From Fodinibius salsisoli (GTDB taxonomy: Bacteria; Bacteroidota; Rhodothermia; Balneolales; Balneolaceae), in the NCBI RefSeq assembly GCF_026229185.1, contig NZ_JAGGJA010000002.1, positions 310,001-374,000 of the forward strand: DNA of 64,000 bases. The letters are read 5' to 3'. Under the pieces are notes generated by a model, which was not told where the DNA came from, made no database searches, and worked only from the letters and a program-made list of their open reading frames with translations. Positions within the stretch are counted from its first letter, which is position 1, and every line of letters begins with the position of its first letter. A program made the translations under genes and the position numbers. Positions 1 to 64,000 of the stretch are shown here, piece after piece.

Positions 1-105
1 TTCTTTCAAGGCCGGGTATACTTTTTCTGAAATAGTACTCTTCCCGGATCCGGACAAGCCGGTAAACCAAAGAACCGCCGGCTTTAATTTCTTTTCTTTA
101 GACAT
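1..105 (-). CDS. cysC: Adenylylsulfate kinase, N-terminal 35 codons (runs off the window)
   Basis: Reading leftward from the ATG at 105-103 gives an open frame to the window edge. It carries the P-loop GLSGSGKST preceded by AVLWFTG, the usual opening of APS kinase, which phosphorylates adenylylsulfate to PAPS in the cytoplasm. The frame has no stop and is cut at the edge, so only about 35 of an expected ~200 residues are visible. CysQ and an SLC13-type anion permease lie just upstream on the same strand, so this is most likely a sulfate activation/PAPS cluster. A fusion such as CysNC is unlikely because the protein begins directly with the kinase domain. PAPS would also serve the sulfotransferase at 15.2 kb. 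Confidence 0.85.
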   Translation of the reverse strand, partial: MSKEKKLKPAVLWFTGLSGSGKSTISEKVYPALKE

Positions 106-179
106 AATGACTATAAGTATAGCGTTTTAAAGGTTTAGTTGATTTATGACGGATGACCAATGACGGTATTTATACTAAT

Positions 180-334
180 GGAAAATTTAGAATGATGAAT
201 TTTGACCAGTTAATATTTATAGAATAAGATCCAATCCTCAACAAATTCTTACATATTTTTCTGGCAATAGAAGAAAAAGTGACAATATAGCTTGATTGAC
301 AATCAATAATTCATCATTCAAAATTTAAAATCAC
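180..334. repeat. Inverted repeat AATGATGAATT / AATTCATCATT
   Basis: An arm at about 180-204 (containing TTTAGAATGATGAATTTTG) is matched in inverse orientation at about 304-334 (containing ATTCATCATTCAAAATTTA). The right arm overlaps the stop codon of cysQ. Arms are imperfect and AT-rich, about 100 bp apart. No coding sequence is visible between them. It may be a small non-autonomous repeat or a weak terminator. Confidence 0.45.
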
Positions 335-1091
335 CTTCCACTCCTATCAAAAAGCCCGTGTTCTTCAAATCAGGCTTATTATAGGTCAATGGTGATGGAT
401 GGGCCCCTTCGCGTGCGGAATATCGATACACACAATCCCCAGCGGCCACATCCCATTCCATTGTAGGCCCCATACGTGGATAAATGTCAGCCTCACCTTC
501 CGCTACCAGGCAAAACTTGATCGAACTTCCGGCCGGCACCGTCTTGGTTACCGTCAATCCTTTTTCTTCCAATTCTTTGATAAGGCTATTAGAGCCGTGC
601 GATCGACTTTGTACCGCCGTCAGCTCGCTTTTGCCATCGCTAAGCTTCGAGTAAATACGTTCTGGTTTTTCATCGGCGAGCTGTTTAAAGGCGCCCTCCT
701 CTTTGGTGGCATAATAGGTTGTTTGTTTATCGGGTACATAAACCACCCCTAAGACGGGTGTCCCCTGATCAATAAGGGCTATGTTAACCGTAAACTCCCC
801 ATTCTTTTTAATAAACTCTTTCGTCCCGTCCAAGGGATCAACAATCCAGAAACTTTCCCAGTTTTTGCGATCCTCGTATTCGGGGATACCGGATTCTTCC
901 GAGATCACCGGCGTATCAGGATCGATCTCGGCGAGAGCTTCAACAATAATATGGTGAGCAGCAAGGTCGGCCTTGGTCAGCGGAGAATCGTCGTCTTTCT
1001 GCATGACCTCCACATCATCATTATAAAATTCCAGCATTGCCTCTCCAGCCCGCTTTGCTACCTTAACAATTTCTTCAACCATTACTGCCAC
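318..1091 (-). CDS. cysQ: 3'(2'),5'-bisphosphate nucleotidase CysQ
   Basis: This 257-residue inositol-monophosphatase-fold protein hydrolyses PAP (3'-phosphoadenosine 5'-phosphate), the by-product of PAPS use. The metal-binding motifs are in order: ISEES at residues 63-67, DPLDGTKEF at 85-93 and WDVAAGDCV at 213-221, which together are typical of CysQ rather than generic SuhB. Length is normal for CysQ. The start is the ATG of MAVMVEEI; the second Met three codons on is an alternative. It lies about 210 bp upstream of cysC on the same strand. The TGA stop (318-320) sits inside an AT-rich inverted repeat whose partner is at 180-204. The PAP-removal role beside an APS kinase fits a cell that uses PAPS heavily, for reduction or sulfation. 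Confidence 0.93.
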   Translation of the reverse strand: MAVMVEEIVKVAKRAGEAMLEFYNDDVEVMQKDDDSPLTKADLAAHHIIVEALAEIDPDTPVISEESGIPEYEDRKNWESFWIVDPLDGTKEFIKKNGEFTVNIALIDQGTPVLGVVYVPDKQTTYYATKEEGAFKQLADEKPERIYSKLSDGKSELTAVQSRSHGSNSLIKELEEKGLTVTKTVPAGSSIKFCLVAEGEADIYPRMGPTMEWDVAAGDCVYRYSAREGAHPSPLTYNKPDLKNTGFLIGVEGDFKF

Positions 1092-1619
1092 GCTAATTTA
1101 TTATTTGATATTCTAAATCTATTTCGCGCCAAAGATAGTAAATAATTAGGCTTCTTCGAATAAGGAAATAGTATCTTTTTAATGGGCCTCTGGGCCTTTC
1201 TGTCAGAAGTTGCAAACATGCCATCGTTTATCTGCTGGCAGAATCTTGATTCCAGTTGATATGGTTGGGAAAGCTTCCCGACCTACACAGGCTAAGTCCT
1301 AACGCTCCCTTCCCTACCCTATGGAATCCTCCGAGAAATCGTAGGGTCACAGTGTAGCATGCCACTGGGCCTGCTTGTAGGAAAGGGGCAGCCTGTGCTA
1401 CAAAGTCTTTAACATAGTAGTGGGATGGGGCATCATTCGAGCGTTACATACTCATCAGATGAGTATGCCTACTATATTCCTCATTTGAGACTCCTCGTCA
1501 CAAGCTCCTCGGAGTGACAACATGGGGATGGATTTGGATCAACCTGCCAAACATTTCACATTCACCCCAATACATGCACTCTGAAACTTTAGTAGACTTA
1601 CATCTTGCATCCTAAACAT
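1092..1619. other. 528 bp intergenic region with three palindromic repeats
   Basis: No credible gene. It holds a palindrome TTGGGAAAGCTTCCCGA at about 1264-1281 followed by CCTAC, an inverted repeat TGTAGCA/TGCTACA spanning 1353-1402, and ATACTCATCAGATGAGTAT at 1448-1466. All three resemble repeats found in other gaps of this window (8.6, 11.7-11.9 and 33.7 kb). Confidence 0.7.
1448..1466. repeat. ACTCATCNGATGAGT palindrome, copy 1
   Basis: A perfect 19 bp palindrome centred on 1457, followed about 15 bp later by text (CATTTGAGACTCCTCG) that recurs after the copy at 8.7 kb. It is a member of the repeat family also at 8637-8701 and 11842-11905. Confidence 0.75.
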
Positions 1620-3389
1620 TTAAAACGGCCAGATCATCGGTACTAATATGATGGTAATCGTGGCGACCAGCAGATTCAGGGGTAAGCCTATTTTCGTAAA
1701 ATCCGTAAATTTATATCCCCCCGGGCCATAGACCATGAGGTTCGTCTGATAGCCAATAGGTGTTGAGAAGCTGGCAGAGGCTGCCATAATGATCGTCATT
1801 ACAAACGGCATATAATTAACCCCAAACGAAGCAGCCATCGATATGGCAATGGGGAAAATAAGCACGGCCGAAGCATTATTGGTAATGAGTTCGGTGAGTA
1901 TCCAGGTAGCCAGGTAGGTGCCAATCAAGGCTAAGTGGGGATTCGATTCTACAACCCCTAAAAAGCTCTCGGCCATAATTTCAGCGGCTCCGGTCTCCTG
2001 CATCGCATTCCCTATACCCAACGAGGCGGCTATGACCAATAATACGGACCAATCAATATAGCTTTTGGCATCGGCAGCACGGCAACATTTGCTAAAAATC
2101 ATCAAGCCTGCCGCCATAAAGGAGGCTTGAAACATCGACAGCAAATTAAAGGCCACCGAACCGACCATGATCCCCAGGATAGTCCATGCAACCCCTGATT
2201 TATCATAATTCGGGGGACTGGAGCCACTGATGCCGCTGACCAGAAAATAGTCGCTTGAATTTCTGTATTGCTGCAAAAAGTTCGGATGCGCCTCCAGCAG
2301 CAAGGTGTCGCCGGTCTGTAGCCGGATATCTCCTATTTTTTCTTTCACTCGCTCACCATTCCGCGCCACAGCTAACACTACTGCGTCATAGAGATTCCGA
2401 AATCGCCCTTCTTTGATTGTTCGTCCATTAATGGGATGCGTCGGAGAAACGACCGCTTCAATCAACAGTCGTTCTCTGCGGGTAGAGTTAAGTTTGAAAA
2501 GCTGATCTGTTGCAGGACTGAGTCCTTTCATCTGCTGCAGATCAACAATAGAATCCACGATGCCGGTAAAGATAAGCCGATCTTTGGCCTTAAGACGGAT
2601 TTCCGGATCGACGGCCGCCAGGATTTGATCTTCCCGGTAGACTTCTGCCAAATAGAGTCCGGGCAAGTTACGAAGGCCGGCTTCCTCTATGGTGCCCTCT
2701 ACAAGTGAACTGCCTTCATCCACCAGCATTTCAATGGTATATTCCCGCGGATCTTTAAAGGTGTCAAAGCCGGAACCGCGGATGGGCAACATCTTGCGAC
2801 CAAAAAGCGCCAGATAAATAAAACCGGCAATAGCACAGGGAATACCGACCAGCGCCGGCTCAAAAAGTCCCAATGATGCAGAGCCCGTCTCCTGTATCAG
2901 GAGACCGTTGACAATAAGGTTCGTACTGGTCCCAATCAGCGTACAAGTGCCCCCCAGAATAGCTGCGTAACTAAGCGGAATTAAAATTTTGGAAGCCGGG
3001 ATACGATTCTTTCGAGCCCAGTCTTCCAGGGCCGGAATGAAGGAAGCCACAACCGGGGTGTTATTCAAAAAAGCACTAATCACCATTACAGGCGCCATAA
3101 TACGCAGCTGGGCCATTCGAATACTGCGCGAACGGCCCACAATCTTATTTACCACAAACTGAATGGCCCCGGTCTCTTTAAGACCGGCCGCAACTACATA
3201 CAAGGCAGCAACGGTTAGCATCCCCTGGTTAGAAAAGCCTATGAGTGCATTGACTGGAGAAACTGCCTGACCTACAATAAGAATGGTCAAACCACTGAGG
3301 AATATGACATCCGCTGATATGCGTGTCTTAATAAGAAGAATCAAACATAAAATAATGACGGCTACGACCGTCCATCCGGCAATGGTCAT
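1620..3389 (-). CDS. SLC13-family anion permease with TrkA-C (RCK_C) domains, probably sulfate uptake
   Basis: A 589-residue membrane protein of the divalent-anion:Na+ symporter (SLC13/CitMHS) type. Hydrophobic helices fill residues 1-200 and 400-589, separated by a soluble stretch (about 215-390) with two TrkA-C-like modules recognisable by LxEAxV...PI.G.TI and GDxLLLEA patterns. The repeated NT/ST anion-binding loops are visible (FLNNTPVVASF, GTSTNLIVNG, ITNNASAVL, FSTPIGYQTNLMVYGPG). This architecture is shared by bacterial and algal sulfate transporters, and the cysQ/cysC neighbours support sulfate as substrate; that is inference. The ATG at 3389 is preceded by a clear GGAGG site, one of the best ribosome binding sites in the window. 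Full length, no damage seen. Confidence 0.85.
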   Translation of the reverse strand: MTIAGWTVVAVIILCLILLIKTRISADVIFLSGLTILIVGQAVSPVNALIGFSNQGMLTVAALYVVAAGLKETGAIQFVVNKIVGRSRSIRMAQLRIMAPVMVISAFLNNTPVVASFIPALEDWARKNRIPASKILIPLSYAAILGGTCTLIGTSTNLIVNGLLIQETGSASLGLFEPALVGIPCAIAGFIYLALFGRKMLPIRGSGFDTFKDPREYTIEMLVDEGSSLVEGTIEEAGLRNLPGLYLAEVYREDQILAAVDPEIRLKAKDRLIFTGIVDSIVDLQQMKGLSPATDQLFKLNSTRRERLLIEAVVSPTHPINGRTIKEGRFRNLYDAVVLAVARNGERVKEKIGDIRLQTGDTLLLEAHPNFLQQYRNSSDYFLVSGISGSSPPNYDKSGVAWTILGIMVGSVAFNLLSMFQASFMAAGLMIFSKCCRAADAKSYIDWSVLLVIAASLGIGNAMQETGAAEIMAESFLGVVESNPHLALIGTYLATWILTELITNNASAVLIFPIAISMAASFGVNYMPFVMTIIMAASASFSTPIGYQTNLMVYGPGGYKFTDFTKIGLPLNLLVATITIILVPMIWPF

Positions 3390-3805
3390 GAACTTTTTCC
3401 TCCGTTTATAATTTTAGCCTGAGGTAAAGAAAAAGAAATATTGGAAGCTTTCAAATCACATAATACGTTTTATGGTTCTAAATATATTGTGTTAACGCGT
3501 TTAGCGGTTGGAAGAATAATGAAAAGCTTGATTTCACAGACGCTGGCTATAGTTTAAAATGGGTCATCCCCTACGCACGGTGTGCTTCCCGAGAGTAGGG
3601 AGATGATAACACACCTATAACCTGTTTCTGTTCTTAGAACCCAATGATTACTATGATAAAAAATGATTTAACTCTTAAACGCGTTATCGTGTCAGGAACA
3701 TAAAGATAGAGTCTCTGTTTATTAAATGTGAGATTTATGAATTTTAGCTATTTTAGTTGCATCCCATTACTTTAAGGTATTTACTAATCACAGATCAAGA
3801 AGCTA
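3390..3805. other. Divergent intergenic region between anion permease and wzi-like genes
   Basis: 416 bp without a gene. It contains an AACGCGTT-centred motif at 3491-3509, a hairpin-forming repeat TCATCCCCTAC / GTAGGGAGATGA at 3564-3606, and the ~67 bp element at 3621-3687 that recurs upstream of the opposing exopolysaccharide operon. Promoters for both flanking genes must lie here; I could not assign -7/-33 boxes with confidence. Confidence 0.7.
3621..3687 (+). promoter_or_regulatory. Conserved ~67 bp element upstream of the wzi operon, copy 1
   Basis: Starts CTGTTTCTGTTCTTAGAACC and ends TTAAACGCGTTAT. It matches positions 22099-22032 read on the minus strand with one single-base gap and only about nine mismatches by eye. 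It includes the near-palindrome GTTCTTAGAAC and an AACGCGTT palindrome. In both places it is oriented toward, and lies 50-120 bp upstream of, the first gene of an exopolysaccharide transcription unit. A promoter/leader element, a regulator site or an antitermination site are all possible; function is inferred from position only. Confidence 0.6.
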
Positions 3806-5512
3806 TTGACTTCAATTAATTTCATCTACCGGTCTCAGTCTAATCTTTTTGCACTCTTTGCGTTGCTGTTTGTTTGTTCTTCGACCTCGTATGTTTATGC
3901 CCAATCGATTCCCGTTGGCAGTATGAGCGATCATCAATACCGCACACTGCAGCTTCTGTCAGATTCAACCATCCAGACTTCCTTAATGAATCGGTCGCTC
4001 TGGATGGGCGACTATCATAAGCTGACTAACCAAACCTCATCAACTGCCAAGGGCTGGTGGACCCAGAACCTGGAAGGGCCTGAGACTACTTTTGCCAATA
4101 ATTTCTTTAGAGCAGGTATCTACAATCCGGTATTCACCAACACAATTAATAGTGAGCTGCCCTATGGGGGAAATAATGGAGCCGCCTGGTATGGGCGGGG
4201 ACTGAACACCGAGCTGCAGGGAGGTTTTTATCTTACATCGGACTATCTTACGGTTACCTTCCGGCCACATCTGACTTATGCCCAGAATAATGATTTCGCC
4301 AAACCTCGCTTCATCCCAACCAATGAGGATGGCAACCCTCAATACCGGGCTATCTTTGGAGGCATCGACATGCCCTATCGGTTTGGTCCCGATGGCTATA
4401 GTGATTTTGAGTGGGGCCATTCTTCTGTTAGTATTCACTATAAAAGTATTGCAGCAGGCCTGAGTACCGAACCACTCTGGTGGGGACCAGGCGTCCAAAA
4501 TGGGTTGTTACTGAGTAATAATGCATCTGGCTTGCACCATGGTTTTTTGGGAACTCGTACTCCTATCGTCTTTCCCCTGGGTATCGGGAGCTTAGAGTTC
4601 AAAGTAATATGGGCTTATCCTCAAGACTCTGAATACTTCCAAACAACTCCGTCAACGGACAAGGACCGCTTCACCACCGGACTCAATGTCATATTCACCC
4701 CGGGCTTTGCGCCCAACTTAAGCCTCGGTTTTGGACGCTTCAGTCATAAATATATTCCAGAAAGTGGCTTAAAATTCCAGGACTATGCAGCTACGCTTCC
4801 CTTTTTCAATGAGCGTCAAACGAGAAGCAGTGATGCTCAAAACCAGCTGGTTTCTGCTTTCTTTCGGTGGGTCTTTCCGGAAAGCAATGCCGAAGTGTAT
4901 GGAGAATATTTTCGGGAGGACAGCTATTTCAATGCCCGCGACCTGTTCATGGAACCGGACCACGACCGCGCATTTACCCTTGGTCTTCAAAAGGTAGTAG
5001 AAACCAATAACTGGTTCGATTTCTTCAAATTCACGGGCGAAGTAAATTCGCTGGTCCCCAATCGCACCGATGAAGTGCGTCCACAGACCTATTATTACCG
5101 TCATCAACAAATTAAACAAGGACATACCAACCAGGGCGAAGTATTAGGTGCTGCTATCGGACCGGGTTCGGCCAGTCAATATATTGGCGCAGAAGGATTT
5201 TTTGAGAACGGTATGATGGGGGTATTTGTCCAGCGGGTCGCAGAGAATGATTTTTTCCATTACGAATACAATGATACGAATCAACCCAATCCACCAGTCG
5301 GAGATATTTACCGCCATCGTATTAACTTAAATATTGGATTTACAGGCGCTTACCAAACCGGTCCCTTACTGCTGGGAGGCAAACTCATTTGGAATAAAAA
5401 TTATAACTACGGCCGGTATGAGTATGGAAACCCGGATATTGATTTCGACACTACCGGCCAGAATGATAAGATAAATATTCAACTCCAGCTCTCTGCTCGA
5501 TACTTGTTTTAA
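3806..5512 (+). CDS. Wzi-like capsule assembly outer-membrane protein, first paralog
   Basis: A 568-residue secreted protein: hydrophobic signal peptide in the first ~33 residues (cleavage probably after VYAQ), then an aromatic-rich beta-barrel with the Wzi-family marks PYGGNNGAAWYGRG, WGHSSVS and EPLWWGPGVQNGLLLSNN. Wzi of group 1 capsule systems binds polysaccharide at the cell surface. The frame begins with TTG at 3806 behind a weak AAGAAG; no in-frame ATG would keep the signal peptide, so TTG is accepted. The next gene is a close paralog 69 bp downstream with the same architecture, a tandem duplication. The barrel ends in a C-terminal aromatic (SARYLF), as expected for outer-membrane insertion. 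Precise ligand unknown. Confidence 0.85.
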   Translation: MTSINFIYRSQSNLFALFALLFVCSSTSYVYAQSIPVGSMSDHQYRTLQLLSDSTIQTSLMNRSLWMGDYHKLTNQTSSTAKGWWTQNLEGPETTFANNFFRAGIYNPVFTNTINSELPYGGNNGAAWYGRGLNTELQGGFYLTSDYLTVTFRPHLTYAQNNDFAKPRFIPTNEDGNPQYRAIFGGIDMPYRFGPDGYSDFEWGHSSVSIHYKSIAAGLSTEPLWWGPGVQNGLLLSNNASGLHHGFLGTRTPIVFPLGIGSLEFKVIWAYPQDSEYFQTTPSTDKDRFTTGLNVIFTPGFAPNLSLGFGRFSHKYIPESGLKFQDYAATLPFFNERQTRSSDAQNQLVSAFFRWVFPESNAEVYGEYFREDSYFNARDLFMEPDHDRAFTLGLQKVVETNNWFDFFKFTGEVNSLVPNRTDEVRPQTYYYRHQQIKQGHTNQGEVLGAAIGPGSASQYIGAEGFFENGMMGVFVQRVAENDFFHYEYNDTNQPNPPVGDIYRHRINLNIGFTGAYQTGPLLLGGKLIWNKNYNYGRYEYGNPDIDFDTTGQNDKINIQLQLSARYLF

Positions 5513-5581
5513 CCCTATGAGCTTATAAAAAGGGTTTTAGATCCAAATCCTGATCCATAAGCTGGTGGACAGATTGAAAAA

Positions 5582-7390
5582 ATGGTTTCGCAAAAGCCAG
5601 CGCAAAAAATTACATCAACAAAGCAAAACATTGACACTTTGACTTCATCCGCTGCATATACTATTCAAGGCCAATACCCTCTTGTTGCGATCCTCATACT
5701 GGTATGTCTCAACTTGGTTCCTGCACAAACTGCTGCTCAAACGGTTCCTGTTGGCGATTTTCGGGATGACCAGTTCCGATTGCTTCAACTGCTTTCAGAT
5801 TCTACTGCCGAAATATCATATATGAATCGTCCGGTTAGCAAGGAAAGCTATCAGAAGGTCCGAAGAAATTTGGGCTATTCAGATTCGTGGTGGGCCTCTC
5901 CGGACAGTACCCCTAAGATTAACATCTCAGAAGATTTTACCGTCGGATTTTATGAACCTGTGTTACAGGCCACCCAAAATACAAAGCTGCCCTATGGTGG
6001 AAATAATGGAGCCGCCTGGTATGGTCGAGGCATCAATACCGAATTTCAGGGCGGCGTCTACCTGACTTCAGACTACCTGGATATTAGTTTTCGTCCCCAC
6101 TTAATCTATACCGGGAACAGGGATTTTGAAGCCCCCCGATTCCTTCCCCGTGACAGTGAGGGCAATGTCCGTTATGTAGCCCCCGGCATCCTTCCGGAAG
6201 ATACACTCGATCAGCGTATCGACCAGCCGTTCCGGTTCGGCCCGGATAGTTATACTACTTTCGACTGGGGCCATTCTTCCATCCGATTCCACCATCATGG
6301 TCTTGAGCTTGGCATTAGTAATGAACCTCTGTGGTGGGGACCAGGCGTACGGTATGCCTTGGTGATGAGCAACAATGCTTCGGGGGTGCCACATGGCTTC
6401 TTGGGCAGTCGCGAGCCTATTGAGCTTCCCTGGAATATAGGCCATCTCCAATTTCGCTGGATAGCAGCCTGGCCCCGAGACTCCAAGTTTTTTGAGGATT
6501 CTATATCCATTCATTATGAGAAAAAGCGGTTCATGAATGGTCTTAACCTGATTTATTCGCCTTCTTTCCTGCCGAACTTTCACATCGGTACAAGCCGGAT
6601 CATTCAACAATACATTCCTGATGGTGGGCTAAAAGCAGCCGATTATTTTGCTATCTTCCGTTCCTTCCCCAATCCGGATGAAAAAGCATTAAATAGCGCC
6701 CGCGATGCGAGTCATTATGAAGATAAAAACGCCCTTAATTCGGTCTACTTCCGATGGGTTCTTCCGGAAAGTAATGCTGAAATCTATGGTGAACTCTATA
6801 AGGAATCTCATAACTGGAATTTCCGCGACTTTCTAATGGAGCCCCAACATGGCCGGGCTTATACTTTTGGCGTACAAAAAATCATTGAAAGCAACTGGAT
6901 TGATTTTGTAAAAGTGAACGCCGAAGTCAATTCCCTTCTTCCCGGTCGTATCGATGAGGTTCGCCCTCAAACCTATTACTACACCCACAAAAGAATCAAG
7001 CAAGGACATACCAACAGGGGACAACTTTTGGGAGCAGCCATCGGTCCCGGATCAGAAAGCCAATTTGTAAGTATTGAAGGTTATTTCAAGAAGGGGAAGC
7101 TGGGAATTTTTGCTCAGCGCATGGTCGATAATAACCATTTTCATTATGAGTTTAATCAACGCTTTTATCCCGGCGGTGGATTTAAAGACCAGTTCCACCA
7201 TCGTATCAACCTGAACCTTGGTCTCACAGGGGCTTACCAAGTGGGCTCTTTCTTACTGGATGGTCGTATTACATGGAATAAAAACTTTAACTACGGTCGC
7301 TTTGATTTAGGGAAGCCGGCTTTCTATACTATTGAAGGACATAATGTGATCAATATGCAGTATCAACTTTCCGTCCGATACCTCTTTTAA
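5582..7390 (+). CDS. Wzi-like capsule assembly outer-membrane protein, second paralog
   Basis: 602 residues, clearly homologous over its whole length to the preceding gene: both carry PYGGNNGAAWYGRG, FRFGPDxY..F(E/D)WGHSS, EPLWWGPGV, an EVRPQTYYYxHxxIKQGHTN stretch and a terminal RYLF. It has a longer N-terminus (about 45 residues before a hydrophobic signal segment, LVAILILVCLNLVPAQTAAQ), so signal-peptide cleavage probably follows residue ~53. An internal insertion (GILPEDTLDQRID) distinguishes it from its neighbour. ATG start. It lies 29 bp upstream of the GT4 gene, so the three genes probably form one operon. Likely surface attachment of exopolysaccharide, possibly with different polymer preference. 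Confidence 0.85.
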   Translation: MVSQKPAQKITSTKQNIDTLTSSAAYTIQGQYPLVAILILVCLNLVPAQTAAQTVPVGDFRDDQFRLLQLLSDSTAEISYMNRPVSKESYQKVRRNLGYSDSWWASPDSTPKINISEDFTVGFYEPVLQATQNTKLPYGGNNGAAWYGRGINTEFQGGVYLTSDYLDISFRPHLIYTGNRDFEAPRFLPRDSEGNVRYVAPGILPEDTLDQRIDQPFRFGPDSYTTFDWGHSSIRFHHHGLELGISNEPLWWGPGVRYALVMSNNASGVPHGFLGSREPIELPWNIGHLQFRWIAAWPRDSKFFEDSISIHYEKKRFMNGLNLIYSPSFLPNFHIGTSRIIQQYIPDGGLKAADYFAIFRSFPNPDEKALNSARDASHYEDKNALNSVYFRWVLPESNAEIYGELYKESHNWNFRDFLMEPQHGRAYTFGVQKIIESNWIDFVKVNAEVNSLLPGRIDEVRPQTYYYTHKRIKQGHTNRGQLLGAAIGPGSESQFVSIEGYFKKGKLGIFAQRMVDNNHFHYEFNQRFYPGGGFKDQFHHRINLNLGLTGAYQVGSFLLDGRITWNKNFNYGRFDLGKPAFYTIEGHNVINMQYQLSVRYLF

Positions 7391-7419
7391 GAAACTTTGA
7401 ACCCTTTAGAACTGCTATT

Positions 7420-8529
7420 TTGAAAACAGCCATTGTAACAGATTTCCTAAATCAATTTGGAGGGGCTGAAATCGTCACTCACCAAATTGCTACCCTGTTT
7501 CCCCAGGCTGACATTTATACCATGTTTGGCGAACAGCAAGTAATGGACACTTATTTCGAGGGGCACCGGGTTATCGAGCATCCTAAAATCAAAGATTCCT
7601 CTTGGCGTCAAAAGCATTACCGCAAGCTACTTCCTCTCTACCCTACCTATGTAGAAGATTTTGATTTAACCGGCTATGACCTGATCATTTCCAGCTCGTA
7701 CCTGTGGGCTAAAGGGGTTTTATCTCGCCCGGATACCTTGCATATCTCCTACGTCCACACGCCCATGCGGCAAGCCTGGGTGAAGTATCATGAATACCTG
7801 CAGAACGAAAACGATATTGGAAAGTTAACCCGCACGGCCCTCCGATACGTAATGAACTATTTGCGCATATGGGATGTATCCACGGCCAACAGAGTAGATC
7901 ATTTCATAGCCAATTCGACTACCGTACAAAAACGTATTGAAGATATATATCGCAGGGAAGCTACCGTCATCCATCCTCCGATACAAGTTCAGCAATACCG
8001 GGATAAACACAAGGGTGTTGAGCAGAAAGAACACTACATAACGGTGGGACGACTGGTACCTTATAAACGAGTAGATATCCTTATTGAAGCTTTTAATCAA
8101 TCGCCGGATCGCGAATTATATATTGCCGGTGCGGGTAATGACCGTGACCGCTTAGAATCACTGGTCCAGTCCGACAATATCCATTTTTTGGGCTTTGTGG
8201 ATGAAGATACTAAAACAAAACTAATTGCACAGGCAAAAGCCTTTTTATTTGCGGCGGAAGAAGATTTTGGAATGAGTCCTGTAGAAGCCATGTCATTGGG
8301 CACTCCTGTTATTGGATATGGTCAGGGCGGCACCCGGGATTATATTCAAGATGGGATTAATGGCTGTTTTTTTGAGGAACAGACGCCCGAATCATTGCTA
8401 CAGACTATCTCGGTATTTGAAGAAACAGAGTTTGATTCTCAAACGGTCAAGCAGTCTGTGACTAAATTTGATGAAGCCCATTTTCGTCAACAGATACAGT
8501 CATTTATTGAAGGTAAGCTGAAGGACTAA
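7420..8529 (+). CDS. Glycosyltransferase family 4 (GT-B fold), mannosyltransferase-like
   Basis: A 369-residue cytoplasmic glycosyltransferase. The N-terminus (MKTAIVTDFLNQFGGAE) with the glycine-rich acceptor loop and the C-terminal nucleotide-sugar motif EEDFGMSPVEAMSLGTPVIG (about residues 279-298) followed by GGTRDYI place it in GT4, close to the WbaZ/WcaI type of exopolysaccharide mannosyltransferase. It starts with TTG at 7420, 29 bp after the second Wzi gene. The donor cannot be read from the sequence. Together with the GT2 at 17.3 kb and the priming transferase at 14 kb it is one of only three recognisable sugar transferases in the locus, so the repeat unit may be short or further enzymes may lie elsewhere. 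Confidence 0.85.
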   Translation: MKTAIVTDFLNQFGGAEIVTHQIATLFPQADIYTMFGEQQVMDTYFEGHRVIEHPKIKDSSWRQKHYRKLLPLYPTYVEDFDLTGYDLIISSSYLWAKGVLSRPDTLHISYVHTPMRQAWVKYHEYLQNENDIGKLTRTALRYVMNYLRIWDVSTANRVDHFIANSTTVQKRIEDIYRREATVIHPPIQVQQYRDKHKGVEQKEHYITVGRLVPYKRVDILIEAFNQSPDRELYIAGAGNDRDRLESLVQSDNIHFLGFVDEDTKTKLIAQAKAFLFAAEEDFGMSPVEAMSLGTPVIGYGQGGTRDYIQDGINGCFFEEQTPESLLQTISVFEETEFDSQTVKQSVTKFDEAHFRQQIQSFIEGKLKD

Positions 8530-8957
8530 CCTTCTGAATACCTTTAGAGATACTTATCCGATGGTTTTTTAGGGGCGTCGGTGTCTAAAAGAGCTGGGGA
8601 TAGATCATCTCATAGCCCGGAATACGTAGCATTTTATACTCATCGGATGAGTACAAAAAGACATAGTTGAGTATTCAGCCATATCACTCATCCGATGGGT
8701 GGTATCAGCCTATTGCCCATTTGAGACTCCTCGCCGCTAAGGCTTCGGAGTGATACTGGTGCAAACGTACAACAAATAAACTGCAGCTCGAATTTTACTA
8801 CTTCCCATCTCAACCCTCGATACGCAAACAGCCTCTCATCGGAACATAATGTGTCAAACGAACTTTAGAAGTTATAAAATCAGAATGTAAGTTTATCACT
8901 AAATTCATTATTTTAAGCGCTTAGAAAAATTCAATATCCAATAAGATTATACTATCA
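8530..8957. other. 428 bp intergenic region with paired ACTCATCNGATGAGT palindromes
   Basis: No gene seen. Two copies of the palindrome lie at 8637-8653 and 8685-8701, followed by CATTTGAGACTCCTCG. The last ~130 bp before the SLBB gene are AT-rich and probably hold its promoter, but no clear boxes were assigned. Confidence 0.65.
8637..8745. repeat. ACTCATCNGATGAGT repeat unit, copy 2 (two palindromes)
   Basis: TACTCATCGGATGAGTA at 8637-8653 and CACTCATCCGATGGGTG at 8685-8701, then ATCAGCCTATTGCCCATTTG. The same order (palindrome, ~30 bp, palindrome, ACCAGCCTATT, TTTGAGACTC) occurs at 11842-11935, so the pair is one composite repeat in the style of a REPIN. Confidence 0.75.
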
Positions 8958-11468
8958 ATGCGATTGACAAAGGGACTATTACCTCTTCTACTTTTGTGCT
9001 TTGCTACCCTTGTACAGGCACAAAATCAAAGCCTATCTGATATCGATTTCAAGAGTATTAGAGTTGACCAGCTTTCCGACCAGCAGATTCAACGCATATA
9101 TGATGCTGCACAAGCTCGTAGTCTCTCTATCGATCAGGCCGTTCAATTAGCAGTATCCCGGGGGTTACCCCAATCGCAGGCCAGTAAATTACGGCAACGC
9201 CTTCAGCAAGCGCGCAGTGGAGGCCTCGGGGGAGACACAACCCAGGGACTACAGACCGGGCAGCTTAGAACGCAAGTTGAAACAGAAGGACCTCCGGCCG
9301 ATCCCACAAAATTTGATTCCCTGTATGCCCTTTCCGATTCGCTGGAAATGGCTAAAAGACAGCTTCGTGAAAAAATATTTGGATATAAGCTCTTTACCGA
9401 TGACCGAGTGACGTTCGAACCTGCACTGAATATCCCTACTCCCAAAGATTATGAGTTAGGTCCCGGCGACGAAATTATCATCGATATATGGGGAGCTGCT
9501 CAAATGAATTACCAGCTGCAAGTAACGCCGGATGGCATGATTAACATCCAAAACATTGGCCCTATCAATGTTAACGGCCTGTCCATTGACGAAGCCTCCA
9601 ACCGGCTTCGCTCCCGCCTTGGAGATATCTACTCCGGACTGAATCCACAGAACGAACAAAATAAGGACACCTACATGCAGCTGTCCCTGGGACAGGTGCG
9701 CAGCATCAAAGTAACCGTGCTAGGCGAAGCTAATGTGCCCGGAACCTACACGTTGTCATCCTTTTCCACGGTATTTAACGCCCTCTACGCTGCAGGCGGC
9801 CCCAATACACAGGGAAGCTTCCGAAAAATCAACGTCATGCGTGGCGATGAGAAAGTCGCTACTTTTGACCTTTACGACCTGCTCATTTATGGTAACCAGT
9901 CCCAGAATATCCGGCTGCGCTCGCAGGATATCATTCAGATCCAGCCTTATCAGAACCGTGTAGAAATTGAGGGTGAAGTCAAACGACCCGGCATCTACGA
10001 GCTTGTGGGCAATGAAACCTTACAGGATCTGATCGTCTATGCCGGCGATTTCACCGACCAAGCCTATACCGATCGCATTAAAGTGGTTGGCAATACTCCT
10101 AAGCAGCGTCGAATTTCGGACGTCAACAAAGGTTATTTCGATGATTATGTCTTATCAAACGGAGACTCCGTAGCTGTAGGAGAAATATTAGATCGTTTTA
10201 CCAATAAAGTTGAAATTGAAGGCGCCGTTTTTCGTCCCGGCGAATATGCTCTAAATGATACTACTTCCCTCTATTCGCTCATCCAACGTGCCGACGGACT
10301 GATGGGGGATGCTTTCATGAACCGTGGGCTCATCTTACGTACTCAGGACGATTATACCATGGAGACCATCTCTTTTAGCGTACGAGAGCTGATGCAAAAT
10401 CCCGAAGCTCATAATATCCCCCTGAAGAAAGATGATATCGTTCGTATTAACTCTATTTTTGATCTGAGAGAAGAATATACGGTTGGCATTAAGGGACCGG
10501 TACAAAGTCCGGATGAGTATGAGTATGCCAAGGGCATGACGCTTGAGGACCTCATCTATATGGCGGATGGCTTTAAAGAATCTGCCACCCCTTATCGTAT
10601 TGAGGTTGCCCGCCGCATCCGTGATGTAGATGACCTGACCGGCAACCGGTCATTTATTGCTGATATCAAAACCTTTAACGTAAACGAAGACTTGAGCCTT
10701 GGTGAGGCCGGCGCTAACTTTGAGCTGCATCCCTTTGACCAGGTCTATATTCGTGAGCTTCCAAATTACGAAGAACAGAAAGAGATACATGTTGTTGGTG
10801 AAGTGCAGTACCCCGGGAAGTATGCCATTTCATCGCGTACCGAACGCATCTCTGATATTATAGAACGAGCGGGCGGGCTGACCAATGATGCCTATACCGA
10901 AGGCGCAACCCTTTTCAGGAGAAGAGAATTTACCCAGCAGGAGTCTCAGCAAATGCTTGCCAACGTAGAAGGAACTGAAGCTCAAGAACAGCAACAACAA
11001 AGACAACAGGCCCAGCGCAGTGAGTCGGCCCAGGTCGGTATTGAGCTTCCGGAAGTACTTCAAAATCCGGGCTCCAGGTATGATCTATTACTCGAGGAGG
11101 GAGATTCCCTGTTCGTGCCCCAACGGCTTGAAACCGTGACTGTTGAAGGTGGCGTATTCTATCCCACGACCATTCGCTTCGAGCCTGGCCGTTCATTTTC
11201 TGACTATATTACGGCTGCCGGTGGATTTAATGACCTTGCCCGAAAAAAGAAGGCTTATATTATCTATGCCAATGGCGATGTGGATAGAACCAAGAAGTTT
11301 TTATTCTTCAAAAATTATCCCTCTGTACAGCCCGGGGCTACTATCGTCGTGCCGGAAGAAGATCCCAATGAAGGCCTCTCTACCCAGGAACGTATCGGTA
11401 TATTGTCAGCAATTACCTCTACCGCGGCCCTCATAGCAACGACTATCGTTCAGATCACGAGGAATTAA
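8958..11468 (+). CDS. SLBB-domain polysaccharide export protein (OPX/Wza-like)
   Basis: An 836-residue protein with a signal peptide (cleavage near LVQAQ), a polysaccharide export (PES) domain starting at YELGPGDEIIIDIWG (about residue 160), and five or more SLBB modules recognised by repeated V.GEV..PG.Y and G..... patterns to about residue 790. A Gln-rich low-complexity stretch lies near residue 675. A C-terminal hydrophobic helix (ILSAITSTAALIATTIVQ) ends the protein, the Wza-like position for crossing the outer membrane. It is more than twice the length of E. coli Wza, as in the long OPX proteins of Bacteroidota. It would form the export channel for the polymer made by the surrounding locus. 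No stand-alone tyrosine kinase (Wzc) was found in the window. Confidence 0.9.
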   Translation: MRLTKGLLPLLLLCFATLVQAQNQSLSDIDFKSIRVDQLSDQQIQRIYDAAQARSLSIDQAVQLAVSRGLPQSQASKLRQRLQQARSGGLGGDTTQGLQTGQLRTQVETEGPPADPTKFDSLYALSDSLEMAKRQLREKIFGYKLFTDDRVTFEPALNIPTPKDYELGPGDEIIIDIWGAAQMNYQLQVTPDGMINIQNIGPINVNGLSIDEASNRLRSRLGDIYSGLNPQNEQNKDTYMQLSLGQVRSIKVTVLGEANVPGTYTLSSFSTVFNALYAAGGPNTQGSFRKINVMRGDEKVATFDLYDLLIYGNQSQNIRLRSQDIIQIQPYQNRVEIEGEVKRPGIYELVGNETLQDLIVYAGDFTDQAYTDRIKVVGNTPKQRRISDVNKGYFDDYVLSNGDSVAVGEILDRFTNKVEIEGAVFRPGEYALNDTTSLYSLIQRADGLMGDAFMNRGLILRTQDDYTMETISFSVRELMQNPEAHNIPLKKDDIVRINSIFDLREEYTVGIKGPVQSPDEYEYAKGMTLEDLIYMADGFKESATPYRIEVARRIRDVDDLTGNRSFIADIKTFNVNEDLSLGEAGANFELHPFDQVYIRELPNYEEQKEIHVVGEVQYPGKYAISSRTERISDIIERAGGLTNDAYTEGATLFRRREFTQQESQQMLANVEGTEAQEQQQQRQQAQRSESAQVGIELPEVLQNPGSRYDLLLEEGDSLFVPQRLETVTVEGGVFYPTTIRFEPGRSFSDYITAAGGFNDLARKKKAYIIYANGDVDRTKKFLFFKNYPSVQPGATIVVPEEDPNEGLSTQERIGILSAITSTAALIATTIVQITRN

Positions 11469-11700
11469 GAGGAGATGTGGATTTCCTCCTACAATATATA
11501 TTCTGAACGAGACGAAGTGGAGCTGAAGAATCTCACTGGATCAATGGAATACAGATTAGGCTGATAATCACAGTTTTTTTGCGAGAAATCAGTATTCCTT
11601 GTTTTATGGGTGATTAGCCTCAAAACTGATTGCCCAAACCTTAAAACTCTTAACCTCCTCTCTCGGAGGGTAAATTTACCCTGTAACAGGTAGTTTACAA

Positions 11701-11778
11701 TAGTAGGCCAGACATCTTGTCCGGCTGATAGCATCTTTATTATGGTTGTTACAGTCGGGAAAGATTCCCGACCTACTA
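11701..11778. repeat. Double-palindrome REPIN-like repeat, copy 1
   Basis: Outer arms TAGTAGG and CCTACTA enclose two palindromes, CCAGACATCTTGTCCGG and TCGGGAAAGATTCCCGA. The same plan, including the shared core GACATCTTGTC, occurs at 33676-33753, and a single half (TTGGGAAAGCTTCCCGACCTAC) at 1264-1285. Confidence 0.7.
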
Positions 11779-11841
11779 CGTATTTTATCATCAATAATCC
11801 CCATTCAGGAGATATAGGGTTCCACCAAGTTATTTAGACTA

Positions 11842-11935
11842 TACTCATCGGATGAGTAACAGGACCCCTAACAAACAATGAGCAAGATCACTCATCCGAT
11901 GAGTGATACCAGCCTATTCCTTGTTTGAGACTCCA
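11842..11935. repeat. ACTCATCNGATGAGT repeat unit, copy 3 (two palindromes)
   Basis: TACTCATCGGATGAGTA at 11842-11858 and CACTCATCCGATGAGTG at 11889-11905, then ATACCAGCCTATTCC and TTTGAGACTC. Organisation matches the copy at 8637-8745. Confidence 0.75.
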
Positions 11936-12031
11936 GTGGAATAATATTCCACTGGGCACGCCGGGATAGGGCAACACATCTGGCACTCCCTCTTCCAAGG
12001 AAGAATTCTTATTGCCTTATCTAAGACAGGC

Positions 12032-13351
12032 TTAGCCCCCAATCTCAATCCAAACCACATCCATTAAATTATGACCCGTGGCCCCCGTTTTTAGAAGGGT
12101 ATCCATCTGCTTGTGGAAATGATAGGAATCATTACGCTGCAGGTAAGTTTCCGGATCTATATCATTATTGCGAGCCCGCCCTATCGTCTCACCGTCAACA
12201 AGAGCTCCCGCCGCATCCGTCGGACCGTCAATCCCATCGGTACCAGCACTTAGCCAGCTTATATTTGGCTGATTAGCGATCTTTAAAGCTCCACGCAGTG
12301 CTAACTCCTGGTTCCGTCCTCCTTTTCCTTCTCCCGTAACTTTTACCGTTGATTCCCCATAAAATATAAGCAGCGTTGGCCTTTCCTGAGTGCCTTCCTT
12401 CTCCAACTGATCCTTAATTCTTTCATAAACAGTAGTAGCAACCGTTTCCACCGGCTCATTAAAAGGCTCCCTGGCTACCCATACCTGGTACCCGTCCTCT
12501 GCCGCAAAGGCCTCTGCCTGCCGGGCAAACTGACCAGCCGAACTGATTATCTGTGTTTGCTCACCAGCAAAGGATATCTCCCCCGGCTTTAGCGTTTCCT
12601 GCCAACGGCCTGCTATTCCCAACTGAATATGTTTTCGTACTGACTTGGGCACTTTATCCCAAATGCTTCGTTCTTTTAAGACGCCTTCTGCATCTGAAAA
12701 AGTCGAGGAATCAGGAACGGTAGGCCCGCTTCCGATAACAGCCGGATGATCACCCGGCACATCCGAAATAATCAAATTAATCAACGTCGTTTCATGGGAT
12801 AATGAACGAAGCAACTGCCCTCCCTTAATATCTGAACAATGCTTACGGACGGCATTCATCTCATAAATCCCGGCACCCGAGTTATTCAAAAGGTCGAACG
12901 TTTGATTAAGTTCTTCGATAGTAATGTCCTCTGCAGGCTGACACATTAATGAAGAAGTGCCCCCCGAGATGAGGTTCAATACAATCGCATCTCCGGGTAT
13001 TTCCTTAAAAAAAGAGATCGCCTGCTCTCCGGCCCTCAAACTACCCCTGCCCGGCACCGGATGTTCTCCTTCAATGATCTCATCCGCCGGCACAGAAACC
13101 GAAGCCTTCGAACCGGCTGTGATTACCAGACTCCCGGCTATTCGACCTTCCATAATAGTATGCACCGCTTCATACATGGGGATGGAGGCCTTCCCCGCCG
13201 CAAAAACATAAACGGGATGTTCCTTCAGGTCAAAGCCCGACGCCCCAACGCTCAACTTATGCCCTTTACAAGAGACCCGGTCCGCGATGGCCTTCTGGGG
13301 TGAACAAGCATCGAGGGTACGGAGGAAAAGCTCCTTCAGATATGTATGCAT
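12032..13351 (-). CDS. Glycerate 2-kinase (MOFRL/GckA family)
   Basis: A 439-residue enzyme of the DUF4147/MOFRL family that phosphorylates D-glycerate to 2-phosphoglycerate in the cytoplasm. Diagnostic segments are AAGKASIPM near the N-terminus, LISGGTSSLM, GGQLL, ISDVPGD, SGPTVPDS, and in the MOFRL domain GESTVKVTGEGKGGRNQELA and AGTDGIDGPTDAAG. Length is normal. It sits between exopolysaccharide genes without sharing their function, flanked by repeat-rich gaps on both sides, so it looks like a separate single-gene unit. It could link to the hydroxypyruvate-isomerase-like gene at 38 kb through the glycerate/hydroxypyruvate pathway, although the two are far apart. Confidence 0.9.
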   Translation of the reverse strand: MHTYLKELFLRTLDACSPQKAIADRVSCKGHKLSVGASGFDLKEHPVYVFAAGKASIPMYEAVHTIMEGRIAGSLVITAGSKASVSVPADEIIEGEHPVPGRGSLRAGEQAISFFKEIPGDAIVLNLISGGTSSLMCQPAEDITIEELNQTFDLLNNSGAGIYEMNAVRKHCSDIKGGQLLRSLSHETTLINLIISDVPGDHPAVIGSGPTVPDSSTFSDAEGVLKERSIWDKVPKSVRKHIQLGIAGRWQETLKPGEISFAGEQTQIISSAGQFARQAEAFAAEDGYQVWVAREPFNEPVETVATTVYERIKDQLEKEGTQERPTLLIFYGESTVKVTGEGKGGRNQELALRGALKIANQPNISWLSAGTDGIDGPTDAAGALVDGETIGRARNNDIDPETYLQRNDSYHFHKQMDTLLKTGATGHNLMDVVWIEIGG

Positions 13352-13970
13352 AGAGACTACTGGTTGTCTATTAAGCGTATCAAATATTTATTGCAGTCTA
13401 AGTACGCACTTATTTTAATGGAAATAAAGTGTTTTTCTTTCCATGGGATATCTGATTTATAGCAGGAAAATGATAGCTCTCCAAGCCTAATGAATAGGGT
13501 CCACAGCCCACGGGGCGAATCCATCCAAGTGCTTTAAACTTCACACTTTCGACTTATTTACTACAAAAAAACCTCTCCGCTATGCCGTACTCCCAAAAGG
13601 GAGATTTGTCACAGCTCATTTGTCAACAAGTTTAAGACCGGTGGCAAACTGATTTTAATACGACCGATCTAAGAAAAAAGGTTCGGTTCGTTAAGGCAAA
13701 GGAGACGCTGAGGATTGAAAAAAACTGTCTAAATCAGAAGTGAGTTTTTATTCTTTGATCTGAGGTGCCTCTGGTTACTTACTGGTCTCTTTTTCCAGCT
13801 GGCGATACCTTTTAGTCTGGTCGCGCTTCTGTGGGATGTTCGTTCCAAAAATAGAACAATATATCACCTATACGACATCCCCTGCTCCCTTTGGCATGAG
13901 ACAATTACATTATAATTTAGAATTATCACAGAAGTGTACAACCCATTAAGCCTTTACCCGCCCTAAACAA
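13352..13970. other. 619 bp intergenic region, no gene
   Basis: Holds a degenerate repeat CTCCGC...CCGTACTCCC..AAGGGAGA at about 13573-13604, also seen at 30190-30225. A 31-codon minus-strand frame (13775-13867, GTG start) ends in a Lys/Arg/Glu-rich tail but lacks support. The rest is unremarkable. Confidence 0.6.
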
Positions 13971-14729
13971 CTAATGTCCATCCGTATCCAGATGAATCAT
14001 TTTAAGAATGGTGTGGCCTAAAATATTTAAATCCAGGCCCAGACACTGTTTTTCAACATAAATAAGATCGTAGTCTAAACGCTTCCTCATATGATCTACA
14101 TCCAACGTTCCCCCTCGGTACCCTTTGACCTGAGCGAGTCCTGAAATGCCGGGTTTGACTGCATACCGGTAATAAAAATCATCATACATGTTATTCCAGT
14201 GTGCGCATTCTTCAATCGCATAAGGCCGGGGACCAATAAGACTCATATCTCCCTTCAACACGTTCAGCACCTGTGGCAATTCATCCAGATTGGTCATCCG
14301 TAATAAACTACCAAACCAGAAGACTCGCTTATCGTTTTCTTGGGTTACCACCGGTTTGCCATCAATACGCCGAAGATCCAGCTGATGCATCGTCCGAAAT
14401 TTATAACAGACAAACTCATGCCCATGTTGTCCGGTTCTGCGTTGCTTGTATAGAACAGGTCCCTTAGAGCTTAGCTTAATAAATAGGGCAAAAACGGGAT
14501 ACAGCAATAGGAAAAACAGAAAAGCAAAACATCCAATAAAAATGTCGATACTTCGCTTACCCCTAAAGGTATTATTTGCCAGTGATTCAAATTTTGAATA
14601 ACTGCTATCCGCACCGTTAGCAGACGCTATATTAGTATCGTACATCTCTTGTACAATACATTGCCTGACGGTTTGATATTTCTCTTGAATTAGGTTTTCA
14701 GGGGCAACCGACTCGCTTTTATATCCCAT
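13971..14729 (-). CDS. Priming sugar (phosphoglycosyl) transferase
   Basis: A 252-residue bacterial sugar transferase (WcaJ/PglC catalytic domain) that moves a sugar-1-phosphate onto undecaprenyl phosphate to start the repeat unit. After ~55 polar residues comes one hydrophobic re-entrant helix ([20 protein letters not shown]), then the catalytic core: [41 protein letters not shown] and [18 protein letters not shown]. It is the short, monotopic type without the multi-spanning N-terminus of WbaP. The ATG at 14729 has only a weak AAG upstream. It faces away from the sulfotransferase across a 485 bp AT-rich gap. Probably the first committed step of the locus. Confidence 0.9.
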
Positions 14730-15161
14730 CTTAATAATTTATTAAGAATTGTAGCTAACTGGGCTTATAGCTAATAGTTATGTTCAGGTTCAAAAAAATC
14801 TAATATAAAACTATTTCACTCAATAGTAAAAAAAGAACTCTTTTTAAGATTAAAATAAAGTCCACACCTCAGTTATAAATACTTTCTATTGAGCAATAGG
14901 ACCATCAAACAATATTTACCAGCATTGATTGTTTATGTTTCAAGATAAATTGATTTATTTATCTTGAATTAGACAATTGAGTTTCGCACAGAATGATATA
15001 GGAAGATGCTAACAAAATATCTACCAGTTGCAATTCCTTTGCTTTGTTGAATAATTAGTAAGCTCATCGATGAAATGTTCTTAGAAGATTATTGCTTCCC
15101 CATAGATTTGTTTCTAAAGCAAAATTATTTTTTTAATATTTCTTATTTAATCATTAAATAA
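14730..15161. other. AT-rich divergent intergenic region
   Basis: About 430 bp without a gene between the priming transferase and the sulfotransferase unit. It is clearly more AT-rich than its surroundings. An inverted repeat TCAAGATAAATTGA / TTTATCTTGAA lies around 14939-14967. Promoters for both flanking genes are expected here. Confidence 0.5.
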
Positions 15162-15218
15162 ATGAACATTTTACACATTACTAGTTTTTCTAACAAGAGA
15201 GGCAATAGTAGAAAATGA
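15162..15218 (+). CDS. 18-residue leader-like peptide overlapping the sulfotransferase start
   Basis: ATG at 15162 gives MNILHITSFSNKRGNSRK and stops at a TGA that overlaps the sulfotransferase ATG as ATGA (15215-15218). The opening MNILHITSF closely resembles the first strand of GT4 glycosyltransferases, so this may be the stump of a deleted transferase or a short translated leader that couples translation to the next gene. It is too short to test by homology and could be chance. Confidence 0.3.
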   Translation: MNILHITSFSNKRGNSRK

Positions 15219-15958
15219 TATTTTGTATTATCGGTTATTCAAGGTCAGGCACTACTTATTTATCTAATTTAATTTACAACAACATTGAATGTAAACAATT
15301 CAATGAGCCTCATCTTTTGTGGAAGAATATCGATAAGTTTAATATCTACGATCAGGTTAAGCCCGTTAAAAATGAATACTTAAAAAAATTTGTTGCACGG
15401 AAGCTTCGACATGACAACAAAATTGTCATTGAAAAATCACCTCCGAACCTTTTTAGACCAGAAACAGTAAAGTATGTATTACCAGAGGCTAAGATATTAT
15501 TCATCGAAAGGGATGAGCAAGCCTGCTTGCAATCTAATGTAAAAGCAACGCTGAAACATGGCGGATTTAACCCAGCTAAGTATTTACAAAAATCACAACC
15601 AGATGCATATAATTTAGAAAAGGGACAAAATCCCCAAAATACGCTGCTATTACACAAGCAGATCCATTCCTCCCAGGTTTTTAATTTCACCAAATACTCT
15701 CTTCTTAAATTTAACCACTGGCGCAAGGGACTCTACCCTTTTGGTCCTAAACTAAGTGGATATGACAAGTTAATGCGCGAGAGAGGACCTGAATATTACC
15801 ATACCAAATGCATTGATCTAATAAAAGAATACAAGAAAAAATATATCAAACTATTTGATGACATCCATTTTATAAAACTGGAAAAATTAGTAGAAAATTC
15901 AAATAACTACCTGGATGACATACTTGGTTTTATAAAAAGGTACAGTAGTGAAGCTTAG
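15215..15958 (+). CDS. PAPS-dependent sulfotransferase family protein
   Basis: A 247-residue protein whose N-terminus, IIGYSRSGTTYLSNL, is the 5'-phosphosulfate-binding loop of sulfotransferases (RSGTTYL at residues 10-16). ILFIERDEQACLQSNVKATL (about 95-114) resembles the 3'-phosphate-binding region, with the expected Arg/Ser pattern less strict than in the classic family. It would sulfate a carbohydrate or lipid-linked intermediate using PAPS. The gene is markedly AT-rich and Lys/Asn-rich compared with its neighbours, suggesting horizontal origin. It is the only plus-strand gene between two leftward operons. With cysC, cysQ and a probable sulfate permease at 0-3.4 kb, it suggests that the exopolysaccharide is sulfated; this is inference. 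Confidence 0.78.
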   Translation: MIFCIIGYSRSGTTYLSNLIYNNIECKQFNEPHLLWKNIDKFNIYDQVKPVKNEYLKKFVARKLRHDNKIVIEKSPPNLFRPETVKYVLPEAKILFIERDEQACLQSNVKATLKHGGFNPAKYLQKSQPDAYNLEKGQNPQNTLLLHKQIHSSQVFNFTKYSLLKFNHWRKGLYPFGPKLSGYDKLMRERGPEYYHTKCIDLIKEYKKKYIKLFDDIHFIKLEKLVENSNNYLDDILGFIKRYSSEA

Positions 15959-16078
15959 ATCACTCAACCATTGTCCTTAACTTTTGAAGACACTTAACTC
16001 CTCCCGGGAGGTATCAATCCGCTGGCTTACATTGTAACCTATTCTAATAAAAGTATATAACTTTCTATGAATTCAGAT

Positions 16079-17320
16079 TTACTTTGAACCGCCCAGCACG
16101 CTAATCTTGACCCGTTTATAATTTCCTTTATGCATCATGAACAGTCCAACCGAGATGGTAAAGGGAAGCATGTGTGAAGGGGTTGTAAAGCGATGCGCGG
16201 TAAACGAGGCAAAAGTGATAGTAAAAAAAACGATCAATAAGTAATCGCGGATCACCGGCTGGGTTTTAATACGTTTGAGATATAAAAAGAGCGATACCCA
16301 GAACGTTAAAAACAGAGTCAATCCTACGATACCCTGTTCCGCAAGAAAATGTAAATACGAATGATGAGCATGTGCATCGGTATGTGCTTTTTGGGGCTGG
16401 GCATTGTAGGTTAGATAGGGAACAATCTCTTGCAGATCATACGGCCTGTCGTCGTACGACCCTACTCCATTGCCTAAAACGGGCGATTCCAAAAATATAT
16501 ACCAAGCCCTGGGGAAGGTATAGAATATTCTGATCATCACATTGGCACTTTTCTGTTCTACATCATTATCAAGATCTATCTGAACATTATTTTGAGTAGC
16601 AATCTGTCCTTTGTAGTAAGGGTAACCGATCATCAGGCTGCCAGCAGTAAACAAAATGGGTATCAAAAGTAACAACATAAGTATTTTCATACGCTCGGTT
16701 TGTACACAGTACCAAGCCATAATGCCAAGTGCTAACCCCAGGATAGATCCGCGGGAATAGGTAGCTATCAAAATGATTAGGACTAACAGAAATAAAAATA
16801 GCTCCTTTTTACTGCCACGGTGATACCAGTAGGCAAAGCCCAGTGCACCTAAAGTGGATAAAAAACCACCTACTGCGTTTTGTGCGTAAAACAATCCACT
16901 GAAAACTATTTCATGAATATTACCTAAAAAGTTAGCGGTTAACAGGTGATATACAAATAACAGTCCATAAAGAATGACGCCAAACAGGTAGAACTGGCGA
17001 AAATGGTTCCGCAGCTTAAATTCAAAGCTGAACAGGGGCAAAATGAGCAGCGGCGCATAGGAAATGATAAAATTGCCGTCGCGCCGGTAAAAGCCAAATT
17101 CAACAACAGAGAGAGGATGGTACAGCAGTACACTCATTAAAAAGAGTGCCAAGAAAGCATACAGCCACGCAATGGGCCGGGGCAGCTCATTTTTGTTAAA
17201 TGCATAAATAGATAATGGAATCAACAGGGTCAGTAAGGGACTAACATAGATGAAGTTGGTCACTGTCCCAAATAGTGACACCAGCGCCAGTCCCAATACA
17301 AATTTCTTCTGTAAATCCAC
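16079..17320 (-). CDS. O-antigen ligase/polymerase family membrane protein (Wzy/WaaL-like)
   Basis: A 413-residue polytopic inner-membrane protein with ten or more hydrophobic helices and a periplasmic loop in the second half. The Wzy_C signature is visible as ATYSRGSILGL (about residue 190) and, after the loop with GNGVGSYDDRPYD, HAHHSYLHFLAEQGIVGL (about residue 318). It either polymerises repeat units or ligates them to a carrier; with Wzx and Wzz beside it, polymerase is the likelier job. The start is a GTG (17320). It lies 17-20 bp downstream of the GT2 gene in one leftward operon: methyltransferase, Wzz, Wzx, GT2, Wzy. Confidence 0.85.
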   Translation of the reverse strand: MDLQKKFVLGLALVSLFGTVTNFIYVSPLLTLLIPLSIYAFNKNELPRPIAWLYAFLALFLMSVLLYHPLSVVEFGFYRRDGNFIISYAPLLILPLFSFEFKLRNHFRQFYLFGVILYGLLFVYHLLTANFLGNIHEIVFSGLFYAQNAVGGFLSTLGALGFAYWYHRGSKKELFLFLLVLIILIATYSRGSILGLALGIMAWYCVQTERMKILMLLLLIPILFTAGSLMIGYPYYKGQIATQNNVQIDLDNDVEQKSANVMIRIFYTFPRAWYIFLESPVLGNGVGSYDDRPYDLQEIVPYLTYNAQPQKAHTDAHAHHSYLHFLAEQGIVGLTLFLTFWVSLFLYLKRIKTQPVIRDYLLIVFFTITFASFTAHRFTTPSHMLPFTISVGLFMMHKGNYKRVKISVLGGSK

Positions 17321-17337
17321 TAGAGTAATCCGTTACA

Positions 17338-18240
17338 CTATTTATTAAAGGTAAACATTAGTTTTATGATCATGGGGATGCGCTTCCACTGGCCTCTTCG
17401 TACTCTGTTAATCAAAGCATAAAAAATAGATAAATAGGCACAAGGCAAATATAATGGGAAAAATTTATAAGTGAACTTTAATCGGTTTTTGAGCTGATAA
17501 TAATCGGATTTTTCACTCCTGTTAGCTCGCTGTAATTGGTTTCCCCCAGTAGATGCTCCCTCCTTATGATAGACAACACTTTCCGGTGCAAATCCTAATG
17601 AAAATTGTGGCTTAGCCCGTATTCCCCAATCAAGTTCTTCGTAATATAGAAAATAATCTTCACTCAACCATCCCACCTCGTTGAGGAAGCGCCGGGATAC
17701 CAGCATCGAGGCCCCGATAACGAAATCAAGATTTTCTTCAATTTGCTGAGGATTAAAGGAGGTTTCCACAGACTGATGTTGCCCAAAATTGTTGGTCGTC
17801 GCCAACCATTTGTTATGGCTTCCTCCGCCCAACACTTGGATGGTATCACGCTGGTGGTAATAAATAAGTTTAGACCCGCATATACCTATGTTGGTATCTT
17901 TTTCCATCCGCTGGACGAGGTGAGAAAGAGCATCTGGATCCACTACGGTGTCATTATTTAACAACCATACATAATCAGTTCCTTCGTTAAGTGCCTGTTC
18001 AATACCTAAATTATTGCCCCCGGCAAAGCCCAGGTTTTGGTCACTTTCAATGAGATGGACCTGCGGAAATGCCCTGCTGATCTTTTCTGGGGATCCGTCA
18101 GTTGATCCATTATCAACAACAATGACCGAATAATTAGGGTAATCGAGGTTATCCAAAGAATGGAGGCATTCGATGGTATCCTGCCATCCGTTCCAGTTGA
18201 CCAAAATTATAAATATCCTGGGCGTTAAAGATATATTCAT
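17338..18240 (-). CDS. Glycosyltransferase family 2, rhamnosyltransferase-like
   Basis: About 300 residues with the GT-A fold marks ILVNWNGWQDTIECLHSL, VVDNGSTDGSPE, NLGFAGGNNLGI, the DXD-like LLNNDTVVDPDAL, and the acceptor-side FLYYEELDWGIRAK. This set is typical of the WbbL/RfbF rhamnosyltransferase branch of GT2. I chose the ATG at 18240; a TTG two codons upstream is possible, but neither has a good ribosome site. The enzyme would extend the lipid-linked repeat unit. It lies 16 bp after the Wzx stop and 17 bp before the ligase start, so the three are co-transcribed. Confidence 0.88.
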   Translation of the reverse strand: MNISLTPRIFIILVNWNGWQDTIECLHSLDNLDYPNYSVIVVDNGSTDGSPEKISRAFPQVHLIESDQNLGFAGGNNLGIEQALNEGTDYVWLLNNDTVVDPDALSHLVQRMEKDTNIGICGSKLIYYHQRDTIQVLGGGSHNKWLATTNNFGQHQSVETSFNPQQIEENLDFVIGASMLVSRRFLNEVGWLSEDYFLYYEELDWGIRAKPQFSLGFAPESVVYHKEGASTGGNQLQRANRSEKSDYYQLKNRLKFTYKFFPLYLPCAYLSIFYALINRVRRGQWKRIPMIIKLMFTFNK

Positions 18241-18256
18241 TGGCAACGGGGCTTAA

Positions 18257-19807
18257 TTATTCGTTAGCAATCTTTTTATGAAAAATTTTGGTCTTAAGTT
18301 GCCGATACAACTCCAGCAAACGAGACCGTTCTCCGGGCTTTAAAGTAAATTTCCAGATAGCTAAAAAAACGGCGACTCCCATCACGATTCCTATTCCTAA
18401 TAACACATTTCTATTATCAAAAATAAAAAGAATAGCTGAAGACACTATTATGCAAACGGTAAAGCCCCATACCTGTGCTTGGATAGCATTCCCTTTTTGA
18501 GAAATAAACCCTACCAGACGATTACTAAAAAAGAGCAACAGTCCAGCATCAATGGTAACCCGCAGTACCCATGCCAGGGCAACGCCTGTAATGCCCATCG
18601 CCTGGGTTAAGAACCAGATCATTGCTAAATAAACAGGCAACTCTGCCATATGAAGCTTGGCCGTAATATCTGGACGACCAATGGCCTGTAGCATAGTATA
18701 AGGCACAGCCGCTATCGAATTAATCAGTACACCTATGCCCAAAAGTTGTAAGACATGGGTACTGTTCTGTGCAAACTCATCGCCTATCCAATAGTAAAGT
18801 AATGGCTCGGCACTGAGAACAAGAAAGGTAATAATAGGCACCAGCACTAGTAACAGGTACCGAATAGATTTTTGATGAAGGGCGGTCAGCTTTTCTTTTT
18901 TCTTTAGTGAGTACACGCTGAATGCCGGAAACATCACGCCCATAAAGCTGCCAGAAACCATTAACAACCGGGTCACCATTTCGTAAGGAGTGGTGTAATA
19001 GGCCACGGCCGTCATCGTCATCATGGCCCCTAAAATAAATCGGTCAATATAGACCATAAGAGGGCTGATAAGATTACTGACGGTAATCCAGGCCCCAAAA
19101 CTCAACAACTCTTTAACCCACTGTAAAACAGGATACTGATCTAAACGAAGGTTTAAGTCATTCTTTAAACAATAAAAGAGGTACATTACAAAAGTGACAG
19201 CCCGTGCTATAACCAGTACAATGACCACATGCTGCAACTGATTGCTGAACGGTAATACCAATAATGGCCCAACATAGTTGATAATACTGGCCGGCACTTT
19301 TATTAGGTTAACAATTCCAAATCGTTGTTGGGCCTCCAAGGCTCCTCGGGCTCCTATAGATCCCAGTACCAGGGGGATGGATATGCTTAGTACATAAAAG
19401 GCTTGGGTAGTTTCACCGATAAGTTCTGAAGGGATATTCAGTATATTTTGGACAAGATAAGGTGTAGCTATAACGATAATTCCTCCTCCTATTATTCCCA
19501 GTCCAATAAGTAAGAATATAGAAGTAAGAATTATAGGTGAAAGCTGGTCAGCGCCACGAGCTTCCTGATCGGCTACAAACTTGGTGGTGGCCCGCCCCAG
19601 TCCCATATCGAAAAGGCCAAAATATCCAATGACAATCCAGACGATGGTAAGCACACCAAAACGCTCAGTTCCAAGACCATCAATCACGAAAGGGATAGCC
19701 ACAACGGCAAATAAGAGTGGGATTCCCCTGCCCATGATATTAATCAGGGTATTCTGTCCTAAAATACCCTGTTGCTTTGATGACGAATGGGAGGACGAAG
19801 AATTCAT
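18257..19807 (-). CDS. Polysaccharide flippase Wzx-like (MOP superfamily)
   Basis: A 516-residue protein with about 14 transmembrane helices in the MATE/MOP arrangement. The start NTLINIMGRGIPLLFAVVAI and the IGYFGLFDMGLGRATTKFVA segment match the RfbX/Wzx oligosaccharide flippase family, which turns undecaprenyl-linked repeat units to the periplasmic face. Ser-rich hydrophilic N-terminus, basic C-terminal tail. ATG start at 19807, about 100 bp downstream of the Wzz gene. Full length with no frameshift seen. Confidence 0.9.
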   Translation of the reverse strand: MNSSSSHSSSKQQGILGQNTLINIMGRGIPLLFAVVAIPFVIDGLGTERFGVLTIVWIVIGYFGLFDMGLGRATTKFVADQEARGADQLSPIILTSIFLLIGLGIIGGGIIVIATPYLVQNILNIPSELIGETTQAFYVLSISIPLVLGSIGARGALEAQQRFGIVNLIKVPASIINYVGPLLVLPFSNQLQHVVIVLVIARAVTFVMYLFYCLKNDLNLRLDQYPVLQWVKELLSFGAWITVSNLISPLMVYIDRFILGAMMTMTAVAYYTTPYEMVTRLLMVSGSFMGVMFPAFSVYSLKKKEKLTALHQKSIRYLLLVLVPIITFLVLSAEPLLYYWIGDEFAQNSTHVLQLLGIGVLINSIAAVPYTMLQAIGRPDITAKLHMAELPVYLAMIWFLTQAMGITGVALAWVLRVTIDAGLLLFFSNRLVGFISQKGNAIQAQVWGFTVCIIVSSAILFIFDNRNVLLGIGIVMGVAVFLAIWKFTLKPGERSRLLELYRQLKTKIFHKKIANE

Positions 19808-19904
19808 CTATAGTTGTGCTTCCGAAACGGAGTTTAGGATAACTAACAGGATTTTATAAAAGTTTCTGTAGATTAGAGGAACAAACATTTCTCGGAATAC
19901 TATC

Positions 19905-20972
19905 CTACATATTCCGGCTAACTTTTTGATAGACATCCCGGCTGGCGATAAACACGAAAGAGACCACAAGGCCTACTAAAAAAGACAGTATCAAAATGAG
20001 GATGCGCTGGGGCTTACTTTTTTCTATAGGAACATTGACCGACTGCAGCGGCTTAAACACCGGCGTCTGTTCCTGCACTTTCATTTTGGCCTCCATTAGC
20101 TGCTGAGATACACTGTTGTACATATTATAAGCTAAGTCAAATTCGGCCTGCAGACGCTGCTCCTCTGCCCGGGACTTAGCTGTAGCAAGATTAACATTCT
20201 GATCTAAAAAGTTAGCAAGCTTATCCTGTACCTTCTTAAGGCGCTCTTGTGCCTGCTCATGCTGTGTCTGTGCAAACTGCAGATCTTCCTTTGCCTTCTG
20301 AGTACTATAAGCTTTGATAAAATCCTTGAGCATGTTAATTACTCCCCGGTTAATCTGGGCGGCGGCAATGGGATCCGGCATTGTGGATGTTACCGTAAGA
20401 ACTCCAGTTTCGCTACTGAGCTCTATAGTAATTCTTTCCTTCATTTTTTTAATAATTTCGAGCTCGTCACTTTTTAACTCAACAACGGCATCTTCATTAA
20501 ATTGAGTTCTCAACCATTCCGGCAACTGTTTTACAGGGTCCGGGGAGCCAAGCTTTCCGGGCAGTTTAAGGGTGTATTCAATCAAAAACTCAAAAAGAGA
20601 AAGGTTTCGGATATCTTCAAAGTATGTATAGCCGCTCACCGTGGTATCAAGCTCTGAAAAATAGATCTCCTTCTGAAGCAGTTTATCCTGAAAGCCTAAA
20701 CTCTTTATTATTTGGGGATAGACTTCCGGTGCGATCGTTCCCTCTTTGGAAAGTTCCATTGATCCCAGGCTGCCCAACCCAAGCATACCTCCATAACTTT
20801 CCAATAAATCACCTGCAGAACTTTCACTGCTTTTCACTTCGGGCATCAACAATGCCTCCGAGGTATATTCAACCGAACTAAATAAGGCAATAATCAATCC
20901 CAAAACTACAAAACCACCCGTTATTTTGGCAATCAACCGGCGTTTTTCTCCCAATAACCGAAGTAGCTCCAC
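19905..20972 (-). CDS. Wzz/GNVR chain-length determinant protein; start probably further upstream
   Basis: The polysaccharide co-polymerase that sets polymer length: N-terminal membrane helix (IAKITGGFVVLGLIIALFS), a periplasmic domain with a coiled coil (about residues 210-285), then the PxxP-like EQTPVFKPLQSVNVPIEKSKPQR and a second helix (ILILILSFLVGLVVSFVFIA). There is no kinase domain. The GTG at 20972 is the first ordinary start codon, but the same frame is open to a TAA at 21113 and reads as a credible N-terminus (SAREYRLVPVEEEKANDD) containing no ATG, GTG or TTG suitable as a start. A CTG at 21095, preceded by AAAGAGGA, may be the real start, giving about 396 residues. Confidence 0.85.
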   Translation of the reverse strand: MELLRLLGEKRRLIAKITGGFVVLGLIIALFSSVEYTSEALLMPEVKSSESSAGDLLESYGGMLGLGSLGSMELSKEGTIAPEVYPQIIKSLGFQDKLLQKEIYFSELDTTVSGYTYFEDIRNLSLFEFLIEYTLKLPGKLGSPDPVKQLPEWLRTQFNEDAVVELKSDELEIIKKMKERITIELSSETGVLTVTSTMPDPIAAAQINRGVINMLKDFIKAYSTQKAKEDLQFAQTQHEQAQERLKKVQDKLANFLDQNVNLATAKSRAEEQRLQAEFDLAYNMYNSVSQQLMEAKMKVQEQTPVFKPLQSVNVPIEKSKPQRILILILSFLVGLVVSFVFIASRDVYQKVSRNM

Positions 20973-21263
20973 GATATTAACAGCATTATCATCATTTGCT
21001 TTTTCCTCCTCGACAGGTACCAGCCGATACTCCCGAGCCGATAATTCCTGGGCCTTTTCTTCTCCGGAATCGTTATGTTCGTGACCTTTACTCAGCTTTT
21101 CCTCTTTACTTTAAAACTATATTTCGCTTACAGCCACAAATGATACGGATTTTTATGGTGCAGAGAAAGGCGATTCTTGGCACCAAGATTATAGCTCTGC
21201 TGGAGAATATCCAATTTCAATTGGACTCAGTTCTAAAGGAATTCTGTTCCTGAACAGCTTACT

Positions 21264-21292
21264 AAACGAGAGCAAAGCTCACTCAGAATTTA
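21264..21292. repeat. Short direct repeat, copy 1 (partner at 22174-22202)
   Basis: AAACGAGAGCAAAGCTCACT and nine further bases match 22174-22202 with about six differences. The two copies flank the methyltransferase gene and each contains a GAGC(A/G)AGCTC hairpin core. Confidence 0.5.
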
Positions 21293-21309
21293 ATAGGGGT
21301 TCTTGCTGA

Positions 21310-21981
21310 TCAATCTATTTTTTCTAAAAGAAAGGTATGCATCGTAGAATTCGTAAATTGCTGGCGTACAATGCTCAAGTTGTTTGTTTGAAAAATACCT
21401 TCAAGGGTATTGGGTTTTCTACGGATCCGGCGAATTCCTTGCCGCTGGTTCTTTGGTAATAGCCAGTCAGGTAGGTTATTTCTGCACCTATACAAAAGGG
21501 TAGCCGGACGAGTATCAAACTGTAGCCGAGCCATCCCCTTTCCATTAGGTTTTAGGCAGGAGGCTATTTTTTTAATATACTTTCTGATGACCTCCAAATC
21601 AGGTATATGCTGAAACACCAGGTAGGAATAAACAAAATTAACAGGTTTCGTATGCCAAGGTTGATCGGGCAGATAAGTTTCAATGTTATCAACCCCAAAC
21701 TGGTTGGCATGCTTTTCTAGTTGGGCCAGCATTGTGGGGGCCACGTCTACAGCTAAAACTTCATCAAATTCAACTGCATGTGGAAAGGTTAACCGACCCA
21801 CTCCGCACCCAATCTCCAGAGCTCGTGCTGTTTCATCCAAACGGGGCAAGACTTCTTCCAGGCTTTGTTCAACGAATGACTGTCCGGAGTTAAAAAAATC
21901 TTTTTTGTTACCATTGAAATTCGTATCCACATAGCACTTCGCCTCTTCCCTGGCAAATTGTTCCCATTTGGGTTCTGGCAT
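21310..21981 (-). CDS. SAM-dependent methyltransferase (class I)
   Basis: A 223-residue Rossmann-fold methyltransferase. Motif I is ALEIGCGVGRLTFP (about residues 54-67), motif II LAVDVAPTML, and motif IV-like FVYSYLVFQHIPD. The substrate is not identifiable; as the first gene of the leftward exopolysaccharide operon it probably modifies a sugar or caps the chain end. The conserved ~67 bp element ends about 50 bp upstream of its ATG (21981). The gap to the Wzz gene (about 215-340 bp depending on start) is longer than elsewhere in the operon and holds a short repeat. Confidence 0.8.
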   Translation of the reverse strand: MPEPKWEQFAREEAKCYVDTNFNGNKKDFFNSGQSFVEQSLEEVLPRLDETARALEIGCGVGRLTFPHAVEFDEVLAVDVAPTMLAQLEKHANQFGVDNIETYLPDQPWHTKPVNFVYSYLVFQHIPDLEVIRKYIKKIASCLKPNGKGMARLQFDTRPATLLYRCRNNLPDWLLPKNQRQGIRRIRRKPNTLEGIFQTNNLSIVRQQFTNSTMHTFLLEKID

Positions 21982-22031
21982 TTTTTGATGATCTATTTAT
22001 AGCTCATTGAGTTATTAGAGATCAAACTAAC

Positions 22032-22099
22032 AAAACGCATTTAGGGGTTAAAATCATTTTTTACCATAGTAGTCGTTTGGTTCTAAGAACAGAAACAGC
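22032..22099 (-). promoter_or_regulatory. Conserved ~67 bp element upstream of the methyltransferase-Wzz-Wzx operon, copy 2
   Basis: Read on the minus strand it starts CTGTTTCTGTTCTTAGAACC and ends TAAATGCGTTTT, matching 3621-3687 almost throughout. It points into the leftward exopolysaccharide operon, as copy 1 points into the rightward one. See the finding on this pair. Confidence 0.6.
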
Positions 22100-22300
22100 A
22101 TAGCTGGATATATCATCACTTCTCAAATATCCTACTGCAGCTGTGATGGGCCTCATCTCCTGGATGGCTTAAGACACGAGAGCAGAGCTCCCTCAAAACT
22201 TATGCAGGTTTATTTATTTCTCTGGCCCCTTTATAGTGCCCGGGAAATGGATAGACATGACAAATGCCCTACACCAAGTCTAATTCTTCTAAACCAACCT

Positions 22301-22390
22301 GTCATTACGAGGAGGAGCTTGCAACGACGAAGTAATCTCCCCGTAACGTTCTCTGTTTTCAGGAGATTGCTTCACTACGCTCGCAATGAC
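22301..22390. repeat. Imperfect inverted repeat GTCATTACGAGG...CGCAATGAC
   Basis: Left arm GTCATTACGAGGAGG...GAAGTAATCTCC, right arm GGAGATTGCTTCACTACGCT CGCAATGAC in inverse orientation. This type of dispersed CATTGCGAGG/GAAGCAATCTC element is seen in many bacterial genomes and is non-coding. Single copy in this window. Confidence 0.65.
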
Positions 22391-22431
22391 ATCAACGTTG
22401 ATCGTTTCTCACAGCAATAAGACTGAGACAA

Positions 22432-24489
22432 CTAAAACTTAAACCGAAGTTGAATGCCTATTTCACTTCGAAAATCTCCCTTTATTTGATTCAGTCCGCT
22501 ACCGATCACCTGCTTATCTTCATACTTGGTAATCCCAATCTTAGCCCAGCCTTCCAGGAAGTCAAAGGGCTCATAGTTGAGCAGCAGGTACATCCGTTGT
22601 CCGCGATCATATAACATCTGGCTGGCAAAGACATAGAGCAAATCGTTCTCGTACTGATACACTCGGGCAGCATAACTATGGGTATCAAAGACAGAGATAC
22701 GCGTATCGATTTTGAGGTTATCTTTCAGCAGTAGTCGCAAATCCTGATACAATAGGTAGCCGTTTTCAACCTGTTCTCCGGCCGCTCGACTCTGGACCCA
22801 TTCTCCCCTTGTGCGTAATCGAACCCTATCATTCACCCAGTAGGATAAATTTGCCCTGAGGTTACTGCGCCGGGTGTTATCCAAAAGACGCTGCTGACGT
22901 CCCAGGGCGTCCGTTGCCTCATATTCATCTTCTTTGGTCTCACTTCGGAGCTGCACATAGAATTCCAGCTCCGGACTAACTTCCACTTCTGCCTTTCCCA
23001 GCCAGTCATATCCTTTGGTCGGCTGATGGGTGCCAAAACGCGGGGCGGGAAAACGAAACTGATCCATATACGCATGGAGCGTAACCTTGTCTCCGATGGT
23101 ATGCTGTAGACCCAGATAAATACCTTCTTCGTTCTTGGGATTTCCTGAAACTTCTCCGAACCCGTTGCCCAAGACCGACTGAAAAGTTTTCTGATAATTA
23201 CGATATGCAACGGCCATCTCGGTATCGGACCCCAGCGAACTTTCAATGCCAGTTACCCCTCCCAAACCTCCATTTCTGCTGCGGGCCACTTCTCCAAAAA
23301 TCAGCACAGGACCTACAAGCAGGGTGTAATCGAAGCCAACTGTGGAGGTGGTTTCTCCTTCAAAATCATACCGCGCATAGGCCTGATCACTGGCTTTGAT
23401 ATAACGATCGAACCGAGTGCGGTAGCCCGTGGCTCCAACGATTCCAAAAGGGAATTCAAACTGCAGACGCCCTCCGTATAACATTTGTCCAAGATTTCCA
23501 CGCTGCCCATGTTCTTTGTTCGTACGATGATATCCATCGGAGCCGGGATAGCGAACGGTATCAGGAGAAATAATGCTGGAACTTCGGTTTCGTGCGGAAT
23601 AAAATCCTGTAATTTGGAACCGTCGGCCCACTGTAGCGGCAGCTCCACGATAGTAGTTGGTCTCTTGCGCAGAGGTATACGGCTTTATTCCTCTACCCTT
23701 GCGGTTCGCGGCCCCGATAACATCGCTTCCCTTTCCAAATACCCCACCATTCCACAATACCAATCCCTGCCCGAAGGACAGGCTGTAGTCGCCCACCGCA
23801 ATCATTTGCAACAGCCCATTATCCTCGAGCGCTAAATGCCACGACTGATGATCAAAGCGCGCGGGGTTGGATAACTGTTCTCCCGCATCTTTTTCCTGGG
23901 TAAAATTCATGGAGAGATGGTCGCTTTGATAACCAAACCGCTGGTAATACTTCATAGGACTGCCCCGATAGCCGCCCTCTTCCGGTGGTTCAATATATCC
24001 CTGTCCTTTTTGCAAATCTTGTTGATAGCGACTAAATACTTGTAATTTTCCGTCGTTCGTCCAATACCGGGGATCTGAATACAGCGCCTTACTGAGCTCC
24101 AGTCCGCTGCCGATAGTCACATAGGGTTGCACCTTCTCGAAGGTTACCCTACCAATGCCCGACACTTCAGTCAGCTCGCCCAAGGTTTCAAAAGGCTTTT
24201 CTTCGGTCCGATAGTGGATGATAGCTCGGGCTGTCTTCAAATTTATTCCGGGGACTTCCCTAAGCTCATTCACATCCGCCCGATTAATATTGATAGGATT
24301 CGCCATCAATTCTTGCAGGAGCTGTATGAGCTGCTCGCTCCCCCTTTCGCCCTCTTCTATATCGAAGTCTTCCAGCGCCTGCTCCAGGTCTTCCTGCACC
24401 TGCGTCTGGGTAGAGTCGCGCTGTTGGGCAACCACGGCAGCGGGAATCAACCATCCAATGAGTGCTATGTGGATTAAAACAGAGCGCAT
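22432..24489 (-). CDS. Helix-hairpin-helix domain protein with C-terminal beta-barrel
   Basis: A 685-residue secreted protein: signal peptide (cleavage near AAVVAQ), a short acidic coiled segment (EDLEQALEDFDIEEGE), then two ComEA-like helix-hairpin-helix units at about residues 62-126 (NINRADVNELREVPGI, FETLGELTEVSGIG). The remaining ~550 residues are rich in alternating aromatic/polar strands (SLSFGQGLVLWNGG, GYDWLGKAEVEVSPELE) and end in RFKF, as in an outer-membrane barrel. The combination suggests a DNA- or protein-binding plug facing the periplasm attached to a barrel; function is unknown. Its ATG overlaps the TAA of the upstream PorV-like gene as TAATG, so the two are translationally coupled. 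DNA uptake has been proposed for HHH proteins in general but is not shown here. Confidence 0.75.
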   Translation of the reverse strand: MRSVLIHIALIGWLIPAAVVAQQRDSTQTQVQEDLEQALEDFDIEEGERGSEQLIQLLQELMANPININRADVNELREVPGINLKTARAIIHYRTEEKPFETLGELTEVSGIGRVTFEKVQPYVTIGSGLELSKALYSDPRYWTNDGKLQVFSRYQQDLQKGQGYIEPPEEGGYRGSPMKYYQRFGYQSDHLSMNFTQEKDAGEQLSNPARFDHQSWHLALEDNGLLQMIAVGDYSLSFGQGLVLWNGGVFGKGSDVIGAANRKGRGIKPYTSAQETNYYRGAAATVGRRFQITGFYSARNRSSSIISPDTVRYPGSDGYHRTNKEHGQRGNLGQMLYGGRLQFEFPFGIVGATGYRTRFDRYIKASDQAYARYDFEGETTSTVGFDYTLLVGPVLIFGEVARSRNGGLGGVTGIESSLGSDTEMAVAYRNYQKTFQSVLGNGFGEVSGNPKNEEGIYLGLQHTIGDKVTLHAYMDQFRFPAPRFGTHQPTKGYDWLGKAEVEVSPELEFYVQLRSETKEDEYEATDALGRQQRLLDNTRRSNLRANLSYWVNDRVRLRTRGEWVQSRAAGEQVENGYLLYQDLRLLLKDNLKIDTRISVFDTHSYAARVYQYENDLLYVFASQMLYDRGQRMYLLLNYEPFDFLEGWAKIGITKYEDKQVIGSGLNQIKGDFRSEIGIQLRFKF

Positions 24490-25343
24490 TACCAGCTGAT
24501 TTTAAAATCGATAGCCGGACTGTAGCCCAGCACGTTATTCTCATGACGCTGCACACCTACATTGGCACTCCAGAAAGACCCCAGGTATCCAAAGCCTGCT
24601 GAAAAGGATTGTGGGGAAGTAGTCACACCCGCACGTCCCATCAATCCACTGATAATACGCACTTCTATTCCCCCGCGATAAGCAATCGGGAAACGCACAT
24701 CCTTGAACACTTCTGAGGTAAACAGGGCCACATCTGAAAGTTGATACGAGAGCCCGACACTTAGATTCCGTGGTAACTCCTCCTCATTGCGAGAGCCATA
24801 GGCTGGCTGGTTGACGTTGGTTGCTTTGGCAGCAATCCACAAATCGGAGACGATCGGTGCGGCTATCCCAACATCGAAGCCGAGAGCGCCTCCCGAACCG
24901 TATCCCCCACCCTGCACTACATGGCTGTAGTTGAAGACGATACCGTAATGAAATCCTGAGATCGCATTTTTATAGCCTACTCGTAATCGATTTTCGTTAA
25001 ATAAATCGAAGCCATAACGATGTGCTCCGGCCGCTAAGACTCCAAAGTCGGTAGGATAGATAACGGTAGCGGCAACATCGGAGACCTCCGAGAGTCCATA
25101 GTAGCGCACCCCGAAGAATGAAACAGACGATTCCTCATCCGATATCATAGCAGGATTGGCAAATACAGACCAACTACTGTTCGGCAGCGCCGTGGTCGCT
25201 TGTCCTATTGCCAGCTCGCGTGCTCCCAGCACATCTTGTCCCAGGGCAACAACAGGAAAAGTTGTACTGAGAAATACCGCACTAACAAAAAGGATTAAAA
25301 ACTTTCTTTGAGAATACCATTGGTTTCCTATAATATAATCCAT
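24489..25343 (-). CDS. PorV/PorQ-like outer-membrane beta-barrel protein
   Basis: A 284-residue protein with a signal peptide ending near VVALGQ and a barrel that opens with LGARELAIGQATTALPNSSWSVFANPA, split here for length: this GAR-x-xAxGxAxxAL...NPA pattern marks the PorV/PorQ/FadL-like family. PorV and PorQ are type IX secretion accessory barrels, but many family members have other roles. It precedes the HHH-barrel gene with a 1 bp overlap and is divergent from the DUF4835 gene, with only 36 bp between the start codons. No other type IX core genes (PorK-N, Sov) are in the window, so a secretion role is a guess. Confidence 0.7.
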   Translation of the reverse strand: MDYIIGNQWYSQRKFLILFVSAVFLSTTFPVVALGQDVLGARELAIGQATTALPNSSWSVFANPAMISDEESSVSFFGVRYYGLSEVSDVAATVIYPTDFGVLAAGAHRYGFDLFNENRLRVGYKNAISGFHYGIVFNYSHVVQGGGYGSGGALGFDVGIAAPIVSDLWIAAKATNVNQPAYGSRNEEELPRNLSVGLSYQLSDVALFTSEVFKDVRFPIAYRGGIEVRIISGLMGRAGVTTSPQSFSAGFGYLGSFWSANVGVQRHENNVLGYSPAIDFKISW

Positions 25344-25379
25344 AGATGAGTCTCTCTTGAGTTTAAAATAAAGGTGCTG

Positions 25380-26306
25380 ATGAACTTTTTTCTCTTTTAT
25401 AAGGATCGATTAGGCCTCGGCCTTCTTTTGCTCTCTCTTTGCCTTCTGTTATTTCCTATGCAAATGTATAGCCAGGAACTGGAGGCCGAAGTAACCGTCG
25501 ATCGCAGCCAAATTAATAATACCTCTCTTACCGCTATTGATAATCTGGCTGAGGAAATCGAAACATATATCAATGAACATAACTGGATCAACGCCAGCTT
25601 TACCCCGCAAGAACGCATCGGCGTTGATATACAGATAACGTTACTGAGCGCGGACGACAATTTCAACTTTGATGCCCAAGTCGTTTTCCGCTCTCGACGC
25701 CCCATCTATAATTCAACGCGACAAACGGCCCTCTTTTTTTATAATGATGAGAACCTGAGCTTCAATTATACACCCAATCGCTCACTTGTCCATGACAAGC
25801 TGCAGTACGATCCGCTCACCAGTTTTTTTGATTTTTATGTTTACATCATTTTGGGATACGATTTTGACAGCTTTGAGGACTTGGGAGGCACCCTGCTTTT
25901 TACGGAAGCTCAGAAAATTGTTTCGCAGGCTCAATCCATCTCTGCTGCCGGTTGGGAACGCAGCGGAACGAATCGACGTAGCCGTGGTCAACTTGTTGAA
26001 AATTTACTGAGTCCCGCTTACGAGGGACTTCGTTCGGCCATCTATCAATATCACCGCCAGGGGCTCGACCAATTTATCAGCGATCCTGAACAAGCTCGAA
26101 AAGAAGTGCTACAAGCCCTCCAAAAAATACAAGAATCCAAACAAAATACGTCCGTCAACTTATTGTTCGATACCTTTTTTAACACCAAATACCGCGAAAT
26201 TGCTTCCATCTTCGAAGATGCTGCCCCACAGGTTAAAGAGGAAGCCTTCAATCTGCTTTCCGAGATTGATCAGAGCCATCTTTCTTCTTACCGACAATTA
26301 CAGTGA
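25380..26306 (+). CDS. DUF4835 family protein (PorD-like)
   Basis: A ~308-residue periplasmic/outer-membrane-associated protein with a signal peptide (LLLSLCLLLFPMQMYSQ). The body starts with LEAEVTVDRSQI and includes YINEHNWINASFTPQERI, FRSRRPIYNS, YDPLTSFFDFYVYIILGYDFDSF and AGWERSGTNRRSRGQLVEN, all typical of DUF4835, a family some annotation systems name type IX secretion protein PorD. I chose the ATG at 25380 (AAGGTG just upstream) over the GTG two codons earlier. The stop codon TGA is also the start of a heptamer tandem array. Divergent promoters must overlap in the 36 bp shared with the PorV-like gene, which suggests co-regulation. Confidence 0.8.
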   Translation: MNFFLFYKDRLGLGLLLLSLCLLLFPMQMYSQELEAEVTVDRSQINNTSLTAIDNLAEEIETYINEHNWINASFTPQERIGVDIQITLLSADDNFNFDAQVVFRSRRPIYNSTRQTALFFYNDENLSFNYTPNRSLVHDKLQYDPLTSFFDFYVYIILGYDFDSFEDLGGTLLFTEAQKIVSQAQSISAAGWERSGTNRRSRGQLVENLLSPAYEGLRSAIYQYHRQGLDQFISDPEQARKEVLQALQKIQESKQNTSVNLLFDTFFNTKYREIASIFEDAAPQVKEEAFNLLSEIDQSHLSSYRQLQ

Positions 26307-26339
26307 AGGCAGAAGGCAGAAGGCAGAAGGCAGAAGGCA
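26305..26339. repeat. Heptamer tandem array (GAAGGCA)x5
   Basis: Five perfect copies of GAAGGCA start inside the TGA stop codon of the DUF4835 gene (26304-26306). The following text contains GTCAAGGATTAATTT (26363-26377) and AACACTTCTTACTT (from 26392), both of which also follow the heptamer array at 32.1 kb. Confidence 0.9.
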
Positions 26340-26557
26340 GAAAAATGTTCTACCTATTCCTTGTCAAGGATTAATTTTCGCAATTCTATTCAACACTTCT
26401 TACTTCTCACTTTTTACTTAATACTTTATCCTGCCGTATGTCTACTGCTCTGTTGAACTGTTCACTGCCAGAAGCTCTACATTTTAAATCAGGTTTTGTA
26501 TATTGATCAGCTGATAAGGAGATCTACTTCCATTCTAACCCAAAAACTATTCGCTGT

Positions 26558-27328
26558 ATGAAATTTTATGTTTGTATTAAACAGGTTCCGGATGTGAATG
26601 CTCCCATCCAAATAAAAAATGGCGAACTGATCCAGGATACCGACCGTATGATCCTCAATGCCTATGATGCTTCTGCAGTTGAAGAAGCGTTGGTCCTGAC
26701 CGAAGAACATGGCGGCGAGGTTGAAGTTGTGCTGGTTGGACCTGATAAAGCCACCGAAACCATTCGTAAAGCACTGGCCATGGGAGCTGACAAAGCGACC
26801 CATATCCGGACCAGTGGTGATGAGGCCTATGACTCAGCCAGTTATGCTCATATTTTGGCTACGTTCTTCCAGGATAAGGAGTACGATATCATTTCTTGCG
26901 GCAAGCAATCGCAGGATACGGATGCAGGTCTAACCGGCGGTATGCTGGCCGAACACCTCGATCTGCCCTATGCCACCAACGCGGTGGGACTTTCCATTGA
27001 AGATAGCAAGCTGATTGTAAAACGTCAGGGCGATACTGGCCAGGAAATGATTGCCCTACCTACTCCCAGCCTTGTCACATGTTCTAATGACATGAACGAG
27101 CCACGAATCCCCAGCCTGAAGGGTATCATGCAGTCAAAACGAAAGCCGGTAGAAAGTGTGGAAATTGCAGATTTGGATGTCGAAGAGAATAAGCTTAAAT
27201 CAAAGACCAAGGTAACCGGCTATCGCGAAAAGCCAGAACGCGAGGCAGGACAAAAGTTTGAGGGCGAGCCCGAAGAAATAGCTCAAAAAGTGGCTCAACT
27301 ACTCGACGAAGAGGCAAACGTTGTTTAA
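26558..27328 (+). CDS. etfB: Electron transfer flavoprotein subunit beta
   Basis: A 256-residue ETF beta/FixA subunit that holds AMP and carries electrons from acyl-CoA dehydrogenases to a quinone oxidoreductase. Recognisable are MKFYVCIKQVPDVNAPI, NAYDASAVEEAL, the AxGADKATHI segment, CGKQSQDTDAGLTGGMLAEHL (abbreviated) and the recognition loop region LPTPSLVTCSNDMNEPRIPSLKGIM, in which family members contact dehydrogenases. etfA follows after 113 bp. The gene opens the operon etfB, etfA, fixC-like, fixX-like, with acyl-CoA dehydrogenases downstream. Whether it is an ordinary or a bifurcating ETF cannot be settled by eye. Confidence 0.93.
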   Translation: MKFYVCIKQVPDVNAPIQIKNGELIQDTDRMILNAYDASAVEEALVLTEEHGGEVEVVLVGPDKATETIRKALAMGADKATHIRTSGDEAYDSASYAHILATFFQDKEYDIISCGKQSQDTDAGLTGGMLAEHLDLPYATNAVGLSIEDSKLIVKRQGDTGQEMIALPTPSLVTCSNDMNEPRIPSLKGIMQSKRKPVESVEIADLDVEENKLKSKTKVTGYREKPEREAGQKFEGEPEEIAQKVAQLLDEEANVV

Positions 27329-27338
27329 GTGAAACTTC

Positions 27339-27385
27339 GGATGTCAAATGTAAAACGACAAAATTATATTTCACATTTGCCATCT
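27339..27385. repeat. Imperfect inverted repeat in the etfB-etfA gap
   Basis: GATGTCAAATGTAAAA and TTTCACATTTGCCATC are inverse complements at about 13 of 16 positions, separated by ~15 bp. It may form an intercistronic hairpin that sets relative expression or protects mRNA. Confidence 0.45.
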
Positions 27386-27441
27386 CCCGTTTGATCACCA
27401 AGGTTTAGAAGCGAAGAGTTTCAACTAAAAAATATTTCACC

Positions 27442-28416
27442 ATGAGCACATTATTAGCACACATCGCCATTAGTGACGGAAAGGTTAAACGATCTTCACT
27501 GGAAGTTTTATCGCATCTCCGGCAGCAGGCCGACGAGCACGGCCATTCGGTAGCCGCGGTTATCATTGATCCGGATGCGGATAGCTATACCGGGGAAGTT
27601 CAAAAGTATGGCCCTTCCACCATTTATACGATTTCGGACTCTATTTTTGAAAACCATCGCAATACTCCACTGCTCAGGGCATTGAACAAAGTGATTGACG
27701 AAGTGGATCCGTATCTTTTTGCCTTCGCATCAACAGAAGGAACTAAAGATATCCTGGGAGCCTTGGCAGCGAATCAACAGGCGGCTGTTCTTTCGGACGT
27801 CTCCGCTTTTGAATTAACGGGCAACGGCATCACGGCTACCCGCCCGGTGATGGCAGCAAAGATTCTTTCTGAGAATGAAGCGGAGGGCGATCGTATTTTG
27901 GTCTCCGTTCGATCAGGCTCCTATGAGTTGCAGGAACAAGATACAGATGCCGAAGTGATAGCGCTTGATTTTAGTATGGAGGAAAGCGACATCAAGGCTA
28001 AGCTGAAAGAAATAATCGGTACCTCCGGGGATAAAATCGACCTTTCCGAAGCCGAAACGATTGTAGCAGCGGGACGTGGTGCCAAAGACGAGGAAGGACA
28101 AGAGCTGATCCAGGAATTGGCTTCTACGCTGAATGCCGGCATCGGGGCCTCGCGTGCGTTGACCGAAGCGGGCGTCATAGATCCCAGCCTCCAGATCGGT
28201 CAGACGGGCAAAGTGGTTTCTCCCCAGCTTTATATTGCCGTGGGCATTTCGGGAGCCATTCAGCACGTTGCGGGTATGGCCAACAGCAAGGTTATTGTAG
28301 CAATTAACAAAGATCCCGATGCCCCTATTTTTGATATTGCGGATTACGGCATCGTCGGTGACCTGTACAAAGTGCTGCCTCCGTTTATTGAAGAACTAAG
28401 GAAAATTAAATCATAG
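27442..28416 (+). CDS. etfA: Electron transfer flavoprotein subunit alpha
   Basis: 324 residues. The C-terminal FAD domain is intact: GRGAKDEEGQELIQELA, GASRALTEAGVIDPSLQIGQ, TGKVVSPQLYIAVGISGAIQ and INKDPDAPIFDIADYGIVGD. These strands bind FAD and match ordinary (group I) ETF closely, which argues mildly against the bifurcating FixB type. ATG start at 27442. The 113 bp gap before it holds an inverted repeat (27339-27385), and the 105 bp after it another with GGAGGCAG and GGCAGTTAGCAG units. Partner of EtfB in fatty or amino acid oxidation. Confidence 0.93.
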   Translation: MSTLLAHIAISDGKVKRSSLEVLSHLRQQADEHGHSVAAVIIDPDADSYTGEVQKYGPSTIYTISDSIFENHRNTPLLRALNKVIDEVDPYLFAFASTEGTKDILGALAANQQAAVLSDVSAFELTGNGITATRPVMAAKILSENEAEGDRILVSVRSGSYELQEQDTDAEVIALDFSMEESDIKAKLKEIIGTSGDKIDLSEAETIVAAGRGAKDEEGQELIQELASTLNAGIGASRALTEAGVIDPSLQIGQTGKVVSPQLYIAVGISGAIQHVAGMANSKVIVAINKDPDAPIFDIADYGIVGDLYKVLPPFIEELRKIKS

Positions 28417-28521
28417 ATTTTAATCTTAGCCAACTGCTGCTGCCTCCTTTTAAGAAATGGCAGTTAGCAGTATGTAGGAGGCAGTCTCCATACAATTTAA
28501 ACTTACAGACTCAAAAATAAC

Positions 28522-29847
28522 ATGGATGAAAAGTTTGACTGTATTATCGTTGGAGCAGGCGTTGCCGGATTAGCAGCCGCCATGATTCTTGCACGTAACA
28601 ACATGAAGTTCCTGCTCATCGAAAAGGGCGAGTTTGCAGGTTCCAAAAATGTGTCCGGCGGCGTGCTCTGGGGCAGTGACCTGGCGCGGCTGGTGCCGGA
28701 ATACTGGCAGGAAGAAGACGGCGGCTGGGAGCGCTTCATCAATCACCGCCGGCTGACTTTTCTGGATGAACAGTCTGCTTTTTCCATCGACTTCAAGTCC
28801 TCTCACTTTAATGAAACGCCCTACTCCGGCGTGGTGGTGTTGCGTTCCAAATTCGACCGCTGGCTGGCGGAGAAAGTGCAAAATGCCATCGATGAAAGCG
28901 ATTTCGCTATGGAGTCGTTTATTGCCACCAACATCAAGGTGGATGAGGTACTGATGGAGAACGACAAAGCGGTAGGCATCCGTACGGGTGAAGAAGAGTT
29001 TAGCGCCGACAGTGTGATCATTGCCGAGGGCGTCAACAACTTGCTTACACGACAAGTCGGGTTACAAAACGACTACGTGCCGGCTGACCACATCCTGACG
29101 GGCATCAAAGAAGTTATCCGCTTCGATCAAAAAGTACTGGAAGACCGCTTCCAGCTCAACGGGCTAAGCGGAATGTCAAACGAATTTGTAGGTTATGCTA
29201 CGGACGGTGTGGAAGGCGGCGGATTTCTCTATACCAACCGCGATACTATCTCCCTTGGGCTGGTAGCTGGTATCAAAGATATGCGGGAGAAGGAGAAAAG
29301 TCCCCATGACCTGCTCAATAATTTCAAGATGCACCCCGTTATTAAAGACATCCTGCAGGATGGAGAAATCGTTGAGTATTCAGCGCATGCCGTATCCTCG
29401 GGCGATAAGCGCGTAATGCCCAGGGAGGTTTATAAAGATGGTGTTTTACTATGTGGAGAAGCGGCCAATCTGCTCATGAATGCCGGAAAAGCCATCCAGG
29501 GCATGGATTATGCCATGCGCTCGGGCATCCTGGCGGCAGAAACGATTGTAGAAGCAAAAGAGCAGGCTGACTATTCCAGCCAGACACTTAAGCAATATAA
29601 GCAGAAGTTGCAGGGAAGTTATGTAATGAAGGACATCAACAGTTTCCAGGATGCGGTACATATGCTGCATAACCCGACGATGTACCAGGATATGCCCAAC
29701 CTGATTTGTGACTTTGGTCGCAAGTTCTTTACCATCGATAACGAGCCGACCAAAAAGTCGCGTAACTTGTTATCGGAATCGGTCAAGAAACATTCGTCGT
29801 ATTGGGATTTAATGAAAATAGGATTTAAAGGAGCCAAATCGCTATGA
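28522..29847 (+). CDS. fixC: ETF:quinone oxidoreductase, FixC-type flavoprotein subunit
   Basis: A 441-residue FAD enzyme with the dinucleotide fold at its start (DCIIVGAGVAGLAAAMILAR, residues 6-25), EKGEFAGSKNVSGG, and later GDKRVMPREVYKDGVLLCGEAANLL. It lacks the C-terminal ferredoxin domain of mitochondrial ETF:QO; that domain is supplied by the next gene, whose ATG overlaps this stop as ATGA (29844-29847). Together they pass electrons from ETF to quinone at the membrane. The symbol marks family likeness to FixC of diazotrophs; no nitrogen fixation genes are present. Confidence 0.9.
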   Translation: MDEKFDCIIVGAGVAGLAAAMILARNNMKFLLIEKGEFAGSKNVSGGVLWGSDLARLVPEYWQEEDGGWERFINHRRLTFLDEQSAFSIDFKSSHFNETPYSGVVVLRSKFDRWLAEKVQNAIDESDFAMESFIATNIKVDEVLMENDKAVGIRTGEEEFSADSVIIAEGVNNLLTRQVGLQNDYVPADHILTGIKEVIRFDQKVLEDRFQLNGLSGMSNEFVGYATDGVEGGGFLYTNRDTISLGLVAGIKDMREKEKSPHDLLNNFKMHPVIKDILQDGEIVEYSAHAVSSGDKRVMPREVYKDGVLLCGEAANLLMNAGKAIQGMDYAMRSGILAAETIVEAKEQADYSSQTLKQYKQKLQGSYVMKDINSFQDAVHMLHNPTMYQDMPNLICDFGRKFFTIDNEPTKKSRNLLSESVKKHSSYWDLMKIGFKGAKSL

Positions 29848-30146
29848 AATTACTTAAACTTTCAGAACGACTGGGACTGGTCAGCTACCGTAACCAGGCA
29901 AAATCGGATATCAAGCCACATATTGTGGTGGATACGGATATCTGTAATTCTACCTGTCCCCATAAAGCCACAACCTATGTCTGTCCGGCCAACTGCTACA
30001 CTATGGATGAAGATGGCCAGGTCCATTTCCAGGTGGAGGATTGCATAGAATGCGGCACCTGCATGTATGCCTGCGACCAGGGTGCCGTAGAGTGGAACTA
30101 TCCCGATCCCGAAATCGGTCGCGGTGTGACCTGGAATTTTGGGTGA
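29844..30146 (+). CDS. fixX: FixX-type ferredoxin subunit of ETF:quinone oxidoreductase
   Basis: A 100-residue ferredoxin-like protein. DICNSTCPHKATTYVCPANC and the iron-sulfur motif CIECGTCMYACDQGAVEWNYP are characteristic of FixX, which carries one [4Fe-4S] cluster. It overlaps the FixC-type gene by 4 bp, a sign of stoichiometric, coupled translation. It is the last gene of the ETF operon; an 834 bp repeat-rich gap follows before the acyl-CoA dehydrogenase. Confidence 0.9.
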   Translation: MKLLKLSERLGLVSYRNQAKSDIKPHIVVDTDICNSTCPHKATTYVCPANCYTMDEDGQVHFQVEDCIECGTCMYACDQGAVEWNYPDPEIGRGVTWNFG

Positions 30147-30980
30147 GAAAATTTGCAAAATAGACTTCTGGTCAGACTTTCTATACATCCCTCCCCGCCT
30201 CCGGCGGTACTCCCTTCAAAGGGAGACTTGGGATTGCTATTTGAAAAATTAATAGCGACAAAAAATTGTCGTGGGTTTCCTCCAACATGATAATAGACGA
30301 CCCCTTGCGTTATAAGAATTGATTAATTAAATATTTAGCGGTTAAAAATGAGGGTTGCTCTCTTTGACCAGAGGAGCAATCTCCCTAAATCCTTCTTCTC
30401 CAAAGCTTGTCCCGAACACTTTCGGGGAGAGATTTTGTGGAAATAGTTCGGAAATCGTTCTACAGCAAGTATTTCAAGTAATGAGTTCCTCCTTGCATGT
30501 CCCGAGCTATTCGGGGGAGAAGGAGGACAAGAGGATTGACCAAATCCCAATGTCTTTTGCTATGAGTTTTGACCCTTAAGATTTTATATAAAATCTATGC
30601 TCTTGTCCATATCAACGCTCCCCCCCCATTGGTTTCAAAAGACCCCTGTTCTCATCCGAATTCTGGGGTTGAAGTCGGATGAGTAGACAAGGCGCTTTGC
30701 TATTCATCGGACGACAACCCCAGTCGCCCGATGAGGCACTATCCTGTGCCCTCCACGCGTTACCAATTGTACAAGGACCATCAAAATGCACCATTCTTGC
30801 AGGCCGAGGCTGACACATCCTACCCTACATATGGATGATACGAAGCCTACGTAAAGGTGATACGTAGGCTTCGTACACCTCGTTCTGGCACCTTAAGGTT
30901 CTATTAGCTTCCTTTCCCAATTTTCATTATGCTACCTAAACGCCAGCAAATTTCCATCCTAATACAAAGAGGGTCGTCTT
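30147..30980. other. 834 bp intergenic region rich in hairpins
   Basis: No gene is supported. It holds a CTCCCC...GGCGGTACTCCCTTCAAAGGGAGA repeat (30190-30225), two CCCGA...TCGGGG hairpins (about 30406-30427 and 30499-30518), a decayed ACTCATCNGATGAGT-like pair (30675-30735), and a perfect 15 bp inverted repeat at 30839-30875. The promoter of the acyl-CoA dehydrogenase gene is presumably in the last 100 bp. Confidence 0.65.
30839..30875. repeat. Perfect 15 bp inverted repeat upstream of acyl-CoA dehydrogenase
   Basis: TACGAAGCCTACGTA and TACGTAGGCTTCGTA, exact inverse complements separated by 7 bp (AAGGTGA). It lies 106 bp upstream of the next gene's ATG. No T-tract follows, so it is not a typical terminator; an operator or a repeat remnant are possible. 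Confidence 0.8.
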
Positions 30981-32132
30981 ATGGATTTTGAGCTATCGGA
31001 AGAGCAACAACTGATTCGTGACAGTATGCGAGACTTTGCCAAGCGGTACATCGCTCCTGACGTCAAGGAGCGGGATGCCAATAAAACATTTCCTTACGAC
31101 CTCGTCCAACGACTGGCTGAGCAGGGATTCATGGGGATGGTTCACCCGGTTGAATACGGCGGCGGAGGTATTGATCACATCAGTTTCTGCCTGGCTATTG
31201 AAGAAATAGCACGATGGGATGCTTCGCTTGCCCTGACCGTGGCCTCTCATACCTCGCTTGGCTCCGGACATATCGAACTCGCAGGTACAGATGAGCAGAA
31301 AGAAAAGTACCTTACGCCCCTGGCAAAAGGTGATAAGCTAGCCGCTTGGTGTCTCACTGAGCCCGGCTCCGGGAGCGATGCCTCAGGCATGAAAACCACA
31401 GCTGAAAAAAAAGATGATCAATGGATTATCAATGGCTCCAAAATATTCATCACCCAGGGTTCGGTAGGTGATACCTATGTTGTATTGGCGAAGACGGATC
31501 CAAATAAAGGGACCAAAGGTATCAGCACATTTATTGTGGAGAGCTCCCGGGAAGGCGTACAGTCCGGTAGTAAGATGGAAAAACTGGGAATGAATTCCTC
31601 CGACACGACGGAAGTCTATTTCGAAGATGTGGAAGTGCCCGAAGAAAATCTCCTGGGCGCAGAAGGAAAAGGATTTATCGATACCATGAAAGTACTGGAT
31701 GGCGGACGAATTGGCATCGGGGCGCTTTCGGTGGGCATTGCACGCGGAGCCCTGGAAGAGTCGATGAAATATTCGGGGGAACGCAAACAGTTCGGATCCC
31801 CCATCGGTGACTTCCAGGCCATTGAAGCCAAACTTGCCGATATGGCTACCGAAATTGATGCCGCTCGCTTTTTAGTACATCGCGCGGCATGGCTGAAAGA
31901 TCAAGGGAAACCGTTTAAGCAGGCAGCCTCTAAAGCTAAGCTTTTTGCTTCTGAGCTGGCGGTCCGCGCCGCCGATAAGGCCGTACAAATTCACGGAGGC
32001 TATGGATATATCAAAGAGTATCATGTGGAGCGCTTTTTACGTGATGCCAAACTCATGACCATTGGCGAGGGCACCTCTGAAATCCAACGTATGATTATAG
32101 CCCGTGAGCTGAAGAAGGAGTTCTGGGGTTAG
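30981..32132 (+). CDS. Acyl-CoA dehydrogenase
   Basis: A 383-residue flavoenzyme that introduces the alpha,beta double bond in acyl-CoA and passes electrons to ETF. The family signatures are [33 protein letters not shown], and [20 protein letters not shown]; the catalytic Glu is in [10 protein letters not shown] (about residue 362). Length and motifs fit the short/medium-chain (butyryl-CoA dehydrogenase-like) branch; chain-length preference cannot be read. GAGGG precedes the ATG. Its TAG stop (32130-32132) is the first repeat of a heptamer tandem array. The ETF genes just upstream are its expected electron acceptors. Confidence 0.92.
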
Positions 32133-32222
32133 CAGTTAGCAGTTAGCAGTTAGCAGTTAGCAGTTAGCAGTTAGCAGTTAGCAGTTAGCAGTTAGCAGTT
32201 AGCAGTTAGCAGTTAGCAGTTA
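32128..32222. repeat. Heptamer tandem array (GTTAGCA)x13
   Basis: Thirteen perfect copies of GTTAGCA plus a partial copy, starting in the last codon of the acyl-CoA dehydrogenase so that its TAG stop is part of unit 1. GTCAAGGATTAATTT (about 32248-32262) and AACACTTCTTACTT (about 32312-32325) follow, as after the array at 26.3 kb. Confidence 0.93.
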
Positions 32223-32405
32223 CAGACTGTCCATTCCTACACTCCGGGTCAAGGATTAATTTCAAATTTCTAACCTCAAATTTCCAAACTCTAACTGCCA
32301 TCCTTAAAACTTAACACTTCTTACTTAACCACTTTTTAAAAGTGTTGACCTTAGCCTGTCGACCACTTACCTTGCATCCAAAAATTAAGCACAAAATTAT
32401 CGCCT

Positions 32406-33620
32406 ATGTCCCATAATAGTTTTAACATAGATGATCCTCTACTGTTTGAATCTGAACTTTCCGAAGATGATCGTATGATCATGGAGACCGCTCGCGACTA
32501 CGCTCAAAGCAAACTGGAGCCCCGGGCGCTGAAGGGAAACCAAGAGGAATATTTTGATCCTGCTATCGCCAAAGAAATGGGCGAACTGGGACTGTTAGGC
32601 TCCTACCTGGATCCCAAATACGGTGGCAGTGGGGCCAGTCAAACGGCCTATGGACTTATTGCCCGCGAGGTGGAGCGCGTGGATTCTGGCTATCGCTCGT
32701 TCATGTCGGTACAGTCTTCGCTGGTGATGTATCCCATATTCAAGTTTGGGACCGAAGAGCAGAAAGAGCGTTTTCTGCCTAAACTTGCATCCGGTGAAAT
32801 GATTGGATGCTTTGGACTTACCGAACCCGATCACGGATCCGATCCGGGTGGGATGACCACGACTGCTACCAAAACAGACGGCGGCTGGATTCTCAATGGG
32901 GCCAAAATGTGGATCACTAACTCCCCAATTGCTGACGTCGCAGTGGTCTGGGCCAAGGCTAGGGAAAATAAAGATGATGAGGGTGTAATCCGTGGCTTCC
33001 TGGTGGAAAAAGATATGGATGGATTTAGTGCTCCGGCAACCAAATATAAAATGTCGCTTCGTGCCTCCGAGACCGGAGAACTGGTCTTTGAGGATGTCTT
33101 TGTGCCCGAAGAAAACGTTTTTCCGGATATCACCGGACTTAAGGGCCCTTTTACCTGCCTGAACAGCGCCCGGTACGGTATTGCCTGGGGGACCGTTGGA
33201 GCAGCAGAATTTTGTTATCAGAAAGCGCGGCAATATGTCTTGGAGCGAACACAGTTTGGCCATCCGATTGGTGCCAACCAGCTTCCACAGACGAAACTGG
33301 CAAATATGCTAACCGATATCACCCAGATGCAGATGTTGGCATGGCGATTAGGGAAACTTAAGGATGAAGGACGTGATCACCATTCCATGGTTTCACTGGC
33401 CAAACGCAACAACTGCGGCAAGGCACTTGAAATTGCCCGTACGGCCCGCGATATGCATGGTGCTAACGGCATTACCGGAGAATACCGTGTCATTCATCAC
33501 ATGATGAACCTTGAATCGGTCAATACCTATGAAGGCACCTTTGATATCCATGGCCTGATTTTGGGACGAGAGATTACCGATATCCAATCATTTGTGCCAC
33601 GCGGTAATGACATGGATTAG
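32406..33620 (+). CDS. Glutaryl-CoA dehydrogenase-like acyl-CoA dehydrogenase
   Basis: 404 residues. Segments [51 protein letters not shown] and [19 protein letters not shown] are characteristic of glutaryl-CoA dehydrogenase rather than other acyl-CoA dehydrogenases, and the catalytic base is in [10 protein letters not shown] (about residue 376). The enzyme converts glutaryl-CoA to crotonyl-CoA with CO2 release in lysine/tryptophan breakdown, electrons going to ETF. ATG at 32406 with no strong ribosome site. It follows the first acyl-CoA dehydrogenase after 273 bp that include the heptamer array, so co-transcription is uncertain. Confidence 0.9.
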
Positions 33621-33675
33621 AGGAAGGTTTCTTTTGTTCCCTTTGGTTATTATTTAACGTCTGCTCGATATAACC

Positions 33676-33753
33676 ATGTAGCCCGGACATCTTGTCCGAG
33701 TAGTACCGCCGTAACTTCCGTGGATCATATCGGCCAGAATGGCCGATCTACAT
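33676..33753. repeat. Double-palindrome REPIN-like repeat, copy 2
   Basis: Outer arms ATGTAG/CTACAT enclose CGGACATCTTGTCCG and ATCGGCCAGAATGGCCGAT. Plan and core (GACATCTTGTC) match 11701-11778; both copies are 78 bp. Confidence 0.7.
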
Positions 33754-33862
33754 ATTGTATCCAGCAAAACCACCTTATTTTGACTTATAAGAAATTGAAG
33801 GTAATAAATGGCTTTAAGGGCTTTGATATAGCGTAGCGGACTATAGTTGAGGAAGAGTCTCC

Positions 33863-33885
33863 CTCTCCCTGATTATCAGGGAGAG
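33863..33885. repeat. Perfect 23 bp palindrome CTCTCCCTGAT-T-ATCAGGGAGAG
   Basis: Two perfect 11 bp arms around a single T. A related hairpin with the CTGAT(G)ATCAG core lies at 58386-58411. Possible bidirectional terminator between convergent genes, although no T-tract is present. Confidence 0.7.
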
Positions 33886-33965
33886 GAAAGGAGAGGGTTA
33901 ACAAAGGGCAAGGAACCAACTACAGGCAGAAAAATAATCTTGCTGTTATCTCGAACTCACGTTAC

Positions 33966-36134
33966 TTAACTGTCAGGCAAAGCGAAAGCTACATAAGCAT
34001 CACCGGATTCTGCCCCCAGTTTACCGCCCCCGCAGGCGATGACAATGTATTGCTTGCCGTCTACTTCGTAGGTGCTGGGCGTAGCAAATCCGGCATATGG
34101 TAGTTCGGCTTCCCAAAGCAGATCGCCCGAATCCTTATCAAAGGCCCGAATCTTTTTGTCCAGGGTTGCGGCGATAAATACAACACCACCTTTGGTAACC
34201 ACCGGTCCGCCATAATTCTCCGTACCCGTAGGGTCAATACCCTGCTCCCGGAGCTCTGGGTATTCGCCAAGCGGGACCTGCCATTCTATTTCGCCGTTAT
34301 GCAGATTCACTGCATTCAGTTTTCCCCAGGGCGGGTTTATAGCCGGATACCCTTCTTTGGTCCGAAACTTCCGATACCCATTCAAGGTGTATCGATCTTG
34401 CCCGGCTGCCTCGCCACCCATTTCCGTTTTGTCTGATACTTGCTTTTCATCCACCTTAAAGTGGTCTTCTTTCAGGAGAAAATTCACCAGGGCCTTTTTG
34501 CGAAGCTCTGAAATTTGACTGAAAGCTGGCATCATTCCGCTTCCGCTGTTAACCAGGGCTAAAATATCATCCGGTGTACGTCGACTGGCTACTCCAACCA
34601 GGGAGGGACTTCTACCGCTGCCTTCCAGGTTGGCGCCATGGCAGGAAACACATGAATTCAAATAAACCTCTTTGCCCAACAGCCTTGACTTTGACAACGT
34701 TTTAGAGTCCTCCCCCGGCTTCTTGTCAATGACTTGCAAAATCCAGGGCACTTCGTTGGTGTTCACATATAGCATGCCGGTTTCCGGGTCAAAGGCACTG
34801 CCTCCCCACTCGGCTCCACCGTCGAAACCGGGGAACATGATATCCCCTTTTATGGAGGGAGCTTCGAACATATGCTGCGTTTCATAACTGCGAATCCGTT
34901 CCTTGATCTGCTGCTGTTCCTGCTTCGAAATGTATGGATTTACATCCTCCACGCTCATCTGCTGTCGTATCAGGGGCTCGGGCTTTACCGGGGCAGGCTG
35001 CGTGCGCCATACCTCTTCCCCCTCCAAATTCGTTTCGGTTGGAACCTTCCGCTCTTCGATTTCAAATAAAGGCTCCCCTGTTTCGCGATTAAAGAGCAGC
35101 ACATAGCCGGTCTTCGTGGTTTGCGCCACAGCATCCACAGACTTCCCATCGTGATTTACCGTGACTAAGGTCGGTGGCGAAGGCAGGTCCCGGTCCCACA
35201 GATCGTGATGAACGGTCTGGAAATGCCACAGACGTTTGCCGGTGGAAGCATCAAGCGCCAGTAGCGTGTTGGCAAACAGATTCGCTCCCTTACGGTTACC
35301 ACCATAAAAATCGGGTGAAGCCGAGCCAGTAGGCACATAAACAACTCCTCGTTCTTCATCGAGGGCCATACCCGCCCAGCTGTTGGCCCCGCCTATTTCT
35401 TTCCATGCCTCCGGGTTTTCCCAGGTATCATGCCCAAACTCTCCTGGCCGAGGAATCGTGTGGAAGGTCCACTCGAGTGCTCCGGTCTTAACATCAAAAG
35501 CCCTGATATCCCCCGGCCCCGCATCTGCTCCCTCGGAGAGCCGCGAACCGATGATGATAAGATCTTTATAAATGATACCGGGCGAAGTTGCCGAGATTGA
35601 AAAATCATCAAACTGCTCGCTATACCCTTTTTTTAAGCTGATGCTCCCTTCTTCTCCAAAATTTTTAACAGGATTTCCTGTTTCAGCATCCAGGGCATAG
35701 AGTGAAGAACCCGCCGCGAATAGGATACGCTTATCATCGTTCTCCTCCCAATAGGTAAGCCCCCGGCTGGTGTTAATGGATGGTGCTTCCTCCATATCTC
35801 CAAAGGGATTAAACATCCACCGTTCTTCTCCGGTCTTCGCATCCAAGGCAAAAGCTTTCATTTTTGGGGATAATCCGAATAATATGCCATCTATGACAAC
35901 GGGATTCGTCTGTATTTGAGAGTAATCGCCTCCGGCATCGCCCGTACGGTAGGTCCAGGCTTTCTCAAGCTGTGTCACATTGGAACTGTCAATCTGAGTA
36001 AGCTCTGAGTAGCGATTCTGTTCCTTATTTGCTCCCCGCACTTCCCAGCTTGTATACGTACGGAATTTACTACAGCTCAGGAACACCAAGAGAACAACAA
36101 AGAAAGATAATGCTGATAGTCGACTTGTTTTCAT
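33966..36134 (-). CDS. PQQ-dependent dehydrogenase with inserted cytochrome c domain, lipoprotein
   Basis: A 722-residue quinoprotein of the glucose/alcohol dehydrogenase propeller type. The first Met of the open frame lies 12 codons upstream, but the ATG at 36134 has AGGAG at ideal spacing and starts a lipoprotein signal (LSALSFFVVLLVFLSCS), so that start is chosen. Propeller repeats with W-motif patterns (ALDAKTGEERW, AFDVKTGALEW, ALDASTGKRLWHFQT, AFDKDSGDLLWEAELP) bind PQQ. A heme c motif CVSCH sits at about residues 494-498, inserted between propeller blades. It would oxidise a sugar or alcohol in the periplasm and feed cytochromes. The adjacent cstA gene ends 32 bp upstream. Substrate unknown. 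Confidence 0.88.
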   Translation of the reverse strand: MKTSRLSALSFFVVLLVFLSCSKFRTYTSWEVRGANKEQNRYSELTQIDSSNVTQLEKAWTYRTGDAGGDYSQIQTNPVVIDGILFGLSPKMKAFALDAKTGEERWMFNPFGDMEEAPSINTSRGLTYWEENDDKRILFAAGSSLYALDAETGNPVKNFGEEGSISLKKGYSEQFDDFSISATSPGIIYKDLIIIGSRLSEGADAGPGDIRAFDVKTGALEWTFHTIPRPGEFGHDTWENPEAWKEIGGANSWAGMALDEERGVVYVPTGSASPDFYGGNRKGANLFANTLLALDASTGKRLWHFQTVHHDLWDRDLPSPPTLVTVNHDGKSVDAVAQTTKTGYVLLFNRETGEPLFEIEERKVPTETNLEGEEVWRTQPAPVKPEPLIRQQMSVEDVNPYISKQEQQQIKERIRSYETQHMFEAPSIKGDIMFPGFDGGAEWGGSAFDPETGMLYVNTNEVPWILQVIDKKPGEDSKTLSKSRLLGKEVYLNSCVSCHGANLEGSGRSPSLVGVASRRTPDDILALVNSGSGMMPAFSQISELRKKALVNFLLKEDHFKVDEKQVSDKTEMGGEAAGQDRYTLNGYRKFRTKEGYPAINPPWGKLNAVNLHNGEIEWQVPLGEYPELREQGIDPTGTENYGGPVVTKGGVVFIAATLDKKIRAFDKDSGDLLWEAELPYAGFATPSTYEVDGKQYIVIACGGGKLGAESGDAYVAFALPDS

Positions 36135-36166
36135 ATAACTCCTAAATTTATGAACTGATGAAAAGA

Positions 36167-37921
36167 TCACTCAATAGTCACATGTTCCGGTTCAGAAACA
36201 TCCTCTTCCTCACCAAATAAAATGCTGGCCGACTCGATAAGAATCCACAGGGCAAACCCAAGAATAACAGCGCCAAAGCTGAACAGCAGCAGGTGAGAAT
36301 CGCCGGTACCGAGTCCCGACCATTCAAAAACAACCTGCTCGGTCATTGCCCATAAGGTCATCGCTAATAAAAAGATCATCGGCACGACTGTGTAGATGAT
36401 CGGGCGCCCTCGTCGTTTGAGCCAAATCGTGATTAACAGGAAGCTGATGCCCGCCAGCAGCTGGTTAGACGTCCCAAACAGCGGCCAGAGCAGGTAGCCG
36501 CCGGAGCCGAATCCCTTGGGGCCTTCCGGAAGCAGCACCAGGGCCGCACTGGACAGAACAGCTACCGAGGTTGCCACATGCACCCGGGTTAACGATTTGA
36601 TCTTATAGACTTCACCGAGCTCCGCAATAATATAGCGCATGAGACGCACTGAGCTATCGAGGGTGGTTGCCGCAAAACTGACGACAATGACCGCAATGAT
36701 GGTCCGCGCCGCCTCAGCCGGAATGCCCACGCCGGTGGCCAGTTGTCCCGCTCCCTGGATAAAAGCATTCAAGCCATTGGCTCCCGCCGCCGAGAAGGAA
36801 GAGTAGGTGGAGGCAAAGGCCTCGCTGCCGGAAAAGAAGGTGGCAATTGCCAGGATGGTGATGATGGCCAGGGCACCTTCACCTACGGCCCCGAGATAGC
36901 CTACGAAACGCGCGTCCGTTTCCTTGTCAATCTGTTTGGAGGTCGTCCCCGATGCGACCAGTCCGTGAAATCCAGAGACGGCCCCGCAGGCAATGGTGAT
37001 AAACAGCAGGGGGAACCAGGAGACATCATTGGCTCCGGCATTATGCATCGGGGCCGTGACCCCGGGGGCCATCACCATAAGTCCCAGGTATAAAATACCC
37101 AAGCCCAGGATAAGCTGTTGAGCGTTAATAAAGTCCCTCGGCTGCAGCAGCTTCCAGACCGGCAAGACCGAAGCAATATAGACATAGGTCATCAGCACCA
37201 CGATCCAGATCAAAAAGGCCATGGAGGTGCCGTTTAAACCAAGCCAGAGAGCTGCTTCGCCGCCCCCGAAATAACGAACGAGGTCGATCTGCAGGACCGG
37301 CATATAGCTGGCCATCACCGCCGTGGCATACATGACCACTAATACGATAATAGAAGGAATCAGCATATTCCCCTGCCGTTTATAGGTGTAGTAGCCGATC
37401 CACACGGCCAGCGGTATCTGGATAAAAACCGACAGCACGCTGGCCGGAAAGGAGATAAACAGGTTCGAAATAACCCAGGCAAAGACCGCGTTAACCATGA
37501 GCACCAAAATCAGGATAATAAACAGGAACAGGATACGTCCCCGGCGGCCAATCAGCTGGTCGGCCATAGTGCCGATAGAACGCCCTTGATTCCGGATCGA
37601 AAGCACCATGGTCCCGAAATCATGCACCCCGGCGGCAAAAACCGTCCCAATCGCCACCCAGAGCAGCGCCGGCAGCCATCCCCAGTAAATGGCAATCGCC
37701 GGACCGACAATGGGCGCCGCCCCTGCTACTGAGGTAAAGTGGTGGCCCAGGACAATCCATTTGTTGGTGGGGACAAAATCCCGGCCATCCTCCAGTTCAT
37801 GGGCCGGGGTCTCAAAATCCGGATCCAGCTGGTAGATCTTTTGTGCGATGAACTTTGAGTAGAAACGATAGCCCAGGAAAAAGATTACAAGTGATACGAA
37901 TGCCAGCCAAATACTATTCAT
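36167..37921 (-). CDS. cstA: Carbon starvation protein CstA family transporter
   Basis: A 584-residue polytopic inner-membrane protein with 15 or more helices. The CstA marks PTNKWIVLGHHFTSVAGAAPIVGPA (abbreviated here), WGWLPALLWVAIGTVFAAGVHDF and SGFHGLVASGTTSKQI are all present. Family members take up peptides or pyruvate when carbon is scarce. It lies upstream of, and on the same strand as, the PQQ dehydrogenase (32 bp apart), so the two are probably co-transcribed. A hydrophilic C-terminal tail (EEEDVSEPEHVTIE) ends the protein. Confidence 0.92.
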   Translation of the reverse strand: MNSIWLAFVSLVIFFLGYRFYSKFIAQKIYQLDPDFETPAHELEDGRDFVPTNKWIVLGHHFTSVAGAAPIVGPAIAIYWGWLPALLWVAIGTVFAAGVHDFGTMVLSIRNQGRSIGTMADQLIGRRGRILFLFIILILVLMVNAVFAWVISNLFISFPASVLSVFIQIPLAVWIGYYTYKRQGNMLIPSIIVLVVMYATAVMASYMPVLQIDLVRYFGGGEAALWLGLNGTSMAFLIWIVVLMTYVYIASVLPVWKLLQPRDFINAQQLILGLGILYLGLMVMAPGVTAPMHNAGANDVSWFPLLFITIACGAVSGFHGLVASGTTSKQIDKETDARFVGYLGAVGEGALAIITILAIATFFSGSEAFASTYSSFSAAGANGLNAFIQGAGQLATGVGIPAEAARTIIAVIVVSFAATTLDSSVRLMRYIIAELGEVYKIKSLTRVHVATSVAVLSSAALVLLPEGPKGFGSGGYLLWPLFGTSNQLLAGISFLLITIWLKRRGRPIIYTVVPMIFLLAMTLWAMTEQVVFEWSGLGTGDSHLLLFSFGAVILGFALWILIESASILFGEEEDVSEPEHVTIE

Positions 37922-38011
37922 ACAGAAATTATCCCAATCATTATTTATAAGGCTTTAGGTAACAAAATCATGGGCTTAATTTCAATGGTAAAATTGGTGA
38001 CTGCTTAGTAT

Positions 38012-38890
38012 TCAAACATCACATATTTCTACGCCTTGCTCCAGGGCCGCTAACTCATCATCCCAGGTAGGTATAAACTCCTGACCGATAAAGCCGGTGT
38101 ACCCCGTTTCTAAAATAGCTTTCACGATAGCAGGATAATATAATTCTTGAGTTTCATCAATTTCATTCCGTCCGGGGACGCCACCGGTGTGGTAATGCGC
38201 AATATATTGATGGTTATCCCGAATCGTCCGGATGACATCGCCCTCCATGATCTGCATGTGGTAAATATCATATAACAGTTTAAATCGATCGGATTCAACC
38301 CGCTTGCATAGCTCAACGCCCCAGTTGGTATGATCGCACATGTAATCCGGGTGATCAATTTTGCTATTCAGTAATTCCATACACATCGTTACTCCATGCT
38401 CCTCTGCCGTACTCATCAGGCGATTCAGTCCCTTGGCACAGTTTTTAAGTCCCACGGCATCGTCCATACCGTTACGATTTCCGGAAAAACATATTATTTT
38501 ATCCAGTCCGGCTTCGGCGGCTTGCGGAATTACTTCTTCATAGCTGGCAATCAATTCATCATGGAGGCTGGGGTCGTTGAAGCCCTCCGTTATCCCATTA
38601 CCTGCTCCCCAGGGCATGGCGCAGGTCAATCCATGTTTTTTGAGCGTTGGCCACCCTTCTGGTCCTACCAGTTCGACCGACTTAAGCCCAATTTCTTTGG
38701 CTGCCTGACAAAATTCATCCAGCGGGATATCTTCATAACACCATTTACAAACCGAATGGTTAACGTTTCCCTTTAGTTCTTGATTAATAATTTCTTCCGT
38801 CTTCTTGATACTGCCAAGCCATCCGGCAACCGACCCTGAACCCAGGATAGCCCCCATTTTCTTAAGTGCATTTTTACGCGAAATATTCAT
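38012..38890 (-). CDS. TIM-barrel isomerase, hydroxypyruvate isomerase-like, exported
   Basis: About 292 residues. After a short basic N-terminus with an RKNALKKMG segment and a hydrophobic stretch (a possible Tat-type leader, though only one Arg is present) comes the AP-endonuclease-2/xylose-isomerase-like barrel: metal-site residues are in MELLNSKIDHPDY, LLYDIYHMQI, AHYHTGGVPGRNEID and GFIGQEFIPTW. This is the hydroxypyruvate isomerase (Hyi) branch. I start at the ATG 38890, 13 codons inside the longest frame, because AAAGAGA precedes it. It lies 90 bp upstream of cstA. A ~130 bp dispersed repeat is directly upstream. In Bacteroidota such proteins often act on keto-sugars; the exact reaction is not established. 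Confidence 0.8.
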   Translation of the reverse strand: MNISRKNALKKMGAILGSGSVAGWLGSIKKTEEIINQELKGNVNHSVCKWCYEDIPLDEFCQAAKEIGLKSVELVGPEGWPTLKKHGLTCAMPWGAGNGITEGFNDPSLHDELIASYEEVIPQAAEAGLDKIICFSGNRNGMDDAVGLKNCAKGLNRLMSTAEEHGVTMCMELLNSKIDHPDYMCDHTNWGVELCKRVESDRFKLLYDIYHMQIMEGDVIRTIRDNHQYIAHYHTGGVPGRNEIDETQELYYPAIVKAILETGYTGFIGQEFIPTWDDELAALEQGVEICDV

Positions 38891-38920
38891 ATTCTTATCT
38901 CTTTTTATAGTTAAAAGGGA

Positions 38921-39050
38921 GCTTTGCAAAACTTAAGCTGTCATCCTTCCCAAATGATCGGGATCAGAATCTCTGCTTAAATGCTGACAAATGTTTATAA
39001 GATTCTGAAACGAGTTTAGAATGACAAGATGGATTGGTTTTGCAAAACCT
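38921..39050. repeat. ~130 bp dispersed inverted repeat, copy 1
   Basis: On the minus strand it reads GGTTTTGCAAAACC, then TTGTCATTCTAAACTCGTTT, AGAATCT, a variable middle, GATTCTGATCCCGA, GGATGACAGCTTAAG and TTTTGCAAAGC. The same order occurs at 59861-59990. Ends carry TTTGCAAA palindromes; no coding capacity. Confidence 0.7.
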
Positions 39051-39063
39051 TCAAAACATTCTA

Positions 39064-42000
39064 TTAGTTTAAAGATGAAAGATATTCAACCAAATCAATC
39101 AGCTCTTGTTCACTCATCCCCGCTTCCAGTCCATCGGGCATGAGTGACTGATTCATCTGGGTGCGCGAAGCTATTTCTGATTTTTTATAGGTTGTTGTAT
39201 TACCTCCCGGGGTTATCAATACGACTTCGGATGCCGTCTCACTTTGGATGATCCCCGCCGCTTTGGCTCCATCGTTAAACTCCAGGATGTATCCTTCATA
39301 TCCAAAACTGATGCCGCTGTTGGGATTTAAAATCGCATCATACAATCCCTCTTTGGGCAGCTTCGATCCTATTTCTGAAAGAGCCGGCCCGAAAGCCGTG
39401 CCCTTGCCATTCACCTGGTGACAAATCTGGCAAGCCTGTTCGAAAGCGGTTTGCCCCTCCTCTGCTACTCCTTTTTGTGAGGCGAGTTCAGCAATGGGCG
39501 GCAAATCTGCTTGCTTATTTTGACCTCCCCCCGATAAACTTTTTGCCACCTGTCGTACATCTCCCGACCAGGAATCCGAAAGGGCTTCGGACGTAGCTTC
39601 ATGCAGAGGCTCAGATATTACTCCGCTTTTGACGAGTTCCACCAGCTTTTGCTCGCCGCCCCACCCGGATCCTAAAGCCTTGACCGCATGACGTCGCATA
39701 TTCAACTCCTTCTGCTCATCAAGAATAAAACCTTGCAGGATAGCTATGGACTCCGATCCCGATGTATTGCCCAACGCTTTAAGAATAGTCTTTCTATCTT
39801 CATTACTACTATCATTCAAGTGCTTTTCGACCAGTAATTTCCCATCCAGCCGAAGTAACAAATAGGATGCCCGGGTCCCTAATCCACTATCCGGGTAGGT
39901 TGTCATCAGCTCAAAAAGCTCTTCCTGCTGGGTATTAAGTTCGAATTTTTCCACCAAATCCAGATACTGTTGCGTACCTTGCACCTTTTGGAGCGCTTCT
40001 TCCAGTGCGACCTGCACTTTATTATGCTCCAGCGAAGAAGGTCCCAGCTGTTTAAGTGCCATTGTATTCAACGCTTGCTGGTTGGGCAGCCCTGCATCCA
40101 GGATACCAATAAGCTCCTGTTCTTTTTGGGGAGACTCCTCATGAAAGTGAAAGGCCCGAAAATATCGCTCTTTTTCCTCAGTAGAAGAATCTTTTACAAT
40201 CTCAGCTAAAAGAGGTAAAGCTGCCTCAGTCCGTGCCCGCCAAACGATATCCCGCCCAGCAGCGGTATTCCACTCATCTCCGACCTGCTCTTTCCATGCC
40301 CCAAAAAAGCGTTCCCATTGACTGGCTGCCCCAACGCCGAGTGCTTCCACGTACCACCGATCCTTACCATCATGCTGAGCTGCCAGCCGCGCCCACAACT
40401 CCGCTGCCTGTGAAGACTCATTGCGATGCAGGGTAATAGCTGCTTCACGCCACACCTGGGCTGATGGATCATCCACCAACTGCTCAATTAAGGGAATAAT
40501 ATTCATATCCAATTGTCGGGCAGCCCGGAGCGCGGTAATCCGAATAGCAGGATTGGTGTCAGAAAGTGCTTCTTCGATGTAATCATTTCCTTTGTCTTCA
40601 ATCTTGCTCAACAACCAAAGCGCGCGTGCCCTGTACCGTGGATTATCCGAATTCCAGAGCTCAGCCAGCGCCTCTTCAGCATCGCTTCCCCATCCATGCA
40701 ACTTTAGCCAGGCCCGTGCCCGCCGGTTCATATTCGGACTTTGCAATGCTTCGACCGCATCTGCGGGTGAGCTCAAATCGAATGACGGCACCTCATACTC
40801 CACTCCTTCCGGGGCAATACGGAAAATACGTCCCCTTTGTTGGTCTCCCATTTGGTGTCCGCCTACGCCGGGATCATACCAATCAGCTACAAAAATAGAT
40901 CCATCCGGGGCAACGGTCACATCCGATGGACGAAACCACTGATCTTTGGCCCCTTTTAGGATATTTTCAATCTGTGCAGAATAACCTGCTCCATCCTTTT
41001 CCACCGGGTAAGATCGAATAATATTGGGACCGGCGTCGGCATGAATCATCTCATTCTGGAAAACTTCCGGTAAAAGCGTGCCTTCATAAACCGCAATTCC
41101 AGTGGGCGATCCTGCGCCGGTCTGTAATAAATTGGGAATAGAGCCCGGATCATTTTGATACCAATGCCGGGTGGGAATATCATCTGCCATGCCCGTTCGT
41201 CGTGAACGCCAGCCAGCACCCGTTACCTCGTCAGTATAACCGTAATTGCCATATTCCATCACATAGTTGATGCGCACGCCTTTGTTGCCATCGTCATCGT
41301 TATCAGACTGCCACAGGGTGCCATACGAATCTACCGCCACTTCGTAGTTATTCCGGAAGTTATGGGCCAATACCTCTACCTTACTCCCATCCAGATTACT
41401 ACGGAAGACCATCCCCTGCCGGTAGGGATTGCCACCGGTCTTTACCTCATTTCCGAATACATCTGTTATAACGTTCCCATTGGCATCTTTTAGCACTTTT
41501 CCTTCGTTACCCATGTTGAAGTACAGCTTGCCATCCGGGCCAAATACAAACGCATGGACGGCATGGTCGTGCTGCTCGCCCTCTATGCCACTAAATAACA
41601 CTTCTTTCTTGTCGGCTTTATCATCGCCATCCGTATCTGTAAAGACAAAGACGTCCGGACTTCGAGATACAATGACCCGGTTATCCAGCACCATAATCCC
41701 CAAAGCCGCATTAATATCATTACCCTGGTAGAACACGGTACTTGTGTCGGCCTTGCTGTCTCCATCGGTATCCTCCAAGACAAGAATACGATCTCCGTCC
41801 GCTTTGGTAGGATTATCCGGGTTTAGAGAAGGACGATAATTGTATCCTTCGGTCACCCAAACCCGACCCTGCGCATCGATGTCCATATTGGTGGGATTCA
41901 CCAGCATATCATCGGCTGCGAAGAGCGTGGTTTCCAGTCCATTATGAGTTTCCAGTCCATCCAATGCATGCTCGGCACTGCGCTTTTCCTGATCGCTAAG

Positions 42001-42129
42001 CTTGTCATAGGAATCGTCTGCTTGTGATTGGCAGCCATTAATTGAAATAAAGAAAGCAACGAGTATTATTATAGGGAAGGAGATACGGCAGGAGGCACTA
42101 CATAGGAACGAATATTTGTTAGCTGGCAT
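39064..42129 (-). CDS. PVC-type heme-binding lipoprotein: sugar-dehydrogenase-like propeller, HEAT repeats, cytochrome c
   Basis: A 1021-residue lipoprotein (FFISINGC lipobox). Residues ~55-450 form a membrane-bound-dehydrogenase/sorbosone-dehydrogenase-like propeller (NPTNMDIDAQGRVWVTEGYN, VAPDGSIFVADWYDPG). HEAT-like helical repeats run from about 455 to 870 (RARALWLLSKIEDKG, AVKALGSGWGGEQKL). The C-terminus is a heme c domain, CQICH at residues 900-904, followed by GPALSEIGSKLPKEGLYDAI and a DGLEAGMSEQELIDLVEYL tail. This is the PVC-type heme-binding CxxCH family, abundant in Planctomycetota and present in Bacteroidota. Its reaction is unknown; a periplasmic sugar oxidation is the usual guess. 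It heads the leftward stretch toward the isomerase, cstA and PQQ dehydrogenase. Confidence 0.88.
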   Translation of the reverse strand: MPANKYSFLCSASCRISFPIIILVAFFISINGCQSQADDSYDKLSDQEKRSAEHALDGLETHNGLETTLFAADDMLVNPTNMDIDAQGRVWVTEGYNYRPSLNPDNPTKADGDRILVLEDTDGDSKADTSTVFYQGNDINAALGIMVLDNRVIVSRSPDVFVFTDTDGDDKADKKEVLFSGIEGEQHDHAVHAFVFGPDGKLYFNMGNEGKVLKDANGNVITDVFGNEVKTGGNPYRQGMVFRSNLDGSKVEVLAHNFRNNYEVAVDSYGTLWQSDNDDDGNKGVRINYVMEYGNYGYTDEVTGAGWRSRRTGMADDIPTRHWYQNDPGSIPNLLQTGAGSPTGIAVYEGTLLPEVFQNEMIHADAGPNIIRSYPVEKDGAGYSAQIENILKGAKDQWFRPSDVTVAPDGSIFVADWYDPGVGGHQMGDQQRGRIFRIAPEGVEYEVPSFDLSSPADAVEALQSPNMNRRARAWLKLHGWGSDAEEALAELWNSDNPRYRARALWLLSKIEDKGNDYIEEALSDTNPAIRITALRAARQLDMNIIPLIEQLVDDPSAQVWREAAITLHRNESSQAAELWARLAAQHDGKDRWYVEALGVGAASQWERFFGAWKEQVGDEWNTAAGRDIVWRARTEAALPLLAEIVKDSSTEEKERYFRAFHFHEESPQKEQELIGILDAGLPNQQALNTMALKQLGPSSLEHNKVQVALEEALQKVQGTQQYLDLVEKFELNTQQEELFELMTTYPDSGLGTRASYLLLRLDGKLLVEKHLNDSSNEDRKTILKALGNTSGSESIAILQGFILDEQKELNMRRHAVKALGSGWGGEQKLVELVKSGVISEPLHEATSEALSDSWSGDVRQVAKSLSGGGQNKQADLPPIAELASQKGVAEEGQTAFEQACQICHQVNGKGTAFGPALSEIGSKLPKEGLYDAILNPNSGISFGYEGYILEFNDGAKAAGIIQSETASEVVLITPGGNTTTYKKSEIASRTQMNQSLMPDGLEAGMSEQELIDLVEYLSSLN

Positions 42130-42383
42130 GCTGAATTAAGTCAAAAAGTTAGGAATACTGTCCATTAAATGTCATATATACAATTATTTTTAAAACTAAC
42201 GCATTTTTTTTGTGAAATGTGAAACCAATCCCTCAACTTTTTTATTCTCACCCTTATTTTGGAGGGAAGTAACTTTAGGCTAAATAATTAAACATATCTT
42301 TCTAAAAATTGCATAACACAGAATAGAATATCAGTATCAAAGATTATCAATATTCAAATGCACATTATTTATTAGAGAACTAT

Positions 42384-42545
42384 TTACTTATTCGGCCATT
42401 GGGTTTCTATTTCCTGGGAACGGATGAATCGCTGAAAACCCTGAAGCTTTTTTTATTTGCCAGTACTTCTTTGGGAAACACCTTATTATGTAAGAAAAGG
42501 TAGCCAAAAGTACTGCGGCCTCACCGATGCTCCGCTATGGACGGT
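42384..42545 (-). pseudogene. Frameshifted C-terminal remnant of a FAD-dependent oxidoreductase
   Basis: On the minus strand this reads WSIGEAAVLLATF, then, after a one-base deletion, IIRCFP/LHNK-type sequence, then QRFIRSQEIETQWPNK and a TAA. The intact gene at 60006-61727 ends WSIGETAGLLATFALHNK ... QRFIRSQGIETHWPDD and stops. DNA similarity extends over roughly 155 bp to the end of the coding region. Only the last ~50 codons remain and the frame is broken. It is therefore a relic of a second copy, or a duplicated 3' end. Confidence 0.82.
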
Positions 42546-42640
42546 TGAAAAATAGAACATTGAAATAGAACAATGAGTTTAAGTTGGTCGTTCTAAGGAC
42601 GAAGAATTTAGTATTCTTTGAAGAGGCCTGGAGCAATAAC

Positions 42641-42668
42641 AAAAAGTACCGCGAAAGAGCTACGGTAC
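42641..42668 (-). terminator. Rho-independent terminator after the alpha/beta hydrolase gene
   Basis: On the minus strand GTACCG, an 11-base loop region, CGGTAC, then TTTTTG. It lies 24 bp past the stop of the hydrolase gene and would end the long leftward operon of the galactan locus. Confidence 0.7.
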
Positions 42669-42692
42669 CTAATGTTAAAAATGTGTTGCTAT

Positions 42693-43691
42693 TTAGAGAT
42701 CAGACAGAAACGCTGTAACCTCCTCTACGGTGCGCCTTAGCTCATCGTGGTGCAAATTGTGGCCGGCTCCATCAATATGCACGAGTTCACCGTCCTGCAT
42801 CACGCTGACCGCTTCTTTGTGGGTTTCACGATCCTGCTGGGAGGCGTCTGCTTTCAGAATGAGAGAAGGTACTTGAATTTCTGCCAGTGAATTTCCCGTC
42901 CGCATGGTGCCCGACATCGCCTGCCACTTCTGGCTGCTGTAGGCGCCGTGATACTGCTTTTTCGAGAGCGCCCAATAGTGGCAATCCATCATCGCCCATT
43001 TGCTGTTCTGCCGCTGGCATAACGCTACGAGGTCCTCAAAGCTGTAGTTGTTCTGTGCAACCAGCGATTCCGGCGAACCAAACATGCTTACAGAAAGTTG
43101 ATCCGGATTCTGTGGAGGACTGGGTGGACCATCGCGCTCCTCACGCTCTTCGGTTTCTTCATCATTGACCTGCTCCTGATCTTCATCGTCATCCTGCCCG
43201 CCGGGACCTCTTCCCAGGCCGGGATCAAGCATAACGATTGCCTCTGCCAGCTCGGGATACTCAGCTCCTACTCTCATAACCGTGGCCGCTCCCATAGAAT
43301 GGCCCATCAGGATCGGTTTTTCAAATCCCATCTCATCCACGAAGGCCACTACGTCTTTCACCAGGGTGTCACCGTCGTCGGCAGTCGTGAATGGATCCGA
43401 CAGACCGTGTCCGCGGGTGTCTACCATAAAAATGTTATAATCATCCTGCAACTCCCATGTCAGTGTGCTCCAGCAGAGACCGTTATCCGTAACGCCGTGA
43501 AACATCACAATTGTAGGTTTTTCCGGTGCCGGAACGGCCTGGTAATAGTGCATACGAATTCCGTTCGCGTACACGTAGCCATCCGACCAGCCCGTCGGCT
43601 TATCGGCTGGCTGGGCCGTTGCCAACGACGGCAGCAGAAGCAGAACACAAAATACTTGCAGATAGATCAATATCGATCCTCTTTTACTCAT
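42693..43691 (-). CDS. Secreted alpha/beta-hydrolase with an acidic insertion
   Basis: About 332 residues with a signal peptide (VLLLPSLATAQ). Catalytic elements: oxyanion HGVTDNG, nucleophile elbow GHSMGAA and the His in GAGHNLHHDE. Between the nucleophile and the next strand lies a Gly/Asp/Glu-rich low-complexity insertion (about residues 170-200, GGQDDDEDQEQ and onward, then PPSPPQNP), unusual for the family. The start MSKRGS at 43691 follows a GGGAAT; an ATG five codons upstream is possible. It is the last gene of the leftward run from the GH53 locus. Substrate unknown; an ester on a plant-type polysaccharide is plausible from context. Confidence 0.8.
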   Translation of the reverse strand: MSKRGSILIYLQVFCVLLLLPSLATAQPADKPTGWSDGYVYANGIRMHYYQAVPAPEKPTIVMFHGVTDNGLCWSTLTWELQDDYNIFMVDTRGHGLSDPFTTADDGDTLVKDVVAFVDEMGFEKPILMGHSMGAATVMRVGAEYPELAEAIVMLDPGLGRGPGGQDDDEDQEQVNDEETEEREERDGPPSPPQNPDQLSVSMFGSPESLVAQNNYSFEDLVALCQRQNSKWAMMDCHYWALSKKQYHGAYSSQKWQAMSGTMRTGNSLAEIQVPSLILKADASQQDRETHKEAVSVMQDGELVHIDGAGHNLHHDELRRTVEEVTAFLSDL

Positions 43692-43771
43692 AATATTTAT
43701 TCCCATTTTATTTCTGATTTAATGATTGTATAAACGTACAGTGTTTTAACACGTTTAGTGGTTAAAAACAG

Positions 43772-44728
43772 TTAATCAATATTCTTTTTGCGTATCTCTG
43801 TCCATTTGCTGTCGGCTTTTTCAAAACCGGTTGGGTGCCCTTTAAAGAGTTGGGCGGCCTCGGTATCTCCTTTCATTTGCCATTGCATCCACCCAACGCC
43901 GAATTCACCATATACTCCACCGTTCTTTTCGTGGAAGGTACCGCCGTGCGGGTTCTCCGGGATTGCACATACTGCAAAGAAAGCCGGGGCATCTTTCACC
44001 TGCTGGTAATCGCTCAGTGAGTTGGGTAGCAGGATATCCTTTTCGGCCACCACATAGGCAACGGGAATGTCCAGGGTAACGGCGTAGGCCTGTGATCGCC
44101 ACATGTCATCATCGGGAGTAGCCCAGCGACCATCACTGGCCGTTTTCCCCTTTTCCGTTTTAACCAACGCCCCGCTGTTCCAGAACAGGATGGTGGTCAC
44201 CCGTGGATCATGGGTTAGCTCCATCACCAGGCTTCCCCCGCATGAATGTCCCATCAGGGCCACATTCCCGATATCGATTTTGCCGAAATACTTGCTCGTG
44301 TTACGGCTGTTCTCGGCAAAGGCCCAGTCAATGGCGGCGAGCAGATCCTCCGATTTATTATGGTACAACTCGGCCCTGGCACCTTCCGGCACCGGGAGCC
44401 CAGCGGCCACCACGAGATAGCCATATGAGGCCAATTCCGTAAAAAATGGCCGAAATGAATCCCCATCGTTATCGCAGCCCGGACCTGACATGATCACCAC
44501 AGGCAGTTGATCTTTGGATGGGAATCCCGAAAGGTCCTCTGGTCGATAGACCGTATGCTCAGGAAGGGTGCTATCAACTTCCATGATGACTTCATAAGGT
44601 CCAGTGGAATTGCCCCATGCAGGGTCATCATCCGAGTTGGCTTGTTGAAGGGCCATCCCATTCAGTACAATACAGCCCCAAATGATGAAGAATGTCGTAG
44701 ATAGAACAAGGATTTTTCTGAATGTCAT
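43772..44728 (-). CDS. Secreted chlorophyllase/dienelactone-type alpha/beta-hydrolase, paralog A
   Basis: 318 residues with an N-terminal hydrophobic signal. After the opening TLPEHTVYRPEDLSGFP come VVIMSGPGCDNDGDSF, the nucleophile elbow GHSCGGS, DPRVTTILFWNSGAL and a catalytic His in PENPHGGTFHE. It resembles the protein at 47142-48008 (TLPNYVVYRPENLE, GQSCGGA, MFNSGIG, EGGHMGTF), so the two are paralogs separated by two other hydrolases. The G-x-S-C-G-G elbow is shared. Its ATG is 8 bp downstream of the serine hydrolase stop, with TAGG ahead. Substrate unknown; an acetyl or aromatic ester of a polysaccharide is a reasonable guess. Confidence 0.78.
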   Translation of the reverse strand: MTFRKILVLSTTFFIIWGCIVLNGMALQQANSDDDPAWGNSTGPYEVIMEVDSTLPEHTVYRPEDLSGFPSKDQLPVVIMSGPGCDNDGDSFRPFFTELASYGYLVVAAGLPVPEGARAELYHNKSEDLLAAIDWAFAENSRNTSKYFGKIDIGNVALMGHSCGGSLVMELTHDPRVTTILFWNSGALVKTEKGKTASDGRWATPDDDMWRSQAYAVTLDIPVAYVVAEKDILLPNSLSDYQQVKDAPAFFAVCAIPENPHGGTFHEKNGGVYGEFGVGWMQWQMKGDTEAAQLFKGHPTGFEKADSKWTEIRKKNID

Positions 44729-44736
44729 CCTAAAAT

Positions 44737-46065
44737 CTATTCTTCAAAAAGTTGATATGCTTTGCTCAAGAACTCTGAATACGGGGAATCGCGGCGGGGC
44801 ATGTTCAGGTAGAACAGGGCAACCATATTGTTCGCAGGATCGATAATATACTGCGTGCCATATAGCCCACCCCAGGCGTATGCGGTGTTTGAAACTTCGG
44901 GGGCCGGCTTCTTCTGTTCGTTGTAAAGCTCAAACCCGAGCCCAAACTGAAAGCCCTCTCCGCCGGAATTCACCTCAGGCAGCTGGTTGATTGTTGTCAT
45001 CTGCTCGATGGTCTCTGGCTGCAATATGCGCTGTCCGTTAAATTCACCTTTGTTAAGCAACATCTGGCAGAATTTGGCATAATCCTCGATCGGGCCGTTC
45101 AGACCAATTGCACCCTCCACGTAGGTCTGCTTATCGCTGACGGTCGCCTCACTGAACCGATTCGATGCGGGTTCCAGCTCCCCATCAACGGCACTGTAAG
45201 CCTTCACAAAGCGATCGAGTGCCGCCGGGTCGTCATAGTACCAGTCCGTCTCATCCATGCCGAGCGGATTCAGCACCGTCTCTTTTACGTATTCACGCAG
45301 CGATTGGCCGGAGATACGCTCAATCATATAGCCCAGCATATTCGTGCTGATGTGATAGCTCCACTCCGTTCCCGGATCGAAGCCGAGGGGATATTCCGCC
45401 AGGGCAAGCATCTCATCTTCGAGGTATCGCGACTCAGGATCTGCGCCACCGCTGCGCTGACCGGCAGGAGTATCATCCGAGCTCGCATTTTCAGACTCCC
45501 GGGCCCTCTGCATCTCTACACGGCGAATCTCGCCGACGGGGCCGGCATTTAGTCCCGATGAGTGCGACATCAGGTGGGCAAAGGTCATCGGCGACTTAAC
45601 GGGACGTGTTTCGTAGGTTCCGTCCTCACTGACCGACGTCACCATCTGGTCAGGAATTTCGGGGAAGTAGTCCGAAACAGGGTCATCCACGGCCACCAGC
45701 CCCTGTTCCACCAGCGTCATAAATGCAACGGTTACCACCGCTTTGGTTTGTGAAAACAGGATATAGTAGTCGTCAACGGTGGCAGGCTCCCAATTCTCGA
45801 TATCCTTCCACCCAAACGCCTTGTGATAGACCACATCGCCACCTTTGGCTACAAACGTAGCCACACTACTGACCCTCTTCTGGTCCACGTAGGACTGAAG
45901 CAGGGAATCCAGACTCTTCACTTTTTCAGCGCTGGTACCAGCGTTCTGCAGGTTTACATCGTGATTAAATTGCTCGGGTACTTCAGCGGTCTCCGTATTA
46001 CTGCTGCACCCTAACACCAACAATACGGCAGTAATACATATTGTATATAGGAGTATTCTCTTCAT
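44737..46065 (-). CDS. Serine hydrolase, class C beta-lactamase/esterase family, lipoprotein
   Basis: A 442-residue lipoprotein (VLLVLGCSS). The catalytic SxxK is SQTK in ILFSQTKAVVTVAFM (about residue 105); the second motif is WSYHISTNMLGYMIERISG, where a Tyr takes the YxN position; a GGLYGTQYIIDP near the end matches the third. It resembles esterase-like penicillin-binding proteins (EstB type) rather than true beta-lactamases. Located between paralog A (8 bp downstream) and a terminator upstream of it (46108-46134). In a polysaccharide locus, an esterase role is likelier than antibiotic resistance. Confidence 0.85.
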   Translation of the reverse strand: MKRILLYTICITAVLLVLGCSSNTETAEVPEQFNHDVNLQNAGTSAEKVKSLDSLLQSYVDQKRVSSVATFVAKGGDVVYHKAFGWKDIENWEPATVDDYYILFSQTKAVVTVAFMTLVEQGLVAVDDPVSDYFPEIPDQMVTSVSEDGTYETRPVKSPMTFAHLMSHSSGLNAGPVGEIRRVEMQRARESENASSDDTPAGQRSGGADPESRYLEDEMLALAEYPLGFDPGTEWSYHISTNMLGYMIERISGQSLREYVKETVLNPLGMDETDWYYDDPAALDRFVKAYSAVDGELEPASNRFSEATVSDKQTYVEGAIGLNGPIEDYAKFCQMLLNKGEFNGQRILQPETIEQMTTINQLPEVNSGGEGFQFGLGFELYNEQKKPAPEVSNTAYAWGGLYGTQYIIDPANNMVALFYLNMPRRDSPYSEFLSKAYQLFEE

Positions 46066-46107
46066 TTTTATCTCTGTATTGATTATTTAATAAAATTTAT
46101 CTGTCAT

Positions 46108-46134
46108 AAAAAGAGGCGGCATCTCTACCGCCTC
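46108..46134 (-). terminator. Rho-independent terminator after the BD-FAE-type esterase
   Basis: On the minus strand GAGGCGG, an 8-base loop, CCGCCTC, then TTTTT. Perfect 7 bp stem and a T-tract 17 bp past the stop at 46151. It lies upstream of the serine hydrolase start (46065), so the run of hydrolase genes is at least two transcription units, or the terminator is leaky. Confidence 0.85.
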
Positions 46135-46150
46135 ATCTTTATAATTATAT

Positions 46151-47041
46151 TTACTGTTCCCCCGGGTTCAGGTGTTTGGCAAAAAACTCCTCCAGTGCGG
46201 GTTCGGTAACGTCGAGCTGTTCGTTATAGGCCACCCCATGTGCCCCTTCAAGTTCCATATATTTGATATCTGCTCCCACATCTTTCATCTTTTCCACAAA
46301 ATCGTTGGTCAGCTCAGGACGAACGACAGGATCTTCGGTACCCTGGATAAGGAATAGCGGTGGATGATCACCCGAGATATATCCTATCGGCCACCACTCC
46401 TCTTTAGCCATCGGCGTATCACGTCCTAATTCAGTGGGAGGCGAACCGGCGGCCGCTACGTTGACCATACTGGAATACTCGTTCCACCCTTCCCCTTCCA
46501 GTCCGGCTGATTCCGGAGCCATCGCCAGCATCAAGGCCAGGTGTGCACCTGCCGAGTGACCATACGCCCCGATTCGGCCGGGATCGATCTGGTACTGGTC
46601 GGCATGGGCGCGCAGCCAACGAACGGCAGTCTTCACATCTTCAATACAGGCTGGGAACTCTGCTTCATCTAACAGACGATAGTTGATATTAATAGTGACA
46701 TATCCTTGCTGGGCATAATCGACCATCATCTTCTGGTAGACGTCCACTGATTTTGAACCGCCTTTCCAGCCGCCGCCGTGGACGATCACGAGTGCCGGAC
46801 GAAGCTCGCTCCCGAAATTAGCCGGCATCGCCAAGTCAAGCTTCCATGCCTCGCTGTCTCCCTCTTTATAGCGGATATCCTCAGTCACCGTAATTGTTTT
46901 TTGGTCTGTATCGATCATACTATTAACCGGCCCTTCTAAGGACTGTCCTATGCTACTGCCAGTAACAGCAACGACGATAAACATTGCCAGTAACAGAGAT
47001 AAAGCGCCTCTTTTCACATATTCCATTCTAATTGCTTTCAT
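46151..47041 (-). CDS. Secreted alpha/beta-hydrolase of the BD-FAE/acetyl esterase type
   Basis: About 296 residues. The hormone-sensitive-lipase-like oxyanion motif VHGGGWKGGSKS, INYRLLDEAEFPACIEDVKTAVRWLR, nucleophile elbow GHSAGAHLALML, Asp in TEDPVVRPELTN and His in EGAHGVAY are all present. BD-FAE enzymes remove acetyl or feruloyl groups from plant polysaccharides. The open frame extends upstream to 47137, but MKAIRMEYVKRGALSLLL (ATG 47041) gives a normal signal peptide, so I start there. The hydrolase paralog B gene ends 100 bp upstream. A strong terminator follows. Confidence 0.82.
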   Translation of the reverse strand: MKAIRMEYVKRGALSLLLAMFIVVAVTGSSIGQSLEGPVNSMIDTDQKTITVTEDIRYKEGDSEAWKLDLAMPANFGSELRPALVIVHGGGWKGGSKSVDVYQKMMVDYAQQGYVTININYRLLDEAEFPACIEDVKTAVRWLRAHADQYQIDPGRIGAYGHSAGAHLALMLAMAPESAGLEGEGWNEYSSMVNVAAAGSPPTELGRDTPMAKEEWWPIGYISGDHPPLFLIQGTEDPVVRPELTNDFVEKMKDVGADIKYMELEGAHGVAYNEQLDVTEPALEEFFAKHLNPGEQ

Positions 47042-47141
47042 TACTTTTAATGGTTTATTGAAGGTTTGCTTAGGTATTAAAGCTAATATGACAAACGTTT
47101 TTAGTTTTTCCCACCACTTTACTATCCCAGATATCATCCTT

Positions 47142-48008
47142 TTACTGAAAACTCTTGGCCTTCATCGTCCATCCTGAGAAATCGCTCAAATCACCTTCCA
47201 GGAAAACGTCACTACTCCCATCCTGACCTTTGAGTTGCCAGTCCAGCCATTTGAGACTCATCCTGGAAAACGAGCCTCCATACTCCTCTCCAAAGGTTCC
47301 CATATGTCCGCCCTCCATAAGATTGGCAAACGCTACCGGCACGTGATCAATCCGTTCATAATCCAGTTCAGCATTGGAGGTCGCTACATCAGAGGGACCG
47401 CCGACGATATATACAATGGGGGCGTGAACGTCGGGCAACGACTCGCGATCTGCTCCCGCCATCGACATATCACCGATGCCGGAATTGAACATCATGTAGG
47501 TTTCAATTCGGGGATCGGAAGCTACGGCCAGCACCTGCGCGCCTCCACAGGATTGTCCGCCGGATGCGATATCATCGAGATCGACGTTGTTGTAATAAGC
47601 GCTCTCTTTATCTTTATTTTGATCGGCAACCCAATCTATCGCATCGGTGAGCATAGTGGCTTCCGTGCTTGAGTTTTCTCCACCACCAGGTGTTTTCTGC
47701 AACGCCCCGATCGCAATAACGATATATCCATGCGAGGCGATTTCTGAAAGCACCCTCTCATGTGATATCGATGTGTTGGAACATCCGCCATTGGCAAAAA
47801 CCATTACCGGGAGCAGTCCTTCTTCCGCAGCGACTTCCAGATTCTCGGGACGATACACCACGTAATTGGGCAAAGTGGCCTCTTTGGCGGCAATAGCTTT
47901 ATAATCGCCACTTCCTCCATTATCAACTATTTTGGAATCCTCAACCTGGGCAACACTAATCATGGTTGTTACAAAAAACAGGCAGATAGTTAAGAATATT
48001 TTTTTCAT
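47142..48008 (-). CDS. Secreted chlorophyllase/dienelactone-type alpha/beta-hydrolase, paralog B
   Basis: About 288 residues with a signal peptide (IFLTICLFFVTTMISVAQ). Catalytic features: FANGGCSNTS at the oxyanion loop, ASHGYIVIAIG, nucleophile elbow GQSCGGAQ, and the His region NLMEGGHMGTFGEEYGGSFS. Same family as the protein at 43772-44728 and ending in similar text (WLDWQLKGQD versus WMQWQMKGDT). The GTG two codons upstream is a possible start; ATG at 48008 fits the signal better. It follows the GH53 gene by about 100 bp in the leftward operon. Specific ester unknown. Confidence 0.8.
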   Translation of the reverse strand: MKKIFLTICLFFVTTMISVAQVEDSKIVDNGGSGDYKAIAAKEATLPNYVVYRPENLEVAAEEGLLPVMVFANGGCSNTSISHERVLSEIASHGYIVIAIGALQKTPGGGENSSTEATMLTDAIDWVADQNKDKESAYYNNVDLDDIASGGQSCGGAQVLAVASDPRIETYMMFNSGIGDMSMAGADRESLPDVHAPIVYIVGGPSDVATSNAELDYERIDHVPVAFANLMEGGHMGTFGEEYGGSFSRMSLKWLDWQLKGQDGSSDVFLEGDLSDFSGWTMKAKSFQ

Positions 48009-48110
48009 AGTCACTGTATATATAATTGTACGTTTTATTCATCTTTTGGCAATACCTCTTAGTTTTGTGTTGCCCATAACACCTCTTAATTTATTTCATT
48101 TAAGACTGTA

Positions 48111-49214
48111 CTACTCCGGGGCGTCATCTTCTCCCGTCTTCCCTCGCTTGTACTTGTCAAACACGTTAATGACAGGCCGTGCATTGCATTCTTCGTCAAA
48201 ATAATCTCTTCCACACCCGCTGGCAGGCTCCCACCAAAAGACGCCTTTAATCTTGCGACTGGAAACATTCAACAACGTTTCATTGACATCCTCTAAAAAT
48301 GCCTTGCGCGGCCCACCGGGTATCTCTTCGGGATACGGTGCAGGATGGTCTTCATATTCGTGAGGGCGATATCCTGTTTCTACAAGCACGATATCCTTGT
48401 CAAAATTATCGACCAGCGAAAGTAAATTTTCGCGAAATTGTAACAGGTTACCGTGCCACCAGGGATAGTACGAAAGCCCTATGATGTCATAAGGAATGTT
48501 GTAGGAGTTGAACTTCTCATAATACTGCTTGGCCCCGTCCGTATCCGCACCGTTGTCGTAATGAAGCATAATCAATGGTCGTGGTGCCTGTCCCCGACCG
48601 GCATCCACTCCGTCCACACCCGCTTTAAAGAGAGCTGCGAAATTGTCCCAGTTCTGAGGCAGTTTTCCGAGTGGCCATAACATACCATTTCTTACTTCAT
48701 TACCGATCTGTACCATCTCCGGCATCACACCTGCCTCGCGAAATGCCTCAATTGTATTCTTGGTATACTGGTACACGGAATCGATCAGCACTTCGACGTT
48801 GGTTGTATCCCAGGCGGCGGGAATTGGCTGTTTGCCGGGGTCGGCCCAACTGTCGGCGTAGTGGTAGTCGAGGAGAAATTTGAAGCCGTACTTTTTTGCC
48901 TCCTGGGCTAGTTCAATAGTGTACTCCAGATCGTTCATCGAACGGGTGGGCGTATGCCACAGCCGGAGGCGGATCCAGTTGTACCCGTGATCGCTGAAGA
49001 TTTCCAATCCTGGCTTCACTTGCCCATTATCCTTGAATTCAACGCCCCGGTCTTCGGCTGATTTCAAAAACGACAGGTCAGCCCCTATCGCATAGTTGAT
49101 ATCAGCACTTGAGACCGAGTCCGGTTCTTGGGCTGTTACATCCTCAAAGGCAAGTGTTTTTATGAGAATCACAGCAACTAAAAAGGACCAATATTTGGAA
49201 TATTTATATTTCAT
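48111..49214 (-). CDS. Arabinogalactan endo-beta-1,4-galactanase, GH53
   Basis: About 367 residues after choosing ATG 49214, which starts a signal peptide (SFLVAVILIKTLAFEDVTAQ). GH53 signatures: GADLSFL at the mature N-terminus, WIRLRLWHTP, LDYHYADSWADPGKQPIPAAW (abbreviated), acid/base Glu in VQIGNEVRNGMLWP, LSYYPWWHG, and nucleophile Glu in IVLVETGYRPHEY. A FWWEPASG loop matches the family too. It cuts beta-1,4-galactan of pectin side chains outside the cell or in the periplasm. This is the gene that identifies the locus as galactan-directed. It lies 59 bp downstream of the clan-A hydrolase gene. Confidence 0.92.
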   Translation of the reverse strand: MKYKYSKYWSFLVAVILIKTLAFEDVTAQEPDSVSSADINYAIGADLSFLKSAEDRGVEFKDNGQVKPGLEIFSDHGYNWIRLRLWHTPTRSMNDLEYTIELAQEAKKYGFKFLLDYHYADSWADPGKQPIPAAWDTTNVEVLIDSVYQYTKNTIEAFREAGVMPEMVQIGNEVRNGMLWPLGKLPQNWDNFAALFKAGVDGVDAGRGQAPRPLIMLHYDNGADTDGAKQYYEKFNSYNIPYDIIGLSYYPWWHGNLLQFRENLLSLVDNFDKDIVLVETGYRPHEYEDHPAPYPEEIPGGPRKAFLEDVNETLLNVSSRKIKGVFWWEPASGCGRDYFDEECNARPVINVFDKYKRGKTGEDDAPE

Positions 49215-49273
49215 AATAAAATACTTATCTATTTTGATGACGGTTGTTAACAATTAAATTTGCTTTCATCGGC

Positions 49274-51901
49274 TCATTCCAGCCAGGCTGCTTCTACCTG
49301 GAAGCCGTACCGCTGGCCTCCCTCGTAATCAGGATTTTCAGAAGTATCAATCAGGAACTGGATCTCCTCGATTTTCTGCGGAATGACAGGACCCTCGACA
49401 CCCGTCTCGTACCATATTTTCATTACACTCGGATACGCTTTCGGCAGCAGCATAAACCGGTCCGATTCAAACGAACTAAGCGGAATGCGGTGCTCACGCA
49501 TGGTGCCATCAACGGGAATCGGTGCACTGTAGGAGTTTCCATCGTTGTCAAGAAGCAGCACCCGCATCGGAGCCGGGTTGTCATAGCCCGACTTAGCCCG
49601 AACCACAATTTGGTCATAAAAACCAAGCATAGAAGAGGTTACACCCTCGATGTGATCCCGGATATAGGTACTGATTCCCAGCACATGACGTCCCTCTGTT
49701 GGTTGCGTGGAAGAAATAGAAATGGCTTCACCCTGGTCTGATTCTCCTTCGGTAATCACCTCATATTCATTCGCATCACTGCCCCATGAGCTGAAGCCCT
49801 GGAAAATATCATCCTCATCGGCTTCGGCATCCCAGAGCGTGATCGGGCTGCCTGGTTCTACCACTTGGGTCGTCCATTTCTCACTGTACTCGTCTTCCCA
49901 TCGCCAGTTAACACTCGGAACATCGCCCGGGAAGGTGAGAAACCGGTCGTTTTTGCGATCGACTACGATCCAGTAACGCACTTCGCCAGCGTTCATCAAT
50001 CGTTCTGGAATTGAGCTCTTATACCTGTGGGGAGAAACTTCCTCCATCTCAATACTTTGATTCATACCGGCGGCATTTTTTACCTGTAGTAAAACTGTAT
50101 CACTGGCTTTGAGTCCCGCTATATTAGCAGCCACCTTCAACGCTTCGCCGGCTTCGGCCTGGTCGGTGGGCCGGTGCCATACCGCCGGTTCATCGGCATT
50201 CTCGGTAACGGCAGGATATTCACCAAGCCGGATGTTTTCAAAACTGCTGCTAGCCGTCCATTCGCTGCTGTTCTCACCCCGGCGGGTCAACAGGTAAGCA
50301 CCTGGTGAAATCGTAAAGGATCCCCCGCTTGCGGTTGTGACTCTTTCGTTTCCAATATTAAGTCCCTCGATTGTAAATAAATCACCGAGATCCGACAGGG
50401 CGATCTCCATCTGATATTCGTTCCACTCGATAACCGAAGCCGGCTCGTCGAAACCGGTCCCGCTAAAGGGATCCCGGATCTCAATCGCATCCGGCATGAC
50501 CTCCAGGCGCCAAACGCCGTCCGCCAGCTTGTCCAGTAAGTAGGCGCCCGTACCCAGGTAGGTAACTACCGGGGAAGAGCCAACCCCGGCAATACGCCGA
50601 AGGGAAGCTTCATCTTCCGGGCTTGATTCGGTATCGTTGGAATACATAAACGCCTCTTCGGTGTTCATCAGGCTGAGATCTTTGTGGTGACTCATCACAA
50701 AGTCGCCGAATGTCGTATCGGCGGGGAAGTTCTCGAACTGCTCTTTATAATCAACGGCATCAAATACCTCTCCGGCAATCATCATGCTGACTGCCCTTCC
50801 GGGCGTATAGGCCATGTTGAGATAGTGCGACTGCCAGTCGTTATTGGCGTGGGCAATACCCATTGCGGTGTAAGCAAACTGGGCGGCAAACTGCATGCCG
50901 TGTTCTTTAAAACTTCTGGCCATCATTGGCAAAGCATAGTTATTAAGGTTATCGGCCGGATCAAATTCATACACCATCTTTGCCATATTCTCGTACCGCT
51001 CATCGCCTTCCCAGGGAGTATCATAGCTGCTCACAAACGGAAAATAGTTCGAGCGTTTTTCCCTTCCTTCATATAGCCCGCCGGGATACCACTGGAAGGT
51101 TATGCCGTCGATGTTGGCATCGAGATACGCTTCCGGTTCACCGTGTGTAATGTTGTAGAATATCGGTTTGTCCCATCCGCTTTCGCGAAGATGGTTGGCC
51201 ATACTATTCACAAACTCGAGGGTCCGGTCATAGCCGCTGTGGCTTGGCTCGTTATCAATTTCAAGGGCGATGACGTTGGGATCCTCAATCATGGTCATGC
51301 CCGTATAGGGATTCTCATGATTGACCAGCTGCGCCAGGTAATTCTGGATGACAGGCCAGTATTCCTTGTTACGCGGTGCTCCTCCCTTTGAAATGTAATT
51401 CGCAAATCCGGGCGGTTCCACAACATTGCCGCGAGGATAGCCGGAATTGTAATAGGTTGTCGGGGTGACAATCGTCTTGATCCCCCGCTCGCTCATCTTG
51501 TGGATCGTGTAATCATGCAGATCCAGATGGTGATTATTAAGCAGGTTACCCAGACTGTCGGTGATCTCAATCTCGTAAAGATGGGTTCGAAAGGCATCCA
51601 TCCCCATCCGCGCAAAATGGTAGGTATCTTCATTGATCGCCTTCTTGTGATCCTTTCTGACCGTATTTATGCCACGGTAGGTCTGGGAATACGGCGTGTA
51701 ATAGTTTATCCCAAACAGAGAAACTTCTTCGCCCGATGGCTCCCAGCGCATCACCCCATCCTCTATGGTGACTCTTTGCTTTTCCTGCGTTGAACTGCTG
51801 CTTTGTGGAAAAGCTACACCTGCAGAACCAAAAAGAAAAAGCAATAGAAACAGAACCAAACTCTTCCTTCGATTAAATTGTATCCGGAGAAGTGATTTCA
51901 T
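49274..51901 (-). CDS. Clan-A (GH5/GH35-like) glycoside hydrolase, multi-domain, secreted
   Basis: An 875-residue secreted protein (signal LVLFLLLFLFGSAGVAFPQ). The N-terminal ~500 residues form a TIM barrel: LFGINYYTPYSQTYRGI, FARMGMDAFRTHLYEIE, and the acid/base in VIALEIDNEPSHSGYD (about residue 215). At the usual nucleophile position I see QFAAQFAYTAMGIAH, where Gln replaces the expected Glu; another Glu (MMIAGEVFDAVDY) is near. Beta-sandwich domains follow, the last (SSWGSDANEYEV...QVEAAWLE) looking like a carbohydrate-binding or CBM11-type module. Related proteins occur in Bacteroidota polysaccharide loci without a settled GH number. It would act with GH53 on galactan oligomers; activity unproven. 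Confidence 0.72.
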   Translation of the reverse strand: MKSLLRIQFNRRKSLVLFLLLFLFGSAGVAFPQSSSSTQEKQRVTIEDGVMRWEPSGEEVSLFGINYYTPYSQTYRGINTVRKDHKKAINEDTYHFARMGMDAFRTHLYEIEITDSLGNLLNNHHLDLHDYTIHKMSERGIKTIVTPTTYYNSGYPRGNVVEPPGFANYISKGGAPRNKEYWPVIQNYLAQLVNHENPYTGMTMIEDPNVIALEIDNEPSHSGYDRTLEFVNSMANHLRESGWDKPIFYNITHGEPEAYLDANIDGITFQWYPGGLYEGREKRSNYFPFVSSYDTPWEGDERYENMAKMVYEFDPADNLNNYALPMMARSFKEHGMQFAAQFAYTAMGIAHANNDWQSHYLNMAYTPGRAVSMMIAGEVFDAVDYKEQFENFPADTTFGDFVMSHHKDLSLMNTEEAFMYSNDTESSPEDEASLRRIAGVGSSPVVTYLGTGAYLLDKLADGVWRLEVMPDAIEIRDPFSGTGFDEPASVIEWNEYQMEIALSDLGDLFTIEGLNIGNERVTTASGGSFTISPGAYLLTRRGENSSEWTASSSFENIRLGEYPAVTENADEPAVWHRPTDQAEAGEALKVAANIAGLKASDTVLLQVKNAAGMNQSIEMEEVSPHRYKSSIPERLMNAGEVRYWIVVDRKNDRFLTFPGDVPSVNWRWEDEYSEKWTTQVVEPGSPITLWDAEADEDDIFQGFSSWGSDANEYEVITEGESDQGEAISISSTQPTEGRHVLGISTYIRDHIEGVTSSMLGFYDQIVVRAKSGYDNPAPMRVLLLDNDGNSYSAPIPVDGTMREHRIPLSSFESDRFMLLPKAYPSVMKIWYETGVEGPVIPQKIEEIQFLIDTSENPDYEGGQRYGFQVEAAWLE

Positions 51902-52014
51902 AACATAATTTTTACTGATTCAGGTACCATTTGTGTTTCAGAGCCATTAGGTAAATTTTTCGATCCATATATACTCTACTTATACCTAAAACAGCCCAGA
52001 AAAACGCTGTTATA

Positions 52015-52052
52015 TAACAAAGAGCGGGACGTAAAATGAAATCATCCCGCTC
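52015..52052 (-). terminator. Intercistronic hairpin/terminator between susD and the hydrolase genes
   Basis: GAGCGGGA (52022-52029) and TCCCGCTC (52045-52052) form an 8 bp perfect stem. On the minus strand it is followed by TTTGTTATA. It lies 32 bp past the susD stop and 113 bp before the downstream gene's start, so it could lower enzyme expression relative to SusC/SusD. Confidence 0.75.
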
Positions 52053-52083
52053 TTGTTTATTCTTAAGTTTATGTCAAAACAAC

Positions 52084-53553
52084 TTACTGGGTATAACCCG
52101 GATTTTGTTCAATAGTCCCATCTCCCTCAGTAATAACTTCCTGAGGTATTGGATAGAGTACATGATGGTCTTCCGCATTTAATCCACGATCCTGTGCACG
52201 GTTTATATACTCGCCATGGCGGATCAAGTCGGTGCGGCGCAACCCTTCCGCGTAAAACTCGCGACCCCGTTCCAGCAACAATGAGTCACGAAATGCCTCC
52301 TGTCCAAGACCGCTCCAACTGGGCATATCAGCCGGATCAAAAGAACGTTCGCGAACCTGGTTGGCCAAACTCAACGCTTCGGCTGTAGGCCCATCCTGTT
52401 CGTTAATAGCCTCGGCGACCGACAACAGAACTTCGGCATACCGGAATACCGGCTGATCCATGCTGAAATCAGGACCGTTGCCCTCAAATTCGGTAAATTT
52501 GACCGGAATCGCTCCCTGATGTTCAGCACGCGCATCTATAGTATTTCCGCCGCTATCTTTATATTCGTCAAGGATGGTCTCTTTACGAGCATCGTTGTCA
52601 GAAAACTTGTCGTAAAACTCCCATGGAATCCAGTATCCGTACCAACCGCCGTCACCGTCCGTGATTGAACCGTCAACGCTGCTGCGAAAGCCAGGCGGCA
52701 GAATCTCTGTCAGGTAGTAGTTGGGGGATTGACCATTGGCGGGGACCGCATAAATAATCTCTTGATTCTGCTCGACGTTGAACACGGCCTCATAATCGTC
52801 CATGAGGCTGTATCCCATATTCATCAGCTCTTTACCTACTGATTCGGCTTCAGCCCAATTTTTTTGGTGCATATGAATACGCAGCTTAACCATACGGGCT
52901 ACGCCTTTGCTCATTCTCCCCCAGTTCTCAGCGTCGCCGTTGTACTTGTCATCGAGATTTGGAATTGCTTCATCCAGATCGGTAAGCATTTGTTGGACAT
53001 AAGCTTCCTCAGACATTCTCGGGATAATCTCGTCATCACTGAGTGTCTCCGGATCCAGTTTGGGATTAACGGGTCCCCAATAATCCAGGAGAATGTACAT
53101 AATAAATGCCCGTAACGTTTTTGCCTCTGCCACATAGCGGGCCTGAAGATCCTGAGAAATATCGACGTCAGAGTTCCCCATCTTGTCAATCAGGTCGGTA
53201 GCCAGAGCAACCGTTCGTATTTTGTCATAGATTTGGTCCCCATTAAATCCAGCTGGTCCCCATGTGAATTCCGAATAATTAATATACCACGGAGTGTAAA
53301 AGAGATCAGTGGATACCTCTCCCCTCAAGAGATAGTTTTTAGGATCTGCATTGTAAAGGCCGGCCCAGTCGGAAGAAAAGGGATCGTAAATACCTACGAG
53401 TGCATTCTCGAAATCAGCCGGACTTTGAAAGAACGTATCAGGTGTAAGTTCTGTATACACCTTCGGCTCAAGCATATCGCTACAGCCGACTATCAATACC
53501 ATACCAAGGCTCGCAAGGAATCCGAGCAGTAAGTTATTTTTTAGACGTTTCAT
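52084..53553 (-). CDS. SusD-like glycan-binding surface lipoprotein
   Basis: A 489-residue RagB/SusD family lipoprotein (MVLIVGCSDMLEPKVY; Cys at about residue 24). Typical segments: ELTPDTFFQSPADFENALVGIYD, FIMYILLDYWGPV, DLDEAIPNL, MDQPVFRYAEVLLSVAEAINE, LLLERGREFYAEGLRRTDLIRHG and YPIPQEVITEGDGTIEQNPGYTQ, each shown partly. It caps the SusC channel and binds the incoming oligosaccharide. SusD/RagB families are alpha-helical with TPR-like repeats, consistent with the Leu/Ala pattern. AGAGGT precedes the ATG. It follows susC by 62 bp. Substrate presumed galactan fragments from the GH53 next door. Confidence 0.95.
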   Translation of the reverse strand: MKRLKNNLLLGFLASLGMVLIVGCSDMLEPKVYTELTPDTFFQSPADFENALVGIYDPFSSDWAGLYNADPKNYLLRGEVSTDLFYTPWYINYSEFTWGPAGFNGDQIYDKIRTVALATDLIDKMGNSDVDISQDLQARYVAEAKTLRAFIMYILLDYWGPVNPKLDPETLSDDEIIPRMSEEAYVQQMLTDLDEAIPNLDDKYNGDAENWGRMSKGVARMVKLRIHMHQKNWAEAESVGKELMNMGYSLMDDYEAVFNVEQNQEIIYAVPANGQSPNYYLTEILPPGFRSSVDGSITDGDGGWYGYWIPWEFYDKFSDNDARKETILDEYKDSGGNTIDARAEHQGAIPVKFTEFEGNGPDFSMDQPVFRYAEVLLSVAEAINEQDGPTAEALSLANQVRERSFDPADMPSWSGLGQEAFRDSLLLERGREFYAEGLRRTDLIRHGEYINRAQDRGLNAEDHHVLYPIPQEVITEGDGTIEQNPGYTQ

Positions 53554-53615
53554 AATATTACCTCTGTTATAATTCCTAAATTAATTTTGATTTTGAATCT
53601 CTCATGGTTGATCCG

Positions 53616-56600
53616 TTAGAGGTTCAGCTCAATTCCTACCGTTGTTGAATAAGATCGCGGATAGGGGTTCGTTTCAGTGAGCTCAGGATCAAAACCTGGA
53701 TACTTTGAAATCACTCCCAGATCCTGAAGGTTTACAAAAACACGCGCTCTTTGTAGCGGAGAACCGGAACCGAACAACGAGGACGGCAAATTATAACTCA
53801 GCGATACGTTTTGGATACGTACGAAACTTGCGTCGTATTGTTGATAATCGCTTCCTTCCGGATTACTGGAATCATAGGGATTGCTGGCCACTCCGGCATA
53901 TTCTCCGTCGCGGTTATCCACGGAGAAGATATCCTGGGCATAAACCGTTGTATTCACCGGATTTGTTCTCTGGGAGATATTGAAGGTGCTGGGTACATAG
54001 TTGTTCCACCTCATGAAATCAAAATTACCATAGAGGTAAACATTAAGGCTCAAATTCTTGTAGGAGAATGTATTATCCAGTCCTACATTCCAGCGTGGAG
54101 TCCCGTTGCCAAGCTTAACAATATCCTCTGAATCCATCACGCCATCTCCATTCTGGTCAACATACTTCACATTCCCCAGGAAGGCATCGGGCATGTGATC
54201 AGGGATGTCCTCCTCAGACCTGATGATTCCATCGGTTTCCCAGCCGTAAATCGTGTCCATTGCACCGTTGGGATCAATCCAGTCGGACAATGGAGTCCTG
54301 GGATTTCGTTCAACCCACGTCGCTTTAAAGTAAGAGACGTTCACATTTGTACTCCACTGGAAGTTTGAACTCTCCACATTCTGTGTGCTCAGTGAAACTT
54401 CGACACCCCTGCTCTGTGTGGAACCAACATTGTCAGCTATACTACCAACCGGATTATTTGAAGGGAGTGGATTATAGTCGAGCAGGTCTTTTGCCGTTTT
54501 TACAAAATAATCGAACGTTCCACTAATTCTGTTACTGAACAACCCAAAGTCGAGTCCGACGTTGAAGGTATAATTTTTTTCCCATGTAAGGTCGGGGTTT
54601 GCGATCTGACCAAGTGACACACCGGTGTACTGGGTATCCCCGATAAGGGCATTACGGCCGGTACTATAGAGCTGCAGGGCATTTCCTTGCAATACCGTCT
54701 CGTTACCTGCCATACCGTAACTCACCCGTGCTTTCAGGTTTGACAAGAAATTAAGATCACTGGCAAAACTCTCTTCCGAAATTCTCCATGCTACAGAACC
54801 ACCGGGGAAGTAGCCATATTTGTTATTTTCCGCAAAAATACTGGAACCGTCGCGCCGCACCGACCCTGACACGATATAACGATCCAGTATTGAGTAATTT
54901 ACCCTGGCAAACTGGGAGAGCTTGGTCCGGCTGCTTTTCCATGACCTTTGGTTGTTCTGCTCGATATCATTGGCTACTCCGACATTATTAAAACTGAATG
55001 CATCGGTAAAGAAGCCGACTGCCTGTAGACTAAAGCCCTCGTTCTCCGTCTGATAATAACCCGCACCGGCTGTAACGGTGAGACTACTGTTTTCAAAGTC
55101 ATTCTGGTATTCTGCATAGCCTTCGAGCGTATAGTTTTCGAGACTATTTTCATACTTTTGAGCCATTCCGTCCGGCAACTGGGCGTTGTTAGTCTGGCGA
55201 GGAAGATAGAAACTTCGGTTCGTTGACTCAATGTCAACCTGTCCTATTACAGTAGCACTCAGGTTGTCTGAGACATCAACTGTCAGCTTGGGAGCTGTGA
55301 AGAAGTGGTTAGTTTGGCTCTCATCATCTATTGTTAAAAAAGCTCCCGGGTTCATAATCAGCGGATTAAACGTGCTTGCATAACTGCCATCTTCATTGTG
55401 CACACCCACCGTCGGTGAATACGCATAAGCAGCCTGAAGCATGTTATACTTCTCACCTTCCCCGTCATTCTCACCAGTGGAAGCGTTGCTTCCTGTCAAC
55501 CTACTGGCGGTAGTCTTAACGTTCAGGTGAATATTATCAGTGATGTATTGATCCACGTTTAACCTACCGGCATACCGGTTAAGGGTTGAATTTTTTAGTA
55601 CTCCATCGTTGCCCTGATAGTTGAAAGAGCCATAGATCACGGTATTCTCACTTCCACCGCTCAGGGAGATGTTGTGCTCATTGATGGTCCCATTTTCCGT
55701 TACTCTTCCCAGCCAGTCAGTGCCTGTACCGGCTTGTTGTATCTCGGACTCACTAAATCTTGGATTAAATGGAGACACAGTCGAAGGATCTGTATCGCCG
55801 TATGGTGCAAGCCGATTCTGAAATAAATATTGGTCACGGGCCATTCGGTTGTTCTGCCTCATAAATTCTTGAGCATTTAGCAGTGGAAAATATTCATGCG
55901 GTGTCTGCATGGTATAACTTCCGCGATAGTCCACCTGTATGTCTCCACTTATTCCGCTTTTTGTGGTGATCAAAACCACACCATTGGCCGCAGATGAACC
56001 ATAGATTGCAGTAGCACTGGCATCCTTCAATACCGTAATGGATTCGATGTCCGACGGGTTTAGATAACTTAAAGGATCACGGTCAATCCCCCCCCCATAT
56101 CCAAGCTGGTCATTGTTGAGTTCACGCGTTGTATTCGAATAACTTGTTATAGGAACACCGTCGATAACATACAATGGAGCACCACTACCACTTGGGGATA
56201 TATCTCCACGAATGTTAACGCTTACATCACCACCCGGCTGAGCTGAAACCTGTCGCATATTTAAACCGGCCGCCTTTCCTCTCAGCATCTGGTTCACTGA
56301 ACTCGTGGCAACCGGGTTCAAGTCTTCGGAGCTTACGGTAGAGATAGATCCGGTAACATCTTTAACCTGCTGTGTTCCATAACCAACAACCACCATCTCT
56401 TCCCCCACAATGGCCTGTGGTGTTAATTGCACACCAATCTGCCTCCGGCCATCAATAGGAACTTCTTGCCGCTGATAACCAATATAGGTTAAGACCAGCG
56501 TATCTTGAAGAGAAGGCACTGTAAGTTCAAACTGTCCATCTTGATCTGTAGATGCCCCTGTGGATGTGCCTTTCACCAAAATATTAACGCCAGGCAGGGT

Positions 56601-57080
56601 TTCACCGGACTGTGCATCAGTGACGGTCCCCGTTACCGTTTCAATTTGATCGCTGTGAGTAGATTTCTGTATCTCCAATAAGACCAGTTGGCCACTCCCA
56701 GAAATACCAAAGCGAAAGGGGGTTCCATCCAACACTTTCCAGAGCGCTTTCTCAGCACTAAGCTTCGTTGTCTCCTTTATATGAATTTTTTTAGCATTGG
56801 GAACAAACTGCTCGCTATAAGAAAGCTTTAATCCCGCCTGCTGCCCTATCGATTGCAATATATTTACAAAACCATGTTGACCTTTCTTAAGACGAACAGT
56901 GGTTTGTAATTTCGGTGAAGCCGAGTTTGCACTGTTTTGATCTGATATCTCTTTTTCATAAAAATCAGCCAGTGCATGTTCAGTATCTTGTGCATGCAAT
57001 GCGATTGAACTTGTAAACAGGAGAACAAATATCAACGCACCTGCCCATAATCGGTTATTTTGTATCCTCTTATCTTCCAT
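53616..57080 (-). CDS. SusC-like TonB-dependent transporter with N-terminal STN signalling domain
   Basis: 1154 residues: signal peptide (ALIFVLLFTSSIALHAQ), STN secretin/TonB signalling domain at about residues 60-135 (GFVNILQSIGQQAGLKLSYS, AEKALWKVLDGTPFRFG), a carboxypeptidase-regulatory-like fold (TGTVTDAQSGETLPGVNILV, about 148-230), a plug with VVGYGTQQVKDVTGSIS and APLYVIDGVPI, the SusC marker ATAIYGSSAANGVVLITTK, and a barrel ending in VGIELNL. It imports oligosaccharides across the outer membrane in pair with SusD. The STN domain, together with the FecR and ECF sigma genes just upstream, shows a trans-envelope signalling circuit that induces the locus when substrate binds. Full length. 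Confidence 0.95.
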   Translation of the reverse strand: MEDKRIQNNRLWAGALIFVLLFTSSIALHAQDTEHALADFYEKEISDQNSANSASPKLQTTVRLKKGQHGFVNILQSIGQQAGLKLSYSEQFVPNAKKIHIKETTKLSAEKALWKVLDGTPFRFGISGSGQLVLLEIQKSTHSDQIETVTGTVTDAQSGETLPGVNILVKGTSTGASTDQDGQFELTVPSLQDTLVLTYIGYQRQEVPIDGRRQIGVQLTPQAIVGEEMVVVGYGTQQVKDVTGSISTVSSEDLNPVATSSVNQMLRGKAAGLNMRQVSAQPGGDVSVNIRGDISPSGSGAPLYVIDGVPITSYSNTTRELNNDQLGYGGGIDRDPLSYLNPSDIESITVLKDASATAIYGSSAANGVVLITTKSGISGDIQVDYRGSYTMQTPHEYFPLLNAQEFMRQNNRMARDQYLFQNRLAPYGDTDPSTVSPFNPRFSESEIQQAGTGTDWLGRVTENGTINEHNISLSGGSENTVIYGSFNYQGNDGVLKNSTLNRYAGRLNVDQYITDNIHLNVKTTASRLTGSNASTGENDGEGEKYNMLQAAYAYSPTVGVHNEDGSYASTFNPLIMNPGAFLTIDDESQTNHFFTAPKLTVDVSDNLSATVIGQVDIESTNRSFYLPRQTNNAQLPDGMAQKYENSLENYTLEGYAEYQNDFENSSLTVTAGAGYYQTENEGFSLQAVGFFTDAFSFNNVGVANDIEQNNQRSWKSSRTKLSQFARVNYSILDRYIVSGSVRRDGSSIFAENNKYGYFPGGSVAWRISEESFASDLNFLSNLKARVSYGMAGNETVLQGNALQLYSTGRNALIGDTQYTGVSLGQIANPDLTWEKNYTFNVGLDFGLFSNRISGTFDYFVKTAKDLLDYNPLPSNNPVGSIADNVGSTQSRGVEVSLSTQNVESSNFQWSTNVNVSYFKATWVERNPRTPLSDWIDPNGAMDTIYGWETDGIIRSEEDIPDHMPDAFLGNVKYVDQNGDGVMDSEDIVKLGNGTPRWNVGLDNTFSYKNLSLNVYLYGNFDFMRWNNYVPSTFNISQRTNPVNTTVYAQDIFSVDNRDGEYAGVASNPYDSSNPEGSDYQQYDASFVRIQNVSLSYNLPSSLFGSGSPLQRARVFVNLQDLGVISKYPGFDPELTETNPYPRSYSTTVGIELNL

Positions 57081-57129
57081 AATAAGTTTTCTCGTTTATT
57101 ATCGATGATTAAACAACCATCAATTCTGT

Positions 57130-58182
57130 TTAACTGTTATCCTGAAATATTATCTTTTTTCCTTGTCGGTCATATGAGACGCGTAACGAAATAGAAAGCA
57201 CCTCTAACACCTCCTCCAGAGACATCTTTTCATAACTGGCTGTTAGCGTACGCTTGGCTAACTGAGAACCTTCTATAGAGCATTCAATATCGAACCAGCG
57301 TTCTAATCGCTTGACGACCTCCGAAAAGGGCGTTCTCTTAAATATCAACTTCCCGTTTACCCAACCCGTAAATACGTTAATATCTTTGATATCGGATACG
57401 GTAAGTCCCCCAACATTCTCCAAGATCCCTAGTTTATTAGGAGTTAGTTCTACCAGTTCTTTCTGAGGAGTTCCCTTTTCCATTTTACCCATAGAAACCA
57501 GACCCTCTTTAACTGCAACCTCAATTTTGCTGGAATCATAGGTCATTACGTTGAACTGAGTCCCCAGATCTTTAACATATCCTCGCGGGGTAATAACCAA
57601 AAATGGATGCTCTTCATCATGGGGGACATCAAAAAAAGCTTCTCCGTCCAGGTAGATCGTGCGGGATGGCTCCCCATAATTTTCAGGTATTTCCAGCTTA
57701 CTTTCAGCATTTAATGTTACATGCGTCCCGTCGCTTAGCCTTAGATTAGTACGCTGCCCCTTTAGAGTGGTAATCTCCTGAACGGCCACCTCTTCTTTAC
57801 GGGTCTGTTCATTGGAAATCATAAATTGTTGTCCTACTAACGACAGCGCTGCAATAAGGATGACGGCCGCAGCAGAAAATGAATACCAATATCCCCGACC
57901 TCGCTTAAAATCGGCGGTGGCATAGGCCTCCCGGTTACTGTCTAATGCTCTACTTTTGGCCATTTCTAAAGGCGCAGGCATGCCATATGTTTTTTTAAAC
58001 TGCTTCCAGGCAGCTTGGGCATTAGGGTAAAAATCAGTGTTTCCTGATTGACTGTCAGACTCAATAAAAGTCTGAAAAAAATCCTCATTAGCAGGATTTT
58101 CTTCCAGCCATTCCCCAAGTTGCCTGAGCTCCTGCTCGGAACAGCTACCATCTTTGTATTTGCGTAAAATTTCCCAGTTCAT
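57130..58182 (-). CDS. FecR-type anti-sigma factor
   Basis: A 350-residue inner-membrane regulator: cytoplasmic N-terminus (NWEILRKYKDGSCSEQELRQ) that binds sigma, a single transmembrane helix at about residues 103-123 (YWYSFSAAAVILIAALSLVG), a periplasmic FecR domain (TTLKGQRTNLRLSDGTHVTL, LDGEAFFDVPHDEEHPFLV, DLGTQFNV) and a C-terminal DUF4974-like region (GWVNGKLIFKRTPFSEVVKR, LTASYEKMSLEEVLEVLS). It receives the signal from the STN domain of the adjacent SusC, 49 bp downstream. It is separated from its sigma factor by an unusual 645 bp gap. Confidence 0.95.
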   Translation of the reverse strand: MNWEILRKYKDGSCSEQELRQLGEWLEENPANEDFFQTFIESDSQSGNTDFYPNAQAAWKQFKKTYGMPAPLEMAKSRALDSNREAYATADFKRGRGYWYSFSAAAVILIAALSLVGQQFMISNEQTRKEEVAVQEITTLKGQRTNLRLSDGTHVTLNAESKLEIPENYGEPSRTIYLDGEAFFDVPHDEEHPFLVITPRGYVKDLGTQFNVMTYDSSKIEVAVKEGLVSMGKMEKGTPQKELVELTPNKLGILENVGGLTVSDIKDINVFTGWVNGKLIFKRTPFSEVVKRLERWFDIECSIEGSQLAKRTLTASYEKMSLEEVLEVLSISLRVSYDRQGKKIIFQDNS

Positions 58183-58385
58183 ATAATTTTGCTGCCTTAT
58201 TTATTAGGATTACGACTGGGAAATCGGTTACCCTGCAATTTTTTTTGAAATTTATTTTCTTCGGGAGAGAAATATTTTACTGGAAGGAAAAATAAAGGTG
58301 CAGGGCTTTAAGTTAATTTTCTTTTATCCTTTTCTAATGATTAAAAAAACTCTCTTTAAACTTAGTCTTTTGTTGCCCACCCTTG

Positions 58386-58421
58386 TTCCCTCCCTGATGA
58401 TCAGTGAGGGAAACTTTTTTT
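58386..58421 (+). terminator. Hairpin with T-tract (plus strand), possibly a repeat
   Basis: TTCCCTC, CTGAT-G-ATCAG, GAGGGAA, then CTTTTTTT on the plus strand. It looks like a terminator but no plus-strand gene precedes it. The CTGATNATCAG core is shared with the palindrome at 33863-33885, so it may simply be a member of a repeat family. Confidence 0.45.
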
Positions 58422-58610
58422 CGCAGCTTATCAGCTATATCAATGAGGTTTTCTCCTTCCTTGAAGGGAGAAATCAAAAGAGGGTCATGACAAGTCTCCC
58501 CCCTGAATCTTTATAAGAACAAGATGGGGCCATGAAACTGGCTTTGGGAGGCCCCAAAGCACAACCATTCAGGATTTTTATACCCGGCCTTAACCCGGAT
58601 TATTCACCAA

Positions 58611-58713
58611 GAAATTTGGATGTCTACAAGGCGTGGCGCAAATGGGAGCGGAAACGTACCTGAGTACGTTGAGCAACCCATTTGCGCGACAACGCAGCAG
58701 ACGGGCAAATTTC
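58611..58713. repeat. 103 bp nested inverted repeat (three concentric stems)
   Basis: Outer arms GAAATTTG (58611-58618) and CAAATTTC (58706-58713); middle arms GCGCAAATGGG (58636-58646) and CCCATTTGCGC (58677-58687); inner arms AACGTAC (58653-58659) and GTACGTT (58664-58670) around CTGA. All three stems are perfect. It can extrude a long cruciform or RNA hairpin. No coding capacity. Confidence 0.85.
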
Positions 58714-58827
58714 GCAGCCTCTACCTGACACCGAAACTTGAGCTGTTACTAAAACAAAAATAATGCCTTAGAATGTAAATATATTATTTTCGTGAATGAT
58801 TCGGGTTATCTTGATATCTGCTATAAA

Positions 58828-59421
58828 TCAGAAATACAAACCCAAAGCAATGAGCACAAAAATGGATAAATATTTAGATAAATGATCTCTCAATATCTGT
58901 AGCACTCTTCTCATCTGAGATTCTACTGTTTTTATAGAAATACCCAAGTATTTAGCTATTTCTTTATAGGTGAGTCCATCTTCACGATTTAATAAATAAA
59001 CCTCTTGGGCTTTGGGAGGCAAACCTGCAATTGCTTCTTCCACATCATTGACGAGCTCCTGATGACCCCTGCTATCTTCATAATTAATAGTGAGATATTG
59101 CTCTTCTGTCTTTATCTGCTTAGCCTCTGCAATGTATTTATCGACAATTTTTTGATGTTTGATATAGTCCAGGGCTTGATTACGGGCTATTTCATATAGT
59201 AGCCCACGTAGATGGCCCGAAGAATCTAAATTAGCCCTTGTTTCCCAAACTGTAGCAAAAACTTCTTGAACAATTTCTTCAGCAAGATCTTCCGATCTTA
59301 CATACTTCCAGATATATTTGCACAGGGGAGTATAATATTTGAGAAATGCTATCTCAAAGGCATACTCGTCTCCCTTTTGTATCTTTTCAAGTAATAAAGA
59401 TTCACTCTTCTCCGAATTCAT
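58828..59421 (-). CDS. ECF RNA polymerase sigma factor (FecI-like, sigma-70 family)
   Basis: 197 residues. Region 2 is YYTPLCKYIWKYVRSEDLAE, EEIVQEVFATVWETRANLD and LRGLLYEIARNQALDYIKHQ; region 4 is GLPPKAQEVYLLNREDGLTY with the helix-turn-helix YKEIAKYLGISIKTVESQMR. A hydrophobic tail (YLSIFVLIALGLYF) ends the protein, common in Bacteroidota FecI-type factors, and may be degraded or membrane-associated. It should direct transcription of fecR-susC-susD and the enzymes when freed by FecR. It is transcribed toward fecR with 645 bp between. Confidence 0.93.
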   Translation of the reverse strand: MNSEKSESLLLEKIQKGDEYAFEIAFLKYYTPLCKYIWKYVRSEDLAEEIVQEVFATVWETRANLDSSGHLRGLLYEIARNQALDYIKHQKIVDKYIAEAKQIKTEEQYLTINYEDSRGHQELVNDVEEAIAGLPPKAQEVYLLNREDGLTYKEIAKYLGISIKTVESQMRRVLQILRDHLSKYLSIFVLIALGLYF

Positions 59422-60005
59422 TATTTTTCAAAAAACCCTGCCGCTACATTAAAAAAGCTCCAATATAATCTCGCCAATTAATATCTTAAAGTTTTAGGAA
59501 TCATAAACAATTAACAAAATATTTTTCAACAATTACAATTTTTTGAATCTTATTGTTATCCATAACATCTATGTCCAGACAGAAGCATGTATTCAGTAAT
59601 TTTTCAAGAGTCAAAATTTGCTATAAAAACTTCTACTGAAAATGAAATGGTCCTATCTTACTTTTAAAGGACTCTGTTGAACTGGCCTCATCCTTCGACT
59701 ATATTCGTCTGACGTAAAATCGGAACTCATTGTGCCCAGACTTACTTCATATTGAGCGCAGCAGAACGAAGTTGAAATATTTTCATTATTCCAAAGCCCT
59801 CTTTTGCTGATACTTCTGTTCACTTCATTGCATAAAATTTTTTACCAGGTTATTTTTATAGAAGGCATTGTCAAACTCCCATATCTTATCATTCTGAACT
59901 CGTTTCAGAATTTCAATGACCTTTTTTTAAAGGAGATCCTGATCCCGAGAATTCGGAACAGTATGACAAGCTCGGTTTTGCAAAGCCTTCTTATAATGAA
60001 ACCAC
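59422..60005. other. 584 bp intergenic region with a dispersed repeat
   Basis: AT-rich upstream region of the sigma gene, probably carrying its promoter (59422-59560), then unremarkable sequence, then the ~130 bp dispersed repeat at 59861-59990 ending beside the FAD oxidoreductase stop. An 81-codon plus-strand frame crosses the repeat and is not accepted. Confidence 0.65.
59861..59990. repeat. ~130 bp dispersed inverted repeat, copy 2
   Basis: Contains ATCATTCTGAACTCGTTTCA, GATCCTGATCCCGAGAATTC, AGTATGACAAGCT and GGTTTTGCAAAGCC in the same order as the minus strand of 38921-39050. Left end degenerate (GCATTGTCAAACTC). Confidence 0.7.
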
Positions 60006-61727
60006 TCAATCATCCGGCCAGTGAGTTTCTATTCCCTGGGAACGAATAAAACGCTGGAAATCCTGCAGCTTCTGTTTATTTTCCCGTACTTCTTTAGGAA
60101 GCATTTTATTATGTAAGGCAAAGGTAGCCAAAAGTCCTGCGGTCTCACCGATACTCCACTCTACGGGATGCAGTCGATAGCATCCATTAGTGATGTGGGT
60201 GGTACCGATATTCTTATTGGCCGGCAGCAGGTTGGTTATCCTCTGTGGCAACAGGGCTCCCAGCGGTATCTGGAAAGGCAGAGAGCCAAAATCGATATAG
60301 TTATCTCCCCCGCTGCTTGGGTGCAAGTCGATGTGGTAGTATCCGATGCCGACGCTATCTTCAAAGGAGGCGGCCGTTACTTCGGAGGGGTCCTTCCCAG
60401 TAACCATAGCGCGGTTTTGCCGCCCCACATGCTCTTCGAGGATGGTAAATTCTGCTTTAATACGTCGTGATTCCCGCACATACGGATACTTGGCTAAACC
60501 ATCCTCTGTGCCCATAATATCCGGACGCAGACGCAGGCCCGGCCAGCCCTGACCACCATCAGGACGCGGCACCTCTGTTTGCAGCCAATAAAAAAGAGAC
60601 AGACTAAGCTGCTTGGACTGCCGGATATTTTTGTCGAAATCCTCTTTCGAAACATCCACCAAGTTTCCGAGCATATAATCGTTTTGGGGCCAATTCACCA
60701 CCGTTATATCTCCATCATAGGTCCCCGGCCTAAAGTTATGCCGGTTGATGAGCCGTCGGTAGTTCCAAAGATTCAGTTTATCAGCCGTTGATATACCTTC
60801 CGGATGAAAACCCAACTCACGGGGTTTCAATGTAGAAGGATTGGGATAGGTTAGATCCAGTAACTCTTGGGGCCAAGCTGGCATAACCCCGGGCACGTAG
60901 GTGCGCCAGAAATCATAACTTTCCGGCTTATCAATGATATTGTTGGCGCCGGGTACGTAATCCATTGCAAAGCAGTAGGTAAAAGCCTGCTGATTCTGAG
61001 GATCTGCTTCTTCTGCTGCATGGAGCTCGCCGGTCTGTTCGCGAGATTCGGCCCCTGTCACGTATTCAGTACCTGTCAGTGGCAATAAATCACCAAGCTC
61101 CGTAGCATCAATAAAATAAGGAGCTTCCAGAATTGTGTCTTCACCGGTATCATTCTCGGTAGCTGTTAATGCCCGAACTTTATTGCCTTGCACATCTGCG
61201 GAAGTAATGTGATGCTCCAACAGCAATTTCAATTTACCCGAACTTAGGTAGGGTGCTAGCATATTTTGCAGCACTGCTAACGCTACACGCGGCTCATGAC
61301 ATAACCGAGACACGGCACCATCACCCGGATTTAAATACTCCCGCTTCCGTGCTTCCTCGGTCAATGGATAGTACCTCTTGTAGTAGGTACGGATTTCTGT
61401 CCTCAACTGTCGATATAATCGGGTAGCGCCATGAGTCTCAATCCACTGGTGTTCATCGGGAGGAACTCCTTGCTGCGTTAGCTGGCCGCCAACCCAATCG
61501 GTCTCTTCGGTCATAATCACTGACTGTCCATTTCGCAGAGCTCCCAATGCCGCTGCACACCCACCCATACCCCCACCGGCGATCACAAGGTCAGCTTTAT
61601 GAGCTGAAGATTGGTGAATAGAGGATTTCTCTTTCAGCTTTTCCCATTCCTTAAAACTGATCCATGGAGCAGCAGCTAAAGCGAGACTATTGCCGCCCAT
61701 GTATTGTAAAAATGTTCTTCGTTTCAT
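60006..61727 (-). CDS. FAD-dependent oxidoreductase, exported (Tat-type leader)
   Basis: A 573-residue protein with a twin-arginine-like leader (KRRTFLQ, then SLALAAAPWISF). The FAD-binding fold starts at DLVIAGGGMGGCAAALGALR (about residue 46), followed by TEETDWVGGQLTQQGVPPDE, YFIDATELGDLLPLTGTEYV and, at the C-terminus, NIGTTHITNGCYRLHPVEWS. It belongs to the FAD_oxidored (PF12831-type) family that is common in polysaccharide and uronate loci of Bacteroidota with no settled substrate. AAGGAT precedes the ATG. It lies 175 bp downstream of the sugar-acid dehydratase gene on the same strand. A decayed copy of its last ~50 codons lies at 42384-42545. Confidence 0.85.
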   Translation of the reverse strand: MKRRTFLQYMGGNSLALAAAPWISFKEWEKLKEKSSIHQSSAHKADLVIAGGGMGGCAAALGALRNGQSVIMTEETDWVGGQLTQQGVPPDEHQWIETHGATRLYRQLRTEIRTYYKRYYPLTEEARKREYLNPGDGAVSRLCHEPRVALAVLQNMLAPYLSSGKLKLLLEHHITSADVQGNKVRALTATENDTGEDTILEAPYFIDATELGDLLPLTGTEYVTGAESREQTGELHAAEEADPQNQQAFTYCFAMDYVPGANNIIDKPESYDFWRTYVPGVMPAWPQELLDLTYPNPSTLKPRELGFHPEGISTADKLNLWNYRRLINRHNFRPGTYDGDITVVNWPQNDYMLGNLVDVSKEDFDKNIRQSKQLSLSLFYWLQTEVPRPDGGQGWPGLRLRPDIMGTEDGLAKYPYVRESRRIKAEFTILEEHVGRQNRAMVTGKDPSEVTAASFEDSVGIGYYHIDLHPSSGGDNYIDFGSLPFQIPLGALLPQRITNLLPANKNIGTTHITNGCYRLHPVEWSIGETAGLLATFALHNKMLPKEVRENKQKLQDFQRFIRSQGIETHWPDD

Positions 61728-61902
61728 AATCCTTTTTATATAAAAAATATAGCCTGCGAGTAAACAGGTAGTGCTGTTATAATATGTTTAATTTCTACCT
61801 GTAAGAATTGCATGCACTGGTCTTTACCGGTCTACTCACTATCAGCTTATTGTCCCATTTCATCTTGAAGGCCTGTTTCATTTGTAATTCACCCAGCGAC
61901 CA

Positions 61903-63624
61903 TTAATGCAAGTCACGACCGACCCCGGAACCGGAACCTCCTTTTAGAACATCCAGGTCTGCCCCTATATCAGACTGTTCCACATGCTCCAGGTAAATCT
62001 TGGTATAGCCACGGTCTGCTCTTGGTTTTGGTGGCGACCACTCTGCCCGGCGACGTTCGAGCTCATCCTCTGGTACATCGAGATGTAGTCGCCGGCCGGG
62101 GACATCCAACTCGATCATATCACCGTTTTCCACCAAGGCCAAGGTGCCGCCGATGGAAGATTCTGGAGACACATGCAGGATAACCGTACCAAAAGCCGTG
62201 CCGCTCATTCGTCCATCCGAGATGCGAACCATGTCTTTAACACCTTTTTCAATAAGCTTGGCAGGCAGATCTACGTTACCTACTTCTGGCATACCGGGAT
62301 ATCCTTTAGGCCCCACGCCTTTGAGCACAATCACACAGGACTCGTCGATATCGAGATCAGGATCATCAATTCGTTCATGATAATCCTCATAACTTTCAAA
62401 CACCACGGCCCGGCCCCGATGGGTCATCAATTCCGGCGTGGCAGCCGAAGGTTTAATAACGGCTCCATTTTCACTGAGATTCCCTTTAACGACCGCAATG
62501 CCCGCATTCTCTTTAACCGGATCATCAATACTGGCAATCACATCCCGGTTGTAGCATTCGGCATCAGCGCTATTTTCCGTGATTGGCTTTCCATTAACCG
62601 ATATGGTGTCGTCGTGCAGGTGCTTGCTCAGTTCTTTTACGACAACCGGCAGTCCACCCGCATAGTAGTAATCCTCCATTAAATACTCGCCGGATGGCAT
62701 CAAGTTAACCAGCAAGGGTATATTACTGCCAATCTTATCAAAATCATCCAGCTCCAGGGGAACGCCTATACGCCCGGCAATCGCCAGAAGATGGATGATA
62801 AGATTCGTAGATCCACCTACGGCGGCATTAATTGCGATGGCATTTTCGAATGCTTTGCGACTGAGGACATCCGATAACTTCAAATCTTCTTCGACCATCT
62901 CGACAATTCGGCGACCGGAAAGCTGGGCCATCAACTTTTTACGAGAATCTACAGCCGGGATAGCAGAAGCACCCGGTAATGTAAGCCCCAGTGCTTCGCT
63001 CATGGTGGCCATCGTCGAGGCGGTGCCCATGGTGTTGCAATGCCCGTTGCTGCGCGACATGCACACTTCGGCCTCTCGCAAATCTTCTTCAGAAAACCCT
63101 TCGGTTTCCTGCTTTTCTTTAATCATCCAGGTAAACGTTCCCGATCCAATCTCTTCTCCCCGAAAACGACCGTTTAACATCGGTCCCCCGGGTACTACAA
63201 TGGTCGGCAAGTCAACGCTGCAAGCTCCCATAATTGTGGAGGGCGTTGTCTTGTCACAACCGGTGAGCAGCACAATACCATCCAGAGGATTAGCCCGAAT
63301 TGATTCTTCGGTATCCATACTGGCTAAATTACGGAACAGCATAGTTGTAGGACGCATGAGTGTTTCCCCAAGAGAAGTAACCGGAAATTCAAGCGGGAAG
63401 CCCCCGGCTTCAGCAACTCCTCGTTTTACCACATCAGCAAACCCTCTAAGGTGCGCGTTACAGGGCGTCAATTCTGACCATGTATTACAGATCCCGATAA
63501 CGGGTTTTCCTTCAAAGTAATCATCCGGATACCCTTGATTCCGAAGCCAAGACCGATGAATAAATCCCATCTTACCATCATCGCCAAACCATTCCTGACT
63601 TCGTAATTTTTTGTCCTTATCCAT
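61903..63624 (-). CDS. IlvD/EDD-family sugar-acid dehydratase, L-arabinonate dehydratase-like
   Basis: 573 residues. GFIHRSWLRNQGYPDDYFEG and VIGICNTWSELTPCNAHLRG are characteristic of L-arabinonate/D-xylonate dehydratases rather than IlvD itself. The iron-sulfur Cys residues are at about 46 (ICNTW), 123 (TGCDKTTPS) and 196 (NGHCNTMGT). The reaction removes water from a pentonate to give 2-keto-3-deoxypentonate. AAAGGT precedes the ATG. The C-terminus of an alpha-ketoglutarate semialdehyde dehydrogenase lies 224 bp upstream on the same strand. That pairing is the non-phosphorylating (Weimberg-like) route, suitable for L-arabinose released from arabinogalactan. Exact sugar inferred. Confidence 0.87.
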   Translation of the reverse strand: MDKDKKLRSQEWFGDDGKMGFIHRSWLRNQGYPDDYFEGKPVIGICNTWSELTPCNAHLRGFADVVKRGVAEAGGFPLEFPVTSLGETLMRPTTMLFRNLASMDTEESIRANPLDGIVLLTGCDKTTPSTIMGACSVDLPTIVVPGGPMLNGRFRGEEIGSGTFTWMIKEKQETEGFSEEDLREAEVCMSRSNGHCNTMGTASTMATMSEALGLTLPGASAIPAVDSRKKLMAQLSGRRIVEMVEEDLKLSDVLSRKAFENAIAINAAVGGSTNLIIHLLAIAGRIGVPLELDDFDKIGSNIPLLVNLMPSGEYLMEDYYYAGGLPVVVKELSKHLHDDTISVNGKPITENSADAECYNRDVIASIDDPVKENAGIAVVKGNLSENGAVIKPSAATPELMTHRGRAVVFESYEDYHERIDDPDLDIDESCVIVLKGVGPKGYPGMPEVGNVDLPAKLIEKGVKDMVRISDGRMSGTAFGTVILHVSPESSIGGTLALVENGDMIELDVPGRRLHLDVPEDELERRRAEWSPPKPRADRGYTKIYLEHVEQSDIGADLDVLKGGSGSGVGRDLH

Positions 63625-63848
63625 ATAAGAAATACCTTTAAAACCTTATCATTATTTTTTAAAGCTGATTTCAATCAAAGAAATCAGTCCCATTGTACTG
63701 TAAAAGTCACGTATTGCATCCCTTTATTTGAACTTGTATGACTCGGTTTGCCTACTTACACAAAATATTTCATCTATTCAATTTTGGAACCCAATAGGTG
63801 GTTGCACCGGAATAGTCCAGTGTTTATCATTAAACCACTATAGATGGA

Positions 63849-64000
63849 CTATTTCGTCCATTCTCCATTTTCGAGCCGCCGAATATTGAGCGGATTATCA
63901 TTCTTCAACTCATCAGGCAGCTGGGGATCCGGGAAGTCCTGGAAACAAAAGGGACGTGCAAACCGGTTGATAGCCAACGTCCCCACCGAGGTTGTTCGAC
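63849..64000 (-). CDS. Alpha-ketoglutarate semialdehyde dehydrogenase, C-terminal 49 residues (5' end outside the window)
   Basis: The minus-strand frame from the window edge to the TAG at 63849-63851 reads TTSVGTLAINRFARPFCFQD, then FPDPQLPDELKNDNPLNIRR and a tail LENGEWTK. This ending (FARPxCFQxFPxxLLPxEL..NPLxIxRLxNGxxT) is that of the 2,5-dioxovalerate dehydrogenase group of aldehyde dehydrogenases, which oxidise alpha-ketoglutarate semialdehyde to alpha-ketoglutarate. Beside the sugar-acid dehydratase this completes an oxidative pentose route into the citric acid cycle. The catalytic Cys and NAD(P) domains are outside the window. Confidence 0.78.
   Translation of the reverse strand, partial: RTTSVGTLAINRFARPFCFQDFPDPQLPDELKNDNPLNIRRLENGEWTK

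Follow-up and report, generated by a model that had tools for sequence, protein, structure and literature searches.

Why should the same short sequence stand, in opposite orientations, before two gene clusters of one exopolysaccharide locus in Fodinibius salsisoli? The initial annotation of the 64,000 nucleotides of DNA analysed here, to which we refer as the window, had offered selection on a shared promoter, regulator site or transcript leader as the simplest answer. The element is non-coding, occurs twice in the genome, each time just before a gene of the sugar-coat cluster, and may be a copied control sequence. Below we consider what the two copies have in common, where else the element occurs, what precedes the same genes in relatives and which explanation fits these findings best.

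Results

The two copies of the element

The repeat is real, with one copy at 3621-3687 on the plus strand and the other at 22099-22032 on the minus strand, as had been described. The earlier count of one gap and about nine substitutions also stands, as there are 66 columns over 3621-3685, of which 9 differ, the gap being one of the 9. The similarity continues to the left, to 3602 in copy 1 and 22117 in copy 2 (86 columns, 15 differing; Table 1), and a 20-nt block including the 11-bp palindrome GTTCTTAGAAC is identical between the copies. No intergenic repeat pair of the window is stronger (83% identity over 86 columns, E 2e-13); the local alignment score of copy 1 against copy 2 is 51.5 and the maximum of 300 dinucleotide shuffles is 17.5. 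The differences between the copies are unclustered (P 0.29 for the longest clean run and 0.43 for the two longest).

Both copies are oriented alike with respect to the gene downstream, and both point into genes of the polysaccharide locus. From the end of copy 1 to the start codon of wzi there are 120 bp, and from the end of copy 2 to that of the methyltransferase gene 52 bp, which makes the 50-120 bp first given more exact. A block that is conserved in relatives follows copy 1 at a distance of 55 bp, and copy 1 itself lies within a stretch that has no counterpart in them. The proposed conservation of a terminal palindrome, AACGCGTT, is borne out in part: it is perfect in copy 1, but copy 2 reads AATGCGTT. 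Exact AACGCGTT occurs twice in the window, at 3494 and 3678, both within one intergenic region, and this number is near chance (at least two in 21 of 100 shuffles). At 3494-3501 AACGCGTT is closely followed by GCGGTTG, and the same is seen in a locus on another contig (L162), so this may be a second small repeat.

Table 1. Positions in the window of the two copies and of the features around them.
Feature	Position	Strand	Remarks
Copy 1 of the element	3602..3687	+	ungapped core 3622-3669; palindrome GTTCTTAGAAC 3630-3640
Probable promoter region of wzi: block immediately ahead of the gene, with conservation in G003, G004 and G008	3741..3791	+	BLAST, alignment
wzi-type gene (Pfam Caps_assemb_Wzi), first after copy 1	3806..5512	+	
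wzz gene, first of wzz-wzx-GT2-wzy unit	19905..20972	-	
Probable promoter region of wzz: conserved block AAAAATCCGTATMATTTG ahead of the gene	21137..21154	-	
Hairpin sequence behind methyltransferase gene, possibly a decayed terminator	21267..21284	-	not flagged by terminator scan
SAM-dependent methyltransferase gene, first after copy 2	21310..21981	-	not found in wzz-wzy stretches of G003, G004 and G008
Copy 2 of the element	22032..22117	-	ungapped core 22051-22098; palindrome 22080-22090
Same hairpin sequence behind next gene upstream, shortly before copy 2	22177..22194	-	not flagged by terminator scan

Copy number and distribution

The genome itself (G000; 43 contigs, 4.85 Mb, 98% complete) was covered by individual sequence searches, on which the genome-wide statements rest. 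A whole-genome BLAST search returned the second copy at E 9.3e-16, a 101-base query matched two places only at E 0.001, and the 40-nt core, with up to 3 mismatches allowed, was again confined to these places. When the element was divided, no further exact copy of either half was found in the genome: the AT-rich half with up to 3 mismatches matched the element's two places only, and the palindrome half had its exact matches in the two copies and three further matches, each with 2 mismatches. These three do not exceed the five matches of the reversed-pattern control, and no wider set of sites is indicated. The next best match in the genome (C33:350472, E 0.017, 31 bases) lies in a 3-kb locus (L153) whose ORF translations included no recognisable polysaccharide gene. 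Many copies unrelated to polysaccharide genes, which the initial annotation had named as evidence against its reading, were thus not seen; the searches gave two, both in the polysaccharide locus. A decayed third copy was sought in 26 tests, on both strands of 13 stretches that represent 12 distinct regions, and none was convincing, the lowest p values being 0.02, 0.03 and 0.04 where about one of 26 is expected at 0.04 or less.

Beyond this genome the element was not encountered. The core is present in one of 92 family genomes and one of 394 phylum genomes (the phylum set overlaps the family set), in both cases the genome of origin. Permissive BLAST in the 12 genus genomes gave nothing above chance level in the other 11, where the best E values range from 0.04 to 1.7. 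With 3 mismatches, the second half matches once in G003 and three times in G004, and the reversed control has four matches (two each in G003 and G006). In the stretches of G003, G004 and G008 the wzi upstream region was not found a second time, except for a weak match (27 bases, E 0.22). The viral contigs searched contain no exact match to the 40-nt core and a 181-base query had no match in plasmids or phages; these null searches argue against a mobile or phage origin. The literature on JUMPstart, UpxY and NusG and on Fodinibius exopolysaccharide, as far as it was accessible to us, yielded no paper on this element, which is not proof of absence, and no promoter study for Balneolaceae was found within the same limits.

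Upstream of wzi

A wzi gene was found in 33 of 89 family genomes and, within the genus, in four of 12 (G000, G003, G004 and G008). The wzi upstream regions of 13 relatives were viewed by eye and the three from the genus were aligned, the other ten being omitted because of their distance. A block immediately before wzi, around 3741-3791, is common to the four genus genomes (BLAST E 5e-9 in G004, 1.5e-5 in G003 and 1e-4 in G008) and is probably the wzi promoter region, judging from its conservation and position; the element would then sit where an upstream regulatory site is expected. On its other side wzi is adjoined by an SLC13-type gene, in G003 and G008 as well; this is not so in the G004 stretch.

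The motif TAnnTTTG is a Bacteroidetes-type promoter motif. We dropped the reading of the block before wzi as such a promoter because 8 of 95 upstream regions, drawn from 12 loci, contain the motif and the shuffle mean is 7.2, so that there is no enrichment. Over the same regions TTTTACT is over-represented (13 vs 4.1), a result on which we do not rely because orthologous regions are counted repeatedly, very many k-mers were tried and a motif search of these 95 regions gave nothing clear. Sigma-70-type scans of the two upstream regions that carry the element stayed at shuffle level, with 2 hits (mean 2.2) and 4 hits (mean 2.9).

The methyltransferase gene and the wzz unit

The initial annotation had copy 2 preceding a single unit of methyltransferase, Wzz, Wzx, GT2 and Wzy genes. 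There are probably two transcription units, because wzz has a conserved upstream block of its own behind the methyltransferase gene. The stretch before wzz is common to all four genus genomes (E 1e-21 in G003, 9e-15 in G008 and 4e-9 in G004) and may include the start of the wzz reading frame, the best conserved part being the block listed in Table 1. At E 1e-40 or lower wzx occurs in 14 of 89 family genomes, and in the genus in the same four of 12 as wzi; in G003, G004 and G008 it is on a different contig from the wzi pair and the order wzz, wzx, GT2, wzy is kept. A tblastn search (E 1e-5) of the 18-19-kb wzz-wzy stretches of these three genomes did not find the methyltransferase gene. Its matches in the family are weak, the best having E 1e-11 and 29% identity, and at E 0.001 they come from 22 of 89 genomes, its own among them. 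We read the gene as an added unit of its own, and copy 2 would therefore serve the methyltransferase gene first, with read-through into wzz being possible.

The surroundings of this gene are composite. The region before copy 2 (22202-22102) resembles that before wzz (21292-21198), with a score of 27.5 vs a maximum of 20.5 in 300 shuffles, so that in front of the methyltransferase gene a segment resembling the wzz upstream region adjoins one resembling the wzi upstream region, as in a mosaic. When up to 3 mismatches are allowed, G000 has four occurrences of the hairpin sequence in Table 1 and G003, G004 and G008 have none; the two outside the window are followed by a T run, as in terminators, while the two in the window lack one and were not flagged by the scan. 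Taken over both genes, what is shared genus-wide is the blocks directly before wzi and wzz and not the element, and the unit boundaries are corrected thereby.

The wider locus and other repeats

The wzi-GT4-sugar transferase and wzz-wzx-GT2-wzy modules (3806-20972) form one locus here and in G037, whereas G003 and G008 have them on separate contigs. In both F. sediminis and F. roseus, wza is located elsewhere, with no wzi in the stretch examined. Before the sugar transferase gene, at 14802-14840 on the minus strand, a block reading GAGTTCTTTTTTTACTATTG...GAAATAGTTYTATATT is conserved in G000, G003 and G008 and is a probable regulatory or promoter region common to the genus. It contains GTTCTT and TACTAT, as the element does, at another spacing, which may be chance.

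The window holds further repeats. A dispersed intergenic repeat with a palindrome like CATCCGATGAGT is found at 1450-1517, 8635-8753 and 11840-11934 (70-75% identity between copies), and L162 carries similar sequence. An inverted intergenic pair of about 110 bp (70-73%) occupies 38911-39052 and 59861-59996, and a tandem array of the 7-base unit GTTAGCA lies at 32114-32243 between genes that we take to be acyl-CoA dehydrogenase-like from their ORF sequences.

Discussion

Could the element act in the transcript, as a leader that recruits an antiterminator of the RfaH, UpxY or LoaP kind or forms a regulatory RNA? It lies before polysaccharide genes like ops and UpxY leaders, it resembles JUMPstart/ops and RfaH of enterobacteria in being a short shared sequence in that position, and with the UpxY-controlled capsule leaders of Bacteroides fragilis it also has in common a Bacteroidota-type bacterium. 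We nevertheless consider this extremely unlikely, and the analogy drawn at the outset is unsupported. The suggested check for a NusG, RfaH or UpxY paralog gave one PF02357 match in the genome (98% complete) and no specialised paralog; the control search had matches in 10 of 14 named genomes. UpxY genes are reported to adjoin their target operons and to act on 5' leaders, and the same adjacency is reported for LoaP and TaA genes (PMC7819879); unlike that arrangement, the window has no NusG-domain gene and the genome has only one. Nor does the element resemble ops, as the initial annotation had recognised: against the ops consensus, neither upstream region (3390-3805 and 21982-22431) contains an ops-like site, the nearest being at 7958, and the window as a whole contains 8 with 1 mismatch, a number that none of 100 shuffles attains (mean 2.5). 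RNA folding of the copies gave no signal (z 0.14 and 0.20; 106 and 104 of 200 shuffles fold equally well or better) and there was no Rfam match in the window at gathering score. The block between copy 1 and wzi also suggests a start downstream of the element, which, unlike JUMPstart/ops, would then probably lie upstream of the wzi transcription start; a transcript from that promoter would therefore lack it. The gene behind copy 2 is without counterpart in the relatives' stretches.

Because the two copies face each other as inverted repeats, one might take them for recombination sites that flip or bound the 18.4-kb segment between them. Against this, the wzi-SLC13 junction at the left end is the same in G003 and G008, both of which are without the element, no match was obtained in viral contigs, plasmids or phages, and no recombinase was noticed among the ORF translations of the window (by eye; ten proteins against Pfam); we think it very unlikely. 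A far more serious competitor is a neutral origin, in which a short segment was duplicated as the locus was rearranged and the methyltransferase gene gained, so that the similarity of the copies means only that this happened fairly recently. The unclustered mismatches, the mosaic around the methyltransferase gene and the absence of the element from the relatives searched are all consistent with such a relic, as is the presence, within 9.6 kb of intergenic sequence, of two self-inverted palindromes and four further repeat pairs (53-115 bp, 70-77% identity). That both copies precede genes of one pathway in the same orientation, and that no third copy was found in the genome, count against it. 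We regard neutral duplication as quite possible and nearly as likely as shared control.

Our tentative preference, which we hold to be a little short of probable, is that in the element we have a lineage-specific upstream control segment, and that its duplication within the locus put wzi and the methyltransferase gene under shared regulation. An ordinary operator or promoter can be duplicated before co-regulated genes, and what we find here is of that form: a near-identical segment with a short palindrome, in the same orientation, upstream of two functionally related genes. Unlike the general case, the element exists in two copies only, is not conserved in relatives and has a hypothetical regulator, no gene for which was identified. 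As a mechanism, we envisage that an operator or distal promoter was duplicated within the polysaccharide locus and that a DNA-binding regulator would recognise it, perhaps at the palindrome GTTCTTAGAAC, and would act on transcription initiation, providing a common regulatory input for wzi and the added gene. Since the methyltransferase gene was not found in the stretches of three relatives, it is plausible that an added gene should be accompanied by a copy of a control region. The differing distances to the start codons and the presence in the window of other intergenic repeats of similar length weigh against shared control, and no conservation argues for a function of the element because it was found in no relative searched.

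The shared promoter or regulator site of the initial annotation thus survives as a reading of two copies that each point into a polysaccharide-locus gene; the selection invoked for it is not demonstrated, because the element is in no other genome searched and the mismatches between its copies are unclustered. Two copies in one genome cannot separate selection from recent duplication. A more specific version, which we consider unlikely, is that of a species-specific cassette with its own putative regulator, copied before a newly acquired sugar methyltransferase gene and wiring it to the capsule-anchoring wzi genes in an early promoter capture. If the element is functional, it would mean that a newly added sugar-modifying gene can join the control of older capsule genes through duplication of a short upstream segment.
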